In this document: positions 1 to 64,000 of the stretch, in pieces
Position numbering within the stretch: the first letter of the stretch is position 1
How the letters are laid out: each line of letters opens with the position of its first letter
From: Alcaligenes aquatilis
GTDB lineage: Bacteria; Pseudomonadota; Gammaproteobacteria; Burkholderiales; Burkholderiaceae_B
Direction of reading: 5' to 3'
DNA: 64,000 bases
Assembly: GCF_003076515.1 (NCBI RefSeq)
Contig: NZ_CP022390.1
Location: 1,860,001-1,924,000 of the forward strand
Made by a program: the position numbers and the translations under genes
The notes under the pieces: generated by a model
What the model was told of the DNA's origin: nothing
The model's input: the letters and a program-made list of their open reading frames with translations, nothing else
Database searches by the model: none

Positions 1-634
1 CCAGGCGCTCGGTACCTTCGCGGGAAACAGGCTTGACACCGATACCGGAAGTATTGGGGAAGCGGATCTTGTTCACGCCCAGAGTGGTTTGCAGGAAGTC
101 GATCAGCTTCTTGGCGCTTTCGGACTCAGCAGCAAATTCGATACCGGCGTAAATGTCTTCGGAGTTCTCGCGGAAAATGACCATTTCGGTCTTTTCTGGC
201 TCACGCACAGGCGAAGGAACACCCTTGAAGTAGCGCACAGGGCGCAGGCAGACGTACAGGTCCAGTTGCTGACGCAGGGCCACGTTCAGGGAACGGATGC
301 CGCCGCCAACGGGGGTGGTCAGAGGGCCTTTGATGGACACGACGTAGTCTTTAACGGCATCCAGAGTTTCTTCTGGCAGCCAGACGTCGGAACCGTACAC
401 CTTGGTGGATTTTTCACCGGCGAACACTTCCATCCATTCGATCTTGCGCTTGCCGCCATACGCTTTGGCAACCGCAGCATCGACCACTTTGATCATGACT
501 GGCGAAATATCCACGCCCGTACCATCACCCTCGATGTAGGGAATAATGGGTTGATCGGGAACATTCAGGGAAAAATCCGCGTTAACTGTAATTTTCTGCC
601 CCGACGCGGGGATCTTGATATGCTGATAGGACAT
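1..634 (-). CDS. icd: NADP-dependent isocitrate dehydrogenase, N-terminal part (runs off left edge)
   Basis: TCA-cycle enzyme that oxidatively decarboxylates isocitrate to 2-oxoglutarate in the cytosol. Only about the first 211 residues are in the window; the usual length is near 418. The start is the ATG at 634-632, giving [15 protein letters not shown]. Residues ~111-122 carry the substrate-loop motif [12 protein letters not shown], and residues ~157-166 hold the [10 protein letters not shown] motif with the isocitrate-binding serine, as in Escherichia coli Icd. The gene is transcribed away from the DUF1841 gene; the shared upstream region holds a long palindrome at 758-785. Identification is firm; the C-terminal half is unseen. 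Confidence 0.95.
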
Positions 635-757
635 GGATGCTCCAGTTGTGCTCCAATATTAGGGATAGCTAAACACGGAACGCTTTTGCGTTTCCGAAGT
701 CTTATATAAGAGTTTAACTTAATTCGCGCGTATTCAGGCACCTGTAAACTCAAAGCT

Positions 758-785
758 TGTCAAAAATGCTTGCATTCTTGACAAC
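758..785. promoter_or_regulatory. 28-bp imperfect palindrome between icd and the DUF1841 gene
   Basis: The outer arms are TTGTCAA and TTGACAA and the inner arms are ATGC and GCAT, so almost the whole 28 bp is symmetric. It lies in the 267-bp divergent region between icd (start 634) and the gene at 902. TTGACA-like hexamers are embedded in it on both strands, so it could overlap a -35 element. The symmetry is seen directly; an operator role is inferred. Confidence 0.4.
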
Positions 786-901
786 TTATCTATTCTACAC
801 GGCCCCGATGGTGGCTTGTACCAGCCAGTCATTCTCACCGTTTCCCGTAAAATGCGCGCCAAAGATTCGCATTTTCTGACCATTTTTTTCTCGACTCCAC
901 C

Positions 902-1330
902 ATGTTCAACCCCTCTCGCGAGCAGGTTCGCCAATTTTTCATTGAAGCTTGGGACAAACACCAAAGTGGTCATCTGCTGACCGCTCTAGAGACCATGGCA
1001 GTGGATCTGGTACAGCAGCACCCCGAGTACCACGACGATTTACGTAACGCCGATGCCGTCAGTCAGGACTATTCCGTGGAGCAAGGACGCAGCAACCCTT
1101 TCTTGCACCTGTCCATGCACCTGGCCATCAATGAGCAACTGTCGATTGACCAGCCTCCGGGCATCAAGGCAGCGTATCAGCGCTTATTGACCAAGCACGA
1201 TCAGCATGCCGCAGCGCACATCATCATGGAGGCACTGGGCGAGGTGATCTGGGAAGCACAACGTCTGGGCACGCCGCTAAACAATGAGCGCTATATCGAA
1301 TTGATTTTGCGCCACAGCACGCGCGACTAA
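902..1330 (+). CDS. DUF1841 family protein
   Basis: Small cytosolic protein of 142 residues starting MFNPSREQVRQFFIEAW, with no signal peptide or membrane segment. The family (DUF1841) is widespread in beta- and gammaproteobacteria and has no established function. The sequence is mostly helical-looking and rich in His and acidic residues, for example a MHLAINEQLSIDQPPGIK stretch in the middle. It is divergent from icd and convergent with the cytochrome gene that ends 14 bp beyond its stop. The family call is from recognition of the N-terminal and central motifs; no function should be read into it. Confidence 0.8.
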   Translation: MFNPSREQVRQFFIEAWDKHQSGHLLTALETMAVDLVQQHPEYHDDLRNADAVSQDYSVEQGRSNPFLHLSMHLAINEQLSIDQPPGIKAAYQRLLTKHDQHAAAHIIMEALGEVIWEAQRLGTPLNNERYIELILRHSTRD

Positions 1331-1344
1331 CGCCGCAAGCAGCT

Positions 1345-1713
1345 TTACTTCCTATGGCTCAAGGGGCCGGGCTGACGCGACAGCCACACGGAAATACTGT
1401 CAATATCCGCTTGGCTCATGGTGTTGGCCATCGCTCCCATGATCGCGTTCTTGCGAATATTGGACGTTGCCGGCGCTCCGGCCTGCCCACGCTTGTACGC
1501 CATCAAGGTCTGACGTAAATAATCCGCATGCTGGCCAGCCAGAATGGGATACTCCGGATTCAAGGGCGTTTTCGCATCCTCGCCATGACAGGAGGCACAA
1601 TTCAGGTTCTTCCAGGCTTGTCCGCCTGCATTGACCAAATCGTCAGCAGCCATTGCCTGACCGCCCCCTGCGGCCATCAGCCCCATTGCCACCAGTAAGA
1701 CTGTTTTTCTCAT
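1345..1713 (-). CDS. periplasmic c-type cytochrome (monohaem, class I)
   Basis: Electron carrier of about 122 residues. The start ATG at 1713-1711 is chosen because GGGAGG sits 5 bases upstream and gives a clean signal peptide (MRKTVLLVAMGLMAAGGGQAMA). The haem-binding motif CASCH follows in the first third, and a downstream NAIMGAMANTM segment offers methionines for the sixth iron ligand. It follows the second cytochrome gene by 16 bp, so the two form an operon, and it converges on the DUF1841 gene. The physiological partner is unknown. It resembles small cytochrome c553/c4-half type proteins. Confidence 0.85.
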   Translation of the reverse strand: MRKTVLLVAMGLMAAGGGQAMAADDLVNAGGQAWKNLNCASCHGEDAKTPLNPEYPILAGQHADYLRQTLMAYKRGQAGAPATSNIRKNAIMGAMANTMSQADIDSISVWLSRQPGPLSHRK

Positions 1714-1729
1714 ACGTACCTCCCCGTCC

Positions 1730-2086
1730 TTAAGGTTTGTTGCCCGCGTAATACGCGGCAATGTCCGCCATGTCCTGTTCGGACAAGCTCAGCGCAATGG
1801 CTTGCATGGTGGGGAAGGTTCGAGCACCGCTGGCATACTCCTTGAGCGCCGCTTCTATATACGCAGCACCCTGCCCGGCAATCATGGGAACGTGATAGAC
1901 CTCGGGAAAGCTGGCCTTGTAACCGGGCAAGCCATGACAGCCTATACACATGGAGATCTTGTCGCGCGCCGCCTCGGGATTGGCCTTGATCGGCTCGGAA
2001 TCCTGCGCCTGGGCTGCCCAGGGCAGACAGGAGCTGGAGGCCAGAAGAAAGAAAGAGACACACCGCTTCATTTGCAACTTCATCAT
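1730..2086 (-). CDS. periplasmic c-type cytochrome (monohaem, class I)
   Basis: About 118 residues with an N-terminal signal peptide ending near PWAAQAQ, a CIGCH haem-binding motif at residues ~47-51 and a downstream TFPTMQ segment that could supply the axial methionine. It is first in a two-gene cytochrome operon reading toward 1345, and divergent from the MoxR gene at 2304. Two or three in-frame ATGs lie within the first six codons and none has a strong ribosome site, so the exact start is uncertain by a few residues. The pair may together mimic a dihaem cytochrome c4; this is inference. Confidence 0.85.
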   Translation of the reverse strand: MMKLQMKRCVSFFLLASSSCLPWAAQAQDSEPIKANPEAARDKISMCIGCHGLPGYKASFPEVYHVPMIAGQGAAYIEAALKEYASGARTFPTMQAIALSLSEQDMADIAAYYAGNKP

Positions 2087-2303
2087 CGCTATTCGCTTTG
2101 TCGTGGAGTTGAAAACGGTCCGGGTCAGGCTCTGCGTCTATTGCAGCAAAAGGTGAATCAACGCGACACCTGGCTCTGTGATGCTGACCGACGAGTACTG
2201 AGACGATTGTATGATAATTGCCAAGGATGACTGATACTAGTATTTATACCCGAGTTTCTATTCTTGACAGATCAACATTTTAAGTACAAGTTTGAGCCGA
2301 TTT

Positions 2304-3161
2304 ATGACTACTACGACCCGTTTTGAAGGCACCGACCAGTACGTTGCCACCGATGATTTGAAGCTGGCCGTCAACGCCGCTTTGACGCTACAACGTCCTT
2401 TGCTGATCAAAGGCGAGCCGGGTACCGGCAAGACACTGCTCGCCCTGGAAGTGGCCCGTGCCCTGGGACGTCCCCTGCTGCAATGGCATATCAAGTCCAC
2501 CACCAAAGCGCATCAGGGTCTGTATGAATATGACGCGGTCTCGCGTCTGCGCGACTCCCAATTGGGCGATGAGAAAGTCCACGATATCGGCAACTACATT
2601 GTGCAAGGCACCTTGTGGCAAGCCTTCGAGTCCGAGGAGCCCACCGTCGTTCTGATCGACGAAATCGACAAGGCCGATATCGAGTTCCCCAATGACTTGC
2701 TGCAGGAACTGGACCGCATGGAGTTTCATGTCTATGAGACTCGCCAGACCGTCAAGGCGCGCCACCGCCCATTGATCATCATCACGTCCAATAACGAAAA
2801 AGATCTGCCTGACGCCTTCCTGCGCCGCTGTTTCTTTCATTACATCCGCTTCCCGGAGCGCGAGACCATGGAACAGATTGTGGCCGTGCACTATCCCAAC
2901 CTGCGCAGCGACATCCTGTCCAGCGCCCTAGATACCTTCTTTGCCCTGCGCGATGTCCCTGGCTTGAAGAAAAAACCCTCCACCTCGGAATTTCTGGACT
3001 GGCTGCGTCTGCTACTGGCTAACGACATTCCGGCCGATGCCCTGCATGAGCTGGATGAAGGCCTGCCCCCCATGGCCGGTGCCTTGCTGAAAAACGAACA
3101 AGACTTGTCCTTGATGCAGCGTCTGGCCGCCATGAGCCAACGCAGCCAGCGCCGGAGCTGA
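2304..3161 (+). CDS. MoxR-family AAA+ ATPase
   Basis: Chaperone-like AAA+ ATPase of about 285 residues that typically works with a VWA-domain partner to mature or insert cofactors into enzyme complexes. Walker A is GEPGTGKT near residue 40, Walker B is VVLIDEIDKAD near residue 115, and a sensor-1-like IIITSNNEKDLPDAFLRR follows. The ATG at 2304 is preferred over an in-frame TTG at 2292. The gene is followed after 1 bp by a GNAT gene and then a CoxE-like VWA gene, which makes the usual MoxR/VWA pair. The client enzyme is not evident from the neighbours. Confidence 0.9.
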   Translation: MTTTTRFEGTDQYVATDDLKLAVNAALTLQRPLLIKGEPGTGKTLLALEVARALGRPLLQWHIKSTTKAHQGLYEYDAVSRLRDSQLGDEKVHDIGNYIVQGTLWQAFESEEPTVVLIDEIDKADIEFPNDLLQELDRMEFHVYETRQTVKARHRPLIIITSNNEKDLPDAFLRRCFFHYIRFPERETMEQIVAVHYPNLRSDILSSALDTFFALRDVPGLKKKPSTSEFLDWLRLLLANDIPADALHELDEGLPPMAGALLKNEQDLSLMQRLAAMSQRSQRRS

Positions 3162-3162
3162 T

Positions 3163-3783
3163 ATGCAAACAAGCGCTTTTTCCCAGCCACTGGCTCCCTT
3201 GACGCTGCAAGGATGGGGCGTGCGTCTGGAGCCTTTGCAACTGGCGCATGTGAAATTGCTGGAAGCGGCTGCGGCCGATGGCGAACTTTGGAATGTGCGT
3301 GTGACCAGCGTCCCCGCCCCCGGCCAGACCCAGGACTATGTCAATAAAGCTCTGGACGGTCTGGAACAGGGCCATATGCTGCCCTTTCTGGTATGGGACC
3401 TGAGCACAGACCGAGCTGTCGGCACCACGCGTTATCACGACATTATTGCGCCAGTGGGCCGCCTGGAAATCGGCTACACCTGGTATGCTCGCAGCGCCCA
3501 GCGCAGCCACGTCAATACCGCGACCAAGCTGCTCTTGCTGCAACATGCTTTCGAGACCTTGGGAGCTGGCGTCGTAGGCTGGCGTACCGACCACCTGAAC
3601 TTCCAATCCCAGCAAGCCATCACCCGCCTGGGAGCTCGTTTCGACGGACGAGTTCGCCACCATGCTATGCGCCGCGACGGCACGATACGCGACACCCTGT
3701 TCTACAGCCTGATGGCAGGCGAGTGGCCGGATGTCCGCGCCCACTTGCTGGACAAACTAAGGCAGCACGGCCATGTTGCTTGA
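3163..3783 (+). CDS. GNAT-family N-acetyltransferase (RimJ/RimL type)
   Basis: Putative acetyl-CoA-dependent acetyltransferase of 206 residues. The C-terminal part has the RimL-like pattern with an acetyl-CoA binding helix (RSHVNTATKLLLLQHAFETL) followed by RTDHLNFQSQQAITRLGARF, where Asn and the Ala-Ile-x-x-Leu-Gly-Ala series are typical. GGAGCTGAT overlaps the end of the MoxR gene and serves as ribosome site. It overlaps the next gene by 11 bp, so it is translated within a MoxR-GNAT-VWA operon. The substrate is unknown; detoxification or N-terminal acetylation are both possible. Confidence 0.85.
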   Translation: MQTSAFSQPLAPLTLQGWGVRLEPLQLAHVKLLEAAAADGELWNVRVTSVPAPGQTQDYVNKALDGLEQGHMLPFLVWDLSTDRAVGTTRYHDIIAPVGRLEIGYTWYARSAQRSHVNTATKLLLLQHAFETLGAGVVGWRTDHLNFQSQQAITRLGARFDGRVRHHAMRRDGTIRDTLFYSLMAGEWPDVRAHLLDKLRQHGHVA

Positions 3784-4945
3784 TTTCTTCTACCACCTGC
3801 GCGAGCGCGGCCTGCCGGTTTCCATTCAGGAACACCTGACGCTGCTGGACGCATTGTGCAAAGGGATCATGCCCCCCACGCTGGACGATTTTTACCATCT
3901 GTCCAGACTGGTGCTGATCAAGGACGAAACCCTTTACGACCGCTTTGATTTGGCCTTTGGTGAGTTCTATCAGCCACAGTTGGAGGCGCTGGCCAAGGAC
4001 AAGACCTTGCCCGAGGACTGGCTACGCAAAACACTGACCCGCAACCTGACACCTGAACAGAAAGCTGCATTGGAAAAGCATGGGCTGGAAAAACTGCTGG
4101 AGATGTTCAAGGAACGTCTGAACGAACAGCAAGGGCGACATGCGGGCGGCAGCAAATGGATTGGCACGGGTGGCTCCTCACCGTTTGGACATGGTGGCTA
4201 TCACCCCGAAGGGATCCGTATCGGCGGCCCCTCTGCAGGAAACCGTACCGCCATCAAGGTCTGGGAAAAGCGCGAGTTCGTGGATTACGACGACCAGCAA
4301 GAGCTGGGCACACGCAACTTCAAAATGGCGTTGCGACGCCTGCGCCGCTTTGCCCGCCAGGGCGCCCCCACCGAGCTGGATCTGGACAGCACCATACGCG
4401 AGACAGCTCGCAATGCCGGCATGCTGGATCTACACATGCAGGCCGAGCGACAAAACCGGGTCAATGTGCTGATGCTACTGGATATTGGCGGCAGCATGGA
4501 TGACCACATCGCCCAGGTAGAATCCCTGTTCTCGGCTGCACGCTCTGAATTCAAGCACCTGGAAGCGTATTACTTCCATAACTGCGTGTATGAATCAGTC
4601 TGGCGGAACAATGCTCGCCGTCAAAGCGAGAGGCTGGATACCTGGGATTTGCTGCGCAAGTACAACGAGGACTGGCGCATCATTATCGTAGGCGATGCCA
4701 CCATGAGTCCTTACGAGATCATGGCTCCAGGTGGTTCTGTTGAGCACTACAACAAGGAAACCGGCGCAGCCTGGCTGCAAAGGCTGAACGATCACTGGCC
4801 ACGTATCGCCTGGCTCAACCCGGAACCGCAGGCTTATTGGCCGTATCGACAATCCATCGCCATCATTCAGAACCTGATGTCCGACCATATGTACCCCGTT
4901 ACCAGCGCAGGGCTGGAAGAGGCGATGCGTTACTTGTCGCGCTAA
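3773..4945 (+). CDS. VWA domain-containing CoxE-like protein
   Basis: Protein of 390 residues and likely partner of the MoxR ATPase. The N-terminal ~220 residues are helical and charged (MLLDFFYHLRERGLPVS start) with a Gly-rich insert around residues 120-155 (GGSKWIGTGGSSPFGHGGYH). The C-terminal half is a von Willebrand A domain whose MIDAS-like motif reads DIGGSMDDH, so the second position of the usual DxSxS is Gly. There is no signal peptide, so it is cytosolic. It is the last gene of the operon; a hairpin terminator follows at 5043-5081. Confidence 0.85.
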   Translation: MLLDFFYHLRERGLPVSIQEHLTLLDALCKGIMPPTLDDFYHLSRLVLIKDETLYDRFDLAFGEFYQPQLEALAKDKTLPEDWLRKTLTRNLTPEQKAALEKHGLEKLLEMFKERLNEQQGRHAGGSKWIGTGGSSPFGHGGYHPEGIRIGGPSAGNRTAIKVWEKREFVDYDDQQELGTRNFKMALRRLRRFARQGAPTELDLDSTIRETARNAGMLDLHMQAERQNRVNVLMLLDIGGSMDDHIAQVESLFSAARSEFKHLEAYYFHNCVYESVWRNNARRQSERLDTWDLLRKYNEDWRIIIVGDATMSPYEIMAPGGSVEHYNKETGAAWLQRLNDHWPRIAWLNPEPQAYWPYRQSIAIIQNLMSDHMYPVTSAGLEEAMRYLSR

Positions 4946-5042
4946 ACAACCACCTTCTGTTCGACGACGGACAGGAAATCAACACCCGAGGCGCCAAAGA
5001 CAAGGGCATAAGGTCAGCCAAGGGCGCTTTCCCTTCAGACAT

Positions 5043-5081
5043 AAAAAAACCCGCACAGTTACAAAACTGCTGCGGGTTTTT
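5043..5081. terminator. bidirectional rho-independent terminator
   Basis: AAACCCGC and CAGTT pair with AACTG and GCGGGTTT across a short loop, flanked by A-run and T-run. It lies between the convergent VWA gene and the DUF2968 lipoprotein gene and can serve both strands. Confidence 0.85.
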
Positions 5082-5100
5082 CATCACGCTTTTCAAGCCA

Positions 5101-5820
5101 TCAACGCCCTTTCTGACGCTGCAACATCCCAGCGCGCTGCTTCTCCAACTCATTGATCTGACGCTGCAATTCACGCAGCTGCTCACGGGCTTCACGTTCC
5201 TGCTCGGCCAGAGCCTGAGCTTCACGGCGGGACTCTTCACGCTGGGCGATGGCCAAAGCTTCTTGCTGACGCTGCAAAGCCAGATCGTTTTGCAAAACAG
5301 TCAACTGGTCCGCGCTTTCATTCAATTTCTTTTCAGCATCAGCCACTTCGGCCTGCAGCTTGATGCGCTCCAGATCAGCGGCGGCATAGTCTACCGTGTC
5401 CTGACGGTACTGGGTGTACATACGCTCGGCCAGGGATTCGTCGGTGGTCTTGAACACACGCCAGAATTCACGCTGCTGAAACAGGGCCACGTAATACGTC
5501 ATGCTCTCGGCAGAGAACAGCAAGCTGGCACCAAAACGACCGTTATAGGCGGTACGCAGCTCTTGGACGGCACGCGCCTGAATCAACTGCTGCAACTGGG
5601 CCACTGTGGTGTTCTGATAGGCCGGAGCCGGAGCGGGTGCCGGTGTAGGGGCCACTTCCGGCGAAGCGACAGGCGCCACTTCCTGGACATCTTGCTCTTG
5701 AGTTTGCGCCACTACAGGCCGCTCTGGCTCCTGCACCAAAGACATCGAGCTGCACCCTGACAATAAAAAAAGTCCTCCCAAGGACAGCAACGCCGCCGTC
5801 TTCTGACTAAGGTTCACCAT
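5101..5820 (-). CDS. DUF2968-like coiled-coil lipoprotein
   Basis: Lipoprotein of about 239 residues. The ATG at 5820 is preferred because AAGGG lies 6 bases upstream and it places the lipobox LLSGC at residues ~18-22. A Pro/Ala-rich linker (~residues 35-65) leads to a globular part with YNGRFGASLLF and MTYYVALFQQREFWRVF, which I recognise as the DUF2968 pattern seen in Burkholderiales. The last ~110 residues are a long Glu/Gln/Arg-rich coiled coil. The gene follows the sigma54 activator at the end of the tad locus after 61 bp and shares its strand. A role in pilus or envelope biogenesis is inference from position only. Confidence 0.7.
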   Translation of the reverse strand: MVNLSQKTAALLSLGGLFLLSGCSSMSLVQEPERPVVAQTQEQDVQEVAPVASPEVAPTPAPAPAPAYQNTTVAQLQQLIQARAVQELRTAYNGRFGASLLFSAESMTYYVALFQQREFWRVFKTTDESLAERMYTQYRQDTVDYAAADLERIKLQAEVADAEKKLNESADQLTVLQNDLALQRQQEALAIAQREESRREAQALAEQEREAREQLRELQRQINELEKQRAGMLQRQKGR

Positions 5821-5881
5821 ACCCATCCCTTGATAATCCATTTTTTTGTGTTTAGCTTGATACACAGAATCAGCCCGTATT

Positions 5882-7285
5882 CTAAACGCGCGTTGTCGCA
5901 TCTTGTGCCTTTATGTTGAATTTGCGCATCTTTTCCCACAAGACTTTGCGAGAAATTCCTAATACAGCAGCCGTATCCTGGCGTCGCCAGTTCTGCGTAT
6001 CCAGAACATTGATAATGCGAGCGCGCTCCTCCTGCTCCTGCGCACTCAGACTGATGACCGGCTCGGGCCGCTCCAAAATAGGCGCCCCTTCAGGCAAAGC
6101 CATGGCCGGAGCCATCACCGGGGCGTTAAAGCGTTCCAGCACTTGTCGCAGTTGTACCGACTCCCAGGCACCGAACTGTTTACTCATGACAGCAACACGT
6201 TCAACCAGATTAGCCAGTTCCCGCACATTACCGTTAAAGCGCATGTTGCCTACGGCATCCAGCACCCATTGCGGAATATCTTCAACGTCACACTCCAGCG
6301 CCTGTTCCAGCAAGGCGCAGAAAATAGCGATCTTTTCCTGAGAGCCGCGCTGCTCCAGGTTCGGAATCAGCAGCTCAACCACGGCCAGACGGTAATACAG
6401 ATCAGCGCGAAACTGACCCTGCTGCACCAAACCCAAGAGGTTTTTATTGGTGGCCGCGACCATACGAAAATCGACCGGGATCTGTTGCGTCGACCCCAGG
6501 CGCGTCACGCAGCGCTGCTCCAGAACGCGCAGTAGTTTGACCTGTTGATGCAAGGGCAAATCCCCGATTTCGTCCAGGAACAGGGTGCCTTGATCTGCCT
6601 GCTCGAAATAGCCTTTATGAGCGCCAATTGCGCCCGTAAAGGCCCCTTTCGCATGGCCGAAGAAATGAGCCTCGAACAAACCCTCGGGCACTGCCCCGCA
6701 GTTCACCGGAACGAAAGGGCCTTGGGCACGTGAGGAGCGCTCGTGCAACAGTTGGGCAATACGCTCTTTACCCACGCCTGTTTCGCCATGAATCAGCACA
6801 CTGGCCCCGCTATCGGCGTACATATCCGCCTCAGCAATCAAGGCTCGCATCACAGGCGAGACGGCAACTAATGGCTGAGGGCCACCCTGCCCTTCACGCT
6901 CGACCTGTGCGGTCAAGCCGGCCAACTTGGCAACCAGGGTACGCAACTCGGCCTGACTGAAAGAAAGCGGCAAAGTATAGGAGTACGCCGACGGGTAAAA
7001 ACGGGGGTCATAGCCCCGGTTCTCCGAAGCGACCCAGATCACCGGAATGGCATGCTCAACCAGCCATTGGTGCTGCTCAAAACGCCCCTGGGCCATCACA
7101 CTGACAGACACCAAAGCAACCGCATGACGCGTGGGATGACGCTCGGCGTCCAGCACCAAGGAAGGCTCTACGCGCATGACCGCTACCGAACTGGGCTCCA
7201 TGGCACGCTCAGCGCGCGTCACCAGATCGGAGCTGCCCTCCCAGACGTATAAAACAGGTTCATTACCCATAAAGCTGACACTCAT
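5882..7285 (-). CDS. sigma54-dependent transcriptional activator with degenerate receiver-like domain
   Basis: Enhancer-binding protein of about 467 residues. Residues ~1-125 fold like a response-regulator receiver by pattern, but the acidic pair after the first strand is replaced by VLYVWEG, the phospho-acceptor position sits in VALVSVSV with Ser, and the conserved Lys is lost in YTLPLS. The AAA+ domain is intact: Walker A GETGVGKE (~167-174), GAFTGA (~214-219), Walker [10 protein letters not shown] and the arginine finger region RADLYYRL. A Fis-type helix-turn-helix ends the protein ([17 protein letters not shown]). The ATG at 7285 is chosen over upstream codons. It overlaps no gene but starts 21 bp after the tadG stop, so it is probably the last or near-last gene of the tad operon. 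Targets may include tad itself and the two sigma54 promoters at 22348 and 24986. Confidence 0.92.
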
Positions 7286-7305
7286 TGCTGTGTTCGCCTC
7301 CCGCC

Positions 7306-9378
7306 CTATTGCACCAGATAGGCAGTACCACACTGCACATCGTGAAGTTTCACATCAGCCTCGACCAGACTCAGGCCCAGCAGCTTTAGCAACCCCTCCA
7401 GCAGCGCACTCAAACCTTGCAACACAGGGTCCAACAAAGCGACGACCAGACTTAATACGGCACCGACCAGGTTGGAGTCTTTAAAGACCAATACCTCGAC
7501 CGCACCTGTCCGGCACTCGCGCATCGCTTGCTGACCACCAATACCACCGATCACGCAGGCCAGATCACTCAAGGGCGCACCCAGCAAGGTGGTCAGCAAA
7601 TTATCGACAAAGCCCAGAGTTCCGCCCAGCACACCAATTAAGCCGTTCTGGCTCATGGTTCGAGACAATTGCTCCATGCGCTCCTTGGACCAGTTCATCT
7701 CGTTCACAACAGCCGACACTGATCGACCTGCCCCATCCCCCACCAGACTTTCTGCCATCTGACGCTTGCCGGATGCACCGCTCCATGGGGTGTTCAACAA
7801 ATCACCAAGAATGCCGGAAAGAACGGCATCAGAGAGCAGACGCACACTACGGGACAGGTCCAGTTGAGTGGCATTGACAGTCGCTTCCGAAGGCTCGCCC
7901 GGAGGTGCCGTCAGCGTCACGTGAACCGGATCTTTGGTATCAATCAGGGGTAAGGTCACTTTGGCCGTCAAGGGCAAAATACCCAGCACGTTAATGATGC
8001 GGTGACGCTGAATATCCCCAAAGGACTCATCCTTGCAACTGTTGCTGGTCGAGAAGAAATCCGAATGCGGAAATTTGCCCAGACACACGTTCACCAAGGA
8101 GGAACTGACCGCAATGGTGGCCTGATTCTCGGCAATCGGAGCGCGGCAGATATTCACCAGTTCGCCAGAGGCCTGGGACAATTCGATAATGACCGGCAGG
8201 CTGACTTCCGTCCCCAGGATTTTCAAAATCGGGCCTGCCAGCGGAATCTTGGAGGTATCCAGATTCAGATAAACACGTACACCTGCCGAATTCGCTTTAG
8301 TGCCTACCCCGCCCATGGCAATACTAGGCGGCTCTACGATCCGTACTCGCAAATCCAGGGCATTATTGAACATATCGGTCAAACCGGCTGGCAGCGCCGT
8401 CAGGTTCAGATCGATCAGGTTCTGACCATTGGCCACCACCAAACCGGTGTTGACCAATTGCAGCACATCCAGATTCACATTCAAGGCCGACAGAGGATCC
8501 ACACCATTGATCAGGGCCAAGATACCGCCATCCCCCAGCAGCTTGATCGGCAAATCCAGGGGGCCGACACCCAGCAGCAAGCGAATATAGTCCTGTAAGG
8601 CGCCAACATCCAGACCCAGTGTTTTTTGCTGATCCAGCAAATCCAGACTGGCACTTAGCAAATCAGCCAAGGTCAGTTGTTCCAGTTGCGCCAACTCCTG
8701 CGGCGTTCCGACACCGGCAATGACAGTGGCAGGCAATCCCAGGGCTTTCAACAAACCGGAAGGCGTAATTTTGGCATTGACCAGACCGGCTGAGTCCAGC
8801 ACCGTCAATTGATCCGGACGCAGACCTACGCCGCGCAGCAGGTTATAGACCAGGCCATTGCGTTTTAAGGACAGCAATCGACTGCCCACGGAAAAGGTCG
8901 CAACCGGCTCGCTGTTCTTGGCAGTGGCAACCGCTTCGATCACCGAGGAGGTGAAAAAGGGAAACAAGGAAGGGGGTTGATAACTCAAGTGGACGCGCAC
9001 CGAGTCAGCGGGCAAGGCCGGCACGAAGCGCTGGGTCGGGTCACTTTGGTTGCTGTTCCATTGACCACAAAGGACTTTGGCGCCATCGCCCGTCAAACCC
9101 GCCGCAGGCGAATCGGGTTGGCTACGCAGGCTGAACCTGGCCATGTTCTCACCTTGCTGACAGCCCAGTGCATCCCCAGAACCCAGGGCCTGCGCCCCCG
9201 CCAAGGCAGCCAGGTCAGCCGCGTTTTGCAGCCCCCGCTTCACATGGAAGTTATGTCCCAGGTGCGCCGCCCCCAGCAGCACCAGCCCCACCAGCAAAGC
9301 TGCAGCCGCAGGCACAATAATGGAACCTTGCTGCTTGTGTGCCTGCTCGTTTTGGGTTCGAGTTATTCCCCATTTCAT
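7306..9378 (-). CDS. tadG: TadG-like Flp pilus assembly protein
   Basis: Large membrane-anchored exported protein of 690 residues. Near the N-terminus a hydrophobic segment (~residues 22-42, [20 protein letters not shown]) is followed by [18 protein letters not shown], the signature of TadE/TadG-like minor pilins. The remainder is periplasmic, rich in Leu and Ala, and ends with a hydrophobic Leu-rich segment. The start ATG at 9378 has AGGAGAGCG upstream. It lies between the DUF3613 gene and the sigma54 activator in the tad operon. It is longer than many TadG proteins and the C-terminal half has no feature I can name. Confidence 0.85.
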
Positions 9379-9411
9379 CTCGCTCTCCTGGCCTGCTCCA
9401 GCCCTATAGGC

Positions 9412-9900
9412 TTAATCACTACTGTTTGTTTTGATGCGTTCTTTCATGTACTCAGGAATGGGATGCTTGAAGCTGTTCAAGTAACGCTCCCACACCAGAT
9501 TGGCTGCGGCTCCGTGCACGGGCAAGGCCTTGCCTTCCCGGTCCGGGTCGGCCTGCATGCTAAGTAGGCTGCGGGTATCAGGGCCCACCTCGATGCGTGG
9601 TGGGATATGGCGACGCTCGTTCTGCACATGCACAGGCAGGCCTTCCACTTCAGGCCAAGGATGTACTTCCTCATCACTCAAGCGGTACTTCTCGTAAGGC
9701 TGACGTTCAGCGGGCACTGTTTCCGCCACCGGAGCGGCCGGTGTATGCACACCCTGATTGCTGGCTGCTGCCGGGCTGGTGCTGACCGGGTAGGTGCTGG
9801 TGCCTGAAACCATGGTTCCAGTCAGCGGAGCTTGTGTCTGCGCCCAGGCACTACTGGCCATCAACAAGGTGCAGCAGGCCAAAATGCGGGATCGGTTCAT
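9412..9900 (-). CDS. DUF3613 domain exported protein of the tad locus
   Basis: Exported protein of 162 residues with signal peptide ending near ASSAWAQ. The mature part has a Pro/Ala/Val-rich linker, and the C-terminal ~60 residues carry the family pattern: PDTRSLLSMQADPDREGKAL followed by VWERYLNSFKHPIPEYM. DUF3613 proteins are commonly found in tad clusters of Burkholderiales between the TPR lipoprotein and tadG, exactly as here. AAGGAT precedes the start. Function is unknown; a role in pilus assembly is inferred from position. Confidence 0.8.
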   Translation of the reverse strand: MNRSRILACCTLLMASSAWAQTQAPLTGTMVSGTSTYPVSTSPAAASNQGVHTPAAPVAETVPAERQPYEKYRLSDEEVHPWPEVEGLPVHVQNERRHIPPRIEVGPDTRSLLSMQADPDREGKALPVHGAAANLVWERYLNSFKHPIPEYMKERIKTNSSD

Positions 9901-9925
9901 TGCGATATCCTTGAAAAAACGGCAA

Positions 9926-10924
9926 TCAATTCATTGACGAGGACACAGGGCCCAGGCTCTCGAGCAAGGGTCGGTTCAAGCCCGCTTGCGTGGAGGAAAC
10001 CACAACAGAGGCGGGACGAGCCACAACCTGACGCTGAGGCTGAGCGGATCGATTCAAGACCACTTGATCCGCTGCCACCGAGGGGGCTGAGCTCAATGCC
10101 ACCGCCTGAGCTCTGGCCTGCTCATCCTTTGCAGCCGCTGCCATGCGCAGCTCTTGGTGTTTCTGCATTTGCTGACGCGCATGCAATTGCTCTAGTTCCT
10201 GCCCAATTTGCTCGGCCATCTGCACAATGGCTTGCTGGGTTGCCGGGTCCATACCCGCCTGCTGCATCACAAAATCTGCCCGCTGCGTCTCCTGGCTAAC
10301 CAGCAGATACAAGGCCATATTGCTCAAGATCTTGGGATTGTCCGGGGCCAGTTCTGCGGCCTTGCCCAAGGCCAGACGTGCTTCCTGGGGGCGGCCGGAA
10401 CGCAAGTAGGCATAGGCCAGATCGCTTTGGACAATCGCGTTCGTAGGGTCTTGCTGAGCGGCCTGTTTCAGAAAATGGGCGGCCTGATCAAAGTGCTCTT
10501 GCGAACCAGCGATCAAACCCAAGCCTTGATAGGCCCTCCCGGCCACTGGCGTATTCAACAGAGCCTTAAACGTATGCGCGGCTTGTTCCAACTGCCCGGT
10601 TTGACGCTGCGCCTCGGCCCGCAACACCATGACCTCTGGATCGGTGCCGTATTCTTTTTCCATGGCCTCGGCATAGGCCAGGGACGCAAAGTAACGTCCC
10701 TGCTTCTGCGTCTCTTGCAGCATGCGTACCGCCATCTGCTTGTCGGTGGGCTTGCGCTTTTCCCAGTGCTCAATCTCTTTGCTCTGCAAAAAGGCTTCCT
10801 GCTCCTGTTGCTGACGCACCAGCTCGTAAGCCGAATCCGTGGTGGAGCACGCCACCAGCAAGGTACTGCCCAAACCCAGTGCAGCCCAGCGCATTACGGG
10901 ACGAATCCATGTCGACGTTTTCAT
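9926..10924 (-). CDS. tadD: TadD-like TPR lipoprotein of the Flp pilus
   Basis: Outer-membrane lipoprotein of about 332 residues, probably a pilotin or assembly factor for the Tad secretin. The lipobox LLVAC is in the first 30 residues. Tetratricopeptide repeats fill residues ~60-210, with units such as YAEAMEKEYGTDPEVMVLRAEA and DPTNAIVQSDLAYAYLRSG read from the sequence. A Gln/Ala-rich C-terminus follows. GGAGG sits 9 bases before the ATG at 10924; the first in-frame ATG at 10933 abuts the same GGAGG with no spacing, so 10924 is preferred. It follows tadC directly in the operon. Confidence 0.88.
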   Translation of the reverse strand: MKTSTWIRPVMRWAALGLGSTLLVACSTTDSAYELVRQQQEQEAFLQSKEIEHWEKRKPTDKQMAVRMLQETQKQGRYFASLAYAEAMEKEYGTDPEVMVLRAEAQRQTGQLEQAAHTFKALLNTPVAGRAYQGLGLIAGSQEHFDQAAHFLKQAAQQDPTNAIVQSDLAYAYLRSGRPQEARLALGKAAELAPDNPKILSNMALYLLVSQETQRADFVMQQAGMDPATQQAIVQMAEQIGQELEQLHARQQMQKHQELRMAAAAKDEQARAQAVALSSAPSVAADQVVLNRSAQPQRQVVARPASVVVSSTQAGLNRPLLESLGPVSSSMN

Positions 10925-10929
10925 TAAAA

Positions 10930-11910
10930 TCATCCTCCGGCCACTTGGCTCAAGCCACGGAACAAGGCCAGAAAACCCGACCCTGCAGTAATAATCAACA
11001 AGGCAGGCAACAAAGTCAGCACCATGACGCCCGTCATCTTCACCGTCAATTTGCCCACTTTGGCCTTCAGCTCCAGACGACGCTGCTCGCGCAAGCGCAC
11101 ACCGAAGCGGTGCAAGGGTTCTTGCATGGCACCGCCGTGCTGATCCACCTGCACAATCAGGCGGCAGATCACGGCCAGATCCTCGTTGGTAAAGCCGCTG
11201 GCAATCCGCTCCAAAGACTGCTCACGAGTACGGCCACGGGCGTATTGCTCAACCGCAATGGTCAGCTCGGAACCCATAACGGGAATCACGTCATGAAATT
11301 CACGCTCGATGGTGTGCAAGGTCTGGTCCATGGACAGGCCCACGCCTTGCAACAAACGCAGCAAGTCCACAAACAAAGGCAGCTCGGCAGCGATACGCAA
11401 ACGACGCTGCGAGACGCGGCGTACCAGCCACCATTTGGGTAACATCCAGCCCAGGGCAAAACCAATGAACACGGACACAAACGGCACATACTCATTTAGC
11501 CTGCGCGTCATGGGCAGCAAGCTGAACAAGATGATCAGGAAAATGCTCAGGCCCACTCGACTCAAGACGAAATACTGCCGCGCCACATCAATATGCTTGA
11601 AGCCAGCATTCATGACGAGCACGCGATCTTCTTCACTAAGCAGGCTGGATCCGAAGCGCCCTTTAAGCCAACGCTCCCCCAAACTGCCTGCCTGCATCTT
11701 GATCTGTTCCACCGTTTGACGAGACTGGCTAGGCGCCTGCGACGTATGCGCTGCACCTTTCAGGCGTTCATCAACGACCTGGCTTAAACGCGTGGCTTGC
11801 TGACGCTGCTGCCAATGGTGGTGAAACCACAAAGCAAACAGAATCAAGCCTGCCAATGCGCAAGCCACGGCTCCCCAGACCAGAACGGTTTGTGCTTCCA
11901 AGGCCATCAT
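10930..11910 (-). CDS. tadC: TadC, type II/IV secretion F-family inner-membrane protein
   Basis: Polytopic inner-membrane platform protein of 326 residues that partners TadB to transfer pilin into the growing Flp fibre. It has an N-terminal membrane segment (ALAGLILFALWFHHHW), a central pair of hydrophobic segments around residues 125-165 and a C-terminal pair ending LLPALLIITAGSGFLALF. The T2SSF domain is seen in LPLFVDLLRLLQGVGLSMDQTLH. AGGAGCAAGAC precedes the start. It follows tadB by 9 bp. Confidence 0.92.
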   Translation of the reverse strand: MMALEAQTVLVWGAVACALAGLILFALWFHHHWQQRQQATRLSQVVDERLKGAAHTSQAPSQSRQTVEQIKMQAGSLGERWLKGRFGSSLLSEEDRVLVMNAGFKHIDVARQYFVLSRVGLSIFLIILFSLLPMTRRLNEYVPFVSVFIGFALGWMLPKWWLVRRVSQRRLRIAAELPLFVDLLRLLQGVGLSMDQTLHTIEREFHDVIPVMGSELTIAVEQYARGRTREQSLERIASGFTNEDLAVICRLIVQVDQHGGAMQEPLHRFGVRLREQRRLELKAKVGKLTVKMTGVMVLTLLPALLIITAGSGFLALFRGLSQVAGG

Positions 11911-11919
11911 GTCTTGCTC

Positions 11920-12843
11920 CTAGACATTGCGTGCCATCCAATACAGCCAATAACAACCCACACACTGCAGGACTGCTGCGAACAACAGCATGCGAAAACC
12001 CACCGGGTCATTCCACATCGTCAGGAACAGCTCGTTATTGAAAATCAGAATGTAGACCCCGATCAGGATCGGCAATAAAGCCAAAATCCAGGCGGACAGG
12101 CGTACTTCAGCCGACAAGGCGACCAGCTCACTGCGCGCATTTTCCCGGTCACGCATGAAACCCGCCATACGTTCCATGGTCTGGTCACTACGGCCACCAA
12201 AACGCATCGCTACGCTGATAACGGCAGCCACCAAAAACAGCTCATGCAAGCCGTGTTGGCGCGACACCGCACGCAAGGCCACATCCAGATCCTGACCAGA
12301 CCGATGCAGGGAGTTGGCATCCTGCAACACCTGGCCCAAAGGTTGCGGCGTGTTGTCAGCCGCACTTAAAAAGGCCGCGCCCATACTGTTACCGATGGTG
12401 ATCAAGCGAACCATCAGATCCAGAAAGTCCGGAATCTGCGAAACGATTTTGCGGTGACGCTTATCGCTGCGAAACCACAAAAAGGTATAGGCTCCCAGCA
12501 CCGTCGCAAGCAGCATGGCGCCCCCCGCCACAGGGCCAACCAGCACCAGCAAGACAGCAGGCGGCACCACGATGCACAGCAAAAGGGTCAGATAAAAACG
12601 CTGCGAGGGCCGAATCCCGGTGCGCAGCATGAACTCACGCCACCCTTTCGGTGCGCCCAACCAGGCATCCTGGGTGCCGGGCTGTACCCGTACGCTGCTC
12701 TGTACCGCCGGGCGCAAAGCCAACTGCTGCTCCAGAACGTGGGCTGAACGCTGTGCCTGCTGGTGCTGGGCACCTTTGGCCCAAAGCAGCAACGCCCCCA
12801 GCATTAAAATCACAGCCGCCAAAGCGATATACAACGCCATCAT
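11920..12843 (-). CDS. tadB: TadB, type II/IV secretion F-family inner-membrane protein
   Basis: Inner-membrane platform protein of 307 residues for Flp pilus assembly. There is one N-terminal membrane segment, a pair near residues 85-125 and two at the C-terminus. The conserved F-domain helices are visible in IPDFLDLMVRLITIGNSMGAAF and RFGGRSDQTMERMAGFMRDR. The start codon directly follows the tadA stop (TAA then ATG), with GGAGACGC inside the end of tadA as ribosome site, so the two are translationally coupled. Confidence 0.92.
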   Translation of the reverse strand: MMALYIALAAVILMLGALLLWAKGAQHQQAQRSAHVLEQQLALRPAVQSSVRVQPGTQDAWLGAPKGWREFMLRTGIRPSQRFYLTLLLCIVVPPAVLLVLVGPVAGGAMLLATVLGAYTFLWFRSDKRHRKIVSQIPDFLDLMVRLITIGNSMGAAFLSAADNTPQPLGQVLQDANSLHRSGQDLDVALRAVSRQHGLHELFLVAAVISVAMRFGGRSDQTMERMAGFMRDRENARSELVALSAEVRLSAWILALLPILIGVYILIFNNELFLTMWNDPVGFRMLLFAAVLQCVGCYWLYWMARNV

Positions 12844-14178
<1,335 letters not shown>

Positions 14179-14205
14179 GCTTTACTTTTCCATGCTTGGG
14201 CCTGT

Positions 14206-15483
14206 TCAGCCCCCGAACCTGAATTTCAACCGTCCCAAAACCGAACTGACCTTGTTTTGTGACAGCCCCTGCCTGCGTCCCGTCAGCCCCGATGCCAGAC
14301 TTTGCAAGGCACGGGTATACGGGTCCTTCTCATCCACTTGCACCAAAATCTTGCCCAGCCCGGCGCTGCGCATATGCCCAAGACGCCGATCCGGTAGAAC
14401 GGCTGCCAGTTCCAGGCCAAAGCGCTCTGCAATGGCTTGCCCCGAAAAGCCGTAAGCCGGATCAAACTGATTGACCACCAGACGCACATTGGCCAGCGCA
14501 TCGAACTGCGCACGCACAGCCATGAATTCCGCCAGGGATACCAGCGCTCCCATACTTTGGTCGGTTACCACCAGCACCTCGTCCACCAGCGACTCCAGTT
14601 CCACCAGAAAACGCGGATTAGGAAAGCCACCGGCATCAATGACCAGACAGCCCATGCGTTCACGCAAATAACTGCACAGGCCCAGCGAATCCTCCAGACT
14701 GATCTGATTCAAGGTGTTCACATCGGCGGGCAAAGACAGCAGGTTCAAACCGCTACTGTGCTGCGCCAGCGCCGAGTGCAGCATGGTGTCGTCCATGCGA
14801 TGACGCTGCGAGGCGGCCTGAATAAAGTCAAAATCCGACCCCAAGCCCATGTACAACGCACAGTCTCCGGTAGGCGCTCCCAGATCCAGCAAACCCACCC
14901 GCTCGGTCAGCGGCACCAGCTCAATCGGTAAAGGCTTGGCCGAAGACACACCGCGAACTTCCTTGCCCACGCGATTCATCTCTTGCTGCAAGAGCCAGGC
15001 CAGACTGCTGGCGGCGGTGCTGCAACCGACGCCAATACGCGCGCCCATCAACAAGACACTGCGAAAAGGCTTGTCCAGCAAAGGGCTATGCTGGGCCTGC
15101 CCCAGTTTTTCTATCAGCACCTGCAACTGATGATGCAGGTCTTCAGTCGTATCCAGGTTCAGGAACTCATTGGCACCCGCACGCAAGGCATTCACAGGCC
15201 CCTGCGGCACCGAGGCCCGTCCCACCGCCACACGCTGCACACTGGCATCGAGTCGGGCCAGGCCGCGCACCAAAGTCATGACCGGTCCGTTTTCATCCCC
15301 ATGCTGTCCATGCACAAAGTCAAAAAACACCAAAGGTTCTGCTTGCTTGGCCAACTCCCGGCGCAAACTCTCGGTCGTGGGCTCAATCGCCCTTACCGTC
15401 AGCAAGCCGGCGGCTGCCGTATTGATCATCACAGCCAGCTCGGGGTGCTCTGTACACAAGAGATATTCCCGATATCGTTGCAC
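14206..15483 (-). CDS. tadZ: TadZ/CpaE-like pilus localisation ATPase
   Basis: MinD/ParA-like protein of 425 residues that places the Tad machine at the pole in other species. The first ~130 residues form a receiver-like domain without clear phosphorylation residues. The P-loop reads GARIGVGCST near residue 155, a divergent version of the deviant Walker A in which the expected lysines are replaced by Arg and Cys. A later LVIDAGGFPNP corresponds to Walker A-prime/B. The start is GTG at 15483, supported by GGAGTGGTGAC upstream. It sits between the secretin and tadA genes. Confidence 0.88.
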   Translation of the reverse strand: MQRYREYLLCTEHPELAVMINTAAAGLLTVRAIEPTTESLRRELAKQAEPLVFFDFVHGQHGDENGPVMTLVRGLARLDASVQRVAVGRASVPQGPVNALRAGANEFLNLDTTEDLHHQLQVLIEKLGQAQHSPLLDKPFRSVLLMGARIGVGCSTAASSLAWLLQQEMNRVGKEVRGVSSAKPLPIELVPLTERVGLLDLGAPTGDCALYMGLGSDFDFIQAASQRHRMDDTMLHSALAQHSSGLNLLSLPADVNTLNQISLEDSLGLCSYLRERMGCLVIDAGGFPNPRFLVELESLVDEVLVVTDQSMGALVSLAEFMAVRAQFDALANVRLVVNQFDPAYGFSGQAIAERFGLELAAVLPDRRLGHMRSAGLGKILVQVDEKDPYTRALQSLASGLTGRRQGLSQNKVSSVLGRLKFRFGG

Positions 15484-15500
15484 GTCACCACTCCACGCGC

Positions 15501-16835
15501 TTAGCGCGAAAACCCTGGCATCTGCTCGTAACCATGACGGCCCAGCAAGAAGTAGCCCCAGGCATTGGGTGCGTCATCCAGCTTTTCCTGACGACCACCC
15601 GGCAAGGCAATCGTGGCACCTTTCTGGATAGGTTTGATCAGACGGGGCGTGACGACAATGACCAGTTCCAGCTCTTTCTGGCTGTACTGCACGTTACGGA
15701 AAAAACTGCCAAGAATCGGCAGATCACCCAGGAAGGGGATCTTTTTGACGGCGGCTGCGGTTTGGCGCGACACCAGGCCACTGATGATGTAGCTCTGGCC
15801 ATCACCCAGCTCGATCGTGGTATCGGCACGGCGGGTGCGCAGGGAGGGCATCACGCCGCCACCGGGCATTTCCACCACACGTGAGTAATCCAGATCACTG
15901 GCTTCCGGGGCAACCTTCAAGGCAATACGTTCGGCAGACAGCACGGTTGGCGTCACCGTCAAACCAATCCCGAAAGGCTTGTATTCCACCGTGGTCGTTC
16001 CCAAACCGCCCGAGCTGGGGATAGGGATTTCGCCACCGGACAGAAAGCTGGCGCTATGGCCGGACATGGCGACCAAAGTCGGCTCGGCCAGCACACGGGC
16101 CAAGCCATTTTGTTCCAGCAGATTCAAGGCCGCACTAAAGTTGCGCGAGTTATACGCCAGACTCAAACCGCCGCTTAAAGCCTGAGGCAGCAAGTTCACC
16201 CCGCCCGACCAGGGTTTACCGCCAATGGCATTGGCACTCAGGCCGATGTCCTTCATCACTTCACGGGAAACCTCCACCACTTTGACTTCTACCTGCACCA
16301 TGCCACTGGTGCTGACCTCGGACAGGTCCAGCACATCCGCATCCGGGCCGGAGCCAGAACGTGCTGCGGCCATGGCATTTTGATGATCCAGCAAAGACGG
16401 ACTACTCCCCGTAATCAAGGACTGCTGCCCGGCACTGGAGATCTGTGCCGACAGAGGGCTGCCCGATTGCGCCAGTTGCTGCTGCACCTGGCTGGTCACT
16501 TCAATAGTCCAGCGATCCGGGTTGGTGCGACCCGGCATCCAGACACGCAAATCCGCTGTGCCTGCGCGCTTGCCAATCAGCAGAACCTCGCCCCGCTGTC
16601 CGGCCGACGCAGACAGGATCTGCACATCCGCCACACTTTCATCGCTGATCGCCACACGCTGCGGCACTTGCGACAAGCGCAAAACATCCTGATCGTTAGC
16701 GACCAGGCGAATCACCTTCTGGCTGGCGCTGGTCTGCGTCGTTTGTGCCATGGCTGGAATCGGTGCCAGACCCAACAAGCAGAGCGCGTACCAGCACCCC
16801 AAACCCAGACCCGCTTTTTTGATTTTCTGTCTCAT
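15501..16835 (-). CDS. rcpA: RcpA/CpaC secretin of the Flp pilus
   Basis: Outer-membrane channel of about 444 residues. A signal peptide covers the N-terminus (GCWYALCLLGLAPIPAMAQ). A pilus-specific N-domain follows (LRLSQVPQRVAISDESVADV), then a BON-like part, and the secretin domain with IPFLGDLPILGSFFR, the classic C-terminal secretin signature. The ATG at 16835 is preferred over an upstream TTG because it starts directly before the signal peptide. Neighbours are cpaB upstream and tadZ downstream. Confidence 0.92.
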   Translation of the reverse strand: MRQKIKKAGLGLGCWYALCLLGLAPIPAMAQTTQTSASQKVIRLVANDQDVLRLSQVPQRVAISDESVADVQILSASAGQRGEVLLIGKRAGTADLRVWMPGRTNPDRWTIEVTSQVQQQLAQSGSPLSAQISSAGQQSLITGSSPSLLDHQNAMAAARSGSGPDADVLDLSEVSTSGMVQVEVKVVEVSREVMKDIGLSANAIGGKPWSGGVNLLPQALSGGLSLAYNSRNFSAALNLLEQNGLARVLAEPTLVAMSGHSASFLSGGEIPIPSSGGLGTTTVEYKPFGIGLTVTPTVLSAERIALKVAPEASDLDYSRVVEMPGGGVMPSLRTRRADTTIELGDGQSYIISGLVSRQTAAAVKKIPFLGDLPILGSFFRNVQYSQKELELVIVVTPRLIKPIQKGATIALPGGRQEKLDDAPNAWGYFLLGRHGYEQMPGFSR

Positions 16836-16919
16836 GTGTTTAATCCATGCTGCCTTGCGTCGCTTCCCGTCAGCCCCCACAGCTTGGCTGACCCGTCCCC
16901 ACAACAAGATGTGTATTGC

Positions 16920-17873
16920 TTAATACTGAATGACCTCTAAACGGCCCCCGCGGATGACTTCCGTGCGGCGCGGCGGCGCCGCATACGGTTCACCATTGGC
17001 TTTGGCTCGTGCCTGAACCTGCTCTTTTTCAGTCTGGCTGATGGCAAACTCGCGCAAGCCCAAACCGGCCATCGCACGGTTTTCCGGCAATTTCAAGGCG
17101 TCGCGTTGATCCGCGTCCAGCCCCGCACGCGCTGGAATCAAGCCCGCAAATTCGGGGAATAAAGAAGCATCAGGCAGGTTTTCGTCCTGGGGCGCACGCA
17201 AGACCAATTGCAGGCCGCCGCTGCGGCTGGCCAGCAAAAGCTCATTGACCGACTCCACAGGGACCGCCAACATGGCATGGCGGGCTTGGGTCTCGGCACG
17301 ATTGTTGGTATTGGCTTGCACCGGATCCGGCCCGGACAGCGAGGCACCGCCGTAGGCCAGCACGCGCACACGCGGCATCAACAAACGGGCTTGCGTGTCG
17401 TTGACCTCGTTACCACTATTGAAGGTGATGAAAATATCAACCAGATCGCCCGGCTCCACCCTATGACTGGCGCCGGTAATGACATCAATGGGGATGGTAA
17501 CGGCACGCTCGCCATCCTCCAGATAACTGGCCAGGCTTTTGGCGATGAAACTACTGAGCACCGGCTGGCCCTGGCCCAAATCAAAACGCAAGGTTTTGCC
17601 GGTCAAGGCCTCCAAGTTATTGAAAGACTGAGCGGGAGCGGCAGGCCACTGCGCCAGCTCCAGGGCATCGGCCTGCAAGGTTTCCCCGGCTTTCACATCT
17701 CGTTTGACCAGAACCACCGCCTGCAAGCTGGCCGCAGGCTCTGTGTTTTGCGTGCTGACTACTGGCTGGATGACCTCGGGTTTGGGCTTCATACCCAGGT
17801 ACAAGGCAAACGCAACCAGCACGGCTGCGATCAGCAATAAAAGGACTGCTGCCCCCTTCATAATGCCGCTCAT
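16920..17873 (-). CDS. cpaB: CpaB/RcpC Flp pilus assembly protein with SAF domain
   Basis: Protein of 317 residues with an N-terminal membrane anchor (AAVLLLLIAAVLVAFALYLGM) and a periplasmic SAF domain (~residues 50-115: VLVKRDVKAGETLQADAL). The RcpC/CpaB domain follows, with GERAVTIPIDVITGASHRV and VEPGDLVDIFITF. It is thought to modify or stabilise the secretin. Its ATG overlaps the upstream stop (TAATG), indicating coupled translation. Confidence 0.92.
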   Translation of the reverse strand: MSGIMKGAAVLLLLIAAVLVAFALYLGMKPKPEVIQPVVSTQNTEPAASLQAVVLVKRDVKAGETLQADALELAQWPAAPAQSFNNLEALTGKTLRFDLGQGQPVLSSFIAKSLASYLEDGERAVTIPIDVITGASHRVEPGDLVDIFITFNSGNEVNDTQARLLMPRVRVLAYGGASLSGPDPVQANTNNRAETQARHAMLAVPVESVNELLLASRSGGLQLVLRAPQDENLPDASLFPEFAGLIPARAGLDADQRDALKLPENRAMAGLGLREFAISQTEKEQVQARAKANGEPYAAPPRRTEVIRGGRLEVIQY

Positions 17874-18361
17874 TAATGTGGTCTCCGTAGTACGAGTAAT
17901 GTCTTGGCGCTTAAGCTGCGCAATGGATCTGCCTGATCTTCTTCAGGTCTGAGCAGATCCAGGGTTTGAGAAAGGATTCCGGGTTCAATATCCAGCGTCA
18001 GGGAAAGCTGGGCGCAGTCGTACTGCGGCTCCGAGGTACAGGCCTGGGACTGAACATCCGCACTAAGATCGCCAAACCAATGCAAAAACGCATCGCTCTT
18101 GGCTTGGCCCTTGCCATAATCTTTCGCCAGTACGTCATTCAAAAAGGGGGCAATTTCATCCACGGTTTTGACGTGCATCGTCACTTGCCGGGAAAGGTCA
18201 CCGACCAGATGGCTCATTTTCTGCTTGGCCAAAAACAAAGAGCTAAACGTGATGATGCCGCTGAAGATCAGCAGTAGAACCCCCACCATCAAGGCGAATT
18301 CGATAGCAGCAATGCCTTGCTGGTGCTGCGTGGCAGGCAAGGACTGGGCTAACCGAGTCAT
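17873..18361 (-). CDS. tadE: TadE-like minor pilin
   Basis: Pseudopilin-like protein of 162 residues. Near the N-terminus QQGIAAIEFALMVGVLLLIFSG matches the TadE/TadF pattern: a short charged leader, a glycine cleavage point and a long hydrophobic helix with Glu at position 5 after the processed residue. It is probably processed by the prepilin peptidase encoded at 18879. It overlaps the previous gene by 4 bp (ATGA) and cpaB by 1 bp. Confidence 0.88.
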   Translation of the reverse strand: MTRLAQSLPATQHQQGIAAIEFALMVGVLLLIFSGIITFSSLFLAKQKMSHLVGDLSRQVTMHVKTVDEIAPFLNDVLAKDYGKGQAKSDAFLHWFGDLSADVQSQACTSEPQYDCAQLSLTLDIEPGILSQTLDLLRPEEDQADPLRSLSAKTLLVLRRPH

Positions 18362-18897
18362 GGCGTGCCCCCCATTGCGCCCACTTCGCCAGCGACCAGC
18401 AAATTAATTTGCGCATTGCCCTTTAATTGTTCGGGCACCACCAAGGCAAACAAGGTATCGGGAGCGAAACGGGGAATCAGCGGGGCTTGAAGATAGTCGT
18501 ACACAATGCCAACACGCAGCTCTTCACTATGCAAATCCGTGGTGATGCGTACATGCTCACTGCCCACCCAACTGCTTAACCACTGCACCTGATCGGCAGC
18601 CACTGCCTTGGCGCGATCCGCGCGTGCCTGCAAACGATCCGGGTTAAGCATAGGGCCGCCCGGCCCAGCACCTGGCTCAATCAGGGCAGCACGGGCACCG
18701 GATTCGGCCGCAAAATTCAAAGACTGCTGGGCGGTCATGATCAAACCGAACGTCAGCAAGCCATACATAAAGAGAAACAGCAGGGGAAAAACCAATGCAA
18801 ACTCCAGCGCGTAGGCTCCTTGTTGATACTTTTTATCGACACCACGCCGTTTTGCGAATTGGCCCTCTCGTGGGGGCTTTATTGATTGTGAATCCAT
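18358..18897 (-). CDS. TadE-like minor pilin
   Basis: Second TadE/TadF-type pseudopilin, about 179 residues. The hydrophobic stem (YQQGAYALEFALVFPLLFLF) starts at residue ~27 with the conserved Glu. The start is either 18897 or an ATG at 18921; the former is chosen because a G-rich site (GGGGTGGGT) lies just upstream and the overlap with tadV is then only 19 bp. Transcribed in the tad operon between tadV and the other tadE-like gene. Confidence 0.85.
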   Translation of the reverse strand: MDSQSIKPPREGQFAKRRGVDKKYQQGAYALEFALVFPLLFLFMYGLLTFGLIMTAQQSLNFAAESGARAALIEPGAGPGGPMLNPDRLQARADRAKAVAADQVQWLSSWVGSEHVRITTDLHSEELRVGIVYDYLQAPLIPRFAPDTLFALVVPEQLKGNAQINLLVAGEVGAMGGTP

Positions 18898-19388
18898 ACC
18901 CACCCCATTGTTGCAAGGCATAACCAGGCCCCCAAAGGCACACTACGTGCCTTGACCCGGACGCCCGGCAAAGCAAATCCGTACTTACGTTCCAACGATG
19001 GAATCAGCACCAGTACCAAGGCATGCAAACCGGCCAATACCGTGCCAAACAACACCACCATGCCGGCTTCTTTCCACCCCAAGGCCAGGCCCAGCACCGC
19101 CATCAGCTTTACATCGGCTGCCCCCATCAAACGTAATAACCAGACTGGATAAAACACGATCAGGGCGGCTGCAAAACCGATCAAGGAGTCCCCCCAGCCC
19201 GCCACCCATCCCAAAGGAAGGCCATAAGACAGGCTGACAACAAGCTTATGCAGCAGAACCGCTAAACCATAAAAAACTAATAAGGCATTAGGGATTTTCC
19301 GTAATCTCAGATCGTTATAAATAATCTGAACGGAAAAGAAAAACAGAATAAAAACAAAAGAAAGATTAATTAAAACAGACATAAGCAT
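18879..19388 (-). CDS. tadV: TadV/CpaA prepilin peptidase
   Basis: Inner-membrane aspartyl protease of 169 residues that removes the leader of Flp and of the TadE-like proteins. The two catalytic aspartates are in IIYNDLRLRKIPN (~residue 26) and GAADVKLMA (~residue 92). Five or six hydrophobic segments are visible. The ATG at 19388 lies within the 3' arm of a large hairpin at 19385-19435; an in-frame ATG at 19382 is an alternative. No clear ribosome site is seen, which together with the hairpin suggests low or controlled translation. Confidence 0.92.
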   Translation of the reverse strand: MLMSVLINLSFVFILFFFSVQIIYNDLRLRKIPNALLVFYGLAVLLHKLVVSLSYGLPLGWVAGWGDSLIGFAAALIVFYPVWLLRLMGAADVKLMAVLGLALGWKEAGMVVLFGTVLAGLHALVLVLIPSLERKYGFALPGVRVKARSVPLGAWLCLATMGWVWIHNQ

Positions 19389-19435
19389 CAGCCATTCAAG
19401 CTAAAAGGCACAGCCATTCTTGAATTGGCTGATGC
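19385..19435 (-). promoter_or_regulatory. long stem-loop between flp and tadV covering the tadV start codon
   Basis: On the minus strand GCATCAGCCAATTCAAG (19435-19419) pairs with CTTGAATGGCTGATGC (19400-19385) with a single bulged base and an 18-base loop. It begins 17 bases after the flp stop and its 3' arm contains the tadV ATG. There is no T-run, so it is not a simple terminator. It could protect the flp mRNA 3' end and hide the tadV start, giving far more pilin than peptidase. Confidence 0.65.
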
Positions 19436-19451
19436 TCGAACAAAACTACAA

Positions 19452-19658
19452 TTAGGGCGTACCGCCTGTTCCAGGAGCTCCTGCGGAAGTACCACCCTTA
19501 ATAGCATCAGAGACCGCCTTAAACATAGCTTTAAGATCTGTTCCTACAGCGGTCAGCGTAGCAATAATCGCCACAGCGATCAGCCCCGCGATCAGGCCAT
19601 ATTCAATAGCCGTTGCACCGTCTTCATCGTTCCAGAATTGCTGAAGTTGAGTCTTCAT
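19452..19658 (-). CDS. flp: Flp-family type IVb pilin
   Basis: Major pilin subunit of about 68 residues. The leader MKTQLQQFWNDEDG is followed by ATAIEYGLIAGLIAVAIIA, with the Gly cleavage point and the Glu-Tyr pair at positions 5-6 of the mature protein that define Flp pilins. The C-terminus is short and Gly/Thr/Pro-rich. The ATG at 19658 is chosen over 19670 because it gives the normal leader length; GGGGACGG is just upstream. First gene of the tad locus. Confidence 0.96.
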   Translation of the reverse strand: MKTQLQQFWNDEDGATAIEYGLIAGLIAVAIIATLTAVGTDLKAMFKAVSDAIKGGTSAGAPGTGGTP

Positions 19659-19675
19659 GACCGTCCCCATTTAAA

Positions 19676-19703
19676 AAGAAAAAACCACCCTCAATGGCGA
19701 GGG
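19676..19703 (-). terminator. terminator-like hairpin in the flp leader
   Basis: On the minus strand CCCTC pairs with GAGGG over a 6-base loop and is followed by TGG and a T-rich run of about ten bases, 18 bases before the flp ATG. There is no upstream minus-strand gene to terminate, so this may be a leader attenuator. The 5-bp stem is short and the call is weak. Confidence 0.35.
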
Positions 19704-19729
19704 CTAGAGGCCCCTCGGGGCACAACACT

Positions 19730-19745
19730 TTGCCAAATTTGGCAA
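19730..19745. promoter_or_regulatory. perfect 16-bp palindrome upstream of flp
   Basis: TTGCCAAATTTGGCAA is fully symmetric and lies 72-87 bp upstream of the flp ATG, where an operator is expected. The binding protein is unknown. Confidence 0.4.
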
Positions 19746-20335
19746 CTTTCACCGCTAACTGTTATCAATTTTTGTATTTTTCAGATGAAATCATCTTAAA
19801 CCCAGGTATGTCTATGTTTTTACTAGGGTTTACGTGTAACAACCGTTAAATACACAAACGAATTCTAGCCTAAAGATACGAAAAACGCATGATTGTGTAT
19901 TTACAACAGCCAAATTCCCATGAAAAAAGGCTAAAAAACAGCTAATTTGAAACTTTTACTTACCTGTTTTGTGTCGAATCTTGTTAATGTTACCGTTTTT
20001 ATCATTTCAAAATGAAACAGAACAAACGGAAACCCATTGTTGTAGAACACCAGGAATACAGCTTTAATTACTTGAAAGAAAGCGGTTTTTTTTCGATTCG
20101 TCGCTACCCACAAGGGAAAACCAGAACCCCCTTAAGTAAGCATGAATACAGTGATAAAGGACTGTTCGCTAACGAGCTAAATCATGCCTATTTTTTTTAC
20201 GTTTCAGAATGTAATAGTTAACGCTTTTTAAAGCGGCAAGAAGGAATTCCCTGCTTTCAAACACCAAAAAGTGACAGCGAAGATAAACTACGGCACAGTA
20301 GAAAAAAGCGCCCGATTTCTAGCGAATACTCATTA

Positions 20336-22093
20336 ATGAACATGAATCTCAAGCACCACTTGTCGCTGGCCCTGCCCAGAAAAAAAACCCCCGATATCAT
20401 CATCAGCTTGGGTTTATGCATGGGTCTGGCCACAACAGGTTCAGAAAGCTGGGCAGACGCCCCCTTGCGGGGGAACCCGGTTGACTCTTTGCCGCCTATT
20501 AATGCGCCTACACCCAGCACCCGCACGCCCTCTTTACATATCCCGCCCGCAGCAGCCCAAAGTCAGTTGCAACAACAACTGCAACTGCAAGTGGTGGTGC
20601 GCAGCTTTGATGTCAGCGGCAGTCGCAGTATTCCTTTTGAGCAGATCACCGCTATTTTGGAACCCCTGGCCGGCAAAACACTGAGCATTGCCCAGTTGAT
20701 CAATGAGGTGAACAAAATCACCGCCCTGTATCAACAACAAGGCTACCCGCTGTCCTTTGCCATCTTGCAGCAGCAGGACTTCTCGCAAGGACATATCAAG
20801 GTCACGGTGGTGGAGGGCCATGTGGGCAGTGTTCGTATTGAGGGCGATCCAGGACGCAGCCAGGCACGCATCGAACGCATTGCCCAGGCCATGGTGGATG
20901 AAAAGCCGCTGACCCAGCGCACGCTGGAGCGCACCATGAATCTGCTGCGTACCATCCCTGGCCTGAAAATCGATCCCAAGCTGGACATGCCCGTACGCAC
21001 CGATGGCGCCTCTGAACTGCTCATCAATGCCCAGCACAAATCCTTCAGAGCCAATGCCAGTGTCGCGGAAATGGGCTCCAGCAAGCAGGCTCTGGTACAA
21101 CTGAGCGCCAATAGCCTGACTCCCTTGGGCGAAGAGCTAAAACTGACCGCCGCCATTCCTACCCACTCCGAAGACGTCAAATATGTCAGCGGTAACCTGA
21201 CCATCCCCCTGACCGGCAACGGCTTGAACCTGGAAATTGACGGTTATCACTACCGCTCCGAGCCGCGCGACGAAGTGCTGGAAAGCCAGGGCTGGAACCG
21301 TAAGGTCATCAACGAACGCATCGGGGCGGCGATCAGTTATCCCTTTATTCTGAACAATCAGCGCAGCCTTAAAGGCACAGCGGGCTTTTATGCCAGCCGC
21401 TCCCTGGACGATTACACCCACAAAACGCTGGATAATGTCTGGATTGAAAACACCACGGACGTACGCGCTCTGAAGGCCGAATTGCGCTATACCGATGCCT
21501 CGCCACGCCAATCTCGCGAGGTCAATTTCGGGGTATATAAAGGCCTGGATGCCATGGGCGCCCGCAAATCCCTGAACACCTATTTGCAGCGTGATGCCGA
21601 ATCGGATCTGGATTTGGACTTCACCCGCTGGACAGCCTCTTTCAAACAGAACCTGGCTTTGCCAGGCCAGTTCGGCATGAGTTTCTCAGCCAGCGGCCAG
21701 TACAGCTCGAACGTCTTACCAAACTCCGAACAGATTTCTTTTGGCGCCTGGCGGCATGGCTATGGTTACCCACAAGGCGAACTGGCGGGCGACAAAGGCG
21801 TGGGCGCTACGCTGGAGATCAACCGACGCTTCACAAACTCTTCCACCTGGCTCAACAACATTCAGCCGTATATCGCCTATGACTGGGCGCGCGCCTGGTA
21901 CAACCTGGACCGACTCAACAGCTACAACAACCGCAACCTGCGATCTGCTGCGATTGGGGTCCGGCTATCGAACAACAAGCATTATTTGTTTGACATCAAT
22001 GTCGCCAAACCACTGGGAGATTTGCCGGTTAACTCCGATGAACGCAAGCTACGTTTAAACACTAACTTCCTGTTCTTTTACGACGGGTTTTAA
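20336..22093 (+). CDS. TpsB-type (FhaC/ShlB/HecB) outer-membrane transporter, orphan
   Basis: Two-partner-secretion transporter of 585 residues. A signal peptide ends near SESWA, then a Pro/Gln-rich linker. A first POTRA domain (~residues 82-160) starts VVVRSFDVSGSRSIPFEQI, with KITALYQQQGYPLSFAI and VTVVEGHVGSVRIEGD. A second POTRA domain follows, then a 16-strand barrel from ~residue 220 ending in terminal Phe (FLFFYDGF). The lid-loop signature, usually VRGY/F, reads RHGYGYPQGELAGDKG, so it is divergent. No TpsA exoprotein with a filamentous-haemagglutinin N-domain is adjacent. The downstream genes are repeat lipoproteins, which raises the question of whether these are its clients. A terminator follows at 22121. 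Confidence 0.9.
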   Translation: MNMNLKHHLSLALPRKKTPDIIISLGLCMGLATTGSESWADAPLRGNPVDSLPPINAPTPSTRTPSLHIPPAAAQSQLQQQLQLQVVVRSFDVSGSRSIPFEQITAILEPLAGKTLSIAQLINEVNKITALYQQQGYPLSFAILQQQDFSQGHIKVTVVEGHVGSVRIEGDPGRSQARIERIAQAMVDEKPLTQRTLERTMNLLRTIPGLKIDPKLDMPVRTDGASELLINAQHKSFRANASVAEMGSSKQALVQLSANSLTPLGEELKLTAAIPTHSEDVKYVSGNLTIPLTGNGLNLEIDGYHYRSEPRDEVLESQGWNRKVINERIGAAISYPFILNNQRSLKGTAGFYASRSLDDYTHKTLDNVWIENTTDVRALKAELRYTDASPRQSREVNFGVYKGLDAMGARKSLNTYLQRDAESDLDLDFTRWTASFKQNLALPGQFGMSFSASGQYSSNVLPNSEQISFGAWRHGYGYPQGELAGDKGVGATLEINRRFTNSSTWLNNIQPYIAYDWARAWYNLDRLNSYNNRNLRSAAIGVRLSNNKHYLFDINVAKPLGDLPVNSDERKLRLNTNFLFFYDGF

Positions 22094-22120
22094 ACACGGC
22101 ACCTGTTGCACAGTTCCCCC

Positions 22121-22150
22121 AAGGCCATCACAAGATGGCCTTTTTTGTTT
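22121..22150 (+). terminator. rho-independent terminator after the TpsB gene
   Basis: AGGCCATC pairs with GATGGCCT over a 4-base loop, followed by a T-run. It separates the TpsB gene from the lipoprotein operon. Confidence 0.85.
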
Positions 22151-22190
22151 TGCATTCCAACGAATTTCAAGCTCAGGTGTTACGAAAAAC

Positions 22191-22200
22191 GTTACGTAAC
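22191..22200. promoter_or_regulatory. GTTACGTAAC palindrome upstream of the first repeat lipoprotein gene
   Basis: Perfect 10-bp palindrome located 148 bp upstream of the sigma54 -24 element at 22348. An additional half-site, TGTTACG, lies at 22179-22185. The same palindrome recurs at 24873 upstream of the second lipoprotein gene. The spacing fits an enhancer site for a sigma54 activator; a MarR operator is an alternative. Confidence 0.55.
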
Positions 22201-22347
22201 AGGAACGGAACACTCCACAAAAACAGCCTTCAACAAGCTTAAATGAGCCTTGAAACCTGGCAGCATGATTTCAAAAGAAAACAAAAAACCAACCTAACCA
22301 TTTGATTAAAAACAATAAAACCAAAACAAAGCATCACCAAACAAATC

Positions 22348-22363
22348 TGGCACGATACTTGCT
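22348..22363 (+). promoter_or_regulatory. sigma54 (-24/-12) promoter of the first repeat lipoprotein gene
   Basis: TGGCACGATACTTGCT matches the full consensus TGGCACG-N4-TTGCT with GG and GC separated by 10 bases. The predicted transcript start is about 12 bases after the GC, leaving a leader of ~45 bases to the ATG at 22420. Confidence 0.88.
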
Positions 22364-22419
22364 TAATGTCTATCAAGAGCCCCTTGAGGGCGTGCTCACA
22401 CTTCAGATCGGAGTCAGAC

Positions 22420-24234
22420 ATGAAAGCAAGGAATTCAGCAAGAAACGCCTCGACCCAACGCAAGCTGCAACGCGCCGTTGTCGCTACCTTAGTCATCAGC
22501 GCCGCCGTTCTGGCCGGTTGCTCCTCGCGCGGTGGGGTACGCGATGGTCTGGATGTATCGGTTCGCCCACCTGTTGTTGATCCCAACCTGCCCAACCCCG
22601 GCGATGGCGACCATGGCGGCGGAGACAACGGCGGTGGAGATAACGGCGGTGGGGACAATGGTGGCGGCGATAACGGCGGCAAGGACACTAGCCTGACACA
22701 AAATGCGCTGGGCAATCTGGGCCAGGCAGTGGACAACGTAGTGCCCTTGAACCTGAGCAAAACGGGCAATCAACTGGGCAAAACGCTCGATAGCGCACTC
22801 AAACCCGTCACCGACATCGTGACCGACACCACACGCACCGTCGGCGGCGTGACTGGACTGGGCCAACCGGTCAACGGTCTGACAAATCAAGTCGGTGGCG
22901 TTGTGACCAATCTGGGCGAGCAATTAGGTCAGACAGGCCTGCCCCTGAATCTGGGTGAAGGCGCTGGCGGCCTGCTATCCCATCTGGGTCAAGCCGTCGG
23001 TTCGGTCGGCGGCTTGCTGGTTAACGATCCCAACAACCCCAACCCGCTGGGCAACACCCTGCACCACGCCACCAAAGGCGTAGAAGTGCTGACCGGCTCC
23101 TTGCTGGGTGAAGGCAGCCTGCTGCACCCATTGACCTCACAACTGGGCCTGGACGGAATCTTGTTGGCGGGCAGCGGCGAACCCATCCTGCAACCTGCAC
23201 TGGGCAATGTCGGGCAAACCGTGGACAACATTCTGCCGCTGGGCCTGAACCCGATTCTGGGTGATGTGGGTGGCGCCTTGGATAACACGGTGGCACCGGT
23301 CGTTGCCACCGTCACCAATGTGACTCAGCAAGTGGGTGATGGCCTAGGAGTAGGCCAACCCATCAATGCGTTGCTCGGGGGTGTCGGTAGTGCCTTGGGG
23401 AACGTGGGTAGCCAGTTGGACAATGCAGCGCCTCTTGGACTGGGCGGTGTCGTAGGACATCTGGGACAGGCTGTCGCCTCGGCAGGCGGGTTGTTGCACG
23501 CGACAGATGCAAACACCAATCCCTTGGGCAACACCTTGAATCACGCCACCCAAGCCGTCGCTTCCCTGACAGGTGGCTTAGGCGGCATCACAGGCGGTGA
23601 AGGGGGTGGCCTGCTGGCACCTGTAACCGGGCTGCTAGGTGGCCTTGGTGGCGGAGATGGAGCGAACGGCGGTTTGCTGGCACCCGTCACTAACCTGGTC
23701 GGTGGTTTGACCGGCGGTTTGGGCGGCGGTGATGCTGCCAACGGTGGGCTGCTGGCCCCGGTTACTGGTTTGGTCAGTGGACTCACTGGCGGCTTGGGCG
23801 GCGGCGACGGCGCGAACGGTGGGCTACTGGCCCCGGTTACCAACCTGGTCGGTGGCTTGACCGGAGGCTTGGGCGGTGGTGAGGTCGCCAACGGCGGACT
23901 ATTGGCCCCCGTCACTAACCTGGTTGGCGGTTTAACGGGTGGCTTGACTGGTGGTGACGCATCCAACGGTGGCTTGCTAGCCCCTGTAACCGGCCTTCTG
24001 GGCGGTATCACAGGCAGTGTTTCGATTGGTGGTGGCGCCGCCGTAGAAGGCCAGGCAGGTGGCGGCTTACTGGCACCGGTTACCGGTTTGGTCGGCGGCC
24101 TGGTGGGTGGATTGACCGGCGGCGTCAACGTGCAGGCAAATGCAGACACAAGCGGCGGTGGGCAAGCCAATGGCGGCTTGCTGGCGCCCGTAACCGGCTT
24201 GCTCGGTGGCCTGCTGGGAGGTGGCCGTCAATGA
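22420..24234 (+). CDS. Gly/Leu-rich repeat lipoprotein with DNGGG stalk and LLAPVT repeats
   Basis: About 604 residues; the ATG at 22420 has GGAG 8 bases upstream. The signal peptide has lipobox VLAGC near residue 35. A short DNGGG stalk follows (five units, 22609-22680). Residues ~90-385 contain two tandem copies of a ~150-residue module marked by GQAVDNVVPL / GQTVDNILPL, TGLGQPVNGL / VGQPINALL, GGVVTNLGEQL, and DPNNPNPL / DANTNPL. The C-terminal ~220 residues are 25-residue repeats of the form NGGLLAPVTNLVGGLTGGLGGGDAA. The end is a conserved NGGLLAPVTGLLGGLLGG plus GRQ. Automated tools may call such proteins collagen-like, but there is no Gly-X-Y periodicity. I do not recognise a characterised homologue. 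It overlaps the MarR gene by 4 bp and has its own sigma54 promoter. A surface adhesin or matrix role is inference. Confidence 0.82.
   Translation: MKARNSARNASTQRKLQRAVVATLVISAAVLAGCSSRGGVRDGLDVSVRPPVVDPNLPNPGDGDHGGGDNGGGDNGGGDNGGGDNGGKDTSLTQNALGNLGQAVDNVVPLNLSKTGNQLGKTLDSALKPVTDIVTDTTRTVGGVTGLGQPVNGLTNQVGGVVTNLGEQLGQTGLPLNLGEGAGGLLSHLGQAVGSVGGLLVNDPNNPNPLGNTLHHATKGVEVLTGSLLGEGSLLHPLTSQLGLDGILLAGSGEPILQPALGNVGQTVDNILPLGLNPILGDVGGALDNTVAPVVATVTNVTQQVGDGLGVGQPINALLGGVGSALGNVGSQLDNAAPLGLGGVVGHLGQAVASAGGLLHATDANTNPLGNTLNHATQAVASLTGGLGGITGGEGGGLLAPVTGLLGGLGGGDGANGGLLAPVTNLVGGLTGGLGGGDAANGGLLAPVTGLVSGLTGGLGGGDGANGGLLAPVTNLVGGLTGGLGGGEVANGGLLAPVTNLVGGLTGGLTGGDASNGGLLAPVTGLLGGITGSVSIGGGAAVEGQAGGGLLAPVTGLVGGLVGGLTGGVNVQANADTSGGGQANGGLLAPVTGLLGGLLGGGRQ
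23665..24039 (+). repeat. 75-bp tandem repeats encoding 25-residue LLAPVT units (first lipoprotein)
   Basis: Units begin with the Asn codon at 23665, 23740, 23815, 23890 and 23965, an exact 75-bp period. Copies differ by synonymous and a few non-synonymous changes. Two more distant LLAPVT units follow further downstream. Confidence 0.88.
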
Positions 24235-24821
24235 TGAATAAAGTCATGAACCCGGTCAGTTTGCCGGTGAGCCGTCACCCTGGCGCACAAAGTGCCGGGG
24301 CCCGCTCCAACTGGTCCTCGCACAACGATGAACACAGCATGCTTTCAGAAAAGATGCTGATGGATCTGGGCAAGATGCTGGGTCGTCAGTTCACCATCTA
24401 CGCAGAAGCTCTGAAAGCCAGCTTGGCCGAAGAGGCAAACATGCCTCTGAACGATTTCAAGGCCTTGGAATACATCATGGAATTCGATGCCTTGCCCACT
24501 GGTCAGTTAGCACACCTGATGGACTTGAGTGCCAGCGGTGTCAGCGCCCTGATCAACCGCCTTGAACATCGGGGTTACATCACACGGGGCCGTCACCCCC
24601 TGGACAAGCGCGTAATTGCCTTGCACCCGGTGATGGAAAAGTGTCGCGAGGTTCTGGCTGTGAAAGAGCGTGCCATTAATCAGGCCATCAACACCGCAGC
24701 GAATCAAAACCCGGCCCAGCTAATTGCCATGTACGACTTTCTGGTCGATAGCATGAGCACCTTCAGGCAGAACACCAAAGCCTGGCTGGATGCCAAGGCC
24801 CTGGTGCCACGAACCTCCTGA
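24231..24821 (+). CDS. MarR-family transcriptional regulator
   Basis: Protein of 196 residues. A ~35-residue basic/Ser-rich N-terminal tail precedes a MarR winged helix: FKALEYIMEFDALPTGQLAHL, then recognition helix DLSASGVSALINRLEHRGYI and wing RGRHPLDKRVIAL. It overlaps the lipoprotein gene by 4 bp (ATGA), so it is co-translated with it. It is a paralogue of the regulator at 28254, sharing the LDLS/MDLS-SG-ALI-RLE core. The ligand and operator are unknown; control of the lipoprotein genes is inferred from linkage. A terminator follows directly. Confidence 0.9.
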   Translation: MMNKVMNPVSLPVSRHPGAQSAGARSNWSSHNDEHSMLSEKMLMDLGKMLGRQFTIYAEALKASLAEEANMPLNDFKALEYIMEFDALPTGQLAHLMDLSASGVSALINRLEHRGYITRGRHPLDKRVIALHPVMEKCREVLAVKERAINQAINTAANQNPAQLIAMYDFLVDSMSTFRQNTKAWLDAKALVPRTS

Positions 24822-24840
24822 GCGCCCTGCCCTCCCTCTA

Positions 24841-24872
24841 CCGAACCGCTGCTTGTCAGCGGTTCTTTTTTT
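24841..24872 (+). terminator. rho-independent terminator after the first MarR gene
   Basis: GAACCGCTG pairs with CAGCGGTTC over a 5-base loop, followed by a run of T residues. It ends immediately before the second GTTACGTAAC site. Confidence 0.9.
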
Positions 24873-24882
24873 GTTACGTAAC
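24873..24882. promoter_or_regulatory. GTTACGTAAC palindrome upstream of the second repeat lipoprotein gene
   Basis: Identical to the site at 22191 (11 bp shared: GTTACGTAACA) and 104 bp upstream of the sigma54 -24 element at 24986. An additional half-site CGTAACA lies at 24907-24913. Recurrence at the same relative place in two promoter regions argues for function. Confidence 0.55.
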
Positions 24883-24985
24883 ACGTTCCACCCAAAGCCC
24901 AAAACCCGTAACAAATAGCCCTCTTTTTTTTGCTTACTTTGCGCCAAACCAAGAGCACATGCGGCCTATCGCAAACCCAATTAAT

Positions 24986-25001
24986 TGGCATGCAAATTGC
25001 T
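24986..25001 (+). promoter_or_regulatory. sigma54 (-24/-12) promoter of the second repeat lipoprotein gene
   Basis: TGGCATGCAAATTGCT matches the -24/-12 consensus with correct 10-base spacing between GG and GC. The predicted start leaves a leader of ~42 bases before the ATG at 25055. Confidence 0.85.
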
Positions 25002-25054
25002 TATACAAGAATCAGGAAGCAAGCAAGTACCCCGATCATTTATTGGAGCAAGCA

Positions 25055-27091
25055 ATGCATAAAAATACAGACAGCAAGAAACCAGGCCTACGCCTGACAC
25101 TCCTGGCCACCTTAATGGCCAGCACATTGACCTTGACCGCCTGCGGCAGCTTATTAGGAGGCGGCAGTGGTGGTGGCGGTGGAGAAACCCCCACCAACCC
25201 TGGCCCAGGTACGGGCGGACCAGGTAACGGCGGCGATAACGGCGGTGGCGACAACGGCGGTGGCGACAACGGCGGCGGCGACAACGGCGGTGGTGATAAC
25301 GGCGGCGGTGATAACGGCGGTGGCGACAACGGCGGCGGCGACAACGGCGGTGGTGATAACGGCGGCGGCGACAACGGCGGCGGCGACAACGGCGGCGGCG
25401 ACAACGGCGGCGGCGACAACGGCGGCGGCGACAACGGCGGCGGCGACAACGGCGGCGGCGACAACGGCGGTGGCGATAACGGCGGCGGTGATAACGGCGG
25501 TGGTGATAACGGCGGTGGTGATAACGGCGGAAACCCTCACACTCCAGGCCCCCTTGAAACTACGCTGAATAATGTCGGCGAAGCCGTCGACAATGTCCTG
25601 CCAGTCGGTCTACAAGATACCGGTGGCAAACTGGGCAAAACACTGGACACCGTGGTTGCTCCTGTCGTGGACACAGCCACGGGTCTGACTCAACAAATTG
25701 GCGGCGCAACCGGCTTGGGCCAGCCCATCAATGGTCTAACACAGCAAGTAGGTGGTGTTGTGACCAATCTGGGCGAGCAACTGGGCAATAGTGGCCTGCC
25801 CCTGAATCTAGGCCAAGGCGTAGGCGGTCTCTTAACGGGATTGGGCAACGCGGTGGGCAGTGCAGGCGGTTTGCTGCATGCTGACGCCAACAACCCTAAT
25901 CCATTGACCGCCGTGCTGGGCCACGCCACAGGTGGCGTGGCGGCACTGACCGACTCCCTCTTGGGCGAAGGCAGCTTGTTGCATCCCATCACCGGCCAAC
26001 TCGGTTTGGGCGGTTTGCTGGACGGTACCGATGCCGCCCCCATTCTTGAACCTTCCCTTGCCAACGTAGGCCAGACTGTCGACAACATCTTGCCTGTTGG
26101 CTTGAACCCCATCCTGGGCAATGTCGGTGAAACCCTGGATACCGTGGTCGCTCCTGTAGGTGCCACGGTGACCAATATCACTCAACAAGTGGGCGATGGC
26201 CTAGGTGTTGGCCAGCCCATCAACGCCCTATTGGGCGGCGTAGGTAGTGCCCTGGGCAATGTGGGTACTCAGATCGATGGCGCCGCCCCGCTGGGTCTGG
26301 GCGGTGTCGTTGGACACTTGGGCCAGGCCGTTGCCTCGGTCGGTGGACTGGTTCACCAAACTGACAGCAATACAAACCCGCTGGGCAACACCTTGAACCA
26401 CGCCACACAAGCCGTCGCCTCCCTGACCGGTGGCCTGACAGGTAACGGCGAAGGTGGCTTGCTCTCACCAGTTACCGGCTTGCTCGGCGGCCTGACAGGA
26501 GGCTTGGGCGGTGGTGACGCTGCCAACGGCGGTTTGCTGGCTCCCGTCACAAATCTGGTCGGTGGCCTGACCGGAGGACTGGGTGGTGGTGACGCCGCTA
26601 ACGGCGGCTTGTTGGCTCCTGTCACGGGTCTGGTCGGTGGTTTGGTCGGCGGTTTGGGTGGTGGCGAAGGTGCCAACGGCGGTTTGCTGGCTCCCGTCAC
26701 GAATCTAGTGGGTGGCCTGACCGGGGGACTGGGTGGTGGCGAAGGTGCCAACGGCGGTTTGCTGGCTCCCGTCACGAATCTGGTGGGTGGCCTGACCGGA
26801 GGACTGGGTGGTGGTGATGCTGCCAACGGCGGTTTGCTGGCTCCCGTCACAAATCTGGTGGGTGGCCTGACCGGGGGACTGGGTGGTGGTGACGCCGCCA
26901 ACGGCGGTTTGCTGGCTCCTGTAACTGGCTTGGTCGGTGGTTTGACCGGCGGGCTTTTGGGCGGAGCAGCCCCTTCGGTAGATGGCGGTGCCTCTGGCAG
27001 CGTGAATGCCGGTGGTGGGACCACCAACAACGGCGGCTTGCTGGCCCCGGTAACCGGCCTGCTCGGCGGCTTGCTGGGCGGCCCCCGCTAA
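25055..27091 (+). CDS. Gly/Leu-rich repeat lipoprotein with long DNGGG stalk and LLAPVT repeats
   Basis: About 678 residues; the ATG at 25055 has GGAG 8 bases upstream. The lipobox LTAC is at ~residues 27-30. A Gly/Pro linker leads to ~20 consecutive GGGDN units (~residues 59-158), then two tandem ~150-residue modules like those of the 22420 protein (GEAVDNVLPV, GQTVDNILPV, VGQPINALL, DANNPNPL, DSNTNPL). These are followed by 25-residue NGGLLAPVT repeats and the terminal NGGLLAPVTGLLGGLLGG plus PR. The main difference from its paralogue is the four-fold longer stalk. There is no Gly-X-Y collagen pattern. It is likely outer-membrane anchored, with the DNGGG stalk as a flexible, possibly Ca-binding spacer; this is inference. 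Confidence 0.82.
   Translation: MHKNTDSKKPGLRLTLLATLMASTLTLTACGSLLGGGSGGGGGETPTNPGPGTGGPGNGGDNGGGDNGGGDNGGGDNGGGDNGGGDNGGGDNGGGDNGGGDNGGGDNGGGDNGGGDNGGGDNGGGDNGGGDNGGGDNGGGDNGGGDNGGGDNGGGDNGGNPHTPGPLETTLNNVGEAVDNVLPVGLQDTGGKLGKTLDTVVAPVVDTATGLTQQIGGATGLGQPINGLTQQVGGVVTNLGEQLGNSGLPLNLGQGVGGLLTGLGNAVGSAGGLLHADANNPNPLTAVLGHATGGVAALTDSLLGEGSLLHPITGQLGLGGLLDGTDAAPILEPSLANVGQTVDNILPVGLNPILGNVGETLDTVVAPVGATVTNITQQVGDGLGVGQPINALLGGVGSALGNVGTQIDGAAPLGLGGVVGHLGQAVASVGGLVHQTDSNTNPLGNTLNHATQAVASLTGGLTGNGEGGLLSPVTGLLGGLTGGLGGGDAANGGLLAPVTNLVGGLTGGLGGGDAANGGLLAPVTGLVGGLVGGLGGGEGANGGLLAPVTNLVGGLTGGLGGGEGANGGLLAPVTNLVGGLTGGLGGGDAANGGLLAPVTNLVGGLTGGLGGGDAANGGLLAPVTGLVGGLTGGLLGGAAPSVDGGASGSVNAGGGTTNNGGLLAPVTGLLGGLLGGPR
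25229..25531 (+). repeat. 15-bp tandem repeats encoding (GGGDN)n stalk
   Basis: One GGDN unit followed by 19 GGGDN units of exactly 15 bp each; copies vary only at third positions (gac/gat, ggc/ggt). Such runs change copy number readily by slippage or recombination, always in frame. Confidence 0.93.
26525..26974 (+). repeat. 75-bp tandem repeats encoding 25-residue LLAPVT units (second lipoprotein)
   Basis: Units start with the Asn codon at 26525, 26600, 26675, 26750, 26825 and 26900, an exact 75-bp period. Neighbouring copies are nearly identical at DNA level, which suggests recent duplication or gene conversion; the last unit diverges at its end. Confidence 0.92.
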
Positions 27092-27097
27092 ACGGAA

Positions 27098-27123
27098 GGA
27101 TGGGGCGCTCAACCGCCCCATCC
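27098..27123 (+). other. strong hairpin between the second lipoprotein and the exported paralogue
   Basis: GGATGGGGCG pairs perfectly with CGCCCCATCC over a 6-base loop. No T-run follows, so it is more likely an mRNA stability or processing element between 27091 and 27195 than a terminator. Confidence 0.6.
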
Positions 27124-27194
27124 CTTATCCCCAGGAGCTCACTCATTCAGATTTGAAACGCCTGAGCAATCCTGATCTTCAGATGGAGTAAGTC

Positions 27195-28247
27195 ATGACT
27201 ATAAAGACACGTTTTACGTCCAGCAGGATCGTTTTGCTCAGCCTGACAGCCAGTCTGTTCTCTACGACTGCCCAGGCCGATTTGCTGGGAGCCAGCCCTC
27301 TCGCTGTTCCAGCAAATCTGAACCTGAGTCAAAACCTGAGAACAGCAGAAACAATGGTCGTCCAACCCGGCCCGCTTGAAACGAGCTTGGCAAATACAGG
27401 TCAAGCAGTAGATAACATTCTGCCTGTCGGATTGCGCGATTACGGACAGCGTGTTGGATTAAGCGCTGATCAAATACTAGACATCCAGGATATAGAGCCC
27501 TGGAGAGCTCGAATAATGGAAGCAATTGATCTAGGCACCATCATCGACAGCGAGGGCGTCAACGTCACCCTGGACGAAACTGAACATGGCATCGATATTG
27601 TGGGCAAGCTCATTGAAAACGCCAATCTCCCACTCAACGCAGGACAAGCGGCGGGCAACTTGCTGTATGGAGTCAGTGATACGGTCGGTAGCGCAAGAGG
27701 CCTGCTCCATAACGACCCCAACAATCCCAACCCGATTAGCTCCACGCTGGAAAACCTAACGGGCAGCCTTGCCGCGACAAGCGATGCACTCTTGCATGAC
27801 AGCAATCAGCTACAACCTTTGCTCGGTGCTCAAACCACAGCACTCAATAACAACGCCGGTTTACTGACCCCTGTCACCAATCTGGTCGACGGGTTAACTG
27901 GTGGCTTAGCAGGCGGGAACGTCGGCAATGACGGGCTTCTGTCCCCCATTACTGGTCTGGCCCATTCCCTGACTGGCGGACTTGCGGACGGCACAGAACA
28001 AAACGCTGGCCTGCTCGCCCCCGTCACCCACCTGGTCAGCAGCGTGACGAGTGGTCTTGGTGGCGACATGGCCAATAACCCAGGCTTGTTGGCCCCCATC
28101 ACCGGTCTGCTGGGCAATGGTTTGCTTAGCCCACCTGCGGCCACGACCGAAACGCCTCCTGGCAACACAGTCGCCACCACCAATGTCGGTCTACTAAGCC
28201 CCGTCACCGGACTGATTAACGGTTTGCTGGGCGCTCCCCCGCGCTAA
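27195..28247 (+). CDS. exported paralogue of the repeat lipoproteins (no lipobox, no stalk)
   Basis: Protein of 350 residues with a standard signal peptide (IVLLSLTASLFSTTAQA then DLLGA) and no lipobox cysteine. One copy of the module is recognisable: ANTGQAVDNILPVGLRDYG, ANLPLNAGQAAGNLLYGV and HNDPNNPNPI. Four to five degenerate LLAPVT-type units and the terminal GLLSPVTGLINGLLGAPPR follow. GGAG is 6 bases before the ATG at 27195. It lies 103 bp after the second lipoprotein gene with no promoter of sigma54 type in between, so probably the same transcript. It could be a soluble or secreted partner of the two lipoproteins; no characterised homologue is recognised. Confidence 0.78.
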   Translation: MTIKTRFTSSRIVLLSLTASLFSTTAQADLLGASPLAVPANLNLSQNLRTAETMVVQPGPLETSLANTGQAVDNILPVGLRDYGQRVGLSADQILDIQDIEPWRARIMEAIDLGTIIDSEGVNVTLDETEHGIDIVGKLIENANLPLNAGQAAGNLLYGVSDTVGSARGLLHNDPNNPNPISSTLENLTGSLAATSDALLHDSNQLQPLLGAQTTALNNNAGLLTPVTNLVDGLTGGLAGGNVGNDGLLSPITGLAHSLTGGLADGTEQNAGLLAPVTHLVSSVTSGLGGDMANNPGLLAPITGLLGNGLLSPPAATTETPPGNTVATTNVGLLSPVTGLINGLLGAPPR

Positions 28248-28253
28248 GGATGT

Positions 28254-28784
28254 GTGCATATGCCTAATAAACAGCCCCTGAGAACGGATTGGACCGAGCC
28301 AGAAGCAAGGGACGAGGTTTTATCAGGGCATATGCAAAGCGACATTGTGCGCATGATGCTGCGCCAGTTTGATGTCTACCTGGAGGCAAACAAAACCCAG
28401 TTGGCACAAGCAGCGGGCTTGAGCCTGAATGAATACAAGGCTCTGGAGTTCGTACTGGAGTTCAAACCTCTGTCTCCCGGCAAGCTGGCCCAGCTACTGG
28501 ACTTGAGTCCCAGTGGTACGCAGGCTTTGATTACACGCTTGGAAAGCGCCGGATATCTGCTGCGCAAGCCGCACCCGCGCGACGGGCGCATGACCAGCCT
28601 GTATCCCAACCAAGAGCGCTGCAAGCGCCTGATTACTGATATGAACCTGCCTGGCCATCACATCATGGATGCCACGGCACACTACAACCCCAAGCAATTG
28701 GCTGCACTTTACGATTTTCTCTTCAAGAGCCTAAGCCACCTACGCAAGGAGGCTTTGGAGAGGCTAAAACACAAACCCAGCTAG
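28254..28784 (+). CDS. MarR-family transcriptional regulator (paralogue of 24231)
   Basis: Protein of 176 residues with a MarR winged helix: YKALEFVLEFKPLSPGKLAQL, recognition helix DLSPSGTQALITRLESAGYL and wing KPHPRDGRMTSLY. C-terminal helices QLAALYDFLFKSLSHLRKEAL parallel those of the first MarR protein. AAGGA sits 7 bases before the ATG at 28254; a second ATG at 28260 is possible. It follows the exported repeat protein by 6 bp. The pattern of surface-protein gene followed by a MarR gene therefore occurs twice in this island. Confidence 0.9.
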   Translation: MHMPNKQPLRTDWTEPEARDEVLSGHMQSDIVRMMLRQFDVYLEANKTQLAQAAGLSLNEYKALEFVLEFKPLSPGKLAQLLDLSPSGTQALITRLESAGYLLRKPHPRDGRMTSLYPNQERCKRLITDMNLPGHHIMDATAHYNPKQLAALYDFLFKSLSHLRKEALERLKHKPS

Positions 28785-28810
28785 ACGCGGCATCGTTTTC
28801 TTGCTGTTTT

Positions 28811-28840
28811 GCCCATCAGTGTCCCTGATGGGTTTTTTTT
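28811..28840 (+). terminator. rho-independent terminator at the end of the surface-protein island
   Basis: CCCATCAG pairs with CTGATGGG across a short loop, followed by eight T residues. It separates the island from the M16 peptidase gene. Confidence 0.9.
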
Positions 28841-28957
28841 CGATCACGCCGGACATTTGTAAGGCAAGCTGCCTACCCAGCCAAACGACCCCATGCTACA
28901 AAAGACACTGGTCGGCTTGGCTGGCTTTTTCATCGCTAAAACCGTAAGGATGTGTTC

Positions 28958-31810
28958 ATGAAACTCTCTGTACTGATTGCCGCCCTGCGCCTGCGCCATC
29001 TTGCAGGGGCTGCGCTGCTGTCCACTTCGCTGGCAGCCTATGCCCTACCCGCAGGTCTGGCCCAAGGCCCCTCTGTCGAAGGCGTCACTCAATACACTCT
29101 GGACAATGGCCTGCGCCTGGTTCTGGCCCCAGACGACTCCAAACCCACGACCACGGTCAATATGACGTATCTGGTCGGCTCACGACACGAGAACTACGGG
29201 CAAACCGGCATGGCTCACCTGCTGGAGCACATGCTGTTTCGCGGCACGCCCACCTTGCGCAATGCGCTGGGCGAATTTTCCAAACGCGGTCTGGAAGCCA
29301 ACGGCACCACCTCCAGCGACCGTACCAATTACTTTGCCAGCTTCGCTGCAGATCCCGAAACCCTGAAATGGTATCTGGACTGGCAAGCCGATGTCATGGT
29401 CAACGCCTTGATCGACAAGCAGGATCTGGAAGCGGAAATGCCCGTGGTACGCAATGAAATGGAAAGCGGTGAAAACAGCCCTTTCCGTGTTCTGATGCAA
29501 AAACTGACCGCTGCCGCCTACCAATGGCATAGCTACGGCAAGACCACGATCGGCGCCCGCTCCGACGTAGAAAATGTGGATATTGAACAGCTTCGCAAGT
29601 TCTACCACGATTACTATCAGCCCGATAATGCCGTGCTTTTTATAACCGGGCAGTTCGACACCGATCAAACCCTGGAAAACATTGCCAAGGCCTTTGGCTC
29701 CATCCCCAAGCCAACTCGTACACTGCGCCCCGAATACACGGTTGAGCCGGTGCAAGACGGCACGCGCACAGTCACCTTGCGCCGACACGGTGGTACCCCC
29801 CTGATCATGTCGCTGTACCACCTGCCCAGCGCCGCCAGCCCGGAATATATGGACTTGAGCCTGGGCATCAGCGCCTTGGGCGATACCCCCAGCGGACAGT
29901 TGTACAAGAACCTGGTCAACCAGAACCTGGCTACCAGCGTATTTAGCTTTGACTCCGAAAGCCACGATCCGGGCTACGCCTTGTTTGGTGCCGAGCTCAA
30001 ACCCGATATGGATCAGCAAAAGGCCTTGAAGGTCATGAATGACACGCTGGAGGGTTTAGCCAAGTCCCCGCTGAAAGAGACGGATCTGGAGCGCATCCGC
30101 AGCCAATGGATGACAGGCTGGACACAGACCTATGCCAATCCCTCCAGCTTGGCCAGCGCACTGTCTGAAGCGGCTGCCAGCGGGGACTGGCGTTTGTTCT
30201 TTCTGCAGCGCGACCGGGTAGAAGCGGCCAAGCTGCCAAACGTTCAAAAGGCGTTGGAGACCTGGTTGGTAGCCAGCAACCGCAGCAATGGTTTATACAT
30301 CCCTACAGAAAAACCGCTGCGCGCCCCGCAAGCCACTACAGTAGATGTGGCCAAACTGGTGCAAGACTATACCGGCAAGGACAGTGGCAAAGCGGTAGAG
30401 GCCTTTGATCCTAGCCCTGCCAACATCATGGCCCGCACTGATCTGCAGCCCCTGTCCCTGGGCAAGGACCTGGGCGAAGTGAAAATGGCGCTGCTACCCA
30501 AGGGAACGCGCGCTGAACGTGTGGAGGCCCGCTTGTCCTTCAAGTTTGGCTCACCTGATCAACTCAAGAACCAGACAGCTACCGCCGCTGCCGTGGCCAG
30601 CCTGCTGAGCACCGGCACCAAAAAGCTGAATCGGGAACAGATTTCCGACCAGTTCACCGCCATGCAAACCCAGTTCAGCACCAGCGGCTCCAATGGCCGT
30701 TTGTACCTGAGCCTATCCTCGAATCGAGAGAACCTGCCTAAAGCCATTGCTCTGGCGCTGGATGTGCTGCGCGAGGCGAACTTCCCCGAAGACGAGCTCA
30801 AGAAATATCAGCAAGCCGTTGTAACCGACCTGAAATCGGCCAGTACCGAGCCTGCAGCCCTGGCAAGCCAGGCCATTGAACGCTATACCAACCCCTGGCC
30901 TAAAGACGATATTCGCTACACGCCCAGCTTTGAGGAAGGCATAGAGCGAGTCCAAGCGGTAAACATCAAGCACGTACGGGACTTCCATCAAAAATTCTAC
31001 GGTACGGGCGATGTCGCCTTTAGCGCCGTGGGCGACTTTGACAAGGAAGAAGTTCGCAAGGCTTTGGCGGAGGGTCTGAAGGGCTGGCGCAAAGCCCCGA
31101 CCTACCAGCGTCCGGACGACCCACTGCAAACCGTGGCCCCCAAGGTCTTCGATATCAACACCCCAGACAAGGCCAACGCCTTTTATCTAGCGGATCTGGG
31201 CCTGAAGTTACAAGACAGCGATGCTGACTTTCCGGCTGTCTACTTGGCCAACTACTTGCTGGGCCTGTCTGAAACTTCGCGCCTGTGGAACCGCGTGCGA
31301 GTGGAAGATGGCTTGTCCTACAACGTACGCAGTCAGGTGGAGGCGTCCAGCTATGAGCCCAATGGCTCGTGGAAGGTCTATGCCATCCACGCCCCCAGTA
31401 ACAGCGAAAAACTGGGCAAGACCATCGACGAAGTACTGACTCAAACACTAAAAGATGGCTTTAGCGAGCAAGAGGTCAAAGAAGGTGTGAATGCTTTGCT
31501 GAATTATCGTCGCTTGTCGCGCAGCCAGGACACCGTGGTCAGCAGCGCCTGGTTGAACTACCTGGACCTGGGTCGTAGCTTTGAATGGTCCGAGAAAATG
31601 GACCAGGAGCTGCAAAAACTCAATGCCGAACAGGTCAATGCGGCTTTGCGCAAATACCTGAAACCCAAGGAAATGGTCGTGGCAATTGCCGCAGACCACG
31701 AGCGCCAGAAACAAGGTGCTGCCGCTCCTGAAGCCCAGGAAACAAAGCAAGGACAGGCACCCGCCCCAGCTCCAACTGATGCCCCGGCTGCACTGGAAGC
31801 CCAGCCCTGA
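28958..31810 (+). CDS. M16 (pitrilysin/insulinase) family zinc metalloprotease
   Basis: Exported protease of about 950 residues with two M16 halves in one chain. The start ATG at 28958 has AAGGA 7 bases upstream. A signal peptide ends near AYALPAG. The inverted zinc motif HLLEH is at ~residues 87-91 and the downstream Glu ligand lies in EMPVVRNEMESGENSPF. Inactive M16 domains follow, including the second-half GTGDVAFSAVGDFD and the R/Y motif region SRLWNRVRVEDGLSYNV. The last ~40 residues are Ala/Pro/Gln-rich. It probably degrades peptides in the periplasm. It stands alone between two terminators. Confidence 0.92.
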   Translation: MKLSVLIAALRLRHLAGAALLSTSLAAYALPAGLAQGPSVEGVTQYTLDNGLRLVLAPDDSKPTTTVNMTYLVGSRHENYGQTGMAHLLEHMLFRGTPTLRNALGEFSKRGLEANGTTSSDRTNYFASFAADPETLKWYLDWQADVMVNALIDKQDLEAEMPVVRNEMESGENSPFRVLMQKLTAAAYQWHSYGKTTIGARSDVENVDIEQLRKFYHDYYQPDNAVLFITGQFDTDQTLENIAKAFGSIPKPTRTLRPEYTVEPVQDGTRTVTLRRHGGTPLIMSLYHLPSAASPEYMDLSLGISALGDTPSGQLYKNLVNQNLATSVFSFDSESHDPGYALFGAELKPDMDQQKALKVMNDTLEGLAKSPLKETDLERIRSQWMTGWTQTYANPSSLASALSEAAASGDWRLFFLQRDRVEAAKLPNVQKALETWLVASNRSNGLYIPTEKPLRAPQATTVDVAKLVQDYTGKDSGKAVEAFDPSPANIMARTDLQPLSLGKDLGEVKMALLPKGTRAERVEARLSFKFGSPDQLKNQTATAAAVASLLSTGTKKLNREQISDQFTAMQTQFSTSGSNGRLYLSLSSNRENLPKAIALALDVLREANFPEDELKKYQQAVVTDLKSASTEPAALASQAIERYTNPWPKDDIRYTPSFEEGIERVQAVNIKHVRDFHQKFYGTGDVAFSAVGDFDKEEVRKALAEGLKGWRKAPTYQRPDDPLQTVAPKVFDINTPDKANAFYLADLGLKLQDSDADFPAVYLANYLLGLSETSRLWNRVRVEDGLSYNVRSQVEASSYEPNGSWKVYAIHAPSNSEKLGKTIDEVLTQTLKDGFSEQEVKEGVNALLNYRRLSRSQDTVVSSAWLNYLDLGRSFEWSEKMDQELQKLNAEQVNAALRKYLKPKEMVVAIAADHERQKQGAAAPEAQETKQGQAPAPAPTDAPAALEAQP

Positions 31811-31843
31811 TAGCTGAAACCCAGGGCCTGCTCAGGCAGGCAT

Positions 31844-31876
31844 AAAAAAGCCCGGTACACATGTACCGGGCTTTTT
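31844..31876. terminator. bidirectional terminator between the M16 protease and dnaJ
   Basis: AAAAAGCCCGGTACA pairs with TGTACCGGGCTTTTT around a 2-3 base centre, with A- and T-runs on either side. It serves the convergent M16 and dnaJ genes. Confidence 0.9.
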
Positions 31877-31898
31877 ACTGCGCTTTGCCTTGCAGGAT

Positions 31899-33032
31899 TC
31901 AGGAGAAGAAACCCTTCACCTTATCCGTCCAGGACTCGCTTTTGGGCGAATGCTTGACGCCACCATCGTTCAAGGCCTGTTCAAACTGACGCAGCAACTT
32001 CTTTTGCTCTTCGTTCAGACGTACAGGTGTCTCGATTTGAATGTGGCAGTACAAGTCACCAGGGTAACTAGAGCGCAAGCCCTTGATACCCTTGCCGCGC
32101 AAGCGGAATGTCTTGCCCACTTGAGTACCTTCTGGAATGGTGATTTCGCCACGCCCTGTCAGGGTAGGCACTTCCACCGTTCCGCCCAAGGCTGCCGTGG
32201 TAAAGGGGATGGTCAGCTCGCAATGCAGGTCCTCGCCATCACGCTGGAAAATACCGTGCGGCTTGATGCGGATTTCCACATACAAGTCACCGGCAGGACC
32301 ACCGTTAACGCCAGGCTCGCCATTGCCGCTGGAGCGAATGCGCATGCCATCATCAATACCAGCAGGAATCTTGACCTGCAAAGTCTTGGTCTTTTTAACC
32401 TTGCCTTCGCCGTGGCACACCACGCAGGGATCAGGAATCTCCTTGCCACTACCGTGACAGGTCGGGCAGGTTTGCTGCATGCTGAAAATGCCCTGCTGCA
32501 TGCGGACTGCGCCACTGCCTTGGCAGGTACGGCAAGTCTGTGCAGAGGTACCGGGTTTGGCACCCGAACCCGAGCAAGTTTCACAGTTTTCCCAGCTTGG
32601 TACGCGAATTTCTGTATCAAAACCGGCTGCTGCCTGCTCCAGGCTGATATCAAGCGCATAGCGCAAATCCGCGCCACGGTAAACCTGAGGGCCACCGCCG
32701 CGACGTCCACCGCCACCACCAAATATTTCACCAAAAATATCACCAAAGGCGTCTGCAAATCCGGCCCCGCCCATGCCACCACCCATACCGCCCATGCCGG
32801 CATTGGGATCGACTCCGGCATGACCATAGCGGTCATAGGCTTCGCGTTTCTGTTCGTCGGACAGGATCTCGTACGCTTCCTTGGCTTCCTTGAACTTTTC
32901 CTCGGCGTCCTTGCTATCCGGATTACGGTCAGGGTGGAACTTCATGGCCAGCTTGCGATACGCTTTGCGGATTTCATCCTGCGTCGCATTTTTGGCCACA
33001 CCGAGAATTTCGTATAAGTCGCGTTTTGCCAT
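31899..33032 (-). CDS. dnaJ: molecular chaperone DnaJ
   Basis: Hsp40 co-chaperone of 377 residues that delivers unfolded clients to DnaK and stimulates its ATPase. The J domain carries HPD in [10 protein letters not shown] (~residues 33-42). A Gly/Phe-rich linker ([12 protein letters not shown]) follows, then the zinc domain with four CxxCxGxG motifs ([32 protein letters not shown]) and the C-terminal substrate-binding domains. It follows dnaK by ~100 bp; a GCCCGATCT/AGATCGGGC hairpin lies in that gap at 33075-33109. Confidence 0.98.
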
Positions 33033-33074
33033 GTTTGATTAACGACGTCCAAACGCCGCTGTTTGAATAATAAT

Positions 33075-33109
33075 GCCCGATCTCCAGCGTATGCCGCCAA
33101 AGATCGGGC
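33075..33109 (-). other. hairpin in the dnaK-dnaJ intergenic gap
   Basis: GCCCGATCT and AGATCGGGC form a perfect 9-bp stem with a 17-base loop. No T-run follows on either strand, so a role in mRNA stability or differential expression of dnaK over dnaJ is more likely than termination. Confidence 0.5.
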
Positions 33110-33134
33110 CAGGGAACCTGAATCAGGCTCTCAA

Positions 33135-35063
33135 TTACTGATCGCGTTTGACTTCTTTAAAGTCAGCGTCGACCACGTTCTCATCGGCGGGCTGCTGCTG
33201 GGCTGTACCTTCAGCACCTTCTTGTGCTGCGGCTTGAGCCTGCATGTCAGCGTACATCTTCTCGCCCAGTTTCTGCGAGGCCACACCCAAAGCTTCCACC
33301 TTGGCGTCGATGGCTTCCTTATCGCCTTCTTTCAGAGTTTCCTCCAGATCAGCGATTGCCTTTTCGATGGCTTCTTTCTCTGCCGCTTCCAGCTTGTCGC
33401 CGTAGTCCGTCAAGGACTTGCGGGTCGAGTGAATCAAAGCTTCGGCCTGGTTGCGAGCAACGGCCAGTTCAGCGATGCGGTGGTCTTCAGCTGCGTTGAC
33501 CTCGGCATCCTTGACCATACGCTCGATCTCCTCGTCGGACAAACCGGAGTTTGCCTTGATGGTGATCTTGTTCTCTTTGCCTGTGCCCTTGTCTTTGGCT
33601 GACACATGCAAGATACCGTTGGCGTCGATGTCGAACGTCACTTCAATCTGTGGCAGACCACGTGCTGCTGGTGGAATACCCTCCAGGTTGAATTCACCCA
33701 GAGCCTTGTTACCGGCAGCAATTTCACGCTCGCCCTGGAACACCTTGATGGTCACCGCAGGCTGGTTGTCGTCAGCCGTGGAGAACACTTGCGAATGACG
33801 CGTAGGGATCGTGGTGTTCTTCTGGATCATCTTGGTCATGACGCCACCCAGGGTTTCAATACCCAGGGACAGAGGAGTCACGTCCAGCAGCAAGACGTCA
33901 GTACGGTCGCCCGACAAGACGGAACCTTGAATCGCGGCACCAGCGGCCACAGCTTCATCCGGGTTGATGTCTTTACGTGGGTCACGGCCAAAGAACTCTT
34001 TAACGCGCTCTTGCACCTTGGGCATACGGCTCATGCCGCCGACCAGGATCACATCGTCGATTTCCGACACTTTCACGCCAGCATCCTTGATGGCAACGCG
34101 GCAAGGCTCGATCGTGCGTTCGATCAGGTCTTCAACCAGCGCTTCCAGCTTGGAGCGAGTGATCTTCAGGTTCAAGTGCTTGGGACCGGAAGCATCTGCC
34201 GTGATATAAGGCAGGTTGATTTCGGTCTGCTGCGTAGAAGACAGCTCGATCTTGGCTTTTTCAGCGGATTCTTTCAGACGCTGCAAGGCCAACACATCTT
34301 TGGACAGATCAACGCCGCTTTCTTTCTTGAACTCGTCGATGATGTAGTCGATGATGCGCTTGTCAAAGTCCTCGCCACCCAGGAAGGTGTCGCCGTTGGT
34401 GGAGAGCACTTCAAACTGCTTTTCACCGTCGATGTCGGCGATTTCGATGATGGACACGTCAAACGTACCGCCACCCAAGTCATACACCGCAATCTTGCGA
34501 TCACCCTTTTCAGCCTTGTCCAGGCCGAAAGCCAAAGCCGCTGCGGTTGGCTCGTTGATGATGCGTTTGACATCCAGACCGGCAATGCGGCCTGCGTCCT
34601 TGGTTGCCTGACGCTGGCTGTCGTTAAAGTAAGCAGGCACGGTAATCACGGCCTCGGTTACTTCTTCGCCCAGGTAGTCTTCGGCAGTTTTCTTCATTTT
34701 GCGCAAGATGTCGGCAGACACTTGCTGAGGTGCCATCTTCTTGCCCTGTGCTTCTACCCATGCGTCACCGTTATCAGCGGCAACAATGGTGTAAGGCACG
34801 TGTTCAATATCTGTCTGAACAGCCTTTTCAGTGAACTTACGACCGATCAAACGCTTGACCGCGAAAATGGTGTTGGCAGGGTTGGTCACAGCCTGACGTT
34901 TGGCAGGAGCGCCAACCAGGATTTCACCATCCTGCATGTAAGCCACGATGGAAGGGGTCGTACGACCACCTTCGGCATTTTCGATAATACGAACCTGGTC
35001 GCCGTCCAACACCGATACACAGCTATTGGTGGTTCCAAGGTCAATACCAATGATTTTGCCCAT
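33135..35063 (-). CDS. dnaK: molecular chaperone DnaK (Hsp70)
   Basis: ATP-driven chaperone of 642 residues. The N-terminal nucleotide-binding domain starts [16 protein letters not shown] and includes [15 protein letters not shown] and [14 protein letters not shown] motifs. The substrate-binding domain begins near [15 protein letters not shown], and the Gly/Ala/Gln-rich tail ends with an acidic segment ([12 protein letters not shown]). AGGT lies before the ATG at 35063. A perfect sigma32 promoter is found at 35119-35146. Confidence 0.98.
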
Positions 35064-35118
35064 GATTTTTTACCTGACTAAAAGATTGATTGCGAAAGCA
35101 AATTATTTGATGAAATGC

Positions 35119-35146
35119 ATATGGGGAACTGTGTACGCATTTCAAG
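35119..35146 (-). promoter_or_regulatory. sigma32 heat-shock promoter of dnaK
   Basis: On the minus strand CTTGAAA and CCCCATAT are separated by 13 bases, matching the sigma32 consensus (CTTGAAA, CCCCATNT). It lies 56 bp upstream of the dnaK start, a normal distance. Confidence 0.88.
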
Positions 35147-35251
35147 AGCAACAGCCCTATTTTTTTCACTGTGCCTGCCAGAAACCCGGAAAAGAAGCTT
35201 GAAAGTGGGTTTAGCCCGGAAAGCCTGCTGGCACAGTCAGGCAAGCTCTGA

Positions 35252-35842
35252 TTACTTGGGAGCTGACACCATCACCAAGGCGGGACGCAACACGCGATCC
35301 GAAATGGTGTAACCCTTTTGCAGCAGTTGGGCGACTGCGCCCTCTTCAAACTCCGAAGGCACGGCCGAGATAGCCTGATGCAGATGCGGATCAAACTTGT
35401 CGCCAGCTTGTGGAGCCACTTCTTTCAAGCTATTGCGTTCAAAAGCCTTGTTCAGTTGACGCAAGGTCGTCTCCACCCCTTCTTTCCAGGTTTCAGGGCT
35501 TTGCTCGCCCTGGGCCAGGGCTGCTTCCAGGCTATCACGCACCGGAATCAGGCTTTCGGCAAAGGACTCGGTGCCGAACTTACGGGCTTTAGCAACATCA
35601 TCATCCGCACGACGACGGATGTTTTCCACTTCAGCTTTGGCACGCAGCAACTGGTCGTAATACTGCGACACTTTCTCCTGGGCCTGGGCCAATTCGGTCG
35701 CCAGATCAGCCGAACACTCTTCAGGCTGCTGGGCCAAAATCTCTGGCTGGTCTTGCTCGACGGTGCCCGTTTGCGCCTGCTCAGGCGTGTTTTCCGTCAC
35801 TTCCCCGTCCAGAGGCTTATTGGGATCGGCGTGTGTAGCCAT
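35252..35842 (-). CDS. grpE: nucleotide exchange factor GrpE
   Basis: Co-chaperone of about 196 residues that releases ADP from DnaK. The ATG at 35842, with GGAG 9 bases upstream, is chosen because the open frame upstream of it looks non-coding and contains the promoter. The N-terminus is acidic and disordered; a long coiled coil follows ([22 protein letters not shown]), then the C-terminal beta domain ([30 protein letters not shown]). It precedes dnaK by ~190 bp with separate heat-shock promoters for each. Confidence 0.97.
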
Positions 35843-35880
35843 TCGATTTTTCTCCACTACAGAATTCGTTGATCGCATAA

Positions 35881-35908
35881 AAATGGGGGCATCTGCCCCC
35901 AGTTCAAG
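35881..35908 (-). promoter_or_regulatory. sigma32 heat-shock promoter of grpE
   Basis: On the minus strand CTTGAAC and CCCCATTT are separated by 13 bases, matching the sigma32 consensus, 39 bp upstream of the grpE ATG. The spacer also contains a GGGGGCA/TGCCCCC inverted repeat that overlaps the -10. Confidence 0.85.
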
Positions 35909-35958
35909 ACCTGCTTTCGTATTTTGCTCGCTCGGCCCGTTAAAACCTTCCCTGGCCA

Positions 35959-37044
35959 CTACTGGGCTGACACCAGACGGCTGGGCAACCAGCCTCCCAA
36001 ATGCTGCACAGCCAGCCGTCCCAGACCTTCGATCCATTGCGGGTCGTCATTCAGGCAAGGAATGTAATGGAACTCGCGACCACCCTCTTCCAAAAAGGCG
36101 TCGCGACACTCCACCTGAATCTCCTCCAGGGTTTCCAGGCAATCTGCCAAGAAACCGGGGCAAACGGCATCGATACGTCCTACTCCCTGCTTACCCCACT
36201 CACGCAAGGTAGGCTCGGTGTACGGCTCCAGCCAGCGCTGCGCACCAAAGCGACTTTGAAAAGCCATGTGGACCTCTACAGCAGGCTCATCAAGCGCCGC
36301 ACGCAAGGCATTGGCCGTTTCACGGCAATCGCGATAATAAGGGTCGCCCAGTTCCACGCAGCGGCGTGGCAAACCGTGAAAACTCAACAACAAACGCTCT
36401 GGCTTGCCATGTTCATCCCAATAACGACGAATCAGCGCTGCCAAGGAACCAATGTAATCCGGGTGCGTGTGATAGCGCTTGAGAAAACGCAGCTCTGGCT
36501 GATTGCGCTGTTTGCCCAGATGCGCCGCGACACAATCGACCGCTGTCGCGGTCGTGCTGGCTGCATATTGTGGATAGAGGGGCAAACTCAAAATCCGCTC
36601 GCAACCTGCAGCTTTCAATTTATCCAGTCCGCTGGCAATGGACGGGTTGCCATAACGCATCCCCAGCTCCACCTTTACATCGTGGCCCTGCGAGTGCAAC
36701 AACTTTTGTAAACCATCGGCCTGGGCCTGGCTGTAGACCAGCAAGGGGGCGCCCTGCGGCAACCAGATGTCTTTGTAACGCGGCGCCAGCTTGCTGGGAC
36801 GGCGGGGCAAAATGAATAGGCGCAAAATAATCTGCCAGACCGGCTGCGGGATTTCAATTACCCGAGGATCAGACAGAAACTCGCCCAGATAACGGCGAAT
36901 GGATGCCGCATCGGGCTGATCCGGCGTACCCAGATTGACCAGCAAGATACCGACCGGCCCAGCCTGGCGTACCGGAGCCTGGTCATTGAACATATCGGCG
37001 TCCTGCTCTTCGGGCAAATAAGGAGAAGCAAACAACTTGGGCAT
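35959..37044 (-). CDS. hemH: ferrochelatase
   Basis: Terminal haem-biosynthesis enzyme of 361 residues that inserts Fe2+ into protoporphyrin IX. Near the N-terminus [22 protein letters not shown] is the family hallmark. The catalytic His lies in [18 protein letters not shown], and the acidic metal path lies near [17 protein letters not shown]. An in-frame ATG 17 codons downstream is an alternative start. It lies between hrcA and grpE on the same strand. Confidence 0.96.
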
Positions 37045-37107
37045 GATGATTAATACCTTAGACAGCCAGCAAACCTTCCGCCTGCCAACAGGTTGAAGAT
37101 CTATCCA

Positions 37108-38121
37108 TTAACTGGCCGAGTGATGGCTCAGGGCATTGGACAATAGCCGAGCCGTAATGTCCACGATCGGAATCACACGATCATACGCCATCCGCGATGG
37201 CCCGATCACACCCAGCGTACCCACGACTTTGCCGTCCACTCCATACGGGGCGGTAATCACAGAGACATCATCCAGCGGCAGGAGCTGGGAGTCTCCGCCG
37301 ATATAAATCTGCACCCCTTCAGCCTGGCTGGACACATCCAGCAGATGCAACAGATCGGTTTTTTTCTCGAACAGGGAAAACAGACGGCGCAAACGATCCA
37401 TGTCCGCCACCATTTCCGAGACATTTAACAACTTGCTCTCGCCAGCGATCACCACGGCCTCCTCACTGTCAGGCTGATGGCTGCCTACATCCACCGCTTG
37501 CTGCATCAGGCGCGAAATGTCCGCCTGCAAAGAGCTAAGCTCCTGCGACAAGGCCAGCTTGACCGACTCAAAAGACAGGCCAGAGAAATGCTGATTGAAA
37601 AAGTTGCTGGCCTCGACCAGCTCCTGCTCCAGGTAATCACGCGGCACAAACAGGATACGGTTTTGCACATCGCCATCTGGTGTGACGATAATCAGCAACA
37701 CCCGCTTGTCGGACAGGCGAATAAACTCAATCTGCCGGAAGGTCTGCGCTTTTTTCGGTGCCAGCACCACGCCAGCAAACTGCGACAGATTCGACAGCAA
37801 GGCAGCGGCGGAACTGACCGCCCGGTTGGGTTCATCAAAAGGCAGATACTGGCTAAGGTTGCGAGCATCAGGCCGCTCGAAACGCTCTGCCGCTAATAGA
37901 CGATCCACAAACAAGCGGTAACCCTTGGGCGTGGGAATACGCCCCGCCGAGGTGTGCGGGCTGTGAATCAGTCCCAAGCCTTCCAACTCGGCCATCACAT
38001 TTCGAATGGTGGCCGGAGAAAAATCAAAAACGGTCGATAAGGTACGAGACCCTACCGGCTGACCATCGGCGATGTAACGCTCGATCAGCACCTTCAACAA
38101 GGCATTTGCTCTGTCATCCAT
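37108..38121 (-). CDS. hrcA: heat-inducible transcription repressor HrcA
   Basis: Repressor of about 337 residues that normally binds CIRCE elements upstream of groESL-type operons. The winged helix is at the N-terminus ([28 protein letters not shown], then [30 protein letters not shown]). The C-terminal effector domain includes [21 protein letters not shown] and [17 protein letters not shown]. The ATG at 38121 is preferred to one ten codons upstream. It is divergent from nadK. I see no CIRCE inverted repeat in this window, so its targets lie elsewhere. Confidence 0.95.
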
Positions 38122-38248
38122 GTCGCGTACGTCACTTAAAAACACCAGCACTGCATGATAAAGGGGAGAATCTTACAGCCAAGCCTAGAGTGGCAACTCT
38201 ATAATCCACTGATCGCCATTATTTCATTAATCTTAAGGTTTTCGCCCC

Positions 38249-39148
38249 ATGCATTTCAAAACGGTTGCCATTGTTGGCAGATACCAGGACTCCGGCTTGG
38301 ATGCGCCCATCCGATCGCTGGCCAATACCCTGGTCAGCACTGGTTGCTCGGTATTGCTTGAGGCCACAACCGCCCAGAATGCCGGTATTACCGAATTTCC
38401 CATCGGCGATTATGCCCAAATTGGCGAGCACGCCGATCTGGCTATCGTGATGGGCGGCGACGGCACCATGATAGGCGCGGCTCGCGAATTAGCCCACAGT
38501 AAAGTCCCCCTGATCGGAATCAACCATGGTCGCCTGGGCTTTATTACCGATATTCCCTTGAATGACGCCAACGACGCCTTGCTGAGCGTTCTCAAAGGCG
38601 AGTATGACGTTGAAGAGCGCTCCATGCTGGAAGGCCGCGTCGTGCGCGACGGACAAGTGCTGTATTCAGGCGTGGCCCTGAACGATGTGGTCATCAACCG
38701 CGCTGGCCGTGGCGGCATGATCGAGCTGCGCGTAGAACTGGATGGTGTATTCATGTATCGCCAGCGCTCGGACGGCCTGATCATCTCCACTCCCACCGGC
38801 TCGACCGCCTATGCCCTGGCCGCCAGCGGCCCCTTGCTGCACCCGTCCCTGAAAGCCTTTTTGCTGGTGCCTGTCGCGCCGCAAACCCTGTCTAACCGGC
38901 CCATCGTGCTACCCGACACAGGTACCTTGAACTTGACCATTACGGCACTGGGCCGGGTGGAATCGGGTGGCAGTGTGCACTTTGACATGCAAACCTGGTC
39001 CGACTGTCAGCAGGGAGACCGCATTGATGTGCGTCGCTCCCAGGACACCATTCGCTTTATCCATCCCAAGGGCTACAGCTTTTTTTCCACTCTGCGCCAA
39101 AAACTGGGCTGGAATCACATCCCTTTGCCTAACGACGAAAACGAATAA
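38249..39148 (+). CDS. nadK: NAD kinase
   Basis: Phosphorylates NAD to NADP, 299 residues. The GGDGT motif is at ~residues 69-73 (VMGGDGTMIGAAREL). The NE/D motif region reads NDVVINR, and the substrate motif is TPTGSTAYALAASGPLLHP. It is divergent from hrcA and 6 bp upstream of recN, an arrangement conserved in many beta- and gammaproteobacteria. Confidence 0.97.
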   Translation: MHFKTVAIVGRYQDSGLDAPIRSLANTLVSTGCSVLLEATTAQNAGITEFPIGDYAQIGEHADLAIVMGGDGTMIGAARELAHSKVPLIGINHGRLGFITDIPLNDANDALLSVLKGEYDVEERSMLEGRVVRDGQVLYSGVALNDVVINRAGRGGMIELRVELDGVFMYRQRSDGLIISTPTGSTAYALAASGPLLHPSLKAFLLVPVAPQTLSNRPIVLPDTGTLNLTITALGRVESGGSVHFDMQTWSDCQQGDRIDVRRSQDTIRFIHPKGYSFFSTLRQKLGWNHIPLPNDENE

Positions 39149-39154
39149 ACCTCT

Positions 39155-40801
39155 ATGCTCCGTACCCTGCACGTTCGAGACTTTGTCATCGTGGATCAAG
39201 CCACGATTGATTTCGACACCGGCTTCACGGTCTTTTCCGGGGAGACCGGCGCTGGCAAATCCATCCTGATTGACGCGCTCTCCCTGGTTCTGGGAGCACG
39301 CGGCGATGCCAAAGCCATACGCGAAGGCTGCACACGCACTGAAGTCAGCGCACACTTCGATTGCGAACAAGACATTCAGCGCTGGCTGAGCGAGCGTGAC
39401 TTCGATGTTTCGGACGAGTTGATCTTGCGTCGTCTGATTGACCTGCAAGGGCGCAACCGCAGCTACATCAACGGCAGCGCAGCAACCTTGACCCAGTTGC
39501 GTGAGCTGGGCGAATTGCTGGTGGATATTCACGGCCAGCACGCACATCAAAGCCTGATGAATCCTCAAAGTCAGTACGATCTGCTCGATAGCCAAGGCGG
39601 CCATTTGCCACTGGCGCGTCAAGTGGCACAATCCTGGCAGCAATTGAGCCAGGCGCGCAAAGCCGTCAAACAAGCCAGCCAAAGTGCGGAACAAGGCAAG
39701 CGCGAGCAAGAGCGCCTGGAATGGCAGATCAATGAGCTCTCCAGCCTGAATCTGCGCGCTGGGGAATGGGACCAGCTACAACAAGAACACACCCGTCTGT
39801 CTCATGCTCAAGCCCTGATTGATGGCAGTGCGCTGGCCCTGACCGCTCTGGATGGCGAGGAAACCTCGGTACAGCAACTGCTGGGCAAGGCCAGCCACGA
39901 AATGAGCGCCCTATTGCGCCATGACCCTGGCCTGCAAGCGATTGTGGATGCGCTGGAGTCGGCACAAATTGCCGTCACCGAAGCGGCCTCGGATCTGAAC
40001 AGCTACTTAAGCGATATGGAGCTGGACCCCGAGCGCCTGGCTCAAGCAGAGGAGCGGGTGTCAGCCATTTTCAGTGCCGCGCGCAAACTAAAAGTGGAGC
40101 CCGAGGAATTACCCAGTCTGCTGGACTCCTGGCAGGAGCAGCTCGCACAGTTACAGCAATCTTTTGATTTGGAGGCCTTGCAAGCCAAGGCCCAGCACGC
40201 GCAGAAGCAGTATCAGGAGCTTAGCGGCAAGCTTAGTGCGGCAAGACGCAAAACCAGTGTGCAGCTTGGCAAACAAGTCAGCCAGGCCATGCAGTCCATG
40301 GCCATGCAAGGCGGCCGTTTCGAGGTCGCCCTGACCGCCTGCGAACCTCAAGTCCATGGTGTCGAGCACGTGGAGTTCCTGGTTGCAGGTCACGAAGGCG
40401 TCACACCGCGTCCACTGGCCAAAGTGGCCTCTGGAGGTGAGTTGGCTCGAATCTCCCTGGCGCTGTCTGTGATCGCCAGTCAAGCGGCTCGTGTACCTAC
40501 CTTGATTTTTGATGAAGTCGATACCGGTGTGGGTGGCGCAGTGGCCGAAGTGGTAGGACGTCTACTGCAAGAGCTGGGCGCACGCCATCAGGTTCTGTGC
40601 GTGACCCACCTGCCCCAGGTGGCTGCCTGTGGGAACCATCATCTGAAAGTCGAGAAAACGACCGAACAAGGCCAGACTTTTTCCTCGATCCGCCCCTTGA
40701 CGCAAGATGAACGGGTAGATGAGATTGCCCGTATGCTGGGTGGTCTGAAAATTACGCAAACCACGCGTGAACATGCACGGGAAATGCTGGCGCGACAGTA
40801 A
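39155..40801 (+). CDS. recN: DNA repair protein RecN
   Basis: SMC-like ATPase of 548 residues active in double-strand break repair. It has Walker A GETGAGKS near residue 30, a central coiled coil (~residues 160-370), the ABC signature VASGGELARISLAL and Walker B LIFDEVDTGVGG. It begins 6 bp after nadK and probably shares its transcript. A terminator follows. Confidence 0.97.
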   Translation: MLRTLHVRDFVIVDQATIDFDTGFTVFSGETGAGKSILIDALSLVLGARGDAKAIREGCTRTEVSAHFDCEQDIQRWLSERDFDVSDELILRRLIDLQGRNRSYINGSAATLTQLRELGELLVDIHGQHAHQSLMNPQSQYDLLDSQGGHLPLARQVAQSWQQLSQARKAVKQASQSAEQGKREQERLEWQINELSSLNLRAGEWDQLQQEHTRLSHAQALIDGSALALTALDGEETSVQQLLGKASHEMSALLRHDPGLQAIVDALESAQIAVTEAASDLNSYLSDMELDPERLAQAEERVSAIFSAARKLKVEPEELPSLLDSWQEQLAQLQQSFDLEALQAKAQHAQKQYQELSGKLSAARRKTSVQLGKQVSQAMQSMAMQGGRFEVALTACEPQVHGVEHVEFLVAGHEGVTPRPLAKVASGGELARISLALSVIASQAARVPTLIFDEVDTGVGGAVAEVVGRLLQELGARHQVLCVTHLPQVAACGNHHLKVEKTTEQGQTFSSIRPLTQDERVDEIARMLGGLKITQTTREHAREMLARQ

Positions 40802-40823
40802 AGCCGCTTTTGAAACGCAAACC

Positions 40824-40857
40824 AAACCACCAGCGCCGCAGCAACTGGTGGTTTTTT
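40824..40857. terminator. rho-independent terminator after recN
   Basis: AAACCACCAG pairs with CTGGTGGTTT over an 11-base loop, followed by T-run. It lies between convergent recN and fur. Confidence 0.85.
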
Positions 40858-40979
40858 CATGTCCGGCTGTGATGCCCTATGGCCTGAATCTGACTGTTCT
40901 TTGAATTTTCAGAATGCCGTCCTGGCTATCCTGCCCCCCAATCGTCAGATCCTGGGCCTGCGGGCCAGCTACAACCGAA

Positions 40980-41435
40980 TTAACTACGCAAACCGGGCTT
41001 GGCCTGCTTGCCCGCTTCCGAACATTTGGGGCAAATACCATACAACAGCATCGTATGGCTCTCCAGCACAAAACCGTGATCCTGTGCGACCTGATGCTGA
41101 CGGGCTTCGATATTGCTATCGGTAAACTCTTCGACAACGCCACAATTGGTGCAAATCAGGTGATCGTGGTGATCGCCATCATTCAGTTCAAAGACGGCCT
41201 TGCCGCCGTCAAACTGGCTACGCACCAAAATGCCGGCTTGTTCAAACTGGGTCAACACACGGTATACCGTGGCCAAACCAATATCGACTTCTTCAGCAAT
41301 GAGCAAACGGTATACGTCTTCAGCGCTCAGGTGTCGTTGGCCGTCCTGATCGGAGCGGCGAAAAATATCCAGAATCTTCAGGCGTGGAAACGTCGCCTTA
41401 AGCCCCATGTTCTTCAGTTCATTTTGATCGTTCAT
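40980..41435 (-). CDS. fur: ferric uptake regulator Fur
   Basis: Fe2+-dependent repressor of 151 residues. The winged helix includes [14 protein letters not shown] and [18 protein letters not shown]. The metal-binding core is seen in [14 protein letters not shown] and the second cysteine pair in GICPKC. It is divergent from bamE, a conserved fur-bamE (omlA) pairing in proteobacteria. Likely targets in this window are the siderophore genes at 48.7-53.3 kb. Confidence 0.97.
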
Positions 41436-41581
41436 GGCTAAATTATCGCATCTTGATGGGGATGGATCTCAAGTCCGTTCTGATTAAAAACCAGCTCGTC
41501 TTGAGGCGGTTCAACGCGCAATTCATGCGCTTTTTCCTAAACCCTTATATGATAACGATTTTATTCCTACTGGGGCATTTC

Positions 41582-42049
41582 GTGCAGAAGAAGGCCAATT
41601 CATTCACTCCTGTCATCCGCGCCATACTCGCAGCCAGCTTGGCTGCCGCCGCCCTGAGCGCCTGCGGATCCTCCAAATGGGGCTTCCCATACCGCGCAGA
41701 CATTCAGCAGGGGAACTGGATCACTGCCGAGCAAGTGGCCCGCCTGCAACCGGGGATGACTCGCGAACAGGTACGTTATCTACTGGGCTCACCGACCTTG
41801 CAAGACATTTTCCACGCCGACCGTTGGGACTATCCTTACCTGAACCGACCTGGCTACGGCAAGATCGAGCAGCGCACGTTCACCGTCTGGTTTGAAGGCG
41901 ACACCCTGGTTCGCTGGCAAGGCGACGAACAGCCTGATCGCCAACCATTCGAGCGCAGCGATACCGGCAAGAAACAAACGCCGCCTCCCGCTGACGCCGA
42001 AAACACGGCCCCCACGCCCAGCGTGACCGGCAACCAGCCCACGCTTTAA
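41582..42049 (+). CDS. bamE: outer membrane assembly lipoprotein BamE (OmlA)
   Basis: Small lipoprotein of the BAM complex, about 155 residues with this start. A GTG at 41582 is preferred because it gives a compact lipoprotein signal ([16 protein letters not shown] to LSAC); longer in-frame starts from 41453 would add ~43 poorly conserved residues. The BamE domain is recognisable by [27 protein letters not shown] and [18 protein letters not shown]. The C-terminus is Pro/Ala-rich and disordered. It is divergent from fur and 25 bp upstream of dapB. Confidence 0.92.
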
Positions 42050-42074
42050 GCTTTACGTTAAGGACACTGGATAC

Positions 42075-42866
42075 ATGCGCATTGCCATTGCTGGCGCAGA
42101 CGGCCGTATGGGCCGTATGCTGATTGAAGCTGTTTTGAACAGTACCGACCTGACACTGGCCGCCGCCTTGGACCACAGCGGCTCCAAAGCCATCGGCCAG
42201 GATGCAGGAGCTTTTCTGGGTAAAGACACGGGAATCAAGATCACGGACGATCTGAACGCCCTGGCCCAAGCCGACTGCCTGATTGACTTCACCCGCCCTG
42301 AAGGCACCCTGGCCCATCTGGATGCCTGCGTCCAACACGGCACCCGTCTGGTGATTGGCACCACCGGCTTTTCTGAAGCGGAGAAACAACAGATCCAAGC
42401 CGCTGGCCGCGAGATTGCCATTGTCTTCGCCCCGAACATGAGCGTGGGCGTCAATGCCACCTTGAAACTGATTGAAATGGCCGCTGCCTTGTTGAACCAG
42501 GGTTTCGACGCCGAGGTATTTGAAGCCCACCATCGCAACAAGGTGGATGCACCCTCGGGCACCGCCTTGGCCATGGGTGAAGTCATCGCCCAGACCTGGG
42601 GCGAATCCCTGAACGATGTAGCCGACTGGGCCCGTCACGGACATACCGGGGCGCGTCAGGATGGCCGCATTGGTTTTTCCGTTGTCCGTGGTGGCGACAT
42701 TGTGGGCGACCACACCGTGTTTTTCTGCGGTGAAGGCGAGCGCATCGAAATTTCGCATCGCTCCAGCAGCCGTGCCGGTTATGCCAATGGCAGCCTGCGT
42801 GCCGCCCGTTTCCTGGGCGATAAAAGCACCGGCCTGTACACCATGCAGGACGTACTGGGCCTGTAA
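42075..42866 (+). CDS. dapB: 4-hydroxy-tetrahydrodipicolinate reductase
   Basis: Lysine/diaminopimelate pathway enzyme, 263 residues. The N-terminal dinucleotide site reads [13 protein letters not shown]. The catalytic region is [16 protein letters not shown] with the conserved His-His and Lys. [15 protein letters not shown] residues appear as [15 protein letters not shown] near the C-terminus. Follows bamE by 25 bp; a strong terminator lies after the stop. Confidence 0.97.
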
Positions 42867-42890
42867 GTTCCTGACTTGCAGACGCTCTGA

Positions 42891-42921
42891 TAAAAAGCCG
42901 GCTTTCGAGCCGGCTTTTTTA
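42891..42921 (+). terminator. rho-independent terminator after dapB
   Basis: AAAAAGCCGGCT and AGCCGGCTTTTTT form a symmetric stem with TTCG-containing loop and terminal T-run. Confidence 0.92.
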
Positions 42922-43023
42922 CGCCGCGCAACATCACGCCATTGGGCCTTCTTTTTCGCTTATTGGCGACCCACTACTTCAGCCATTTATTTTATTGTTT
43001 GGACTGCAGCAGAGATTTCATCT

Positions 43024-43043
43024 TGAATATCAGTACATATTCA
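43024..43043. promoter_or_regulatory. inverted repeat upstream of the GntR gene
   Basis: TGAATAT and ATATTCA flank a 6-base spacer, 80 bp upstream of the GntR start. It is a plausible autoregulatory operator; this is inference from position and symmetry. Confidence 0.35.
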
Positions 43044-43123
43044 ATAAGAAATACCGAATACAATCAGAGCCACCCCTACAAAATCAGCCATGAAGCTACA
43101 TTACGCACCCACGGAGACGCTAC

Positions 43124-43795
43124 ATGAGTATTCCCTCCTCCTCTGCTGACACGTTGCTGGCTACCCAAGCCTTCCAGGCATTTCGTCATTTGTTGGCGAC
43201 CGGGCAGGTACGCGCGGGGCAGATGGTGTCGATGGCGGAGCTGATGAAACTGAGCGACTTTCCACTGGCTCCAGTGCGCGAGGCCGTCAAGCGGGCGGCG
43301 GCGGCCGGGCTGGTCTCTATCTTGCCCAAGCGCGGCGTTCTGGTTTTGGAGGCAACCACGGAAGCCCTACGGGAATGTTTTCAGTTGCGCTGTGTCTTCG
43401 ATCAGGAAGGGGCCAGGGTATTGGCAAGCCGTGCCACGCAGCCCGCACTGGAGAGCTTGCGAGAACAACACCAGAAAATCCTGGAGCAGGCGCAAAGCGG
43501 CCTTGTCACCACCGCCTTGCAGATTCAGGCCATGGAAGTGGACTGGGCCTTGCACCGCTATCTGGCACAAGCGTTGCAGAACCGCTCGGCCATGACAATT
43601 TACGAAGAAAATTGTGATCGCATCAATGTGCTGCAGCACTCGCGACGGCCTTTGCCCGAGCGCATCGTACCCGCCATGAAGGAACATTTGCACATTCTGG
43701 ACACGCTGCAGGCGGGCAAACCCGAAGCGGCCATGGAAGCGGTACGCCACCATCTGGCACAAACGCTGCGATGGTGGGGCGCGGTAGACGCTTAA
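43124..43795 (+). CDS. GntR-family transcriptional regulator (FadR/FCD type)
   Basis: Regulator of 223 residues. The winged helix occupies ~residues 20-75 ([38 protein letters not shown]). The all-helical FCD effector domain includes [15 protein letters not shown] and a metal/ligand-type segment [16 protein letters not shown]-terminal [24 protein letters not shown] is typical. GGAGACGC precedes the start. Its stop overlaps the convergent murB stop, so no metabolic gene is linked to hint at its ligand. Confidence 0.9.
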
Positions 43796-44802
43796 TTCAC
43801 CATAACGGGCTCTTGTTCCAGCTCCACGCCAAAGCGTTCCCGAACAGAGCCACGAATTGCTTGGGCCAAATGTTCAATATCATGTGCGGTCCCGCCGCCA
43901 TGATTCACCAGCACCAAAGCCTGGCGGTCGTGTACACCCACCGCGCCATCGCGCTTGCCTTTCCAGCCACACTGGTCAATCAACCAGCCTGCCGCTAACT
44001 TGCATTGGCCTTGCCCAAGGTCATAAGAGACCAGATCGGGCCATTGCTGCTTCAAGGCATCACGCTGCTCGGTCTGCACCACGGGATTCTTGAAGAAACT
44101 GCCCGCATTACCCAGGACGTGGGGATCAGGCAATTTTTGACGGCGAATCTCGCAGACTGCATCGAAAATGCGTTGCGGGTCTGGCTCGCCCGCCAAATGA
44201 GCTTGCTTATTAAGATCGGGATATTCCAGCACCGGCGTCCACTGACGCGGCAATGCAAAACGCACCGCCAGAATCAACCAGCTACCCGCCGGATCGTGCT
44301 TGAAGCGGCTGTCTCTATAGGCAAAGCCACACTCGGCCGCAGACAGTTCCACCTCTTTGCCTTCTTTAAAGCTCCAGGCCAACACGCTGTGCACCCGCTG
44401 CTCCAGTTCCAGGCCATAAGCACCAATGTTCTGAACCGGAGCCGCACCCACCGTACCGGGAATCAACGCCAGGTTCTCCAAACCAGGCCAGCCCAGATTC
44501 AAGCAATGCTGAACAAAATCATGCCAGCACTCGCCCGCCTGCGCCTCCACAACATAGACATCGTCCCGCTCTTGCAGCAGACGGATCCCTTTGCTTTCCA
44601 CCTTGATCACCAGGGCATCCACGTGCTCGGCCAGCACCACATTGCTGCCACCGCCCAGCACAAAGATACGCTCGCCCTGCTCCACCAGCGCTTGCAAGGC
44701 AGGTAGCTGGGTAACATTGTCATACACCACCAGGTCGCGCGCGCGGCTATCCAAACCCAAGGTATTAAAAGAGCTCAAATCCACATTACGCTGCCTGTCC
44801 AC
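43792..44802 (-). CDS. murB: UDP-N-acetylenolpyruvoylglucosamine reductase
   Basis: FAD-dependent peptidoglycan precursor enzyme, 336 residues. The flavin-binding loop is [11 protein letters not shown], and the substrate loop is [20 protein letters not shown]. The catalytic Ser lies in NAGSFFKNP, and the C-terminal conserved segment is [20 protein letters not shown]. It converges on the GntR gene with overlapping stop codons and has no neighbouring cell-wall genes. Confidence 0.96.
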
Positions 44803-44878
44803 GGCCCTGTCTCACAATCAAAGAAAGCAGTAAGCATAGCTCGGACGGCCTATTTTCCGGAAAAATTTACAGAATCTA

Positions 44879-44908
44879 TTGACAAGCATATTTCCTGCGG
44901 TCTATAGT
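44879..44908 (+). promoter_or_regulatory. second sigma70 promoter upstream of the tRNA cluster
   Basis: TTGACA and TATAGT separated by 18 bases, 226 bp upstream of the first tRNA. Its product may be a longer tRNA precursor or a separate small transcript. Confidence 0.5.
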
Positions 44909-45032
44909 TACGTTCTTGCTTAGCGCAGCGTTGGTTTCGCAGCAAAAGGCAGTTTATAGGCAGGCTAGTTTGTTAGGCAGTACAGATAAAAAGCGTAAGC
45001 GATAAAAAGCATAAGCAAAATATCAAAAACTC

Positions 45033-45061
45033 TTGACAAACAAAGATAGCCACTCTAAACT
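45033..45061 (+). promoter_or_regulatory. sigma70 promoter of the tRNA cluster
   Basis: TTGACA, 17-base spacer and TAAACT lie ~72 bp upstream of the first tRNA-Gly, in a position to drive the cluster. Confidence 0.6.
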
Positions 45062-45133
45062 AGCTTTCTTTACTTAATAAGCAAAAGCTAATAAGTAAAT
45101 CGCTGAAAACAGATTCAATCTGCACAGCAAAAT

Positions 45134-45209
45134 GCGGGAGTAGCTCAGTTGGTAGAGCGCAACCTTGCCAAGGTTGAGGTCGCGAGTTCGAGACTCGTCT
45201 CCCGCTCCA
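45134..45209 (+). tRNA. tRNA-Gly (anticodon GCC)
   Basis: 76 nt with the CCA encoded. The acceptor stem GCGGGAG pairs with CTCCCGC. The anticodon stem-loop is CAACC-TTGCCAA-GGTTG with GCC, and the T-arm contains GTTCGAGAC. Identical to the copy at 45363. Confidence 0.97.
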
Positions 45210-45218
45210 GATTCCTAA

Positions 45219-45241
45219 GGGAAGCCTAGGCTTCCCTTTTT
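45219..45241 (+). terminator. hairpin with T-run after the first tRNA-Gly
   Basis: GGGAAGCC and GGCTTCCC form a near-symmetric stem with minimal loop, followed by TTTTT. It may terminate part of the transcripts before tRNA-Cys or act as a processing site. Confidence 0.55.
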
Positions 45242-45251
45242 AATCGACCAC

Positions 45252-45325
45252 GGCGCAATGGCAGAGTGGTTATGCAGCGGATTGCAAATCCGTCTAGGTC
45301 GGTTCGATTCCGGCTTGCGCCTCCA
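45252..45325 (+). tRNA. tRNA-Cys (anticodon GCA)
   Basis: 74 nt with CCA encoded. The acceptor stem GGCGCAA pairs with TTGCGCC. The anticodon loop TTGCAAA contains GCA; the T-arm has GGTTCGATTCC. Confidence 0.97.
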
Positions 45326-45362
45326 GTAATGCTGGTCACAAGTCGGTAGTGCAGTAAAAAAT

Positions 45363-45438
45363 GCGGGAGTAGCTCAGTTGGTAGAGCGCAACCTTGCCAA
45401 GGTTGAGGTCGCGAGTTCGAGACTCGTCTCCCGCTCCA
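45363..45438 (+). tRNA. tRNA-Gly (anticodon GCC), second copy
   Basis: 76 nt, identical in sequence to 45134-45209 and with CCA encoded. It lies 37 bp after tRNA-Cys and is followed by a strong terminator. Confidence 0.97.
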
Positions 45439-45445
45439 AATTCAG

Positions 45446-45475
45446 AAAGCCCAAACTTCGGTTTGGGCTTTTTTT
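45446..45475 (+). terminator. rho-independent terminator of the tRNA cluster
   Basis: AAGCCCAAAC pairs with GTTTGGGCTT around a TTCG loop, followed by seven T residues. Confidence 0.92.
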
Positions 45476-45719
45476 CGTCCTGCCTCCCCCCATTTCCTCC
45501 CCCTTCTGTCACAGCCACGGCCTGCTGCCGCCTGCCCGTTACGTATAACTACCTACATATAGATAAGACAACACCGCCCGCCTGAGGGTATAAATATCAG
45601 TAAACGGCAGTTACACAGAACAAACCGGAGGGGCACCAGCTCCCAAACATAAACGTAATCGATACGGCCACCAGTTATTGATTATTTTTACAGTTAAATC
45701 TATGGAGCACAGGACAACT

Positions 45720-47969
45720 ATGAAATCCCTCTCCTCCCCGGTACCTGTCGAAGAAAATCGTCGCCTACGCATCCTAGCGGAGTACAAACTGCTAGATACT
45801 CCCCCTACAGAAGAGTTTGACCGGCTCGTTAACCTGGCAGCCAGATTATTCAAGGTACCAATCGCTCTGATTTCGCTGATCGATAAGGACCGACAGTTTT
45901 TCAAGGCACGTGTTGGTATTGATCTGTGCGAAACAAGGCGCGCTGATTCGTTTTGCACGACTACCATCCTATCCAATGACATTTTGCTTGTCCCGGACGC
46001 CTTGAACGCCCCCCACTTTGCACCGAACCCGTTAGTCACTAAGCCGCCACACGTTCGCTTCTATGCGGGAAAACCACTGCTCGCCCCAACGGGGGAGCGA
46101 TTGGGCACGGTATGCCTGATGGATACCAAGCCGCGCCATGTCTTCACCGAAACTGATCGTGCCAACCTTTCCGATCTGGCAACCCTGGTAATGGCGCGAA
46201 TGGAAGCGCACCGCCTGGAACAAACCAAATCAGACAGCAAAGCCCGTTTTGAAAATATCGCAGCCACCTCTCCTGATGCCATCATCTGCTCTGACGAGCA
46301 TGGCCGCATCACGTTCTGGAATCGCTCTGCAGAGAAAATCTTTGGCTATCTAGCTGACGAGACCCTCAACCAGCCAGGATCGATTATTTTGCCCGACAAC
46401 TGGCGTAAGGTTTACGAGACAGAGCTTTTACGGTTGCGACAGGGCGAGCGAATGAAACTTGCTGACCGCACGATCGAACTATCCGCTTTGCGTAAGGACG
46501 GAACCGAGTTCCCGGCAGAGTTCTCATTATCGACCTGGGTTGAAGCAGACACCACCCATATCGGCGCCATTGTGCGAGACATCACTGAGCGCCGGCATCA
46601 TGAAGAAAGGCTGTTTCAACTGGCCTCGCTAGACGCACTAACAAACCTTGCCAACCGGGAAATGTGGCGGGCACGCCTTGCCCAAACGCTTGCCAACGAA
46701 ACCCCTGCAACCATATTGTTAATTGAGCTGGACGACTTCAAGGAAATCAACGATACCTTCGGGCACTCGGCTGGCGATGCCGCCCTCAAACACATCGCCC
46801 AGCAATTAAAGTCGACATTTCCCAACGCCATTAAGCTTGCTCGATTCGGTGGCGACGAGTTTATGGCCTTGCTGCCCGGAAACGGCGTGCAGGCGGCACG
46901 AAGAGCCGCACAAACACTGATCAACGTCTTTGCAACGCCGTATAACTTTGCTGGCCAGTCTTTTGACACTAGTATCAGCATTGGCGTGGTTCTCGCGCCG
47001 ACGCACGGCACTAGCGCCGAGGATATTCTGAGCGCAGCCGATCTGGCGCTCTACAAAGCGAAATCATCCGGTAAGGGATACTACGAGGTGTTCTCTCCGG
47101 CCTTGCGCGAGGTCGCTGTCGCACGCAGATCGTTCGAGCGGGAATTACGCCTGGCCTTTGAAAACGATGAGTTTGAGCTTTTCTACCAACCCCAAGTATC
47201 AACACACACTAGGCAGTTGACCGGAGCAGAAGCACTGATTCGGTGGAACCATCCCACAAGGGGCTTGTTAACGCCGCTCTCTTTTATTGATGTGCTCAAC
47301 GAAAAGCCATCTGCGCCTGCTATAGGAGAATGGATATTACAAACGGCCTGCCGTCAGGCCGTGCGCTGGCAAGCAACCATCCCCGATTTTCGTATCAGCG
47401 TAAACCTGTTCGAGGCACAGCTACGTACCAATCGCCTGCTCTACACAGTCAGCGCTCTACTGGCTGAAACAGGTCTGCCTGCCAGTTCTCTTGAGCTGGA
47501 AATCGTGGAGACCTCCTTGCTTCGCAACGAAGCAGTCACCAAAAACTTGTTTCGCGGTTTACGAAACATAGGCGTTGGTCTGGCCTTCGACGACTACGGG
47601 ACAGGCTACGCATCATTAAGCCTGCTAAAAACATATCCAGTCAGCCGCCTGAAAATCGACCGGTCATTCATCCACCATGTCTACGAATATGCCGGAAATG
47701 CCGCACTGGTCAGGGCTATTATCTACTTAGCCAAGAACTTTGGCCTGGATGTGATTGCAGAAGGCGTGGAAACGGAAGAGCAATTCGTATTCCTTAAAAA
47801 TAATGAATGCCCAGAAATACAAGGCTATCTTTTTGGAAGACCTGTTTCAGCTGAAACATTCACAGCGCAATTTATCGAGCACCAGGGCCCACTTAACTTT
47901 CCGCACGCCAGGCAAGCAGTCAACGCGGGATCAACCGAACAACTCATGACTGGCAAAGATGGCCCTTGA
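45720..47969 (+). CDS. GAF-PAS-GGDEF-EAL cyclic-di-GMP turnover protein
   Basis: Cytosolic signalling protein of about 749 residues. A GAF domain (~residues 25-155: VPIALISLIDKDRQFFKARVGI), a PAS domain (~175-285: DAIICSDEHGRITFWNRSAEKIFG), a GGDEF domain (~300-455) and an EAL domain (~470-725) are present. The GGDEF motif is intact (RFGGDEF), but the upstream inhibitory RxxD site is absent. The EAL core also looks intact: EALIRW, SVNLFEAQL, EIVET, FDDYGTGYASL, KIDRSF, IAEGVET. It could therefore make and/or degrade cyclic-di-GMP. The ATG at 45720 with AGGA upstream is preferred to earlier starts. It lies just after the tRNA cluster and is not clearly in an operon. Confidence 0.93.
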   Translation: MKSLSSPVPVEENRRLRILAEYKLLDTPPTEEFDRLVNLAARLFKVPIALISLIDKDRQFFKARVGIDLCETRRADSFCTTTILSNDILLVPDALNAPHFAPNPLVTKPPHVRFYAGKPLLAPTGERLGTVCLMDTKPRHVFTETDRANLSDLATLVMARMEAHRLEQTKSDSKARFENIAATSPDAIICSDEHGRITFWNRSAEKIFGYLADETLNQPGSIILPDNWRKVYETELLRLRQGERMKLADRTIELSALRKDGTEFPAEFSLSTWVEADTTHIGAIVRDITERRHHEERLFQLASLDALTNLANREMWRARLAQTLANETPATILLIELDDFKEINDTFGHSAGDAALKHIAQQLKSTFPNAIKLARFGGDEFMALLPGNGVQAARRAAQTLINVFATPYNFAGQSFDTSISIGVVLAPTHGTSAEDILSAADLALYKAKSSGKGYYEVFSPALREVAVARRSFERELRLAFENDEFELFYQPQVSTHTRQLTGAEALIRWNHPTRGLLTPLSFIDVLNEKPSAPAIGEWILQTACRQAVRWQATIPDFRISVNLFEAQLRTNRLLYTVSALLAETGLPASSLELEIVETSLLRNEAVTKNLFRGLRNIGVGLAFDDYGTGYASLSLLKTYPVSRLKIDRSFIHHVYEYAGNAALVRAIIYLAKNFGLDVIAEGVETEEQFVFLKNNECPEIQGYLFGRPVSAETFTAQFIEHQGPLNFPHARQAVNAGSTEQLMTGKDGP

Positions 47970-48034
47970 TCTTGGTACCGCTATCTATTTAAAGAAATCA
48001 TCAGGATGCCTCATCTTGCCGGATACTGCTCTTT

Positions 48035-48559
48035 ATGACACCTCAAACTGCCATCCGCATGGCTGACTACAACAGCCAAATGAACCGCCGTCTTTATCAG
48101 GCCGCCGCTCGCTTGCCCCCAGAGAAGCAGCATCAAGAGTGCGGCGCCTTCTTTGGCTCCTTGTTCAAGACGATGATGCACATTGCAGTGGGGGATACGA
48201 TCTGGCTGCACCGCTTTGCCCAACATCCTGATGCCCTCAGCTTGCGCGAAGAAATGGAGGTATTTGCCAAGCCACGTACACTGGATCAGCAGTTATTCGA
48301 CACCTTGGCGGAACTGGATCCGTACCGTCGCAAACTGGATCTGATTATTATTGCTTGGGCGGCCACACTGACACCCGAGCAACTGGGCCAAACGCTACGC
48401 TATAACAATATGGCGGGCCAGAGCATGGAGAAGGATGTTGCGCTTTTGGTGACGCACTTTTTTAATCACCAGACTCACCATCGTGGTCAGGCCAGCACCT
48501 TGTTGTATCAAGCGGGTGTCGATATTGGGGTGACTGATTTAATGGCCTTGGTATCCTGA
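48035..48559 (+). CDS. DinB-family protein
   Basis: Four-helix-bundle protein of 174 residues. The N-terminal helix IRMADYNSQMNRRLYQAAARL is the DinB pattern. A likely metal triad is formed by His in MMHIAVGDTIWLHRF and by the His-rich NHQTHHRGQASTLLYQAGVDIG segment at the C-terminus. DinB/YfiT-like proteins are metal-dependent thiol transferases or of unknown function. A terminator shared with the convergent receptor gene lies downstream. Confidence 0.88.
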   Translation: MTPQTAIRMADYNSQMNRRLYQAAARLPPEKQHQECGAFFGSLFKTMMHIAVGDTIWLHRFAQHPDALSLREEMEVFAKPRTLDQQLFDTLAELDPYRRKLDLIIIAWAATLTPEQLGQTLRYNNMAGQSMEKDVALLVTHFFNHQTHHRGQASTLLYQAGVDIGVTDLMALVS

Positions 48560-48668
48560 ATGTTGTAGCCCGCAGGCCTCAAGGCAGACGGACAGCGCCA
48601 CGCTTGCCGCTCCAGGACCACAAGATTTTTGCGTCTGAGATAACGCCGCTCAGGTCTCCGCTTCCAAT

Positions 48669-48704
48669 GAAAAAAGCCTGCTTGTCCTTGCCAAGCAGGC
48701 TTTT
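48669..48704. terminator. bidirectional terminator between the DinB gene and the TonB-dependent receptor
   Basis: AAAAGCCTGCTTG pairs with CAAGCAGGCTTTT over a short loop, flanked by A- and T-runs. Confidence 0.9.
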
Positions 48705-48736
48705 GTATCAGGCAAGCCTGTCTGCTCACTCCACCC

Positions 48737-50932
48737 TTAATACTGCGCCCGCAAGGACAGCATCACGTTTTGCGGAGCACCGTACCAGCCCTGGTTATAA
48801 AAACCGATCTGCGAGTAGTACTTTTTGTCGAACAGGTTGTTCACGTTCAAGGTGGCCGAGACGCGCTTGTTGAAGTCATAACTTGCCATCAGATTCACGA
48901 TGGCATAGCTGCCCTGCTCAACATTCACCACTTTGCGGCCTGGTGCCGTGGCGTTCTGATACATGCGATTTTGCCAATCAATGCCGCCGCCCACAGTCAG
49001 CCCTTGCCAATCCCCTGACAAGCGATAGGTGGTATAGAGCTTGAACAAGGTACGTGGCTTGCTGGTATTGATGGGCTTGCCTTTCGCATCCTTGGCGGTA
49101 AAGGTCGTCAAACTCGTGGCCAGATTCCAGCCAGGCATCAGTTCTCCGCCCAACTCCAGCTCCACCCCTTCTACTTTGGCCCCCGACACCGGGCGGTAAG
49201 CAGGCGTATTAGGTGGTGCACCAATCACATTATTACCTGTGGCTTCCGCCAAATTGTCCTGCCGTGTCTGGAACAGGGACAACGCACCATTGAGCCGGCC
49301 ATCCATCCATGCCGCTTTCAAGCCCAACTCATAGCTTTTACCGGTAATCGGTGCCAGAATCGCACCCTGTTCGTTGCGGGCGTTCTGCGGCTTGAATATC
49401 TCGGTATAGCTGGCGTAAGCGGTATAGGTATCGTCAAAGTCATAGATCAGGCCGGCATAGGGGATGAACTCGTTACGATGGCGATACTGACGCTTGGAAC
49501 CAAAGTAGGTCTGATCAGTTTCCCAGTTGCTCAGCCGCCCCCCCACCATCAAGCGCAAACTATCGCTCAAGGCAAAGCGGCCAACGGCATAGGCGCCGGA
49601 CTGTTTGTTATCCGTATCATCTGCCTGGGATGGCTCACTGGACCAGTTCGGCTCCGGCTCTCGGCCTGGCTGATAGAAGCTGGCCGCCGCAGCCAATGGG
49701 GGTACGGCCCGATACTGCGGGAAAGATACGCGATCCTGGGACATCATCCAGCCCACCGAAAACTCGTGCTCTTTGCCAAACAAGGTAAATGGCCCGGACA
49801 AGGACGCATTCAATGCCTTGCGGCGTACATCGCCTTCGTAATAAGAGTACGAGTTCGATGTACCCAGCCCTGTTTCCCGATCCGGATACCCACCCCGAAA
49901 CAGGTTTTTCATGAAGGCATCGGTGTAGGACTGGTTATAGGTCAAGCGCAAGCTCAAGTTATTCTTGAACTGGTGGCTCAAATCCACAAAACCCGTTGTC
50001 GTATTGTTCTCGACGCGTGACCAGTTTGTATTGTTGGAAATCGAACGCTTGAAATCCGTACGAGAGCCATCGCTATAGAACAGCGGAAAACCACTGCCAA
50101 AACCATTATTGGAGCTGGACTGATAGGCAACACCCCCCGTCAACTCCATGCCAGGCATCAAGTCAGCCGTGACCACGCCATACAATGTACGGGTTTTAGT
50201 ATCCTGCAAATCGGTATAGCTATTGGCCTTGCCATAAGCTCCTACAATACGGCCACGGATACGCCCATCTTCCGTAATCGGGGTAGACACATCTGCGTAT
50301 CCACGCGCAAAGTCCCAGCTTCCGACACTGATCCCCCCCGATGCGGCAAAGTCCCGCAAAGGACGTTTACGTACATAATTGACGGCTGCCGAAGGATTAC
50401 CGGCCCCCGTCATCAAACCGGTCGCGCCGCGCACCACTTCAACCCGATCAAAAACGACCAGGTCCAGGTTGCTTTCACCAAAGGCCCAGGGCGACAAAAC
50501 TGGCTGCGTCAAACCATCAAACTGATAGTTGTCGATACCAAAACCACGCGAGGAAAAGGAATAACGGTTGGTATCGCTGCGTGTCACAGATATACCCGGC
50601 GCGCTCTGCAAGGCATCCGCCGTCGTCTGCATGCCGCGATCATCCATCATTTTTCGGGTGACCACACTGACCGATTGCGGCGTCTCCTTGATAGAAAGAG
50701 ACAGCCCCGTCGCCGTGCTCATGGCCTTGGTGGTGTAAGACGGATCGGTTTCCGTCACGCCTGGGTCTCGATTGCCCTTGATCGTAATGGTGGACAGTTC
50801 TACAGGCGTATCAGCCACGGAATCCTGCGCCCAGGCCGGGCTGCTGGCAGCAACCAGCAACATGGCAGAACGAGTGACAGGGACAAGCAAGCGCAATCTT
50901 GAACGGGCATAGCAGGTTGAAACAGCAGGCAT
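48737..50932 (-). CDS. TonB-dependent siderophore receptor (FauA/FpvA type)
   Basis: Outer-membrane receptor of about 731 residues. A signal peptide ends near SSPAWAQ. The plug domain includes LSIKETPQSVSVVTRKMMDDRG and ALQSAPGISV; a RGFGIDNYQFDGL motif lies before the barrel. The barrel ends NLFDKKYYSQIGFYNQGWYGAP with terminal LRAQY. The ATG at 50932 is preferred over a TTG two codons earlier. The length and the order AraC-MFS-receptor match the alcaligin uptake genes alcR-alcS-fauA of Bordetella, but the ligand cannot be proven from sequence. A Fur-box-like site lies just upstream. Confidence 0.92.
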   Translation of the reverse strand: MPAVSTCYARSRLRLLVPVTRSAMLLVAASSPAWAQDSVADTPVELSTITIKGNRDPGVTETDPSYTTKAMSTATGLSLSIKETPQSVSVVTRKMMDDRGMQTTADALQSAPGISVTRSDTNRYSFSSRGFGIDNYQFDGLTQPVLSPWAFGESNLDLVVFDRVEVVRGATGLMTGAGNPSAAVNYVRKRPLRDFAASGGISVGSWDFARGYADVSTPITEDGRIRGRIVGAYGKANSYTDLQDTKTRTLYGVVTADLMPGMELTGGVAYQSSSNNGFGSGFPLFYSDGSRTDFKRSISNNTNWSRVENNTTTGFVDLSHQFKNNLSLRLTYNQSYTDAFMKNLFRGGYPDRETGLGTSNSYSYYEGDVRRKALNASLSGPFTLFGKEHEFSVGWMMSQDRVSFPQYRAVPPLAAAASFYQPGREPEPNWSSEPSQADDTDNKQSGAYAVGRFALSDSLRLMVGGRLSNWETDQTYFGSKRQYRHRNEFIPYAGLIYDFDDTYTAYASYTEIFKPQNARNEQGAILAPITGKSYELGLKAAWMDGRLNGALSLFQTRQDNLAEATGNNVIGAPPNTPAYRPVSGAKVEGVELELGGELMPGWNLATSLTTFTAKDAKGKPINTSKPRTLFKLYTTYRLSGDWQGLTVGGGIDWQNRMYQNATAPGRKVVNVEQGSYAIVNLMASYDFNKRVSATLNVNNLFDKKYYSQIGFYNQGWYGAPQNVMLSLRAQY

Positions 50933-50963
50933 GAGCAAGGATCTCAGAACAGGTTTTAGATGC

Positions 50964-50980
50964 GAACAATTATCATCTAC
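50964..50980 (-). promoter_or_regulatory. possible Fur box upstream of the siderophore receptor
   Basis: On the minus strand GATGATAATTGTTC contains a perfect GATAAT hexamer and partly matches the Fur consensus, 32 bp upstream of the ATG. Weaker than the site at 53425. Confidence 0.4.
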
Positions 50981-51048
50981 AGAGTTTGCATGAGCGTATC
51001 CCTAAACGCAAAAACCCTATTCCAAATATCAGTCCTGCCGCTTTCCTT

Positions 51049-52290
51049 CTAGGAGGGGCATCGATCCGCGCGCAGTTGCAGCCAAAACCAGCTAACGGCA
51101 CTGAGCAAGACGCAGATCAGCATGGCGGCTGACATCCGCAGAGGCTGGCCGTAGACCCACGGCACCAGCCAACCGCTGACCAGCGAAAACGTACTCATCT
51201 GGCAAAAGCCCAATAAGGAGGCCGCCAACCCGGCCCGACTGGGAACTTGGGCCAAAATACGCATGGTCACCACCGGCATCAACATAGCCAGACCTGCGGT
51301 GAAAAAGGCGGGGAGCAACACGGCCCACGGCAAGGCAGGATGCCAGGCGCTGGCCAGATACCCGGTATAGACAAGGCAACTGGCCAGCATCAAGCCATAG
51401 GCGCAGCGAATAATCGTGATGTCTCCCCAATGTCGCACAAGATGGGCAGAGGCCAAAGCCCCCAACATGGCCCCGACCACCAAAGGCACAAACAACACGG
51501 CAAAGGCGGTTTCAGGCAAGTTCAAAGTATGAGAAATGAAATCCGGAGCAGCGCCGATCAGAAAGGCCTGAGCCCCAATCAGCAAACTTAAAGCCACACT
51601 CATGCCCATAAAAGGCACATCGCCCAGTAATTGCCCAATATCGCTACGCAACTGGCGCCAGGCCAAAGGCTGACGCTTACTGCTGGGCAAGGTTTCAGGC
51701 AAGCGACGCAGGCACAAGTAGCACGCCGCAGCGGCCAGGGCGGCCAGCATCCAGAACACAGCGCGCCAACCCAAAAGCGCAATCAATTGACCACCCACAA
51801 TCGGGGCCAGCGCGGGCGAGACATTAAAGACCACGACGATATAAGACAGAGTCCGTTGCGCCTGTTCACCTTGATAGCAATCACGCACCATGGCCTGGCC
51901 AATCACCAAACCCGCTCCGGCCGACAAGCCTTGCAGTACCCGAGCAGCCAAGAGCCAATCCATGCTGGGCGCCAAGGCCGCCATCACCGAGCCAGTGATA
52001 TACACCGCCAGGGACGCCACAATCACAGGTTTGCGCCCCCAGGCATCGGACAAAGTGCCATGCAGCAGCAACATCGCTGCATAGGCAGACATATACACAC
52101 CCAAGGTCTGCTGCACGCTTTCGGGGGGTACCTGAAACTCGCGCTCCAACGCGCTGAAAGCAGGTAAATAGGCGTCAATAGTGGCAGGTGCAACGCAGGC
52201 CAGCAGGCCCAGAATCAACACCATCAAGGGATACGGGGGAAGCGAGGAAGGCAACACAGCTCTGTCTGAAATAAGAAAACAAACCCGCAT
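51049..52290 (-). CDS. MFS transporter, Bcr/CflA-like drug or siderophore exporter
   Basis: Inner-membrane protein of 413 residues with about 12 membrane segments. The loop 2-3 motif reads GTLSDAWGRKPVIVASL, the MFS motif A. Early residues DAYLPAF in the first segment are typical of the Bcr/CflA subfamily. It lies between the AraC regulator and the siderophore receptor on the same strand, the position that AlcS, an alcaligin exporter, occupies in Bordetella. Export of a siderophore is therefore inferred from context; a drug efflux role is possible. Confidence 0.88.
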   Translation of the reverse strand: MRVCFLISDRAVLPSSLPPYPLMVLILGLLACVAPATIDAYLPAFSALEREFQVPPESVQQTLGVYMSAYAAMLLLHGTLSDAWGRKPVIVASLAVYITGSVMAALAPSMDWLLAARVLQGLSAGAGLVIGQAMVRDCYQGEQAQRTLSYIVVVFNVSPALAPIVGGQLIALLGWRAVFWMLAALAAAACYLCLRRLPETLPSSKRQPLAWRQLRSDIGQLLGDVPFMGMSVALSLLIGAQAFLIGAAPDFISHTLNLPETAFAVLFVPLVVGAMLGALASAHLVRHWGDITIIRCAYGLMLASCLVYTGYLASAWHPALPWAVLLPAFFTAGLAMLMPVVTMRILAQVPSRAGLAASLLGFCQMSTFSLVSGWLVPWVYGQPLRMSAAMLICVLLSAVSWFWLQLRADRCPS

Positions 52291-52389
52291 AGGGGAGGTC
52301 TTTTTCAGGATGGACCAGGCTCGCCAGAGTGGGGAATGGCAAACGCCTAAAAAGCTTTGAACAATGACAGAGCTGGCCGCCCGGCCACC

Positions 52390-53334
52390 TCAATTCAATT
52401 CACTGGGCGCAATCCCGTAGCGCTCACGAAAGGCTGTGGCAAAGTTGGTGGCGTGGCGATAGCCCACAAAATGAGCCGCCTGCTGTACGCTCCAGCCTTG
52501 CGCCAGATAATCACGTGCCAACTCCAGACGACGCTCACGTAACCAGCCAAACACAGAACACTGGTAGGTTGCCTGAAACTTCACCCGCAAGGTGCTCGGG
52601 CTCATGCAGGCCAGCTTGGCCAGATCCGCCAAAGTATGATCGTCACCCGGCGCGTTGTACAAACGTTCACGCACACGCTCCAGTAGCTGTCGGTCACGGG
52701 CCGTGGCCGGCGACTCTTTAGCAGGCTTTGGAGCCAATCCGTCCAGCGCATGAGCCAGCATTTGCAGGCTGACACCTTCCAGCAGCAAATCGTACGTCGT
52801 CCCCTGCCAGGGGCTGTCTATCAACTGTTCGAGCGTGTTGAGCAAATGCGGCGGGACCGTCCACTTCTGCATGCACAGTCCGGATGGGCCCATCAGTTTG
52901 GACAGGGTGTCGCCCAAGCGCGAGTCGCCCACGCTTTCCGCTGAACGCAAAGAGAGGTTAATACAGCGCAAACGTTGCCCGGCCGGGTGTATCCCAGTCA
53001 ACGCGACCGATTCGCTATGCGCAATACTGACACCACTTTGCGCGACCAGGCTCAGTTGATTCTGACTGGCCAGGCGGGCTTGCGCGCGGCCTTGCAGCAT
53101 CACAATGGCAGAGAACTGCGGCGCGCTGACGGAACTGGATTCGTAGTGATGGTGCGTGACGATATCTGACAGCACCAGCTTGATGCCCGGCCTGACCTCG
53201 TGTTCCTGCACACGCCCCTCGGCAATGCAAAGCTGCTCCCTCTCCCGATCTGGGCCAACATAGTGAGGCAAACAATAGTGAAAGCCTGCCGGACGACCGA
53301 GTCGGTCAAAGTCCGATACTGTGAATCTGATCAT
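52390..53334 (-). CDS. AraC-family regulator (AlcR/PchR-like)
   Basis: Regulator of about 314 residues. The ATG at 53334 gives MIRFTVSDFDRLGRP; upstream in-frame codons would add 34 residues without a good ribosome site. The N-terminal ~200 residues are a ligand domain. The C-terminus has two helix-turn-helix units: HTLADLAKLACMSPSTLRVKF and WSVQQAAHFVGYRHATNFATAF. It is first in the siderophore block, and a symmetric Fur-box-like sequence lies 90-110 bp upstream. Activation of the exporter and receptor genes by the siderophore is the expected model. Confidence 0.9.
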   Translation of the reverse strand: MIRFTVSDFDRLGRPAGFHYCLPHYVGPDREREQLCIAEGRVQEHEVRPGIKLVLSDIVTHHHYESSSVSAPQFSAIVMLQGRAQARLASQNQLSLVAQSGVSIAHSESVALTGIHPAGQRLRCINLSLRSAESVGDSRLGDTLSKLMGPSGLCMQKWTVPPHLLNTLEQLIDSPWQGTTYDLLLEGVSLQMLAHALDGLAPKPAKESPATARDRQLLERVRERLYNAPGDDHTLADLAKLACMSPSTLRVKFQATYQCSVFGWLRERRLELARDYLAQGWSVQQAAHFVGYRHATNFATAFRERYGIAPSELN

Positions 53335-53689
53335 AGGAATAGAGAGAAAAAACGATGTCAGCCTGGCGGATACGGGCTCAAGGCACTCGGGCCGATGGGA
53401 ACAGAACATCCGACACAATGCAACTGAGAATAACATACATTCTCAATTATATGGCACCTCTAAAGAATTCAAAGAGTACGGCAATGCCTTGAATTAACGG
53501 AGTTTTATGTTGACCTCATCGTGCCAGAGTCTGCTCTTGCATCAAAATCGACACACAGAATCGCTACAATTTTGCATCTGTGCTGCACCTATTCTTTTTG
53601 CTGTTGATCACCTAGCAAAATGCAATCAGCTAAAACAATCGGGGCATAAGCCCTTTTTTCATCACACCAATGGGTCCACATTTCCAAGC
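53335..53689. other. 355-bp intergenic region with Fur-box-like site
   Basis: Contains the site at 53425-53445. An open frame from 53507 continues into the next gene, but its N-terminal part has no conserved look and is treated as untranslated. Nothing else was recognised. Confidence 0.5.
53425..53445. promoter_or_regulatory. Fur-box-like inverted repeat upstream of the AraC regulator
   Basis: TGAGAAT and ATTCTCA flank a 7-base spacer; 13 of 19 positions match the classical Fur consensus. It lies in the divergent region between the AraC gene and the small membrane protein gene. Confidence 0.6.
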
Positions 53690-53959
53690 ATGATTTTCCG
53701 CTCGACACCCCGCCTTAAATCAACGATTGGCCTGATTATTTTTTCTAGTCTGGCTGGTTTTTTCTGGTGGCTATTTTACGAGCGCTACTACCGCTATAAA
53801 GACTGCATAGAAACGGCTGCCTCCAGTTGCCTGAACGCGCAGGGAGACAACCTGATCGGCGCAGGTATGGTCTGGGCTTTGCCCGCCTTTATCTTTAGCG
53901 GCATCGCTGTGTACTACCTGTGGCGAGTCATTGGCCGCTGCTGTGCGAATAAACCTTAA
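53690..53959 (+). CDS. small two-helix membrane protein of unknown function
   Basis: About 89 residues from the ATG at 53690. There are two membrane segments (STIGLIIFSSLAGFFWWLFY and GMVWALPAFIFSGIAVYYLW) separated by a short loop with two cysteines (YKDCIETAASSCLNAQGD). An upstream start at 53507 would add 61 residues of unconvincing sequence. It lies 125 bp upstream of the formate dehydrogenase operon and may be independent of it. No family is recognised. Confidence 0.5.
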   Translation: MIFRSTPRLKSTIGLIIFSSLAGFFWWLFYERYYRYKDCIETAASSCLNAQGDNLIGAGMVWALPAFIFSGIAVYYLWRVIGRCCANKP

Positions 53960-54017
53960 ACGCTATCCGCTTTAAAAACGACAGTATCAGCACAGCAAAA
54001 GCAGTTTATACACAGAC

Positions 54018-54026
54018 TGCTATAAT
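54018..54026 (+). promoter_or_regulatory. extended -10 promoter upstream of the formate dehydrogenase operon
   Basis: TGCTATAAT is a perfect extended -10 element, 58 bp upstream of the alpha-subunit ATG. No strong -35 is seen. Confidence 0.5.
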
Positions 54027-54083
54027 CCGGCCCGGCAATTAGCGATCCTTTTGCCAACACATTTTCTGCAAGAAGAACCTTTC

Positions 54084-57000
54084 ATGAATACCAACGTACC
54101 AAGTTTTGGTCGGCGTCAGTTTCTCAAAATTCTTGGTGCTGGGGCAGCTGCGCTGTCAGCGACCGCGATGGGACTTTCGACAGCCGCCGCTCAAGTTCCC
54201 GCCGCCGTCCGGCCCTACAAACTCCTTCGATCCAAAGAGACACGCAACAACTGTACATACTGTTCAGTGGGCTGCGGCATCCTCATGTATTCCATGGGCG
54301 ATGGCTCCAAAAACGCGAAACCGCGCATCTTCCATATTGAAGGCGACCCGGACCATCCGGTCAGCCGTGGCTCGCTCTGTCCCAAAGGCGCTGGCCTGCT
54401 GGACATGATTCACTCCAAGAATCGCCTGCTGCACCCCGAATACCGAGCCCCGGGCTCCAAAGAATGGGTCAAGATCAGTTGGAGCGAAGCCACCAAGCGC
54501 ATCGCCCGTTTGCTCAAAGATGACCGTGACGCCAACTTCATTGCCAAGAACGAAAAAGGCCAGGTGGTGAACCGCTGGCTATCCTCGGGCTTTCTGGCTT
54601 CCTCGGCCGCGTCCAACGAAACCGGCCTGCTGGACTTCAAATTTACCCGTGCCTTAGGCATGCTGGGTATCGACTGTCAGGCGCGACTCTGTCACGCCCC
54701 GACCGTGTCAGCCCTGGCCCCCAGCTTTGGGCGCGGTGCCATGACCAACCACTGGGTGGACATCAAGAACGCCAACGTGGTGATTGTGATGGGCGGCAAC
54801 CCTGCCGAAGCCCATCCGGTCGGCTTCAAATGGGTGATTGAGGCCAAAATCAAGAACAAGGCCAAGGTCATTGTGGTGGACCCACGCTTTAACCGTACAG
54901 CCGCTGTTGCCGATATCTTCTCGCCCATCCGCGCCGGCTCGGACACCGCCTTTTTGATGGGCATGGTGCGCTGGCTGCTGGAGAACGACAAGATTCAGCA
55001 CGAGTACGTGCGCGCCTACACCAATGCCTGCCTGATTGTGCGTGACGACTTCGCCTTTGACGAAGGCATGTTCTCCGGCTTCGATCCGAAAACCAAGATC
55101 TACGACAAGTCCTCCTGGACCTACGCGCTAGACGAGAACGGCGAAGTGATGCGCGACAACAGCATGACGCATCCACGCTCCGTGCTGCAGTTGTTAAAAG
55201 CGCACGTGGACCGCTACACGCCCGAAGTCGTGGAAAACATTACCGGCGTCAAACAGGCCGACTTCCTGCAGATTGCCGAGGTTATTGGCTCCTGTTCGGC
55301 CAAGAACAAAACGCTGACCTGGCTATATGCGCTGGGCTGGACGCACCATACCGGGGGCGCACAGATCATTCGTGGCGCCGCCATGATTCAGCTCTTGCTA
55401 GGCAATATCGGCATGGCCGGGGGCGGCGTGAACGCCTTGCGCGGTCACTCCAATATCCAGGGCTATACCGACCTGGGTCTGCTGTCCTTGCGCTTGCCAG
55501 GTTATATGAACCTGCCCTCGGACAATCAGCAGACACTGGCACAGTACCTGGAAGAAACCACGCCCAAAGACGTATTGCCCGGTCAGGTGAATTACTGGAA
55601 AAACACACCCAAGTTCTTCATCTCTTTGCTCAAGAACCTGTACGGCAAGCACGCCACGCCCGCTAACGATTTCGCTTTTGATCTGCTGCCCAAATGGGAT
55701 CGCAGCTACGACATGCTGGCCTACTTCGACATGATGTATGAAGGCAAGGTCAACGGGTACTTCGCACAAGGTTTTAACCCGCTGGCCGCGATGCCGGACA
55801 AGAACAAGACGTCCAAGGCCCTGTCCAAGCTGAAGTTCCTGGTTATTGTGGACCCACTGGTCACCGAGACCTCGAACTTCTGGCGCAATGAAGGTCAGTT
55901 CAACGACATCAAGACAGAAGAAGTCATGACAGAGGTGTTCCGCCTGCCGTCGAACTGTTTTGCTGAAGAGGACGGTTCCATCGTGAACTCGGGCCGCTGG
56001 TTGCAATGGCACTATGCCGGCCAGCAACCTCCCGGTCTGGCCCGTCATGACCCCAACATCCTGGGCGACATCATGATGGAACTGCGTCGCCTGTACGAAG
56101 AAGAAGGTGGTGCCTGTCCCGAACAAGTCCTGAACATGACCTGGGACGCCGACACCTATCACGACCCGCATTTCCCGCATCCGGAAGAAGTGGCCAAAGA
56201 GGCCAATGGCTATGCACTGGCTGATGTTTTCGACGAGAACGGCACGCAGATTCTACGCAAGGGCCAGTTGCTGGATAGCTTTGCGCAATTGCGCGATGAC
56301 GGCACGACACAAAGCTACTGCTGGGTATTTACCGGTTCCTGGACCGAGAAAGGCAACCAGATGGCTAATCGGGACAACACCGATACGGGCTTGGGCAACA
56401 CCCCTGGCTGGGCATGGGCCTGGCCTGCCAACCGACGCATTTTGTACAACCGCGCCTCTATGGATGAAATGGGCAGACCCTGGGATGAGCATCGCCAGAT
56501 TTTGCATTGGGACGGCCAGCAATGGACCGGGGCGGATGTTCCGGACTTCCCGGCCAACCTGCCTCCTGGTAGCCCAGCAGCGCCGTTCATTATGCTGCCC
56601 GAAGGGCTGGGCCGCCTGTTCTCGGAAAAAGGTATTAATGACGGCCCCTTCCCCGAACACTACGAGCCGGTAGAAAGCCCCATTGCGAAAAACCCGCTAC
56701 ACGAAAACGTAACGCATAACCCGACCGCACGGATTCTTTCCAATGACGCCGAGCGCATGGGCAATCGTCACGATTACCCGTATGTAGCCACCACCTACTC
56801 CATTACCGAATTGTTCCGCCACTGGACCAAGCACTCTTATCTGAATGCCATGTTGCAGCCTGAACAGTTCGTGGAAATTGGCGAACAACTGGCGGCTGAA
56901 AAAGACATCCGCCACGGCGACACCGTCAAAGTCACAACCAAGCGCGGTTACATCACCGCCAAGGCGGTGGTGACCAAACGCATGCGCACCCTGACCGTTG

Positions 57001-57176
57001 CCGGCCAGCAGGTGCAGCAAATTGGTATCCCCTGCCACTGGGGCTTTGAAGGTGAAACCCGCAAGGGCTTTCTGGCCAATACGCTGTCCCCCGGCGTTGG
57101 CGATGCCAATACGCAAACACCGGAGTTCAAAGCCTTTCTGGTCAATGTCGAAAAAATGAAGGGAGCCACGGCATGA
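54084..57176 (+). CDS. fdnG: formate dehydrogenase-N/O alpha subunit, Cys form
   Basis: Periplasmic molybdopterin enzyme of about 1030 residues that oxidises formate to CO2. The N-terminus is a Tat signal ([17 protein letters not shown]). A [4Fe-4S] motif, CTYCSVGC with later SLCPKG, follows. The active-site residue normally selenocysteine is Cys203, codon tgt, in [20 protein letters not shown]. Molybdopterin domains include [19 protein letters not shown], and the C-terminal dinucleotide-binding domain contains [13 protein letters not shown]. The ATG at 54084 gives the correct Tat leader. Overlaps the beta gene by 4 bp. Confidence 0.96.
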
Positions 57177-58087
57177 ATTCGCAAAACATAGTACGCCGTT
57201 CGGCCACCAACTCGGTCACACCAGCCCCACAGGTGCGTGATCACCAGATGGAAGTGGCCAAGCTGATTGACGTGTCCATCTGCATTGGCTGCAAAGCTTG
57301 CCAGGTCGCCTGCAATGAATGGAACGATTTGCGCGGCCAGGTGGAAGAAAACGTCGGCGTGTACGACAACCCCAGCGACCTTAGCCCCGACAGTTGGACC
57401 TTGATGCGCTTTACCGAGCACGAGGACGAAGCAGGCAAGCTGGAATGGCTGATCCGCAAGGACGGCTGCATGCACTGCGAAGACCCTGGCTGTCTGAAAG
57501 CCTGCCCGGTTCCCGGCGCGATTGTTCAATATGCCAATGGTATTGTGGATTTTCAGTCCGACCTGTGTGTGGGCTGCGGTTATTGCGTGGCCGGCTGTCC
57601 TTTCGATGTGCCCCGTATTTCCAAGAAAGACCATAAAGCCTACAAGTGCACCCTGTGTTCGGACCGCGTTACCGTGGGCCAGGCTCCTGCTTGCGCCAAA
57701 ACCTGCCCGACCGGCGCCATTGCGTTTGGCTCAAAACAGGAAATGAAGGATCTGGCCCTGAGTCGTATTGAGGACTTGAACGAGCGCGGCTATGAAAACG
57801 CCGGTCTGTACGATCCTCAAGGTGTTGGTGGCACCCATGTCATGTACGTGCTGCAACACGCGGACGATCCGCAGCGCTACGCGGGCCTGCCCAAAGACCC
57901 GCAGATCAGCTCTGTGGTGGATGGCTGGAAAGACGTACTCAAACCTGCTGCTGCCGTAGCTGGTGCGGTGGCGGTGGCCGGTATGGCAGCCCACTTCATC
58001 GGTGTGGGCCCCAACAGCGTGGACGAGGACGAAGAACACGAGCACGACAAGGCAACGCAAGGAGACGATCATGAACAAGAAAAGTAA
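57173..58087 (+). CDS. fdxH: formate dehydrogenase beta subunit (iron-sulfur)
   Basis: Electron-transfer subunit of 304 residues with four [4Fe-4S] ferredoxin clusters: [37 protein letters not shown] and CTLCSDR...[10 protein letters not shown] weak C-terminal hydrophobic segment ([20 protein letters not shown]) would anchor it to the membrane, and the tail is acidic and His-rich. It starts within the last codons of the alpha gene (ATGA) and overlaps the gamma gene by 17 bp, so the three are tightly coupled. Confidence 0.96.
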
Positions 58088-58720
58088 TCTTGTGCTGCGC
58101 ACCCCATTCCGTGAGCGGCTATGTCATTGGGCCGTTGTGCTCTGCTTTTTCCTGGCTGCCACCTCGGGGCTATCCTGGTTCTACCCCTCTTTTTCCTGGT
58201 TAAGTTCCTTTCTGGGCACCCCGCAATTGGCACGCGTTCTGCATCCCTTTTTAGGGATCGCAGTTTTCGTTGGCCTTGGCTATATGTTCACCCGCTTCGT
58301 AAAGTACAACCTGCCCGCCAAAACCGATCTGATCTGGTTTCGTAACGTCAAAGGCGTGATCCTGAACAACGCCAAGCAGCCATTGAAAATCGGCAAATAC
58401 AATGCCGGTCAAAAAGTACTGTTCTGGCTGATCATGCTGTCTATCGTCACGCTGCTGATATCGGGCCTGATCATGTGGCGCGCGTACTTTGCCGAGTTCT
58501 TCTCCATTCCCGTTCTGCGTCTGGCCATCCTGATCCACTCCGTGGCTGGGATTGGGCTGATCTTGCTGATTCTGGGCCATATTTATCTGGCCATCTGGGT
58601 GCGCGGCTCCATCACCGGCATGGTGACAGGCTATGTTTCCAAAGCCTGGATACGTCATCATCACGATCGCTGGCATGAAGAGCTGCAAGCGACCAAGAAA
58701 GACGTGAAGGAAGGCAAGGC

Positions 58721-58724
<4 letters not shown>
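58071..58724 (+). CDS. fdoI: formate dehydrogenase gamma subunit (cytochrome b556)
   Basis: Inner-membrane dihaem cytochrome b of about 217 residues that passes electrons from the beta subunit to quinone. It has four membrane segments ([21 protein letters not shown] and later ones ending [14 protein letters not shown]). Conserved His residues at RLCHW, VLHPFLG, LIHSVAG and ILGHIYL could ligate haem. The ATG at 58071 has GGAGACGATC upstream. The stop overlaps the fdhE start. Confidence 0.94.
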
Positions 58725-59629
<905 letters not shown>

Positions 59630-59633
59630 AGAA

Positions 59634-59672
59634 AAGCCCGGATTGGCAGCATGCGGATCCGGGCTTTTTTTC
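59634..59672 (+). terminator. rho-independent terminator after fdhE
   Basis: AAGCCCGGAT pairs with ATCCGGGCTT over a 13-base loop, followed by a T-run. Confidence 0.9.
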
Positions 59673-59932
59673 ACACCTGTTTCACTACCCGCTTCAATCT
59701 CTGCACCAGGCACACTCTGTGCTCTGCGCTTCTCGCTGCATGATCAAAAGCAGTCGACAACCCCCTATTACAGACAGGCAAACTCTTCATCGCCCACAAT
59801 GAGCAATGAACGATTGATCATTCGCCCCTCATCATAGAGATACGATTTGTTGTCCGGGTATTGGTTTTCTGAGATATCACAGGCCCTATAATCAAGAATG
59901 ATTCCTGTTTAGCTTTCTGCAATCTGACCTTG

Positions 59933-60838
59933 ATGAAAACCTCCTTACCCCGCTTTCTGCTCAGTGCCGCTACGCTCTGCCTGGCCTGCACGCTGCCCGC
60001 CCAAGCCCAACAAACTACCCGCCCCTGGAACGAATCAGTGGGCCCCACCATCGTGGATCAGCAACAAAGCCTATACCGCTTCGAGACGCTGATCATGTCC
60101 TCGGAAGACGGCAAGCGGCACTACAAAATACAGATAGGCACCCCGAACCGCCCCGCTCCCGCACGCGGTCATCCGGTGATTTATATGGTCGATGGCAATG
60201 CCGCCATGGCCAGTATTGATGTGGACGACCTGAAAGCCATCAGCAGCCTGTCTGCGCCGGTACTGGTCGCCATTGGCTACGACACCGAAGCGCGTCACGA
60301 TGTGATTGCCCGCTCCTTCGACTACACGCCTCCGGTCACGGAGAACGGCGTCAGCAAGTCGGTGGAAGTACGGGGTCGTTTAGGGGGCGGCGCCGATATT
60401 TTTCTGGACTATATAGAAACACACATCAAGCCTGCAGTAGAAACGCGCGAGCCTATTGATCGCTCCCGCCAGACGCTGTGGGGCCACTCTTATGGTGGCC
60501 TGTTTACCTTGCATACCCTATTTACCCACCCTGATCTGTACCAGCGGTACGTGGCGGGCGATCCTTCACTGTGGTGGTACGACGGAATTCTGGTCAAGAC
60601 GGCTCAGACCTTTGATACAAGGCGGGCCAAGGACAAGCAGATCGCCATCATGGTCGGCGGACAGCGCCGCAGTACATCCATGAGCAATGCTGCGGCACAA
60701 TGGTCCACACAGGATATGGCCAAGCATTTGCAAGAGGCCGGGCTGAACGTCAGCTACGAGAACTTCAGCGAGCTGAACCACGGGCAGATGCTGGCCGCCT
60801 CCTTGAAACCCGCCCTGCGAATTGCGGCCCAACCGTGA
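59933..60838 (+). CDS. periplasmic alpha/beta-hydrolase, IroE/BesA-like esterase
   Basis: Exported hydrolase of about 301 residues. A signal peptide ends near LPAQAQ. The nucleophile elbow reads LWGHSYGGLF near residue 185, and the C-terminal catalytic His lies in ELNHGQML, matching the pattern of siderophore esterases such as IroE and BesA and of esterase D. The ATG at 59933 is preferred over an overlapping TTG. It stands alone, ~7 kb from the siderophore receptor block. The substrate is unproven; a ferri-siderophore or simple ester is possible. Confidence 0.8.
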   Translation: MKTSLPRFLLSAATLCLACTLPAQAQQTTRPWNESVGPTIVDQQQSLYRFETLIMSSEDGKRHYKIQIGTPNRPAPARGHPVIYMVDGNAAMASIDVDDLKAISSLSAPVLVAIGYDTEARHDVIARSFDYTPPVTENGVSKSVEVRGRLGGGADIFLDYIETHIKPAVETREPIDRSRQTLWGHSYGGLFTLHTLFTHPDLYQRYVAGDPSLWWYDGILVKTAQTFDTRRAKDKQIAIMVGGQRRSTSMSNAAAQWSTQDMAKHLQEAGLNVSYENFSELNHGQMLAASLKPALRIAAQP

Positions 60839-60889
60839 TGCCTTCGAACCGAAAGCATCACCACTGAGCACCACATCAGTGCCCTGCCC

Positions 60890-61034
60890 TCAAGGGCGCT
60901 GAGCCGCCCCCACAAAGCCGCCATCGGGCAAGGTCAATACATTGAAAGGCGCCGGTTCAACCTCCGGCCCCTTAGTATGAATGCCATCAATAATGGCGCC
61001 TTGTTGCGGCGCTGTGCGCGACAGGGATCGCTCC
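60890..61034 (-). pseudogene. possible remnant of a coding region (uncertain)
   Basis: On the minus strand this stretch reads APQQGAIIDGIHTKGPEVEP, then APFNVLTLPDGGFVGAAQRP before a stop at 60890. It looks more protein-like than random sequence, but no start codon with ribosome site exists outside the gabD gene. It could be the tail of a decayed gene or chance. Confidence 0.2.
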
Positions 61035-62510
61035 CTATAGTTGCTGGCACAGGTACTTGATTTCCAGGTACTCGTCGAGACCGTAGCGTGAACCTTCGCG
61101 GCCCAGGCCAGATTGTTTGATGCCCCCAAATGGGGCTACTTCGTTAGAGATCAGACCGGTGTTTACACCAACCATGCCGTACTCCAAGGCCTCACCCATC
61201 CGCCAGACTCGCGCGTTGTCCCGGGTGAACAGGTAGGCGGCCAAGCCATATTCGGTATCGTTGGCCATGGCAATGGCCTGTTCTTCAGTGTCAAAGCGGA
61301 ACAATGGAGCCACTGGGCCGAATAACTCTTCACGGGCCACACGCATGGCTGAGCTCGCCTCCCCCAAGACCGTGGGCAAGAAGTAGGTCCCGCCTAAGGG
61401 GTGGGGTTTACCGCCTAGCAGAACGCGGGCCCCGTGTTCAAGGGCATCCTCAATCAGCTCACTCAGATGATCGACGGCTTTTTGCTCGATTAATGGGCCT
61501 TGTTCTACCCCCTCATCCATCCCGTTGCCCACTTTCAGAGTGGCAACACGTTCGCTTAAGCCTTTGGCAAAACGATCATAAATACCGTCCTGCACCAGAA
61601 AACGGTTAGCACATACACAAGTCTGACCACTGTTGCGGTATTTAGAGGCTATCGCTCCCTCAATGGCGGCATCCAGATCGGCATCATCAAAGACGATGAA
61701 CGGCGCGTTGCCACCCAACTCTAACGACAGACGTTTGATGGTAGGAGCACATTGCGCCATCAGCAAACGACCCACTTCGGTCGAGCCGGTAAACGATAGC
61801 TTGCGCACAATGGGACTTTCCGTCAACGCAGCCCCCACCACGCTGGACGAGCCTGTGACCAGTTGGAATACACCGGCAGGAATACCCACCTGCTCGGCCA
61901 GCGCCGCCAAGGCCAGGGCGGTCAGGGGAGTCAGGCTGGCGGGACGCACAATAATGCTGCAACCCGCAGCCAAAGCAGGCGCTACCTTGCGAGTAATCAT
62001 GGCCGCAGGGAAGTTCCAGGGAGTAATGGCCGCACACACACCCACAGGCTGCTTGACCACCACAATGCGTTTGTCCGACTGGGGGTGTCCCATCACATCG
62101 CCGTATACGCGCTTGGCTTCTTCGCTGAACCACTCTACAAAGGAGGCGGCGTACAGCACTTCACCGCGCGCCTCCGCCCAGGGCTTGCCCTGCTCCAGGG
62201 TCATGATGGTGGCCAGGTCATCTGCATTGGCAACCATGGCATCGAACCAGGCGCGCAACAACTTGGCACGTTCGTGCCCACTGCGTGCCTGCCATTCGCG
62301 CTGAGCCACTTCAGCATCGCTGATGACCACTTCAACTTCTGCTTTAGCCAGGCTGGCGACATTGGCCAGGCACTGGCCCGTAGCAGGGTTCAGAACGGCA
62401 AAGGTATTGCCATCCGTTGCGCTGACCCAACCCCGAGCCGTCCAGGACTGATCGTTAGCCAGGCGGGGATTGTTCAGTTTATGAATCAATGATGCCGCTA
62501 TAGTGTTCAT
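61035..62510 (-). CDS. gabD: NAD(P)-dependent succinate-semialdehyde dehydrogenase
   Basis: Aldehyde dehydrogenase of about 491 residues, last step of GABA degradation to succinate. The cofactor motif FTGSTEVGRLL, the general-base region SLELGGNAPFIVFDDADLD and the catalytic Cys in NSGQTCVCANRFL are all present. The C-terminal EVAPFGGIKQSGLGREGSRYGLDEYLEIKY is typical of GabD. The ATG at 62510 is preferred over one 23 codons upstream. It lies downstream of putA on the same strand with ~110 bp between. Substrate choice within the ALDH family is inferred. Confidence 0.9.
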   Translation of the reverse strand: MNTIAASLIHKLNNPRLANDQSWTARGWVSATDGNTFAVLNPATGQCLANVASLAKAEVEVVISDAEVAQREWQARSGHERAKLLRAWFDAMVANADDLATIMTLEQGKPWAEARGEVLYAASFVEWFSEEAKRVYGDVMGHPQSDKRIVVVKQPVGVCAAITPWNFPAAMITRKVAPALAAGCSIIVRPASLTPLTALALAALAEQVGIPAGVFQLVTGSSSVVGAALTESPIVRKLSFTGSTEVGRLLMAQCAPTIKRLSLELGGNAPFIVFDDADLDAAIEGAIASKYRNSGQTCVCANRFLVQDGIYDRFAKGLSERVATLKVGNGMDEGVEQGPLIEQKAVDHLSELIEDALEHGARVLLGGKPHPLGGTYFLPTVLGEASSAMRVAREELFGPVAPLFRFDTEEQAIAMANDTEYGLAAYLFTRDNARVWRMGEALEYGMVGVNTGLISNEVAPFGGIKQSGLGREGSRYGLDEYLEIKYLCQQL

Positions 62511-62620
62511 TATGGTCGACCTATTTCTAAAATGATGAACCCGATCAAAAACATCAAGGTCAAACAATCGGAGCCTCAAAGAACTGAGGCTCCAGTTTAC
62601 CTACAGAACATCCATATCGC

Positions 62621-64000
62621 TTAGGCCATCGTCATCAGGCTTGCATTCCCTCCAGCAGCAGCCGTATTAACGCTCAAGACTCGCTCCTGAACCAGTCGCT
62701 CCAACGCAATCGCATGGTCTCCTGGAGCTAATGCCGTAATACTGACAATCATTCCCTCTCGGGCCGCGATCCGTTGCTGCCAACGTTGCAATGAACTGGC
62801 CTGTCCGTGATGCAGCATGGCATCAATGTAGCAGCGCTCCAGATCATCAGACAGCGTAATGGCCGAACGCAGCAAGGCGGGCAAACGGGCATGTAGTCTC
62901 TGTGCCTGCTCATCATGCGCATCCCATACCATCTGACTGCCAACAGCCAACACGGCGCACAATTGCGCGATACGATCGCGCTCATTATCTGCCACGCCCA
63001 GCACGGCCTGACGAGGCACTAAGCGATAGGTATTGGACTCCCCCGTTGGCCCACGCAGCTCAAAGCGTTGGTTACTGAAAAACGTCATCGGAGTACGCGT
63101 TGGAGCCAGTTCCGGATGCTGATCCAACCAATTGGCCAAGGCTTGTCGCGCAGACTCCTGTGGGTTCCCTAAGAACTGGCCTGCCCCGTCTGTGCCGAAA
63201 GGCTGACTGAGCGCCTGTTCAGGCCGCTCAGCCAATAAGCGATACAGGTACAAAGGTCCACCTGCTTTGGGCCCTGTTCCCGACAAACCCTCTCCACCAA
63301 ACGGCTGTACTCCCACGACCGCCCCCACCGTATTGCGATTGACATACATATTCCCCACATGGCTGCGCGCCACAACATAGTCAATCGTTTCATCAATACG
63401 GGTATGCAAACCCATGGTCAGACCATAGCCCTTGGCCCGGATCTGCTCCAGCACGGCATCCAGTTGATCACGGCGATAACGCAACAAGTGCAGTACCGGG
63501 CCAAATACCTCTTGCGTCAAATCGGACAGATCAGGCAGCTCAATCAAGGTCGGCGCAATAAAGGTGCCGTTAGCCGTTGTCAGCGTGCGGGCGGCCTCAC
63601 CGCCCAGACTCAACTGATGGACGACATGACCCTTGGCACGCATTTTTGCAATATGGCGCTCAATCCCCTCTTGAGCCCGCTGATCAATCACCGGACCAAT
63701 ATCATTAGCCCACTCAATAGGATTGCCTACCCGCAATTGAGCCATCGCGCCCTGCAGCATGGTGATCAAACGATCTGCCGCTTCTTCTTGGACAAATAAA
63801 ACCCGCAAAGCCGAACAACGCTGCCCGGCGCTATCGAAAGCCGATACGATCACATCCTGCACAACCTGCTCAGTCAATGCAGACGAATCGACAATCATGG
63901 CATTTTGCCCCCCCGTCTCCGCAATCAGAGGCACCGGTCCCCCATGCCGACCGATACGTTGGGCAACCGTCGCCTGCAAACCACGAGCCACTTCAGTTGA
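62621..64000 (-). CDS. putA: PutA (proline dehydrogenase / P5C dehydrogenase), C-terminal part (runs off right edge)
   Basis: Multifunctional proline catabolism enzyme; the last ~460 residues are in the window. The P5C (glutamate-semialdehyde) dehydrogenase domain shows GSTEVARGLQATVAQ, ETGGQNAMIVDSSAL and the catalytic Cys in SAFDSAGQRCSALRV. The C-terminal extension ends VNTAAAGGNASLMTMA, the usual ending of long PutA proteins. The N-terminal regulatory and proline dehydrogenase parts lie outside the window. Confidence 0.95.
   Translation of the reverse strand, partial: STEVARGLQATVAQRIGRHGGPVPLIAETGGQNAMIVDSSALTEQVVQDVIVSAFDSAGQRCSALRVLFVQEEAADRLITMLQGAMAQLRVGNPIEWANDIGPVIDQRAQEGIERHIAKMRAKGHVVHQLSLGGEAARTLTTANGTFIAPTLIELPDLSDLTQEVFGPVLHLLRYRRDQLDAVLEQIRAKGYGLTMGLHTRIDETIDYVVARSHVGNMYVNRNTVGAVVGVQPFGGEGLSGTGPKAGGPLYLYRLLAERPEQALSQPFGTDGAGQFLGNPQESARQALANWLDQHPELAPTRTPMTFFSNQRFELRGPTGESNTYRLVPRQAVLGVADNERDRIAQLCAVLAVGSQMVWDAHDEQAQRLHARLPALLRSAITLSDDLERCYIDAMLHHGQASSLQRWQQRIAAREGMIVSITALAPGDHAIALERLVQERVLSVNTAAAGGNASLMTMA

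Follow-up and report, generated by a model that had tools for sequence, protein, structure and literature searches.

A PF15984 lipoprotein and TpsB transporter locus beside a Flp/Tad pilus cluster in Alcaligenes aquatilis

Introduction

Two-partner secretion (type Vb), represented by the FhaB/FhaC, CdiA/CdiB, and HMW1A/B pairs, relies on TpsB transporters, and to our knowledge every known TpsB substrate has a TPS domain. The Slam (type XI) systems export lipoproteins to the cell surface by means of an outer-membrane barrel, and the Slam-type barrel has a TPR domain.

The closest counterpart of the locus described here is the BCAL1520-1537 gene cluster of Burkholderia cenocepacia, a Flp pilus cluster in which BCAL1524 encodes a collagen-like lipoprotein that is present in outer-membrane vesicles (PMC10303873, PMC2753556, PMC10224339). 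BCAL1524 is a member of the PF15984 family and has been published as an autoaggregation factor, and the adhesins are therefore not new. The BCAL1525-1537 operon includes BCAL1536, a sigma54 activator (PMC5295037, PMC2753556) that was named GtrR (PMC9684580). In the available part of one of these papers, which reports 1690 betaproteobacterial PF15984 sequences, BCAL1522 is listed as "heme utilization-related" and is not treated as a TpsB partner (PMC10224339). A preliminary description of the Alcaligenes locus named no characterized system with this gene set, a statement that the B. cenocepacia publications qualify.

Here, we describe a locus in a stretch of 64,000 nucleotides from Alcaligenes aquatilis, which we refer to as the window. 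In its gene content, the locus resembles the BCAL1520-1537 pattern: genes for PF15984 and TpsB proteins adjoin flp/tad genes, and the cluster also encodes a sigma54 activator. Two PF15984 lipoproteins and an outer-membrane protein (BCAL1522 in B. cenocepacia) are encoded divergently from flp in both cases. The gene order is TpsB-lipoprotein-MarR in Alcaligenes, whereas it is lipoprotein-lipoprotein-TpsB in the BCAL-type locus, which also has other linker sequences; the loci outside the host family have no MarR match within 3 kb. The BCAL-type order was found in a genome with three large replicons (G397, locus L048), whose TpsB gene has the same length as bcal1522, 1686 bp.

We consider it fairly probable that the locus represents, in Alcaligenes, a conserved and usually Flp/Tad-coupled cassette whose TpsB delivers lipid-anchored adhesins to the cell surface and whose lipoprotein genes have activator-driven sigma54 promoters. 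Judged from sequence comparisons, the new elements would be a TpsB clade that tracks PF15984, the sigma54-regulon appearance of the lipoprotein genes, and a co-occurring activator in the Tad locus.

Organization of the locus

Six genes on the same strand were identified among the open reading frames at positions 20336-28784, coding for a TpsB protein, two lipoproteins, an exported paralogue, and two MarR-family regulators (Table 1). This agrees with the preliminary description, in which one MarR gene was placed after the first lipoprotein and another after the third protein. The likely starts of the lipoprotein genes are 22420 and 25055; if the longer open reading frames starting at 22366 and 24959 were used, the promoters would border on the gene or fall within it. 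From the intergenic gaps and from terminator-like hairpins that carry T-runs, the genes appear to form three transcription units, consisting of TpsB, lipoprotein 1-MarR, and lipoprotein 2-paralogue-MarR.

Table 1. Positions of genes and putative regulatory sites in the window
Feature	Position	Strand	Remarks
sigma54 enhancer-binding protein, candidate activator of both lipoprotein promoters	5882..7333	-	Sigma54_activat + Fis-type HTH_8; far end of Tad locus
Flp/Tad pilus locus	7306..19388	-	Pfam: Tad-domain protein, TPR protein, two T2SSF, T2SSE ATPase, secretin, prepilin peptidase
Flp prepilin (presumed)	19452..19670	-	from sequence
TpsB (ShlB/FhaC-type) transporter, 585 aa	20336..22093	+	POTRA_2 + ShlB
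GTTACGTAAC palindrome, putative upstream activator site 1	22191..22200	.	157 bp upstream of -24
sigma54 promoter 1, TGGCACGATACTTGCT	22348..22363	+	
PF15984 (Collagen_mid) lipoprotein 1, 604 aa	22420..24234	+	lipobox, GGGDN x4 linker, two helical modules (predicted), LLAPVT repeats
MarR-family regulator 1	24231..24821	+	start overlaps lipoprotein 1 stop by 4 bp
GTTACGTAAC palindrome, putative upstream activator site 2	24873..24882	.	113 bp upstream of -24, directly after terminator-like hairpin
sigma54 promoter 2, TGGCATGCAAATTGCT	24986..25001	+	
PF15984 lipoprotein 2, 678 aa	25055..27091	+	lipobox, GGGDN x19 linker, PF15984 stretches, LLAPVT repeats
exported paralogue, no lipobox, 350 aa	27195..28247	+	hemocyanin-M-like residues about 87-150
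MarR-family regulator 2	28254..28784	+	

The divergent Flp/Tad pilus locus at positions 5882-19670, with its own sigma54 activator, had previously been overlooked. The labels TadZ, RcpC, and TadE-like within this locus are our assumptions based on gene position, and the product that we take to be the Flp prepilin was assigned by motif. For 28 of the 31 TpsB-bearing loci of the host family, the retrieved stretch included Tad genes, and MarR genes accompanied the lipoproteins in 28 of 31 as well. Four genomes (G035, G091, G569, and G770) have kept TpsB and the lipoprotein with no Tad locus in the retrieved stretch. The MarR profiles were built from the host family only, so that other MarR types could be missed, and outside this family they gave no match within 3 kb of a lipoprotein or TpsB gene, with matches farther away in L040, L047, and L055. 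The TpsB-lipoprotein pairing recurs in relatives. The MarR genes do not belong to this core and are additions specific to the lineage.

The PF15984 lipoproteins

Both lipoproteins matched PF15984, "Collagen_mid", with 81.2 and 73.2 bits compared to the curated cut-off of 31.1, and the match covered two stretches in each protein; the same profile scan gave no PF15984 call for the third protein. The family membership had been overlooked in the preliminary description. In the structure prediction, the modules were alpha-helical and the repeats and linker were of low confidence. Each protein contained a lipobox cysteine, a Gly-rich linker, and eight LLAPVT-type repeats, and lipoprotein 1 contained two tandem modules. 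The longest run of collagen-type Gly-X-Y repeats was 4 triplets in either lipoprotein, and long triple-helix-forming repeats were absent. The above-cut-off match, the low-complexity linker, and the lipobox are shared with the Bcc-CLPs, as these are described in PMC10224339, whereas the tandem modules of lipoprotein 1, the short Gly-X-Y run, and the predicted helical fold set the present proteins apart. The PF15984 partner lipoproteins of the window and its relatives were roughly 370-890 aa long; of the 27 rows in set A2, 2 are the window lipoproteins and 25 come from the 47 sequences listed for relatives.

A TpsB clade associated with PF15984

A POTRA_2 domain and a ShlB-type barrel were identified in TpsB by profile search, and its signal peptide was followed by the signature RGNPVDSLP. 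The best structural matches to the TpsB model were FhaC and CdiB, and the model also resembled BamA and TamA, including BamA with the lipoprotein RcsF (6t1w). These domains, the matches to CdiB and FhaC, and the adjacent partner gene are shared with the type Vb systems, but the partner here is a lipoprotein without a TPS domain, and is predicted to be helical rather than a beta-helix. The PF05860 TPS domain had no match in the genome and was not listed for the eight window proteins that were profile-scanned, while TPS-domain proteins were found elsewhere in 25 of the 41 PF15984 genomes. TpsB had been called an orphan, a label that holds only insofar as its genome yielded no TPS-domain protein; its likely partner is encoded by the adjoining gene.

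The window TpsB belongs to a PF15984-partnered clade that was present in 32 of 33 sampled host-family genomes with PF15984 and in none of the 88 without it, although the genomes are related and p-values therefore overstate their independence. Outside the host family, the clade was located beside PF15984 in 8 of 8 genomes. Set A1 contained 33 rows, the window TpsB and 32 of 39 TpsB ORFs (L011, L012, L020, L024, L029, L039, and L052 were left out). Six PF15984 loci outside the family (L042, L046, L047, L049, L050, and L051) had no TpsB in the full 19.5 kb stretch, which indicates that some members manage without TpsB or use it in trans. In G077 and G120, one internal TGA each was reported in the TpsB match.

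Promoters, upstream sites, and the candidate activator

Both -24/-12 sites were exact matches to TGGCAYGN4TTGCW and contained the GG-N10-GC element, as anticipated in the preliminary description. The pattern occurred at 12 sites in the genome, compared to 1 for the reversed pattern. A sigma54 site with a score of at least 9.5 out of 12 preceded 37 of 40 lipoprotein genes in the host family (2 of the window and 38 of relatives), in a scan with shuffles that preserve base composition only. The scan left out L005 to L007 (L005 and L006 duplicate the contigs of L010 and L011), L021 (a 3.6 kb contig), L037 (where the ORF overlapped TpsB), and fragments on L016 and L033. The three genes below 9.5 were L011, where the start was misplaced and another scan gave a site of 11/12, and L019 and L032, which scored 9. 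No sigma54 site was found for the window TpsB gene (best score 6.5/12), and the pore and its proposed cargo are thus not one transcription unit here.

The palindrome GTTACGTAAC, also overlooked previously, was found in exactly two copies in the genome, both at the lipoprotein promoters (Table 1). At least two half-sites preceded 35 of the 40 lipoprotein genes in the host family, compared to 0 of 31 TpsB genes. Outside the family, half-sites preceded 11 of the 16 lipoprotein ORFs scanned (one of two ORFs for L045 and L048; L044 was not included), but only 2 of 12 full palindromes were located at lipoprotein genes. The reversed control of GTTACGTAAC also had two copies in this genome and was commoner in most others, so that the evidence lies in placement and not in frequency. 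In the accompanying binomial test, the sequence fraction was set generously, hits outside the family were included, and related genomes were taken as independent. The enhancer-binding protein was found in 29 of 33 PF15984 genomes and in 0 of 88 others, and the upstream palindrome was conserved; G238 had the activator but neither site nor sigma54 promoter, whereas G036 had the site but no activator match. By these features, the lipoprotein genes resemble members of one sigma54 regulon.

Proposed mechanism and alternative explanations

In the model that we favor, the product of the enhancer-binding protein gene that closes the Tad locus would recognize CGTTACGTAACG-type sequences at a distance of 110-210 bp upstream and activate the sigma54 promoters of the PF15984 lipoproteins. 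These would be lipidated and, having no Asp at +2, sorted to the outer membrane, where the dedicated TpsB would move the chain across, its POTRA domains taking up the amphipathic helical modules. The long disordered linker may reach through the pore or across the surface layer, and the exposed modules and LLAPVT repeats could serve as a cell-cell or surface glue alongside the pilus. The MarR protein, in one predicted transcription unit with the lipoprotein, is probably a feedback regulator. The regulated surface-adhesion system proposed in the preliminary description fits the dedicated TpsB clade, the sigma54-type promoters, and the autoaggregating relative, although such a system is not wholly uncharacterized.

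Rather than carrying the lipoproteins, TpsB could help to assemble or anchor them, for example as a surface tether or assembly factor, with the lipoproteins reaching the surface by another route, an explanation that we regard as unlikely but worth serious attention, given that the lipoproteins lack a TPS domain, that PF15984 loci without a nearby TpsB exist, that the model also resembles BamA and TamA, including the BamA-RcsF complex, and that the loops of HMW1B appear to tether their adhesin, according to PMC5422565. On the other hand, the POTRA_2 domain and the top structural matches are those of secretion pores, and the exclusive co-occurrence of TpsB and PF15984 is the pattern of a substrate-transporter pair. 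It is very unlikely that the lipoproteins remain periplasmic or vesicular, as matrix or envelope proteins, with TpsB as a pilus accessory. The frequent Tad linkage and the vesicle location of BCAL1524, by itself no proof of outward exposure, are in line with that explanation, but the four genomes without Tad genes in the fetched stretch are not: PF13629, the Tad-type secretin N-domain, which was sought in 14 of 41 genomes, had no match in G569, one each on another contig in G035 and G091, and one about 34 kb away in G770.

A perfect palindrome near genes that are so often accompanied by MarR could also be a MarR operator rather than the enhancer of a sigma54 activator. This seems improbable, since half-sites occur before lipoprotein ORFs outside the host family with no family-profile MarR nearby, and also in L018, which has no MarR match. 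Enhancers typically lie at such a distance, which is long for a repressor that acts sterically. Furthermore, the sites are absent at the lipoprotein genes of G035, G091, G569, and G770, none of which has the activator.

Should TpsB be the carrier, the pores would not be confined to TPS-domain proteins, and many betaproteobacterial "collagen-like" lipoproteins would gain a likely export route, regulator, and binding site. We put it at about even that this is a new class of two-partner secretion, in which a TpsB clade exports helical adhesins without TPS domains, tethered by a lipid and a long disordered linker, by a surface-lipoprotein route separate from the known ones and wired to the Tad pilus by one sigma54 activator. 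Such a route would be functionally analogous to Slam, from which the transporter differs in being of the ShlB type with a POTRA domain. The route of the lipoproteins to the surface, and the switch for their expression next to the Tad pilus, would thereby become directly testable questions.

In the exported paralogue, a segment that the preliminary description had overlooked (positions 27453-27644) resembles the M domain of arthropod hemocyanin.

Conservation and protein architecture of the island

The genome of the window (G000) consisted of a single contig of 3.84 Mb, and the window TpsB was 91% to 95% identical to the TpsB proteins in A. pakistanensis, A. faecalis AU14, and Alcaligenes sp. 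SORT26. Judging from hairpins followed by T-runs 3' of the TpsB gene and of both MarR genes, the island probably comprises 3 transcription units, 2 of which begin at exact -24/-12 elements (22348 and 24986). The gene order was the same in loci L005-L007, but the third protein was shorter. The M16-family peptidase gene was found at the same position in the Alcaligenes loci and is probably unrelated to the island.

Features of the island and of the adjacent pilus locus in window coordinates
Feature	Position	Strand	Remarks
Sigma54 enhancer-binding protein (activator)	5882-7333	divergent side	other end of Flp/Tad pilus locus
Flp pilin	19452-19670	divergent	left of island; one end of Flp/Tad pilus locus
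TpsB	20336-22093	+	POTRA_2 and ShlB matches
Lipoprotein 1	22420-24234	+	PF15984 Collagen_mid match
MarR (first)	24231-24821	+	
Lipoprotein 2	25055-27091	+	PF15984 Collagen_mid match
Exported paralogue	27195-28247	+	segment resembling arthropod hemocyanin M domain
MarR (second)	28254-28784	+	
M16-family peptidase, 950 aa	28958-31810		adjoins island

The structure model of the TpsB protein (mean pLDDT 81.8) had CdiB and FhaC as its best structural matches. Lipoproteins 1 and 2 matched PF15984 at 81 and 73 bits (cut-off 31), but the name Collagen_mid is misleading here, since the longest Gly-X-Y run was 4 and the modules were helical in the model. In the model of lipoprotein 1 (mean pLDDT 62.9 overall), the 2 helical modules, which are tandem copies located at residues about 92-241 and 257-388 with block means mostly above 80, lay between a disordered linker and LLAPVT repeats modelled with low confidence.

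The lipoprotein relatives had the same layout, with a lipobox followed by a long linker of low complexity, a module, and repeats, but the linker sequence varied (GGGDN, NPTNPT, GGPGDP, PTPTPT, or STG). The lipobox pattern was matched by 45 of 47 sequences, all 45 with G, S, or A after the Cys residue and none with Asp, and the third copy in L030 and the protein in L055, which missed the pattern, still contained a Cys in a signal-peptide-like start. We noted that the linker of lipoprotein 2 was encoded by a tandem repeat (25226-25535) specifying 19 copies of GGGDN, and that the copy number was 12 to 22 across L005-L008 and L012; since the unit is an in-frame 15 bp, the linker can change in length without a frameshift.

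Co-occurrence of TpsB, PF15984 lipoproteins, and Flp/Tad genes

PF15984 was found in 33 of the 121 sampled family genomes. A profile of the window TpsB and 32 relatives identified a clear clade (427 to 912 bits) in 32 of the 121 genomes, all of them PF15984-positive, and the lone PF15984 genome that lacked it, G037, was a draft in about 300 contigs. The remaining TpsB hits scored at most 268 bits, some of them adjoining TPS-domain genes. The association was strong (Fisher p 1.8e-28, uncorrected for genome relatedness), and TpsB adjoined the lipoprotein in 31 of the 32 fetched family loci; it was truncated in L020. The TPS domain PF05860 was found in none of the G000 proteins and was absent from 16 of the 41 PF15984 genomes in all, while it was present elsewhere in the genome in 25.

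In wider surveys at E≤0.001, matches came from 10 of the 300 genomes sampled in the order (7 outside the family) and from 5 of the 369 sampled in the class (G000 and 4 others). Each of the 8 outside-family genomes with an above-cut-off PF15984 gene had a locus where no more than about 1.2 kb separated TpsB from the lipoprotein (L040, L043, L045, L048, L052, L053, L055, and L056), in the order lipoprotein-TpsB. The pairing is counted against by 6 outside-family PF15984 loci (L042, L046, L047, L049, L050, and L051), in which TpsB was not found in the full 19.5 kb. Loci L041 and L044 were cut by contig ends, L054 represented a weak below-cut-off match, and the weak matches in G452 and G548 were left out of the fetched loci.

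Flp/Tad genes were located within the fetched stretch in 28 of the 31 family loci that bear TpsB (the exceptions being L009, L019, and L032) and in 6 of the 8 outside the family. The PF13629 secretin, searched for in 14 genomes, was lacking altogether only in G569, so TpsB and the lipoprotein can occur together where Tad is absent.

Putative activator sites upstream of the lipoprotein genes

The palindrome GTTACGTAAC, a putative upstream activator site with the half-sites GTTACG and CGTAAC, occurred just twice in G000, 157 and 113 bp upstream of the two -24 elements of the island; its reversed control also occurred twice. The spacings in L005-L007 were 157-158 and 113 bp, as in the window. We scanned 40 family lipoprotein genes, including the 2 in the window, with 31 TpsB genes as comparison. 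A -24/-12 match of at least 9.5 out of 12 preceded 37 of the lipoprotein genes versus 2 of the TpsB genes, and at least 2 half-sites preceded 35 versus none, as compared with 0.8% and 0.55%, respectively, in base-shuffled sequence. The full palindrome was present upstream of 29 of the 40 genes, and 36 of the 57 palindromes in 33 family genomes were located at PF15984 lipoprotein genes, spread over 24 genomes. At least 1 half-site was also seen for 11 of the 16 outside-family lipoprotein ORFs that were scanned, including genes with neither TpsB nor Tad in the stretch (L042, L046, L050, and L051), and full palindromes were mostly located away from lipoprotein genes (2 of 12 near).

The enhancer-binding protein was encoded by 29 of the 33 PF15984 family genomes versus none of the 88 others, and by 35 of all 41 PF15984 genomes. 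It was missing in G035, G091, G569, and G770, as were the sites at their lipoprotein genes, and in G037, a fragmented assembly. The exceptions were G036, where the site was present with no activator match, TadA reads in 3 pieces, and TpsB is truncated, and G238, which had the activator and no site. In G044 (L009), the first lipoprotein gene was apparently missing between TpsB and MarR, where two GTTACGTAAC sites remain, the lipoprotein gene that is left had no site, and the tool indicated an internal stop in the activator; this looks like a decaying system.

MarR genes adjoined the lipoproteins in 28 of the 31 TpsB-bearing family loci. No MarR match was found within 3 kb at the outside-family loci, which makes the activator a better candidate than MarR for the site. 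The activator presumably binds it. No good -24/-12 site was found upstream of the Flp pilin gene, which may therefore be under a different control from the lipoprotein genes.

Some minor observations were also made. A perfect 16-bp palindrome, TTGCCAAATTTGGCAA, was noticed by eye upstream of flp (19680-19760, minus strand). In L019 and L032, with neither a neighbouring Tad locus nor the activator, a -24/-12-like site (10/12) was located 48 bp before the TpsB frame, and the best site before the lipoprotein scored 9. In L051 (7949-9151), outside the family, a gene matching the enhancer-binding-protein profile (198 bits) adjoined an orphan PF15984 gene.

A counterpart in Burkholderia cenocepacia and a proposed mechanism

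The Flp pilus cluster in B. cenocepacia is described as 2 putative operons, BCAL1524-1520 and BCAL1525-1537 (PMC2753556), with BCAL1523 and BCAL1524 given as PF15984 lipoproteins and BCAL1522 appearing there as a 'heme utilization-related' protein of the outer membrane (PMC10224339). Genes are ordered alike in locus L048 (in G397, with 3 large replicons), where the TpsB gene is as long as bcal1522 (1686 bp); we therefore infer that the TpsB in question is BCAL1522. BCAL1524 is reported to be present in outer-membrane vesicles, and its loss to lower autoaggregation (PMC10303873). Contact with host-membrane vesicles reportedly co-induces the flp genes and BCAL1520/1523/1524 (PMC7970998). BCAL1536 has been named GtrR (PMC9684580) and counted among the predicted enhancer-binding proteins (PMC5295037), and according to a review GtrR acts in complex with RpfR and BDSF (PMC11139211). 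By position and family, the window activator would be its orthologue.

Most likely, the activator would turn on both the lipoproteins and a sessile, pilus-bearing state, and the lipoproteins would arrive at the outer membrane, where the dedicated TpsB would carry the chain outward, with the disordered linker giving reach. Amphipathic segments are described as a good fit for the POTRA groove of FhaC (PMC5422565), and the helical modules could be a source of such segments. It is transport, orientation, and adhesion that we infer for Alcaligenes.

A hemocyanin-like segment in the exported paralogue

About 60 residues of the exported paralogue (residues about 87-150, window 27453-27644) matched the arthropod hemocyanin M domain, with 33.1 bits in Pfam versus a cut-off of 20.8. 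In 2 protein searches, whose length limits leave out many full-length hemocyanins, the segment was seen only in relatives of the exported paralogue, and all named matches were from Alcaligenes. Both capture from an animal (arthropod) and convergence are possible origins. The Pfam model scored above cut-off in 6 of 9 paralogue relatives and below it in P0072 and P0075, with no match in P0028. The exported paralogue matched PDB chain 4yzw (AGAP004976-PA), which we take to be a mosquito prophenoloxidase, at E 3.4e-8, and its Alcaligenes relative P0024 matched the hemocyanin chain 3ixv at E 9.2e-11.
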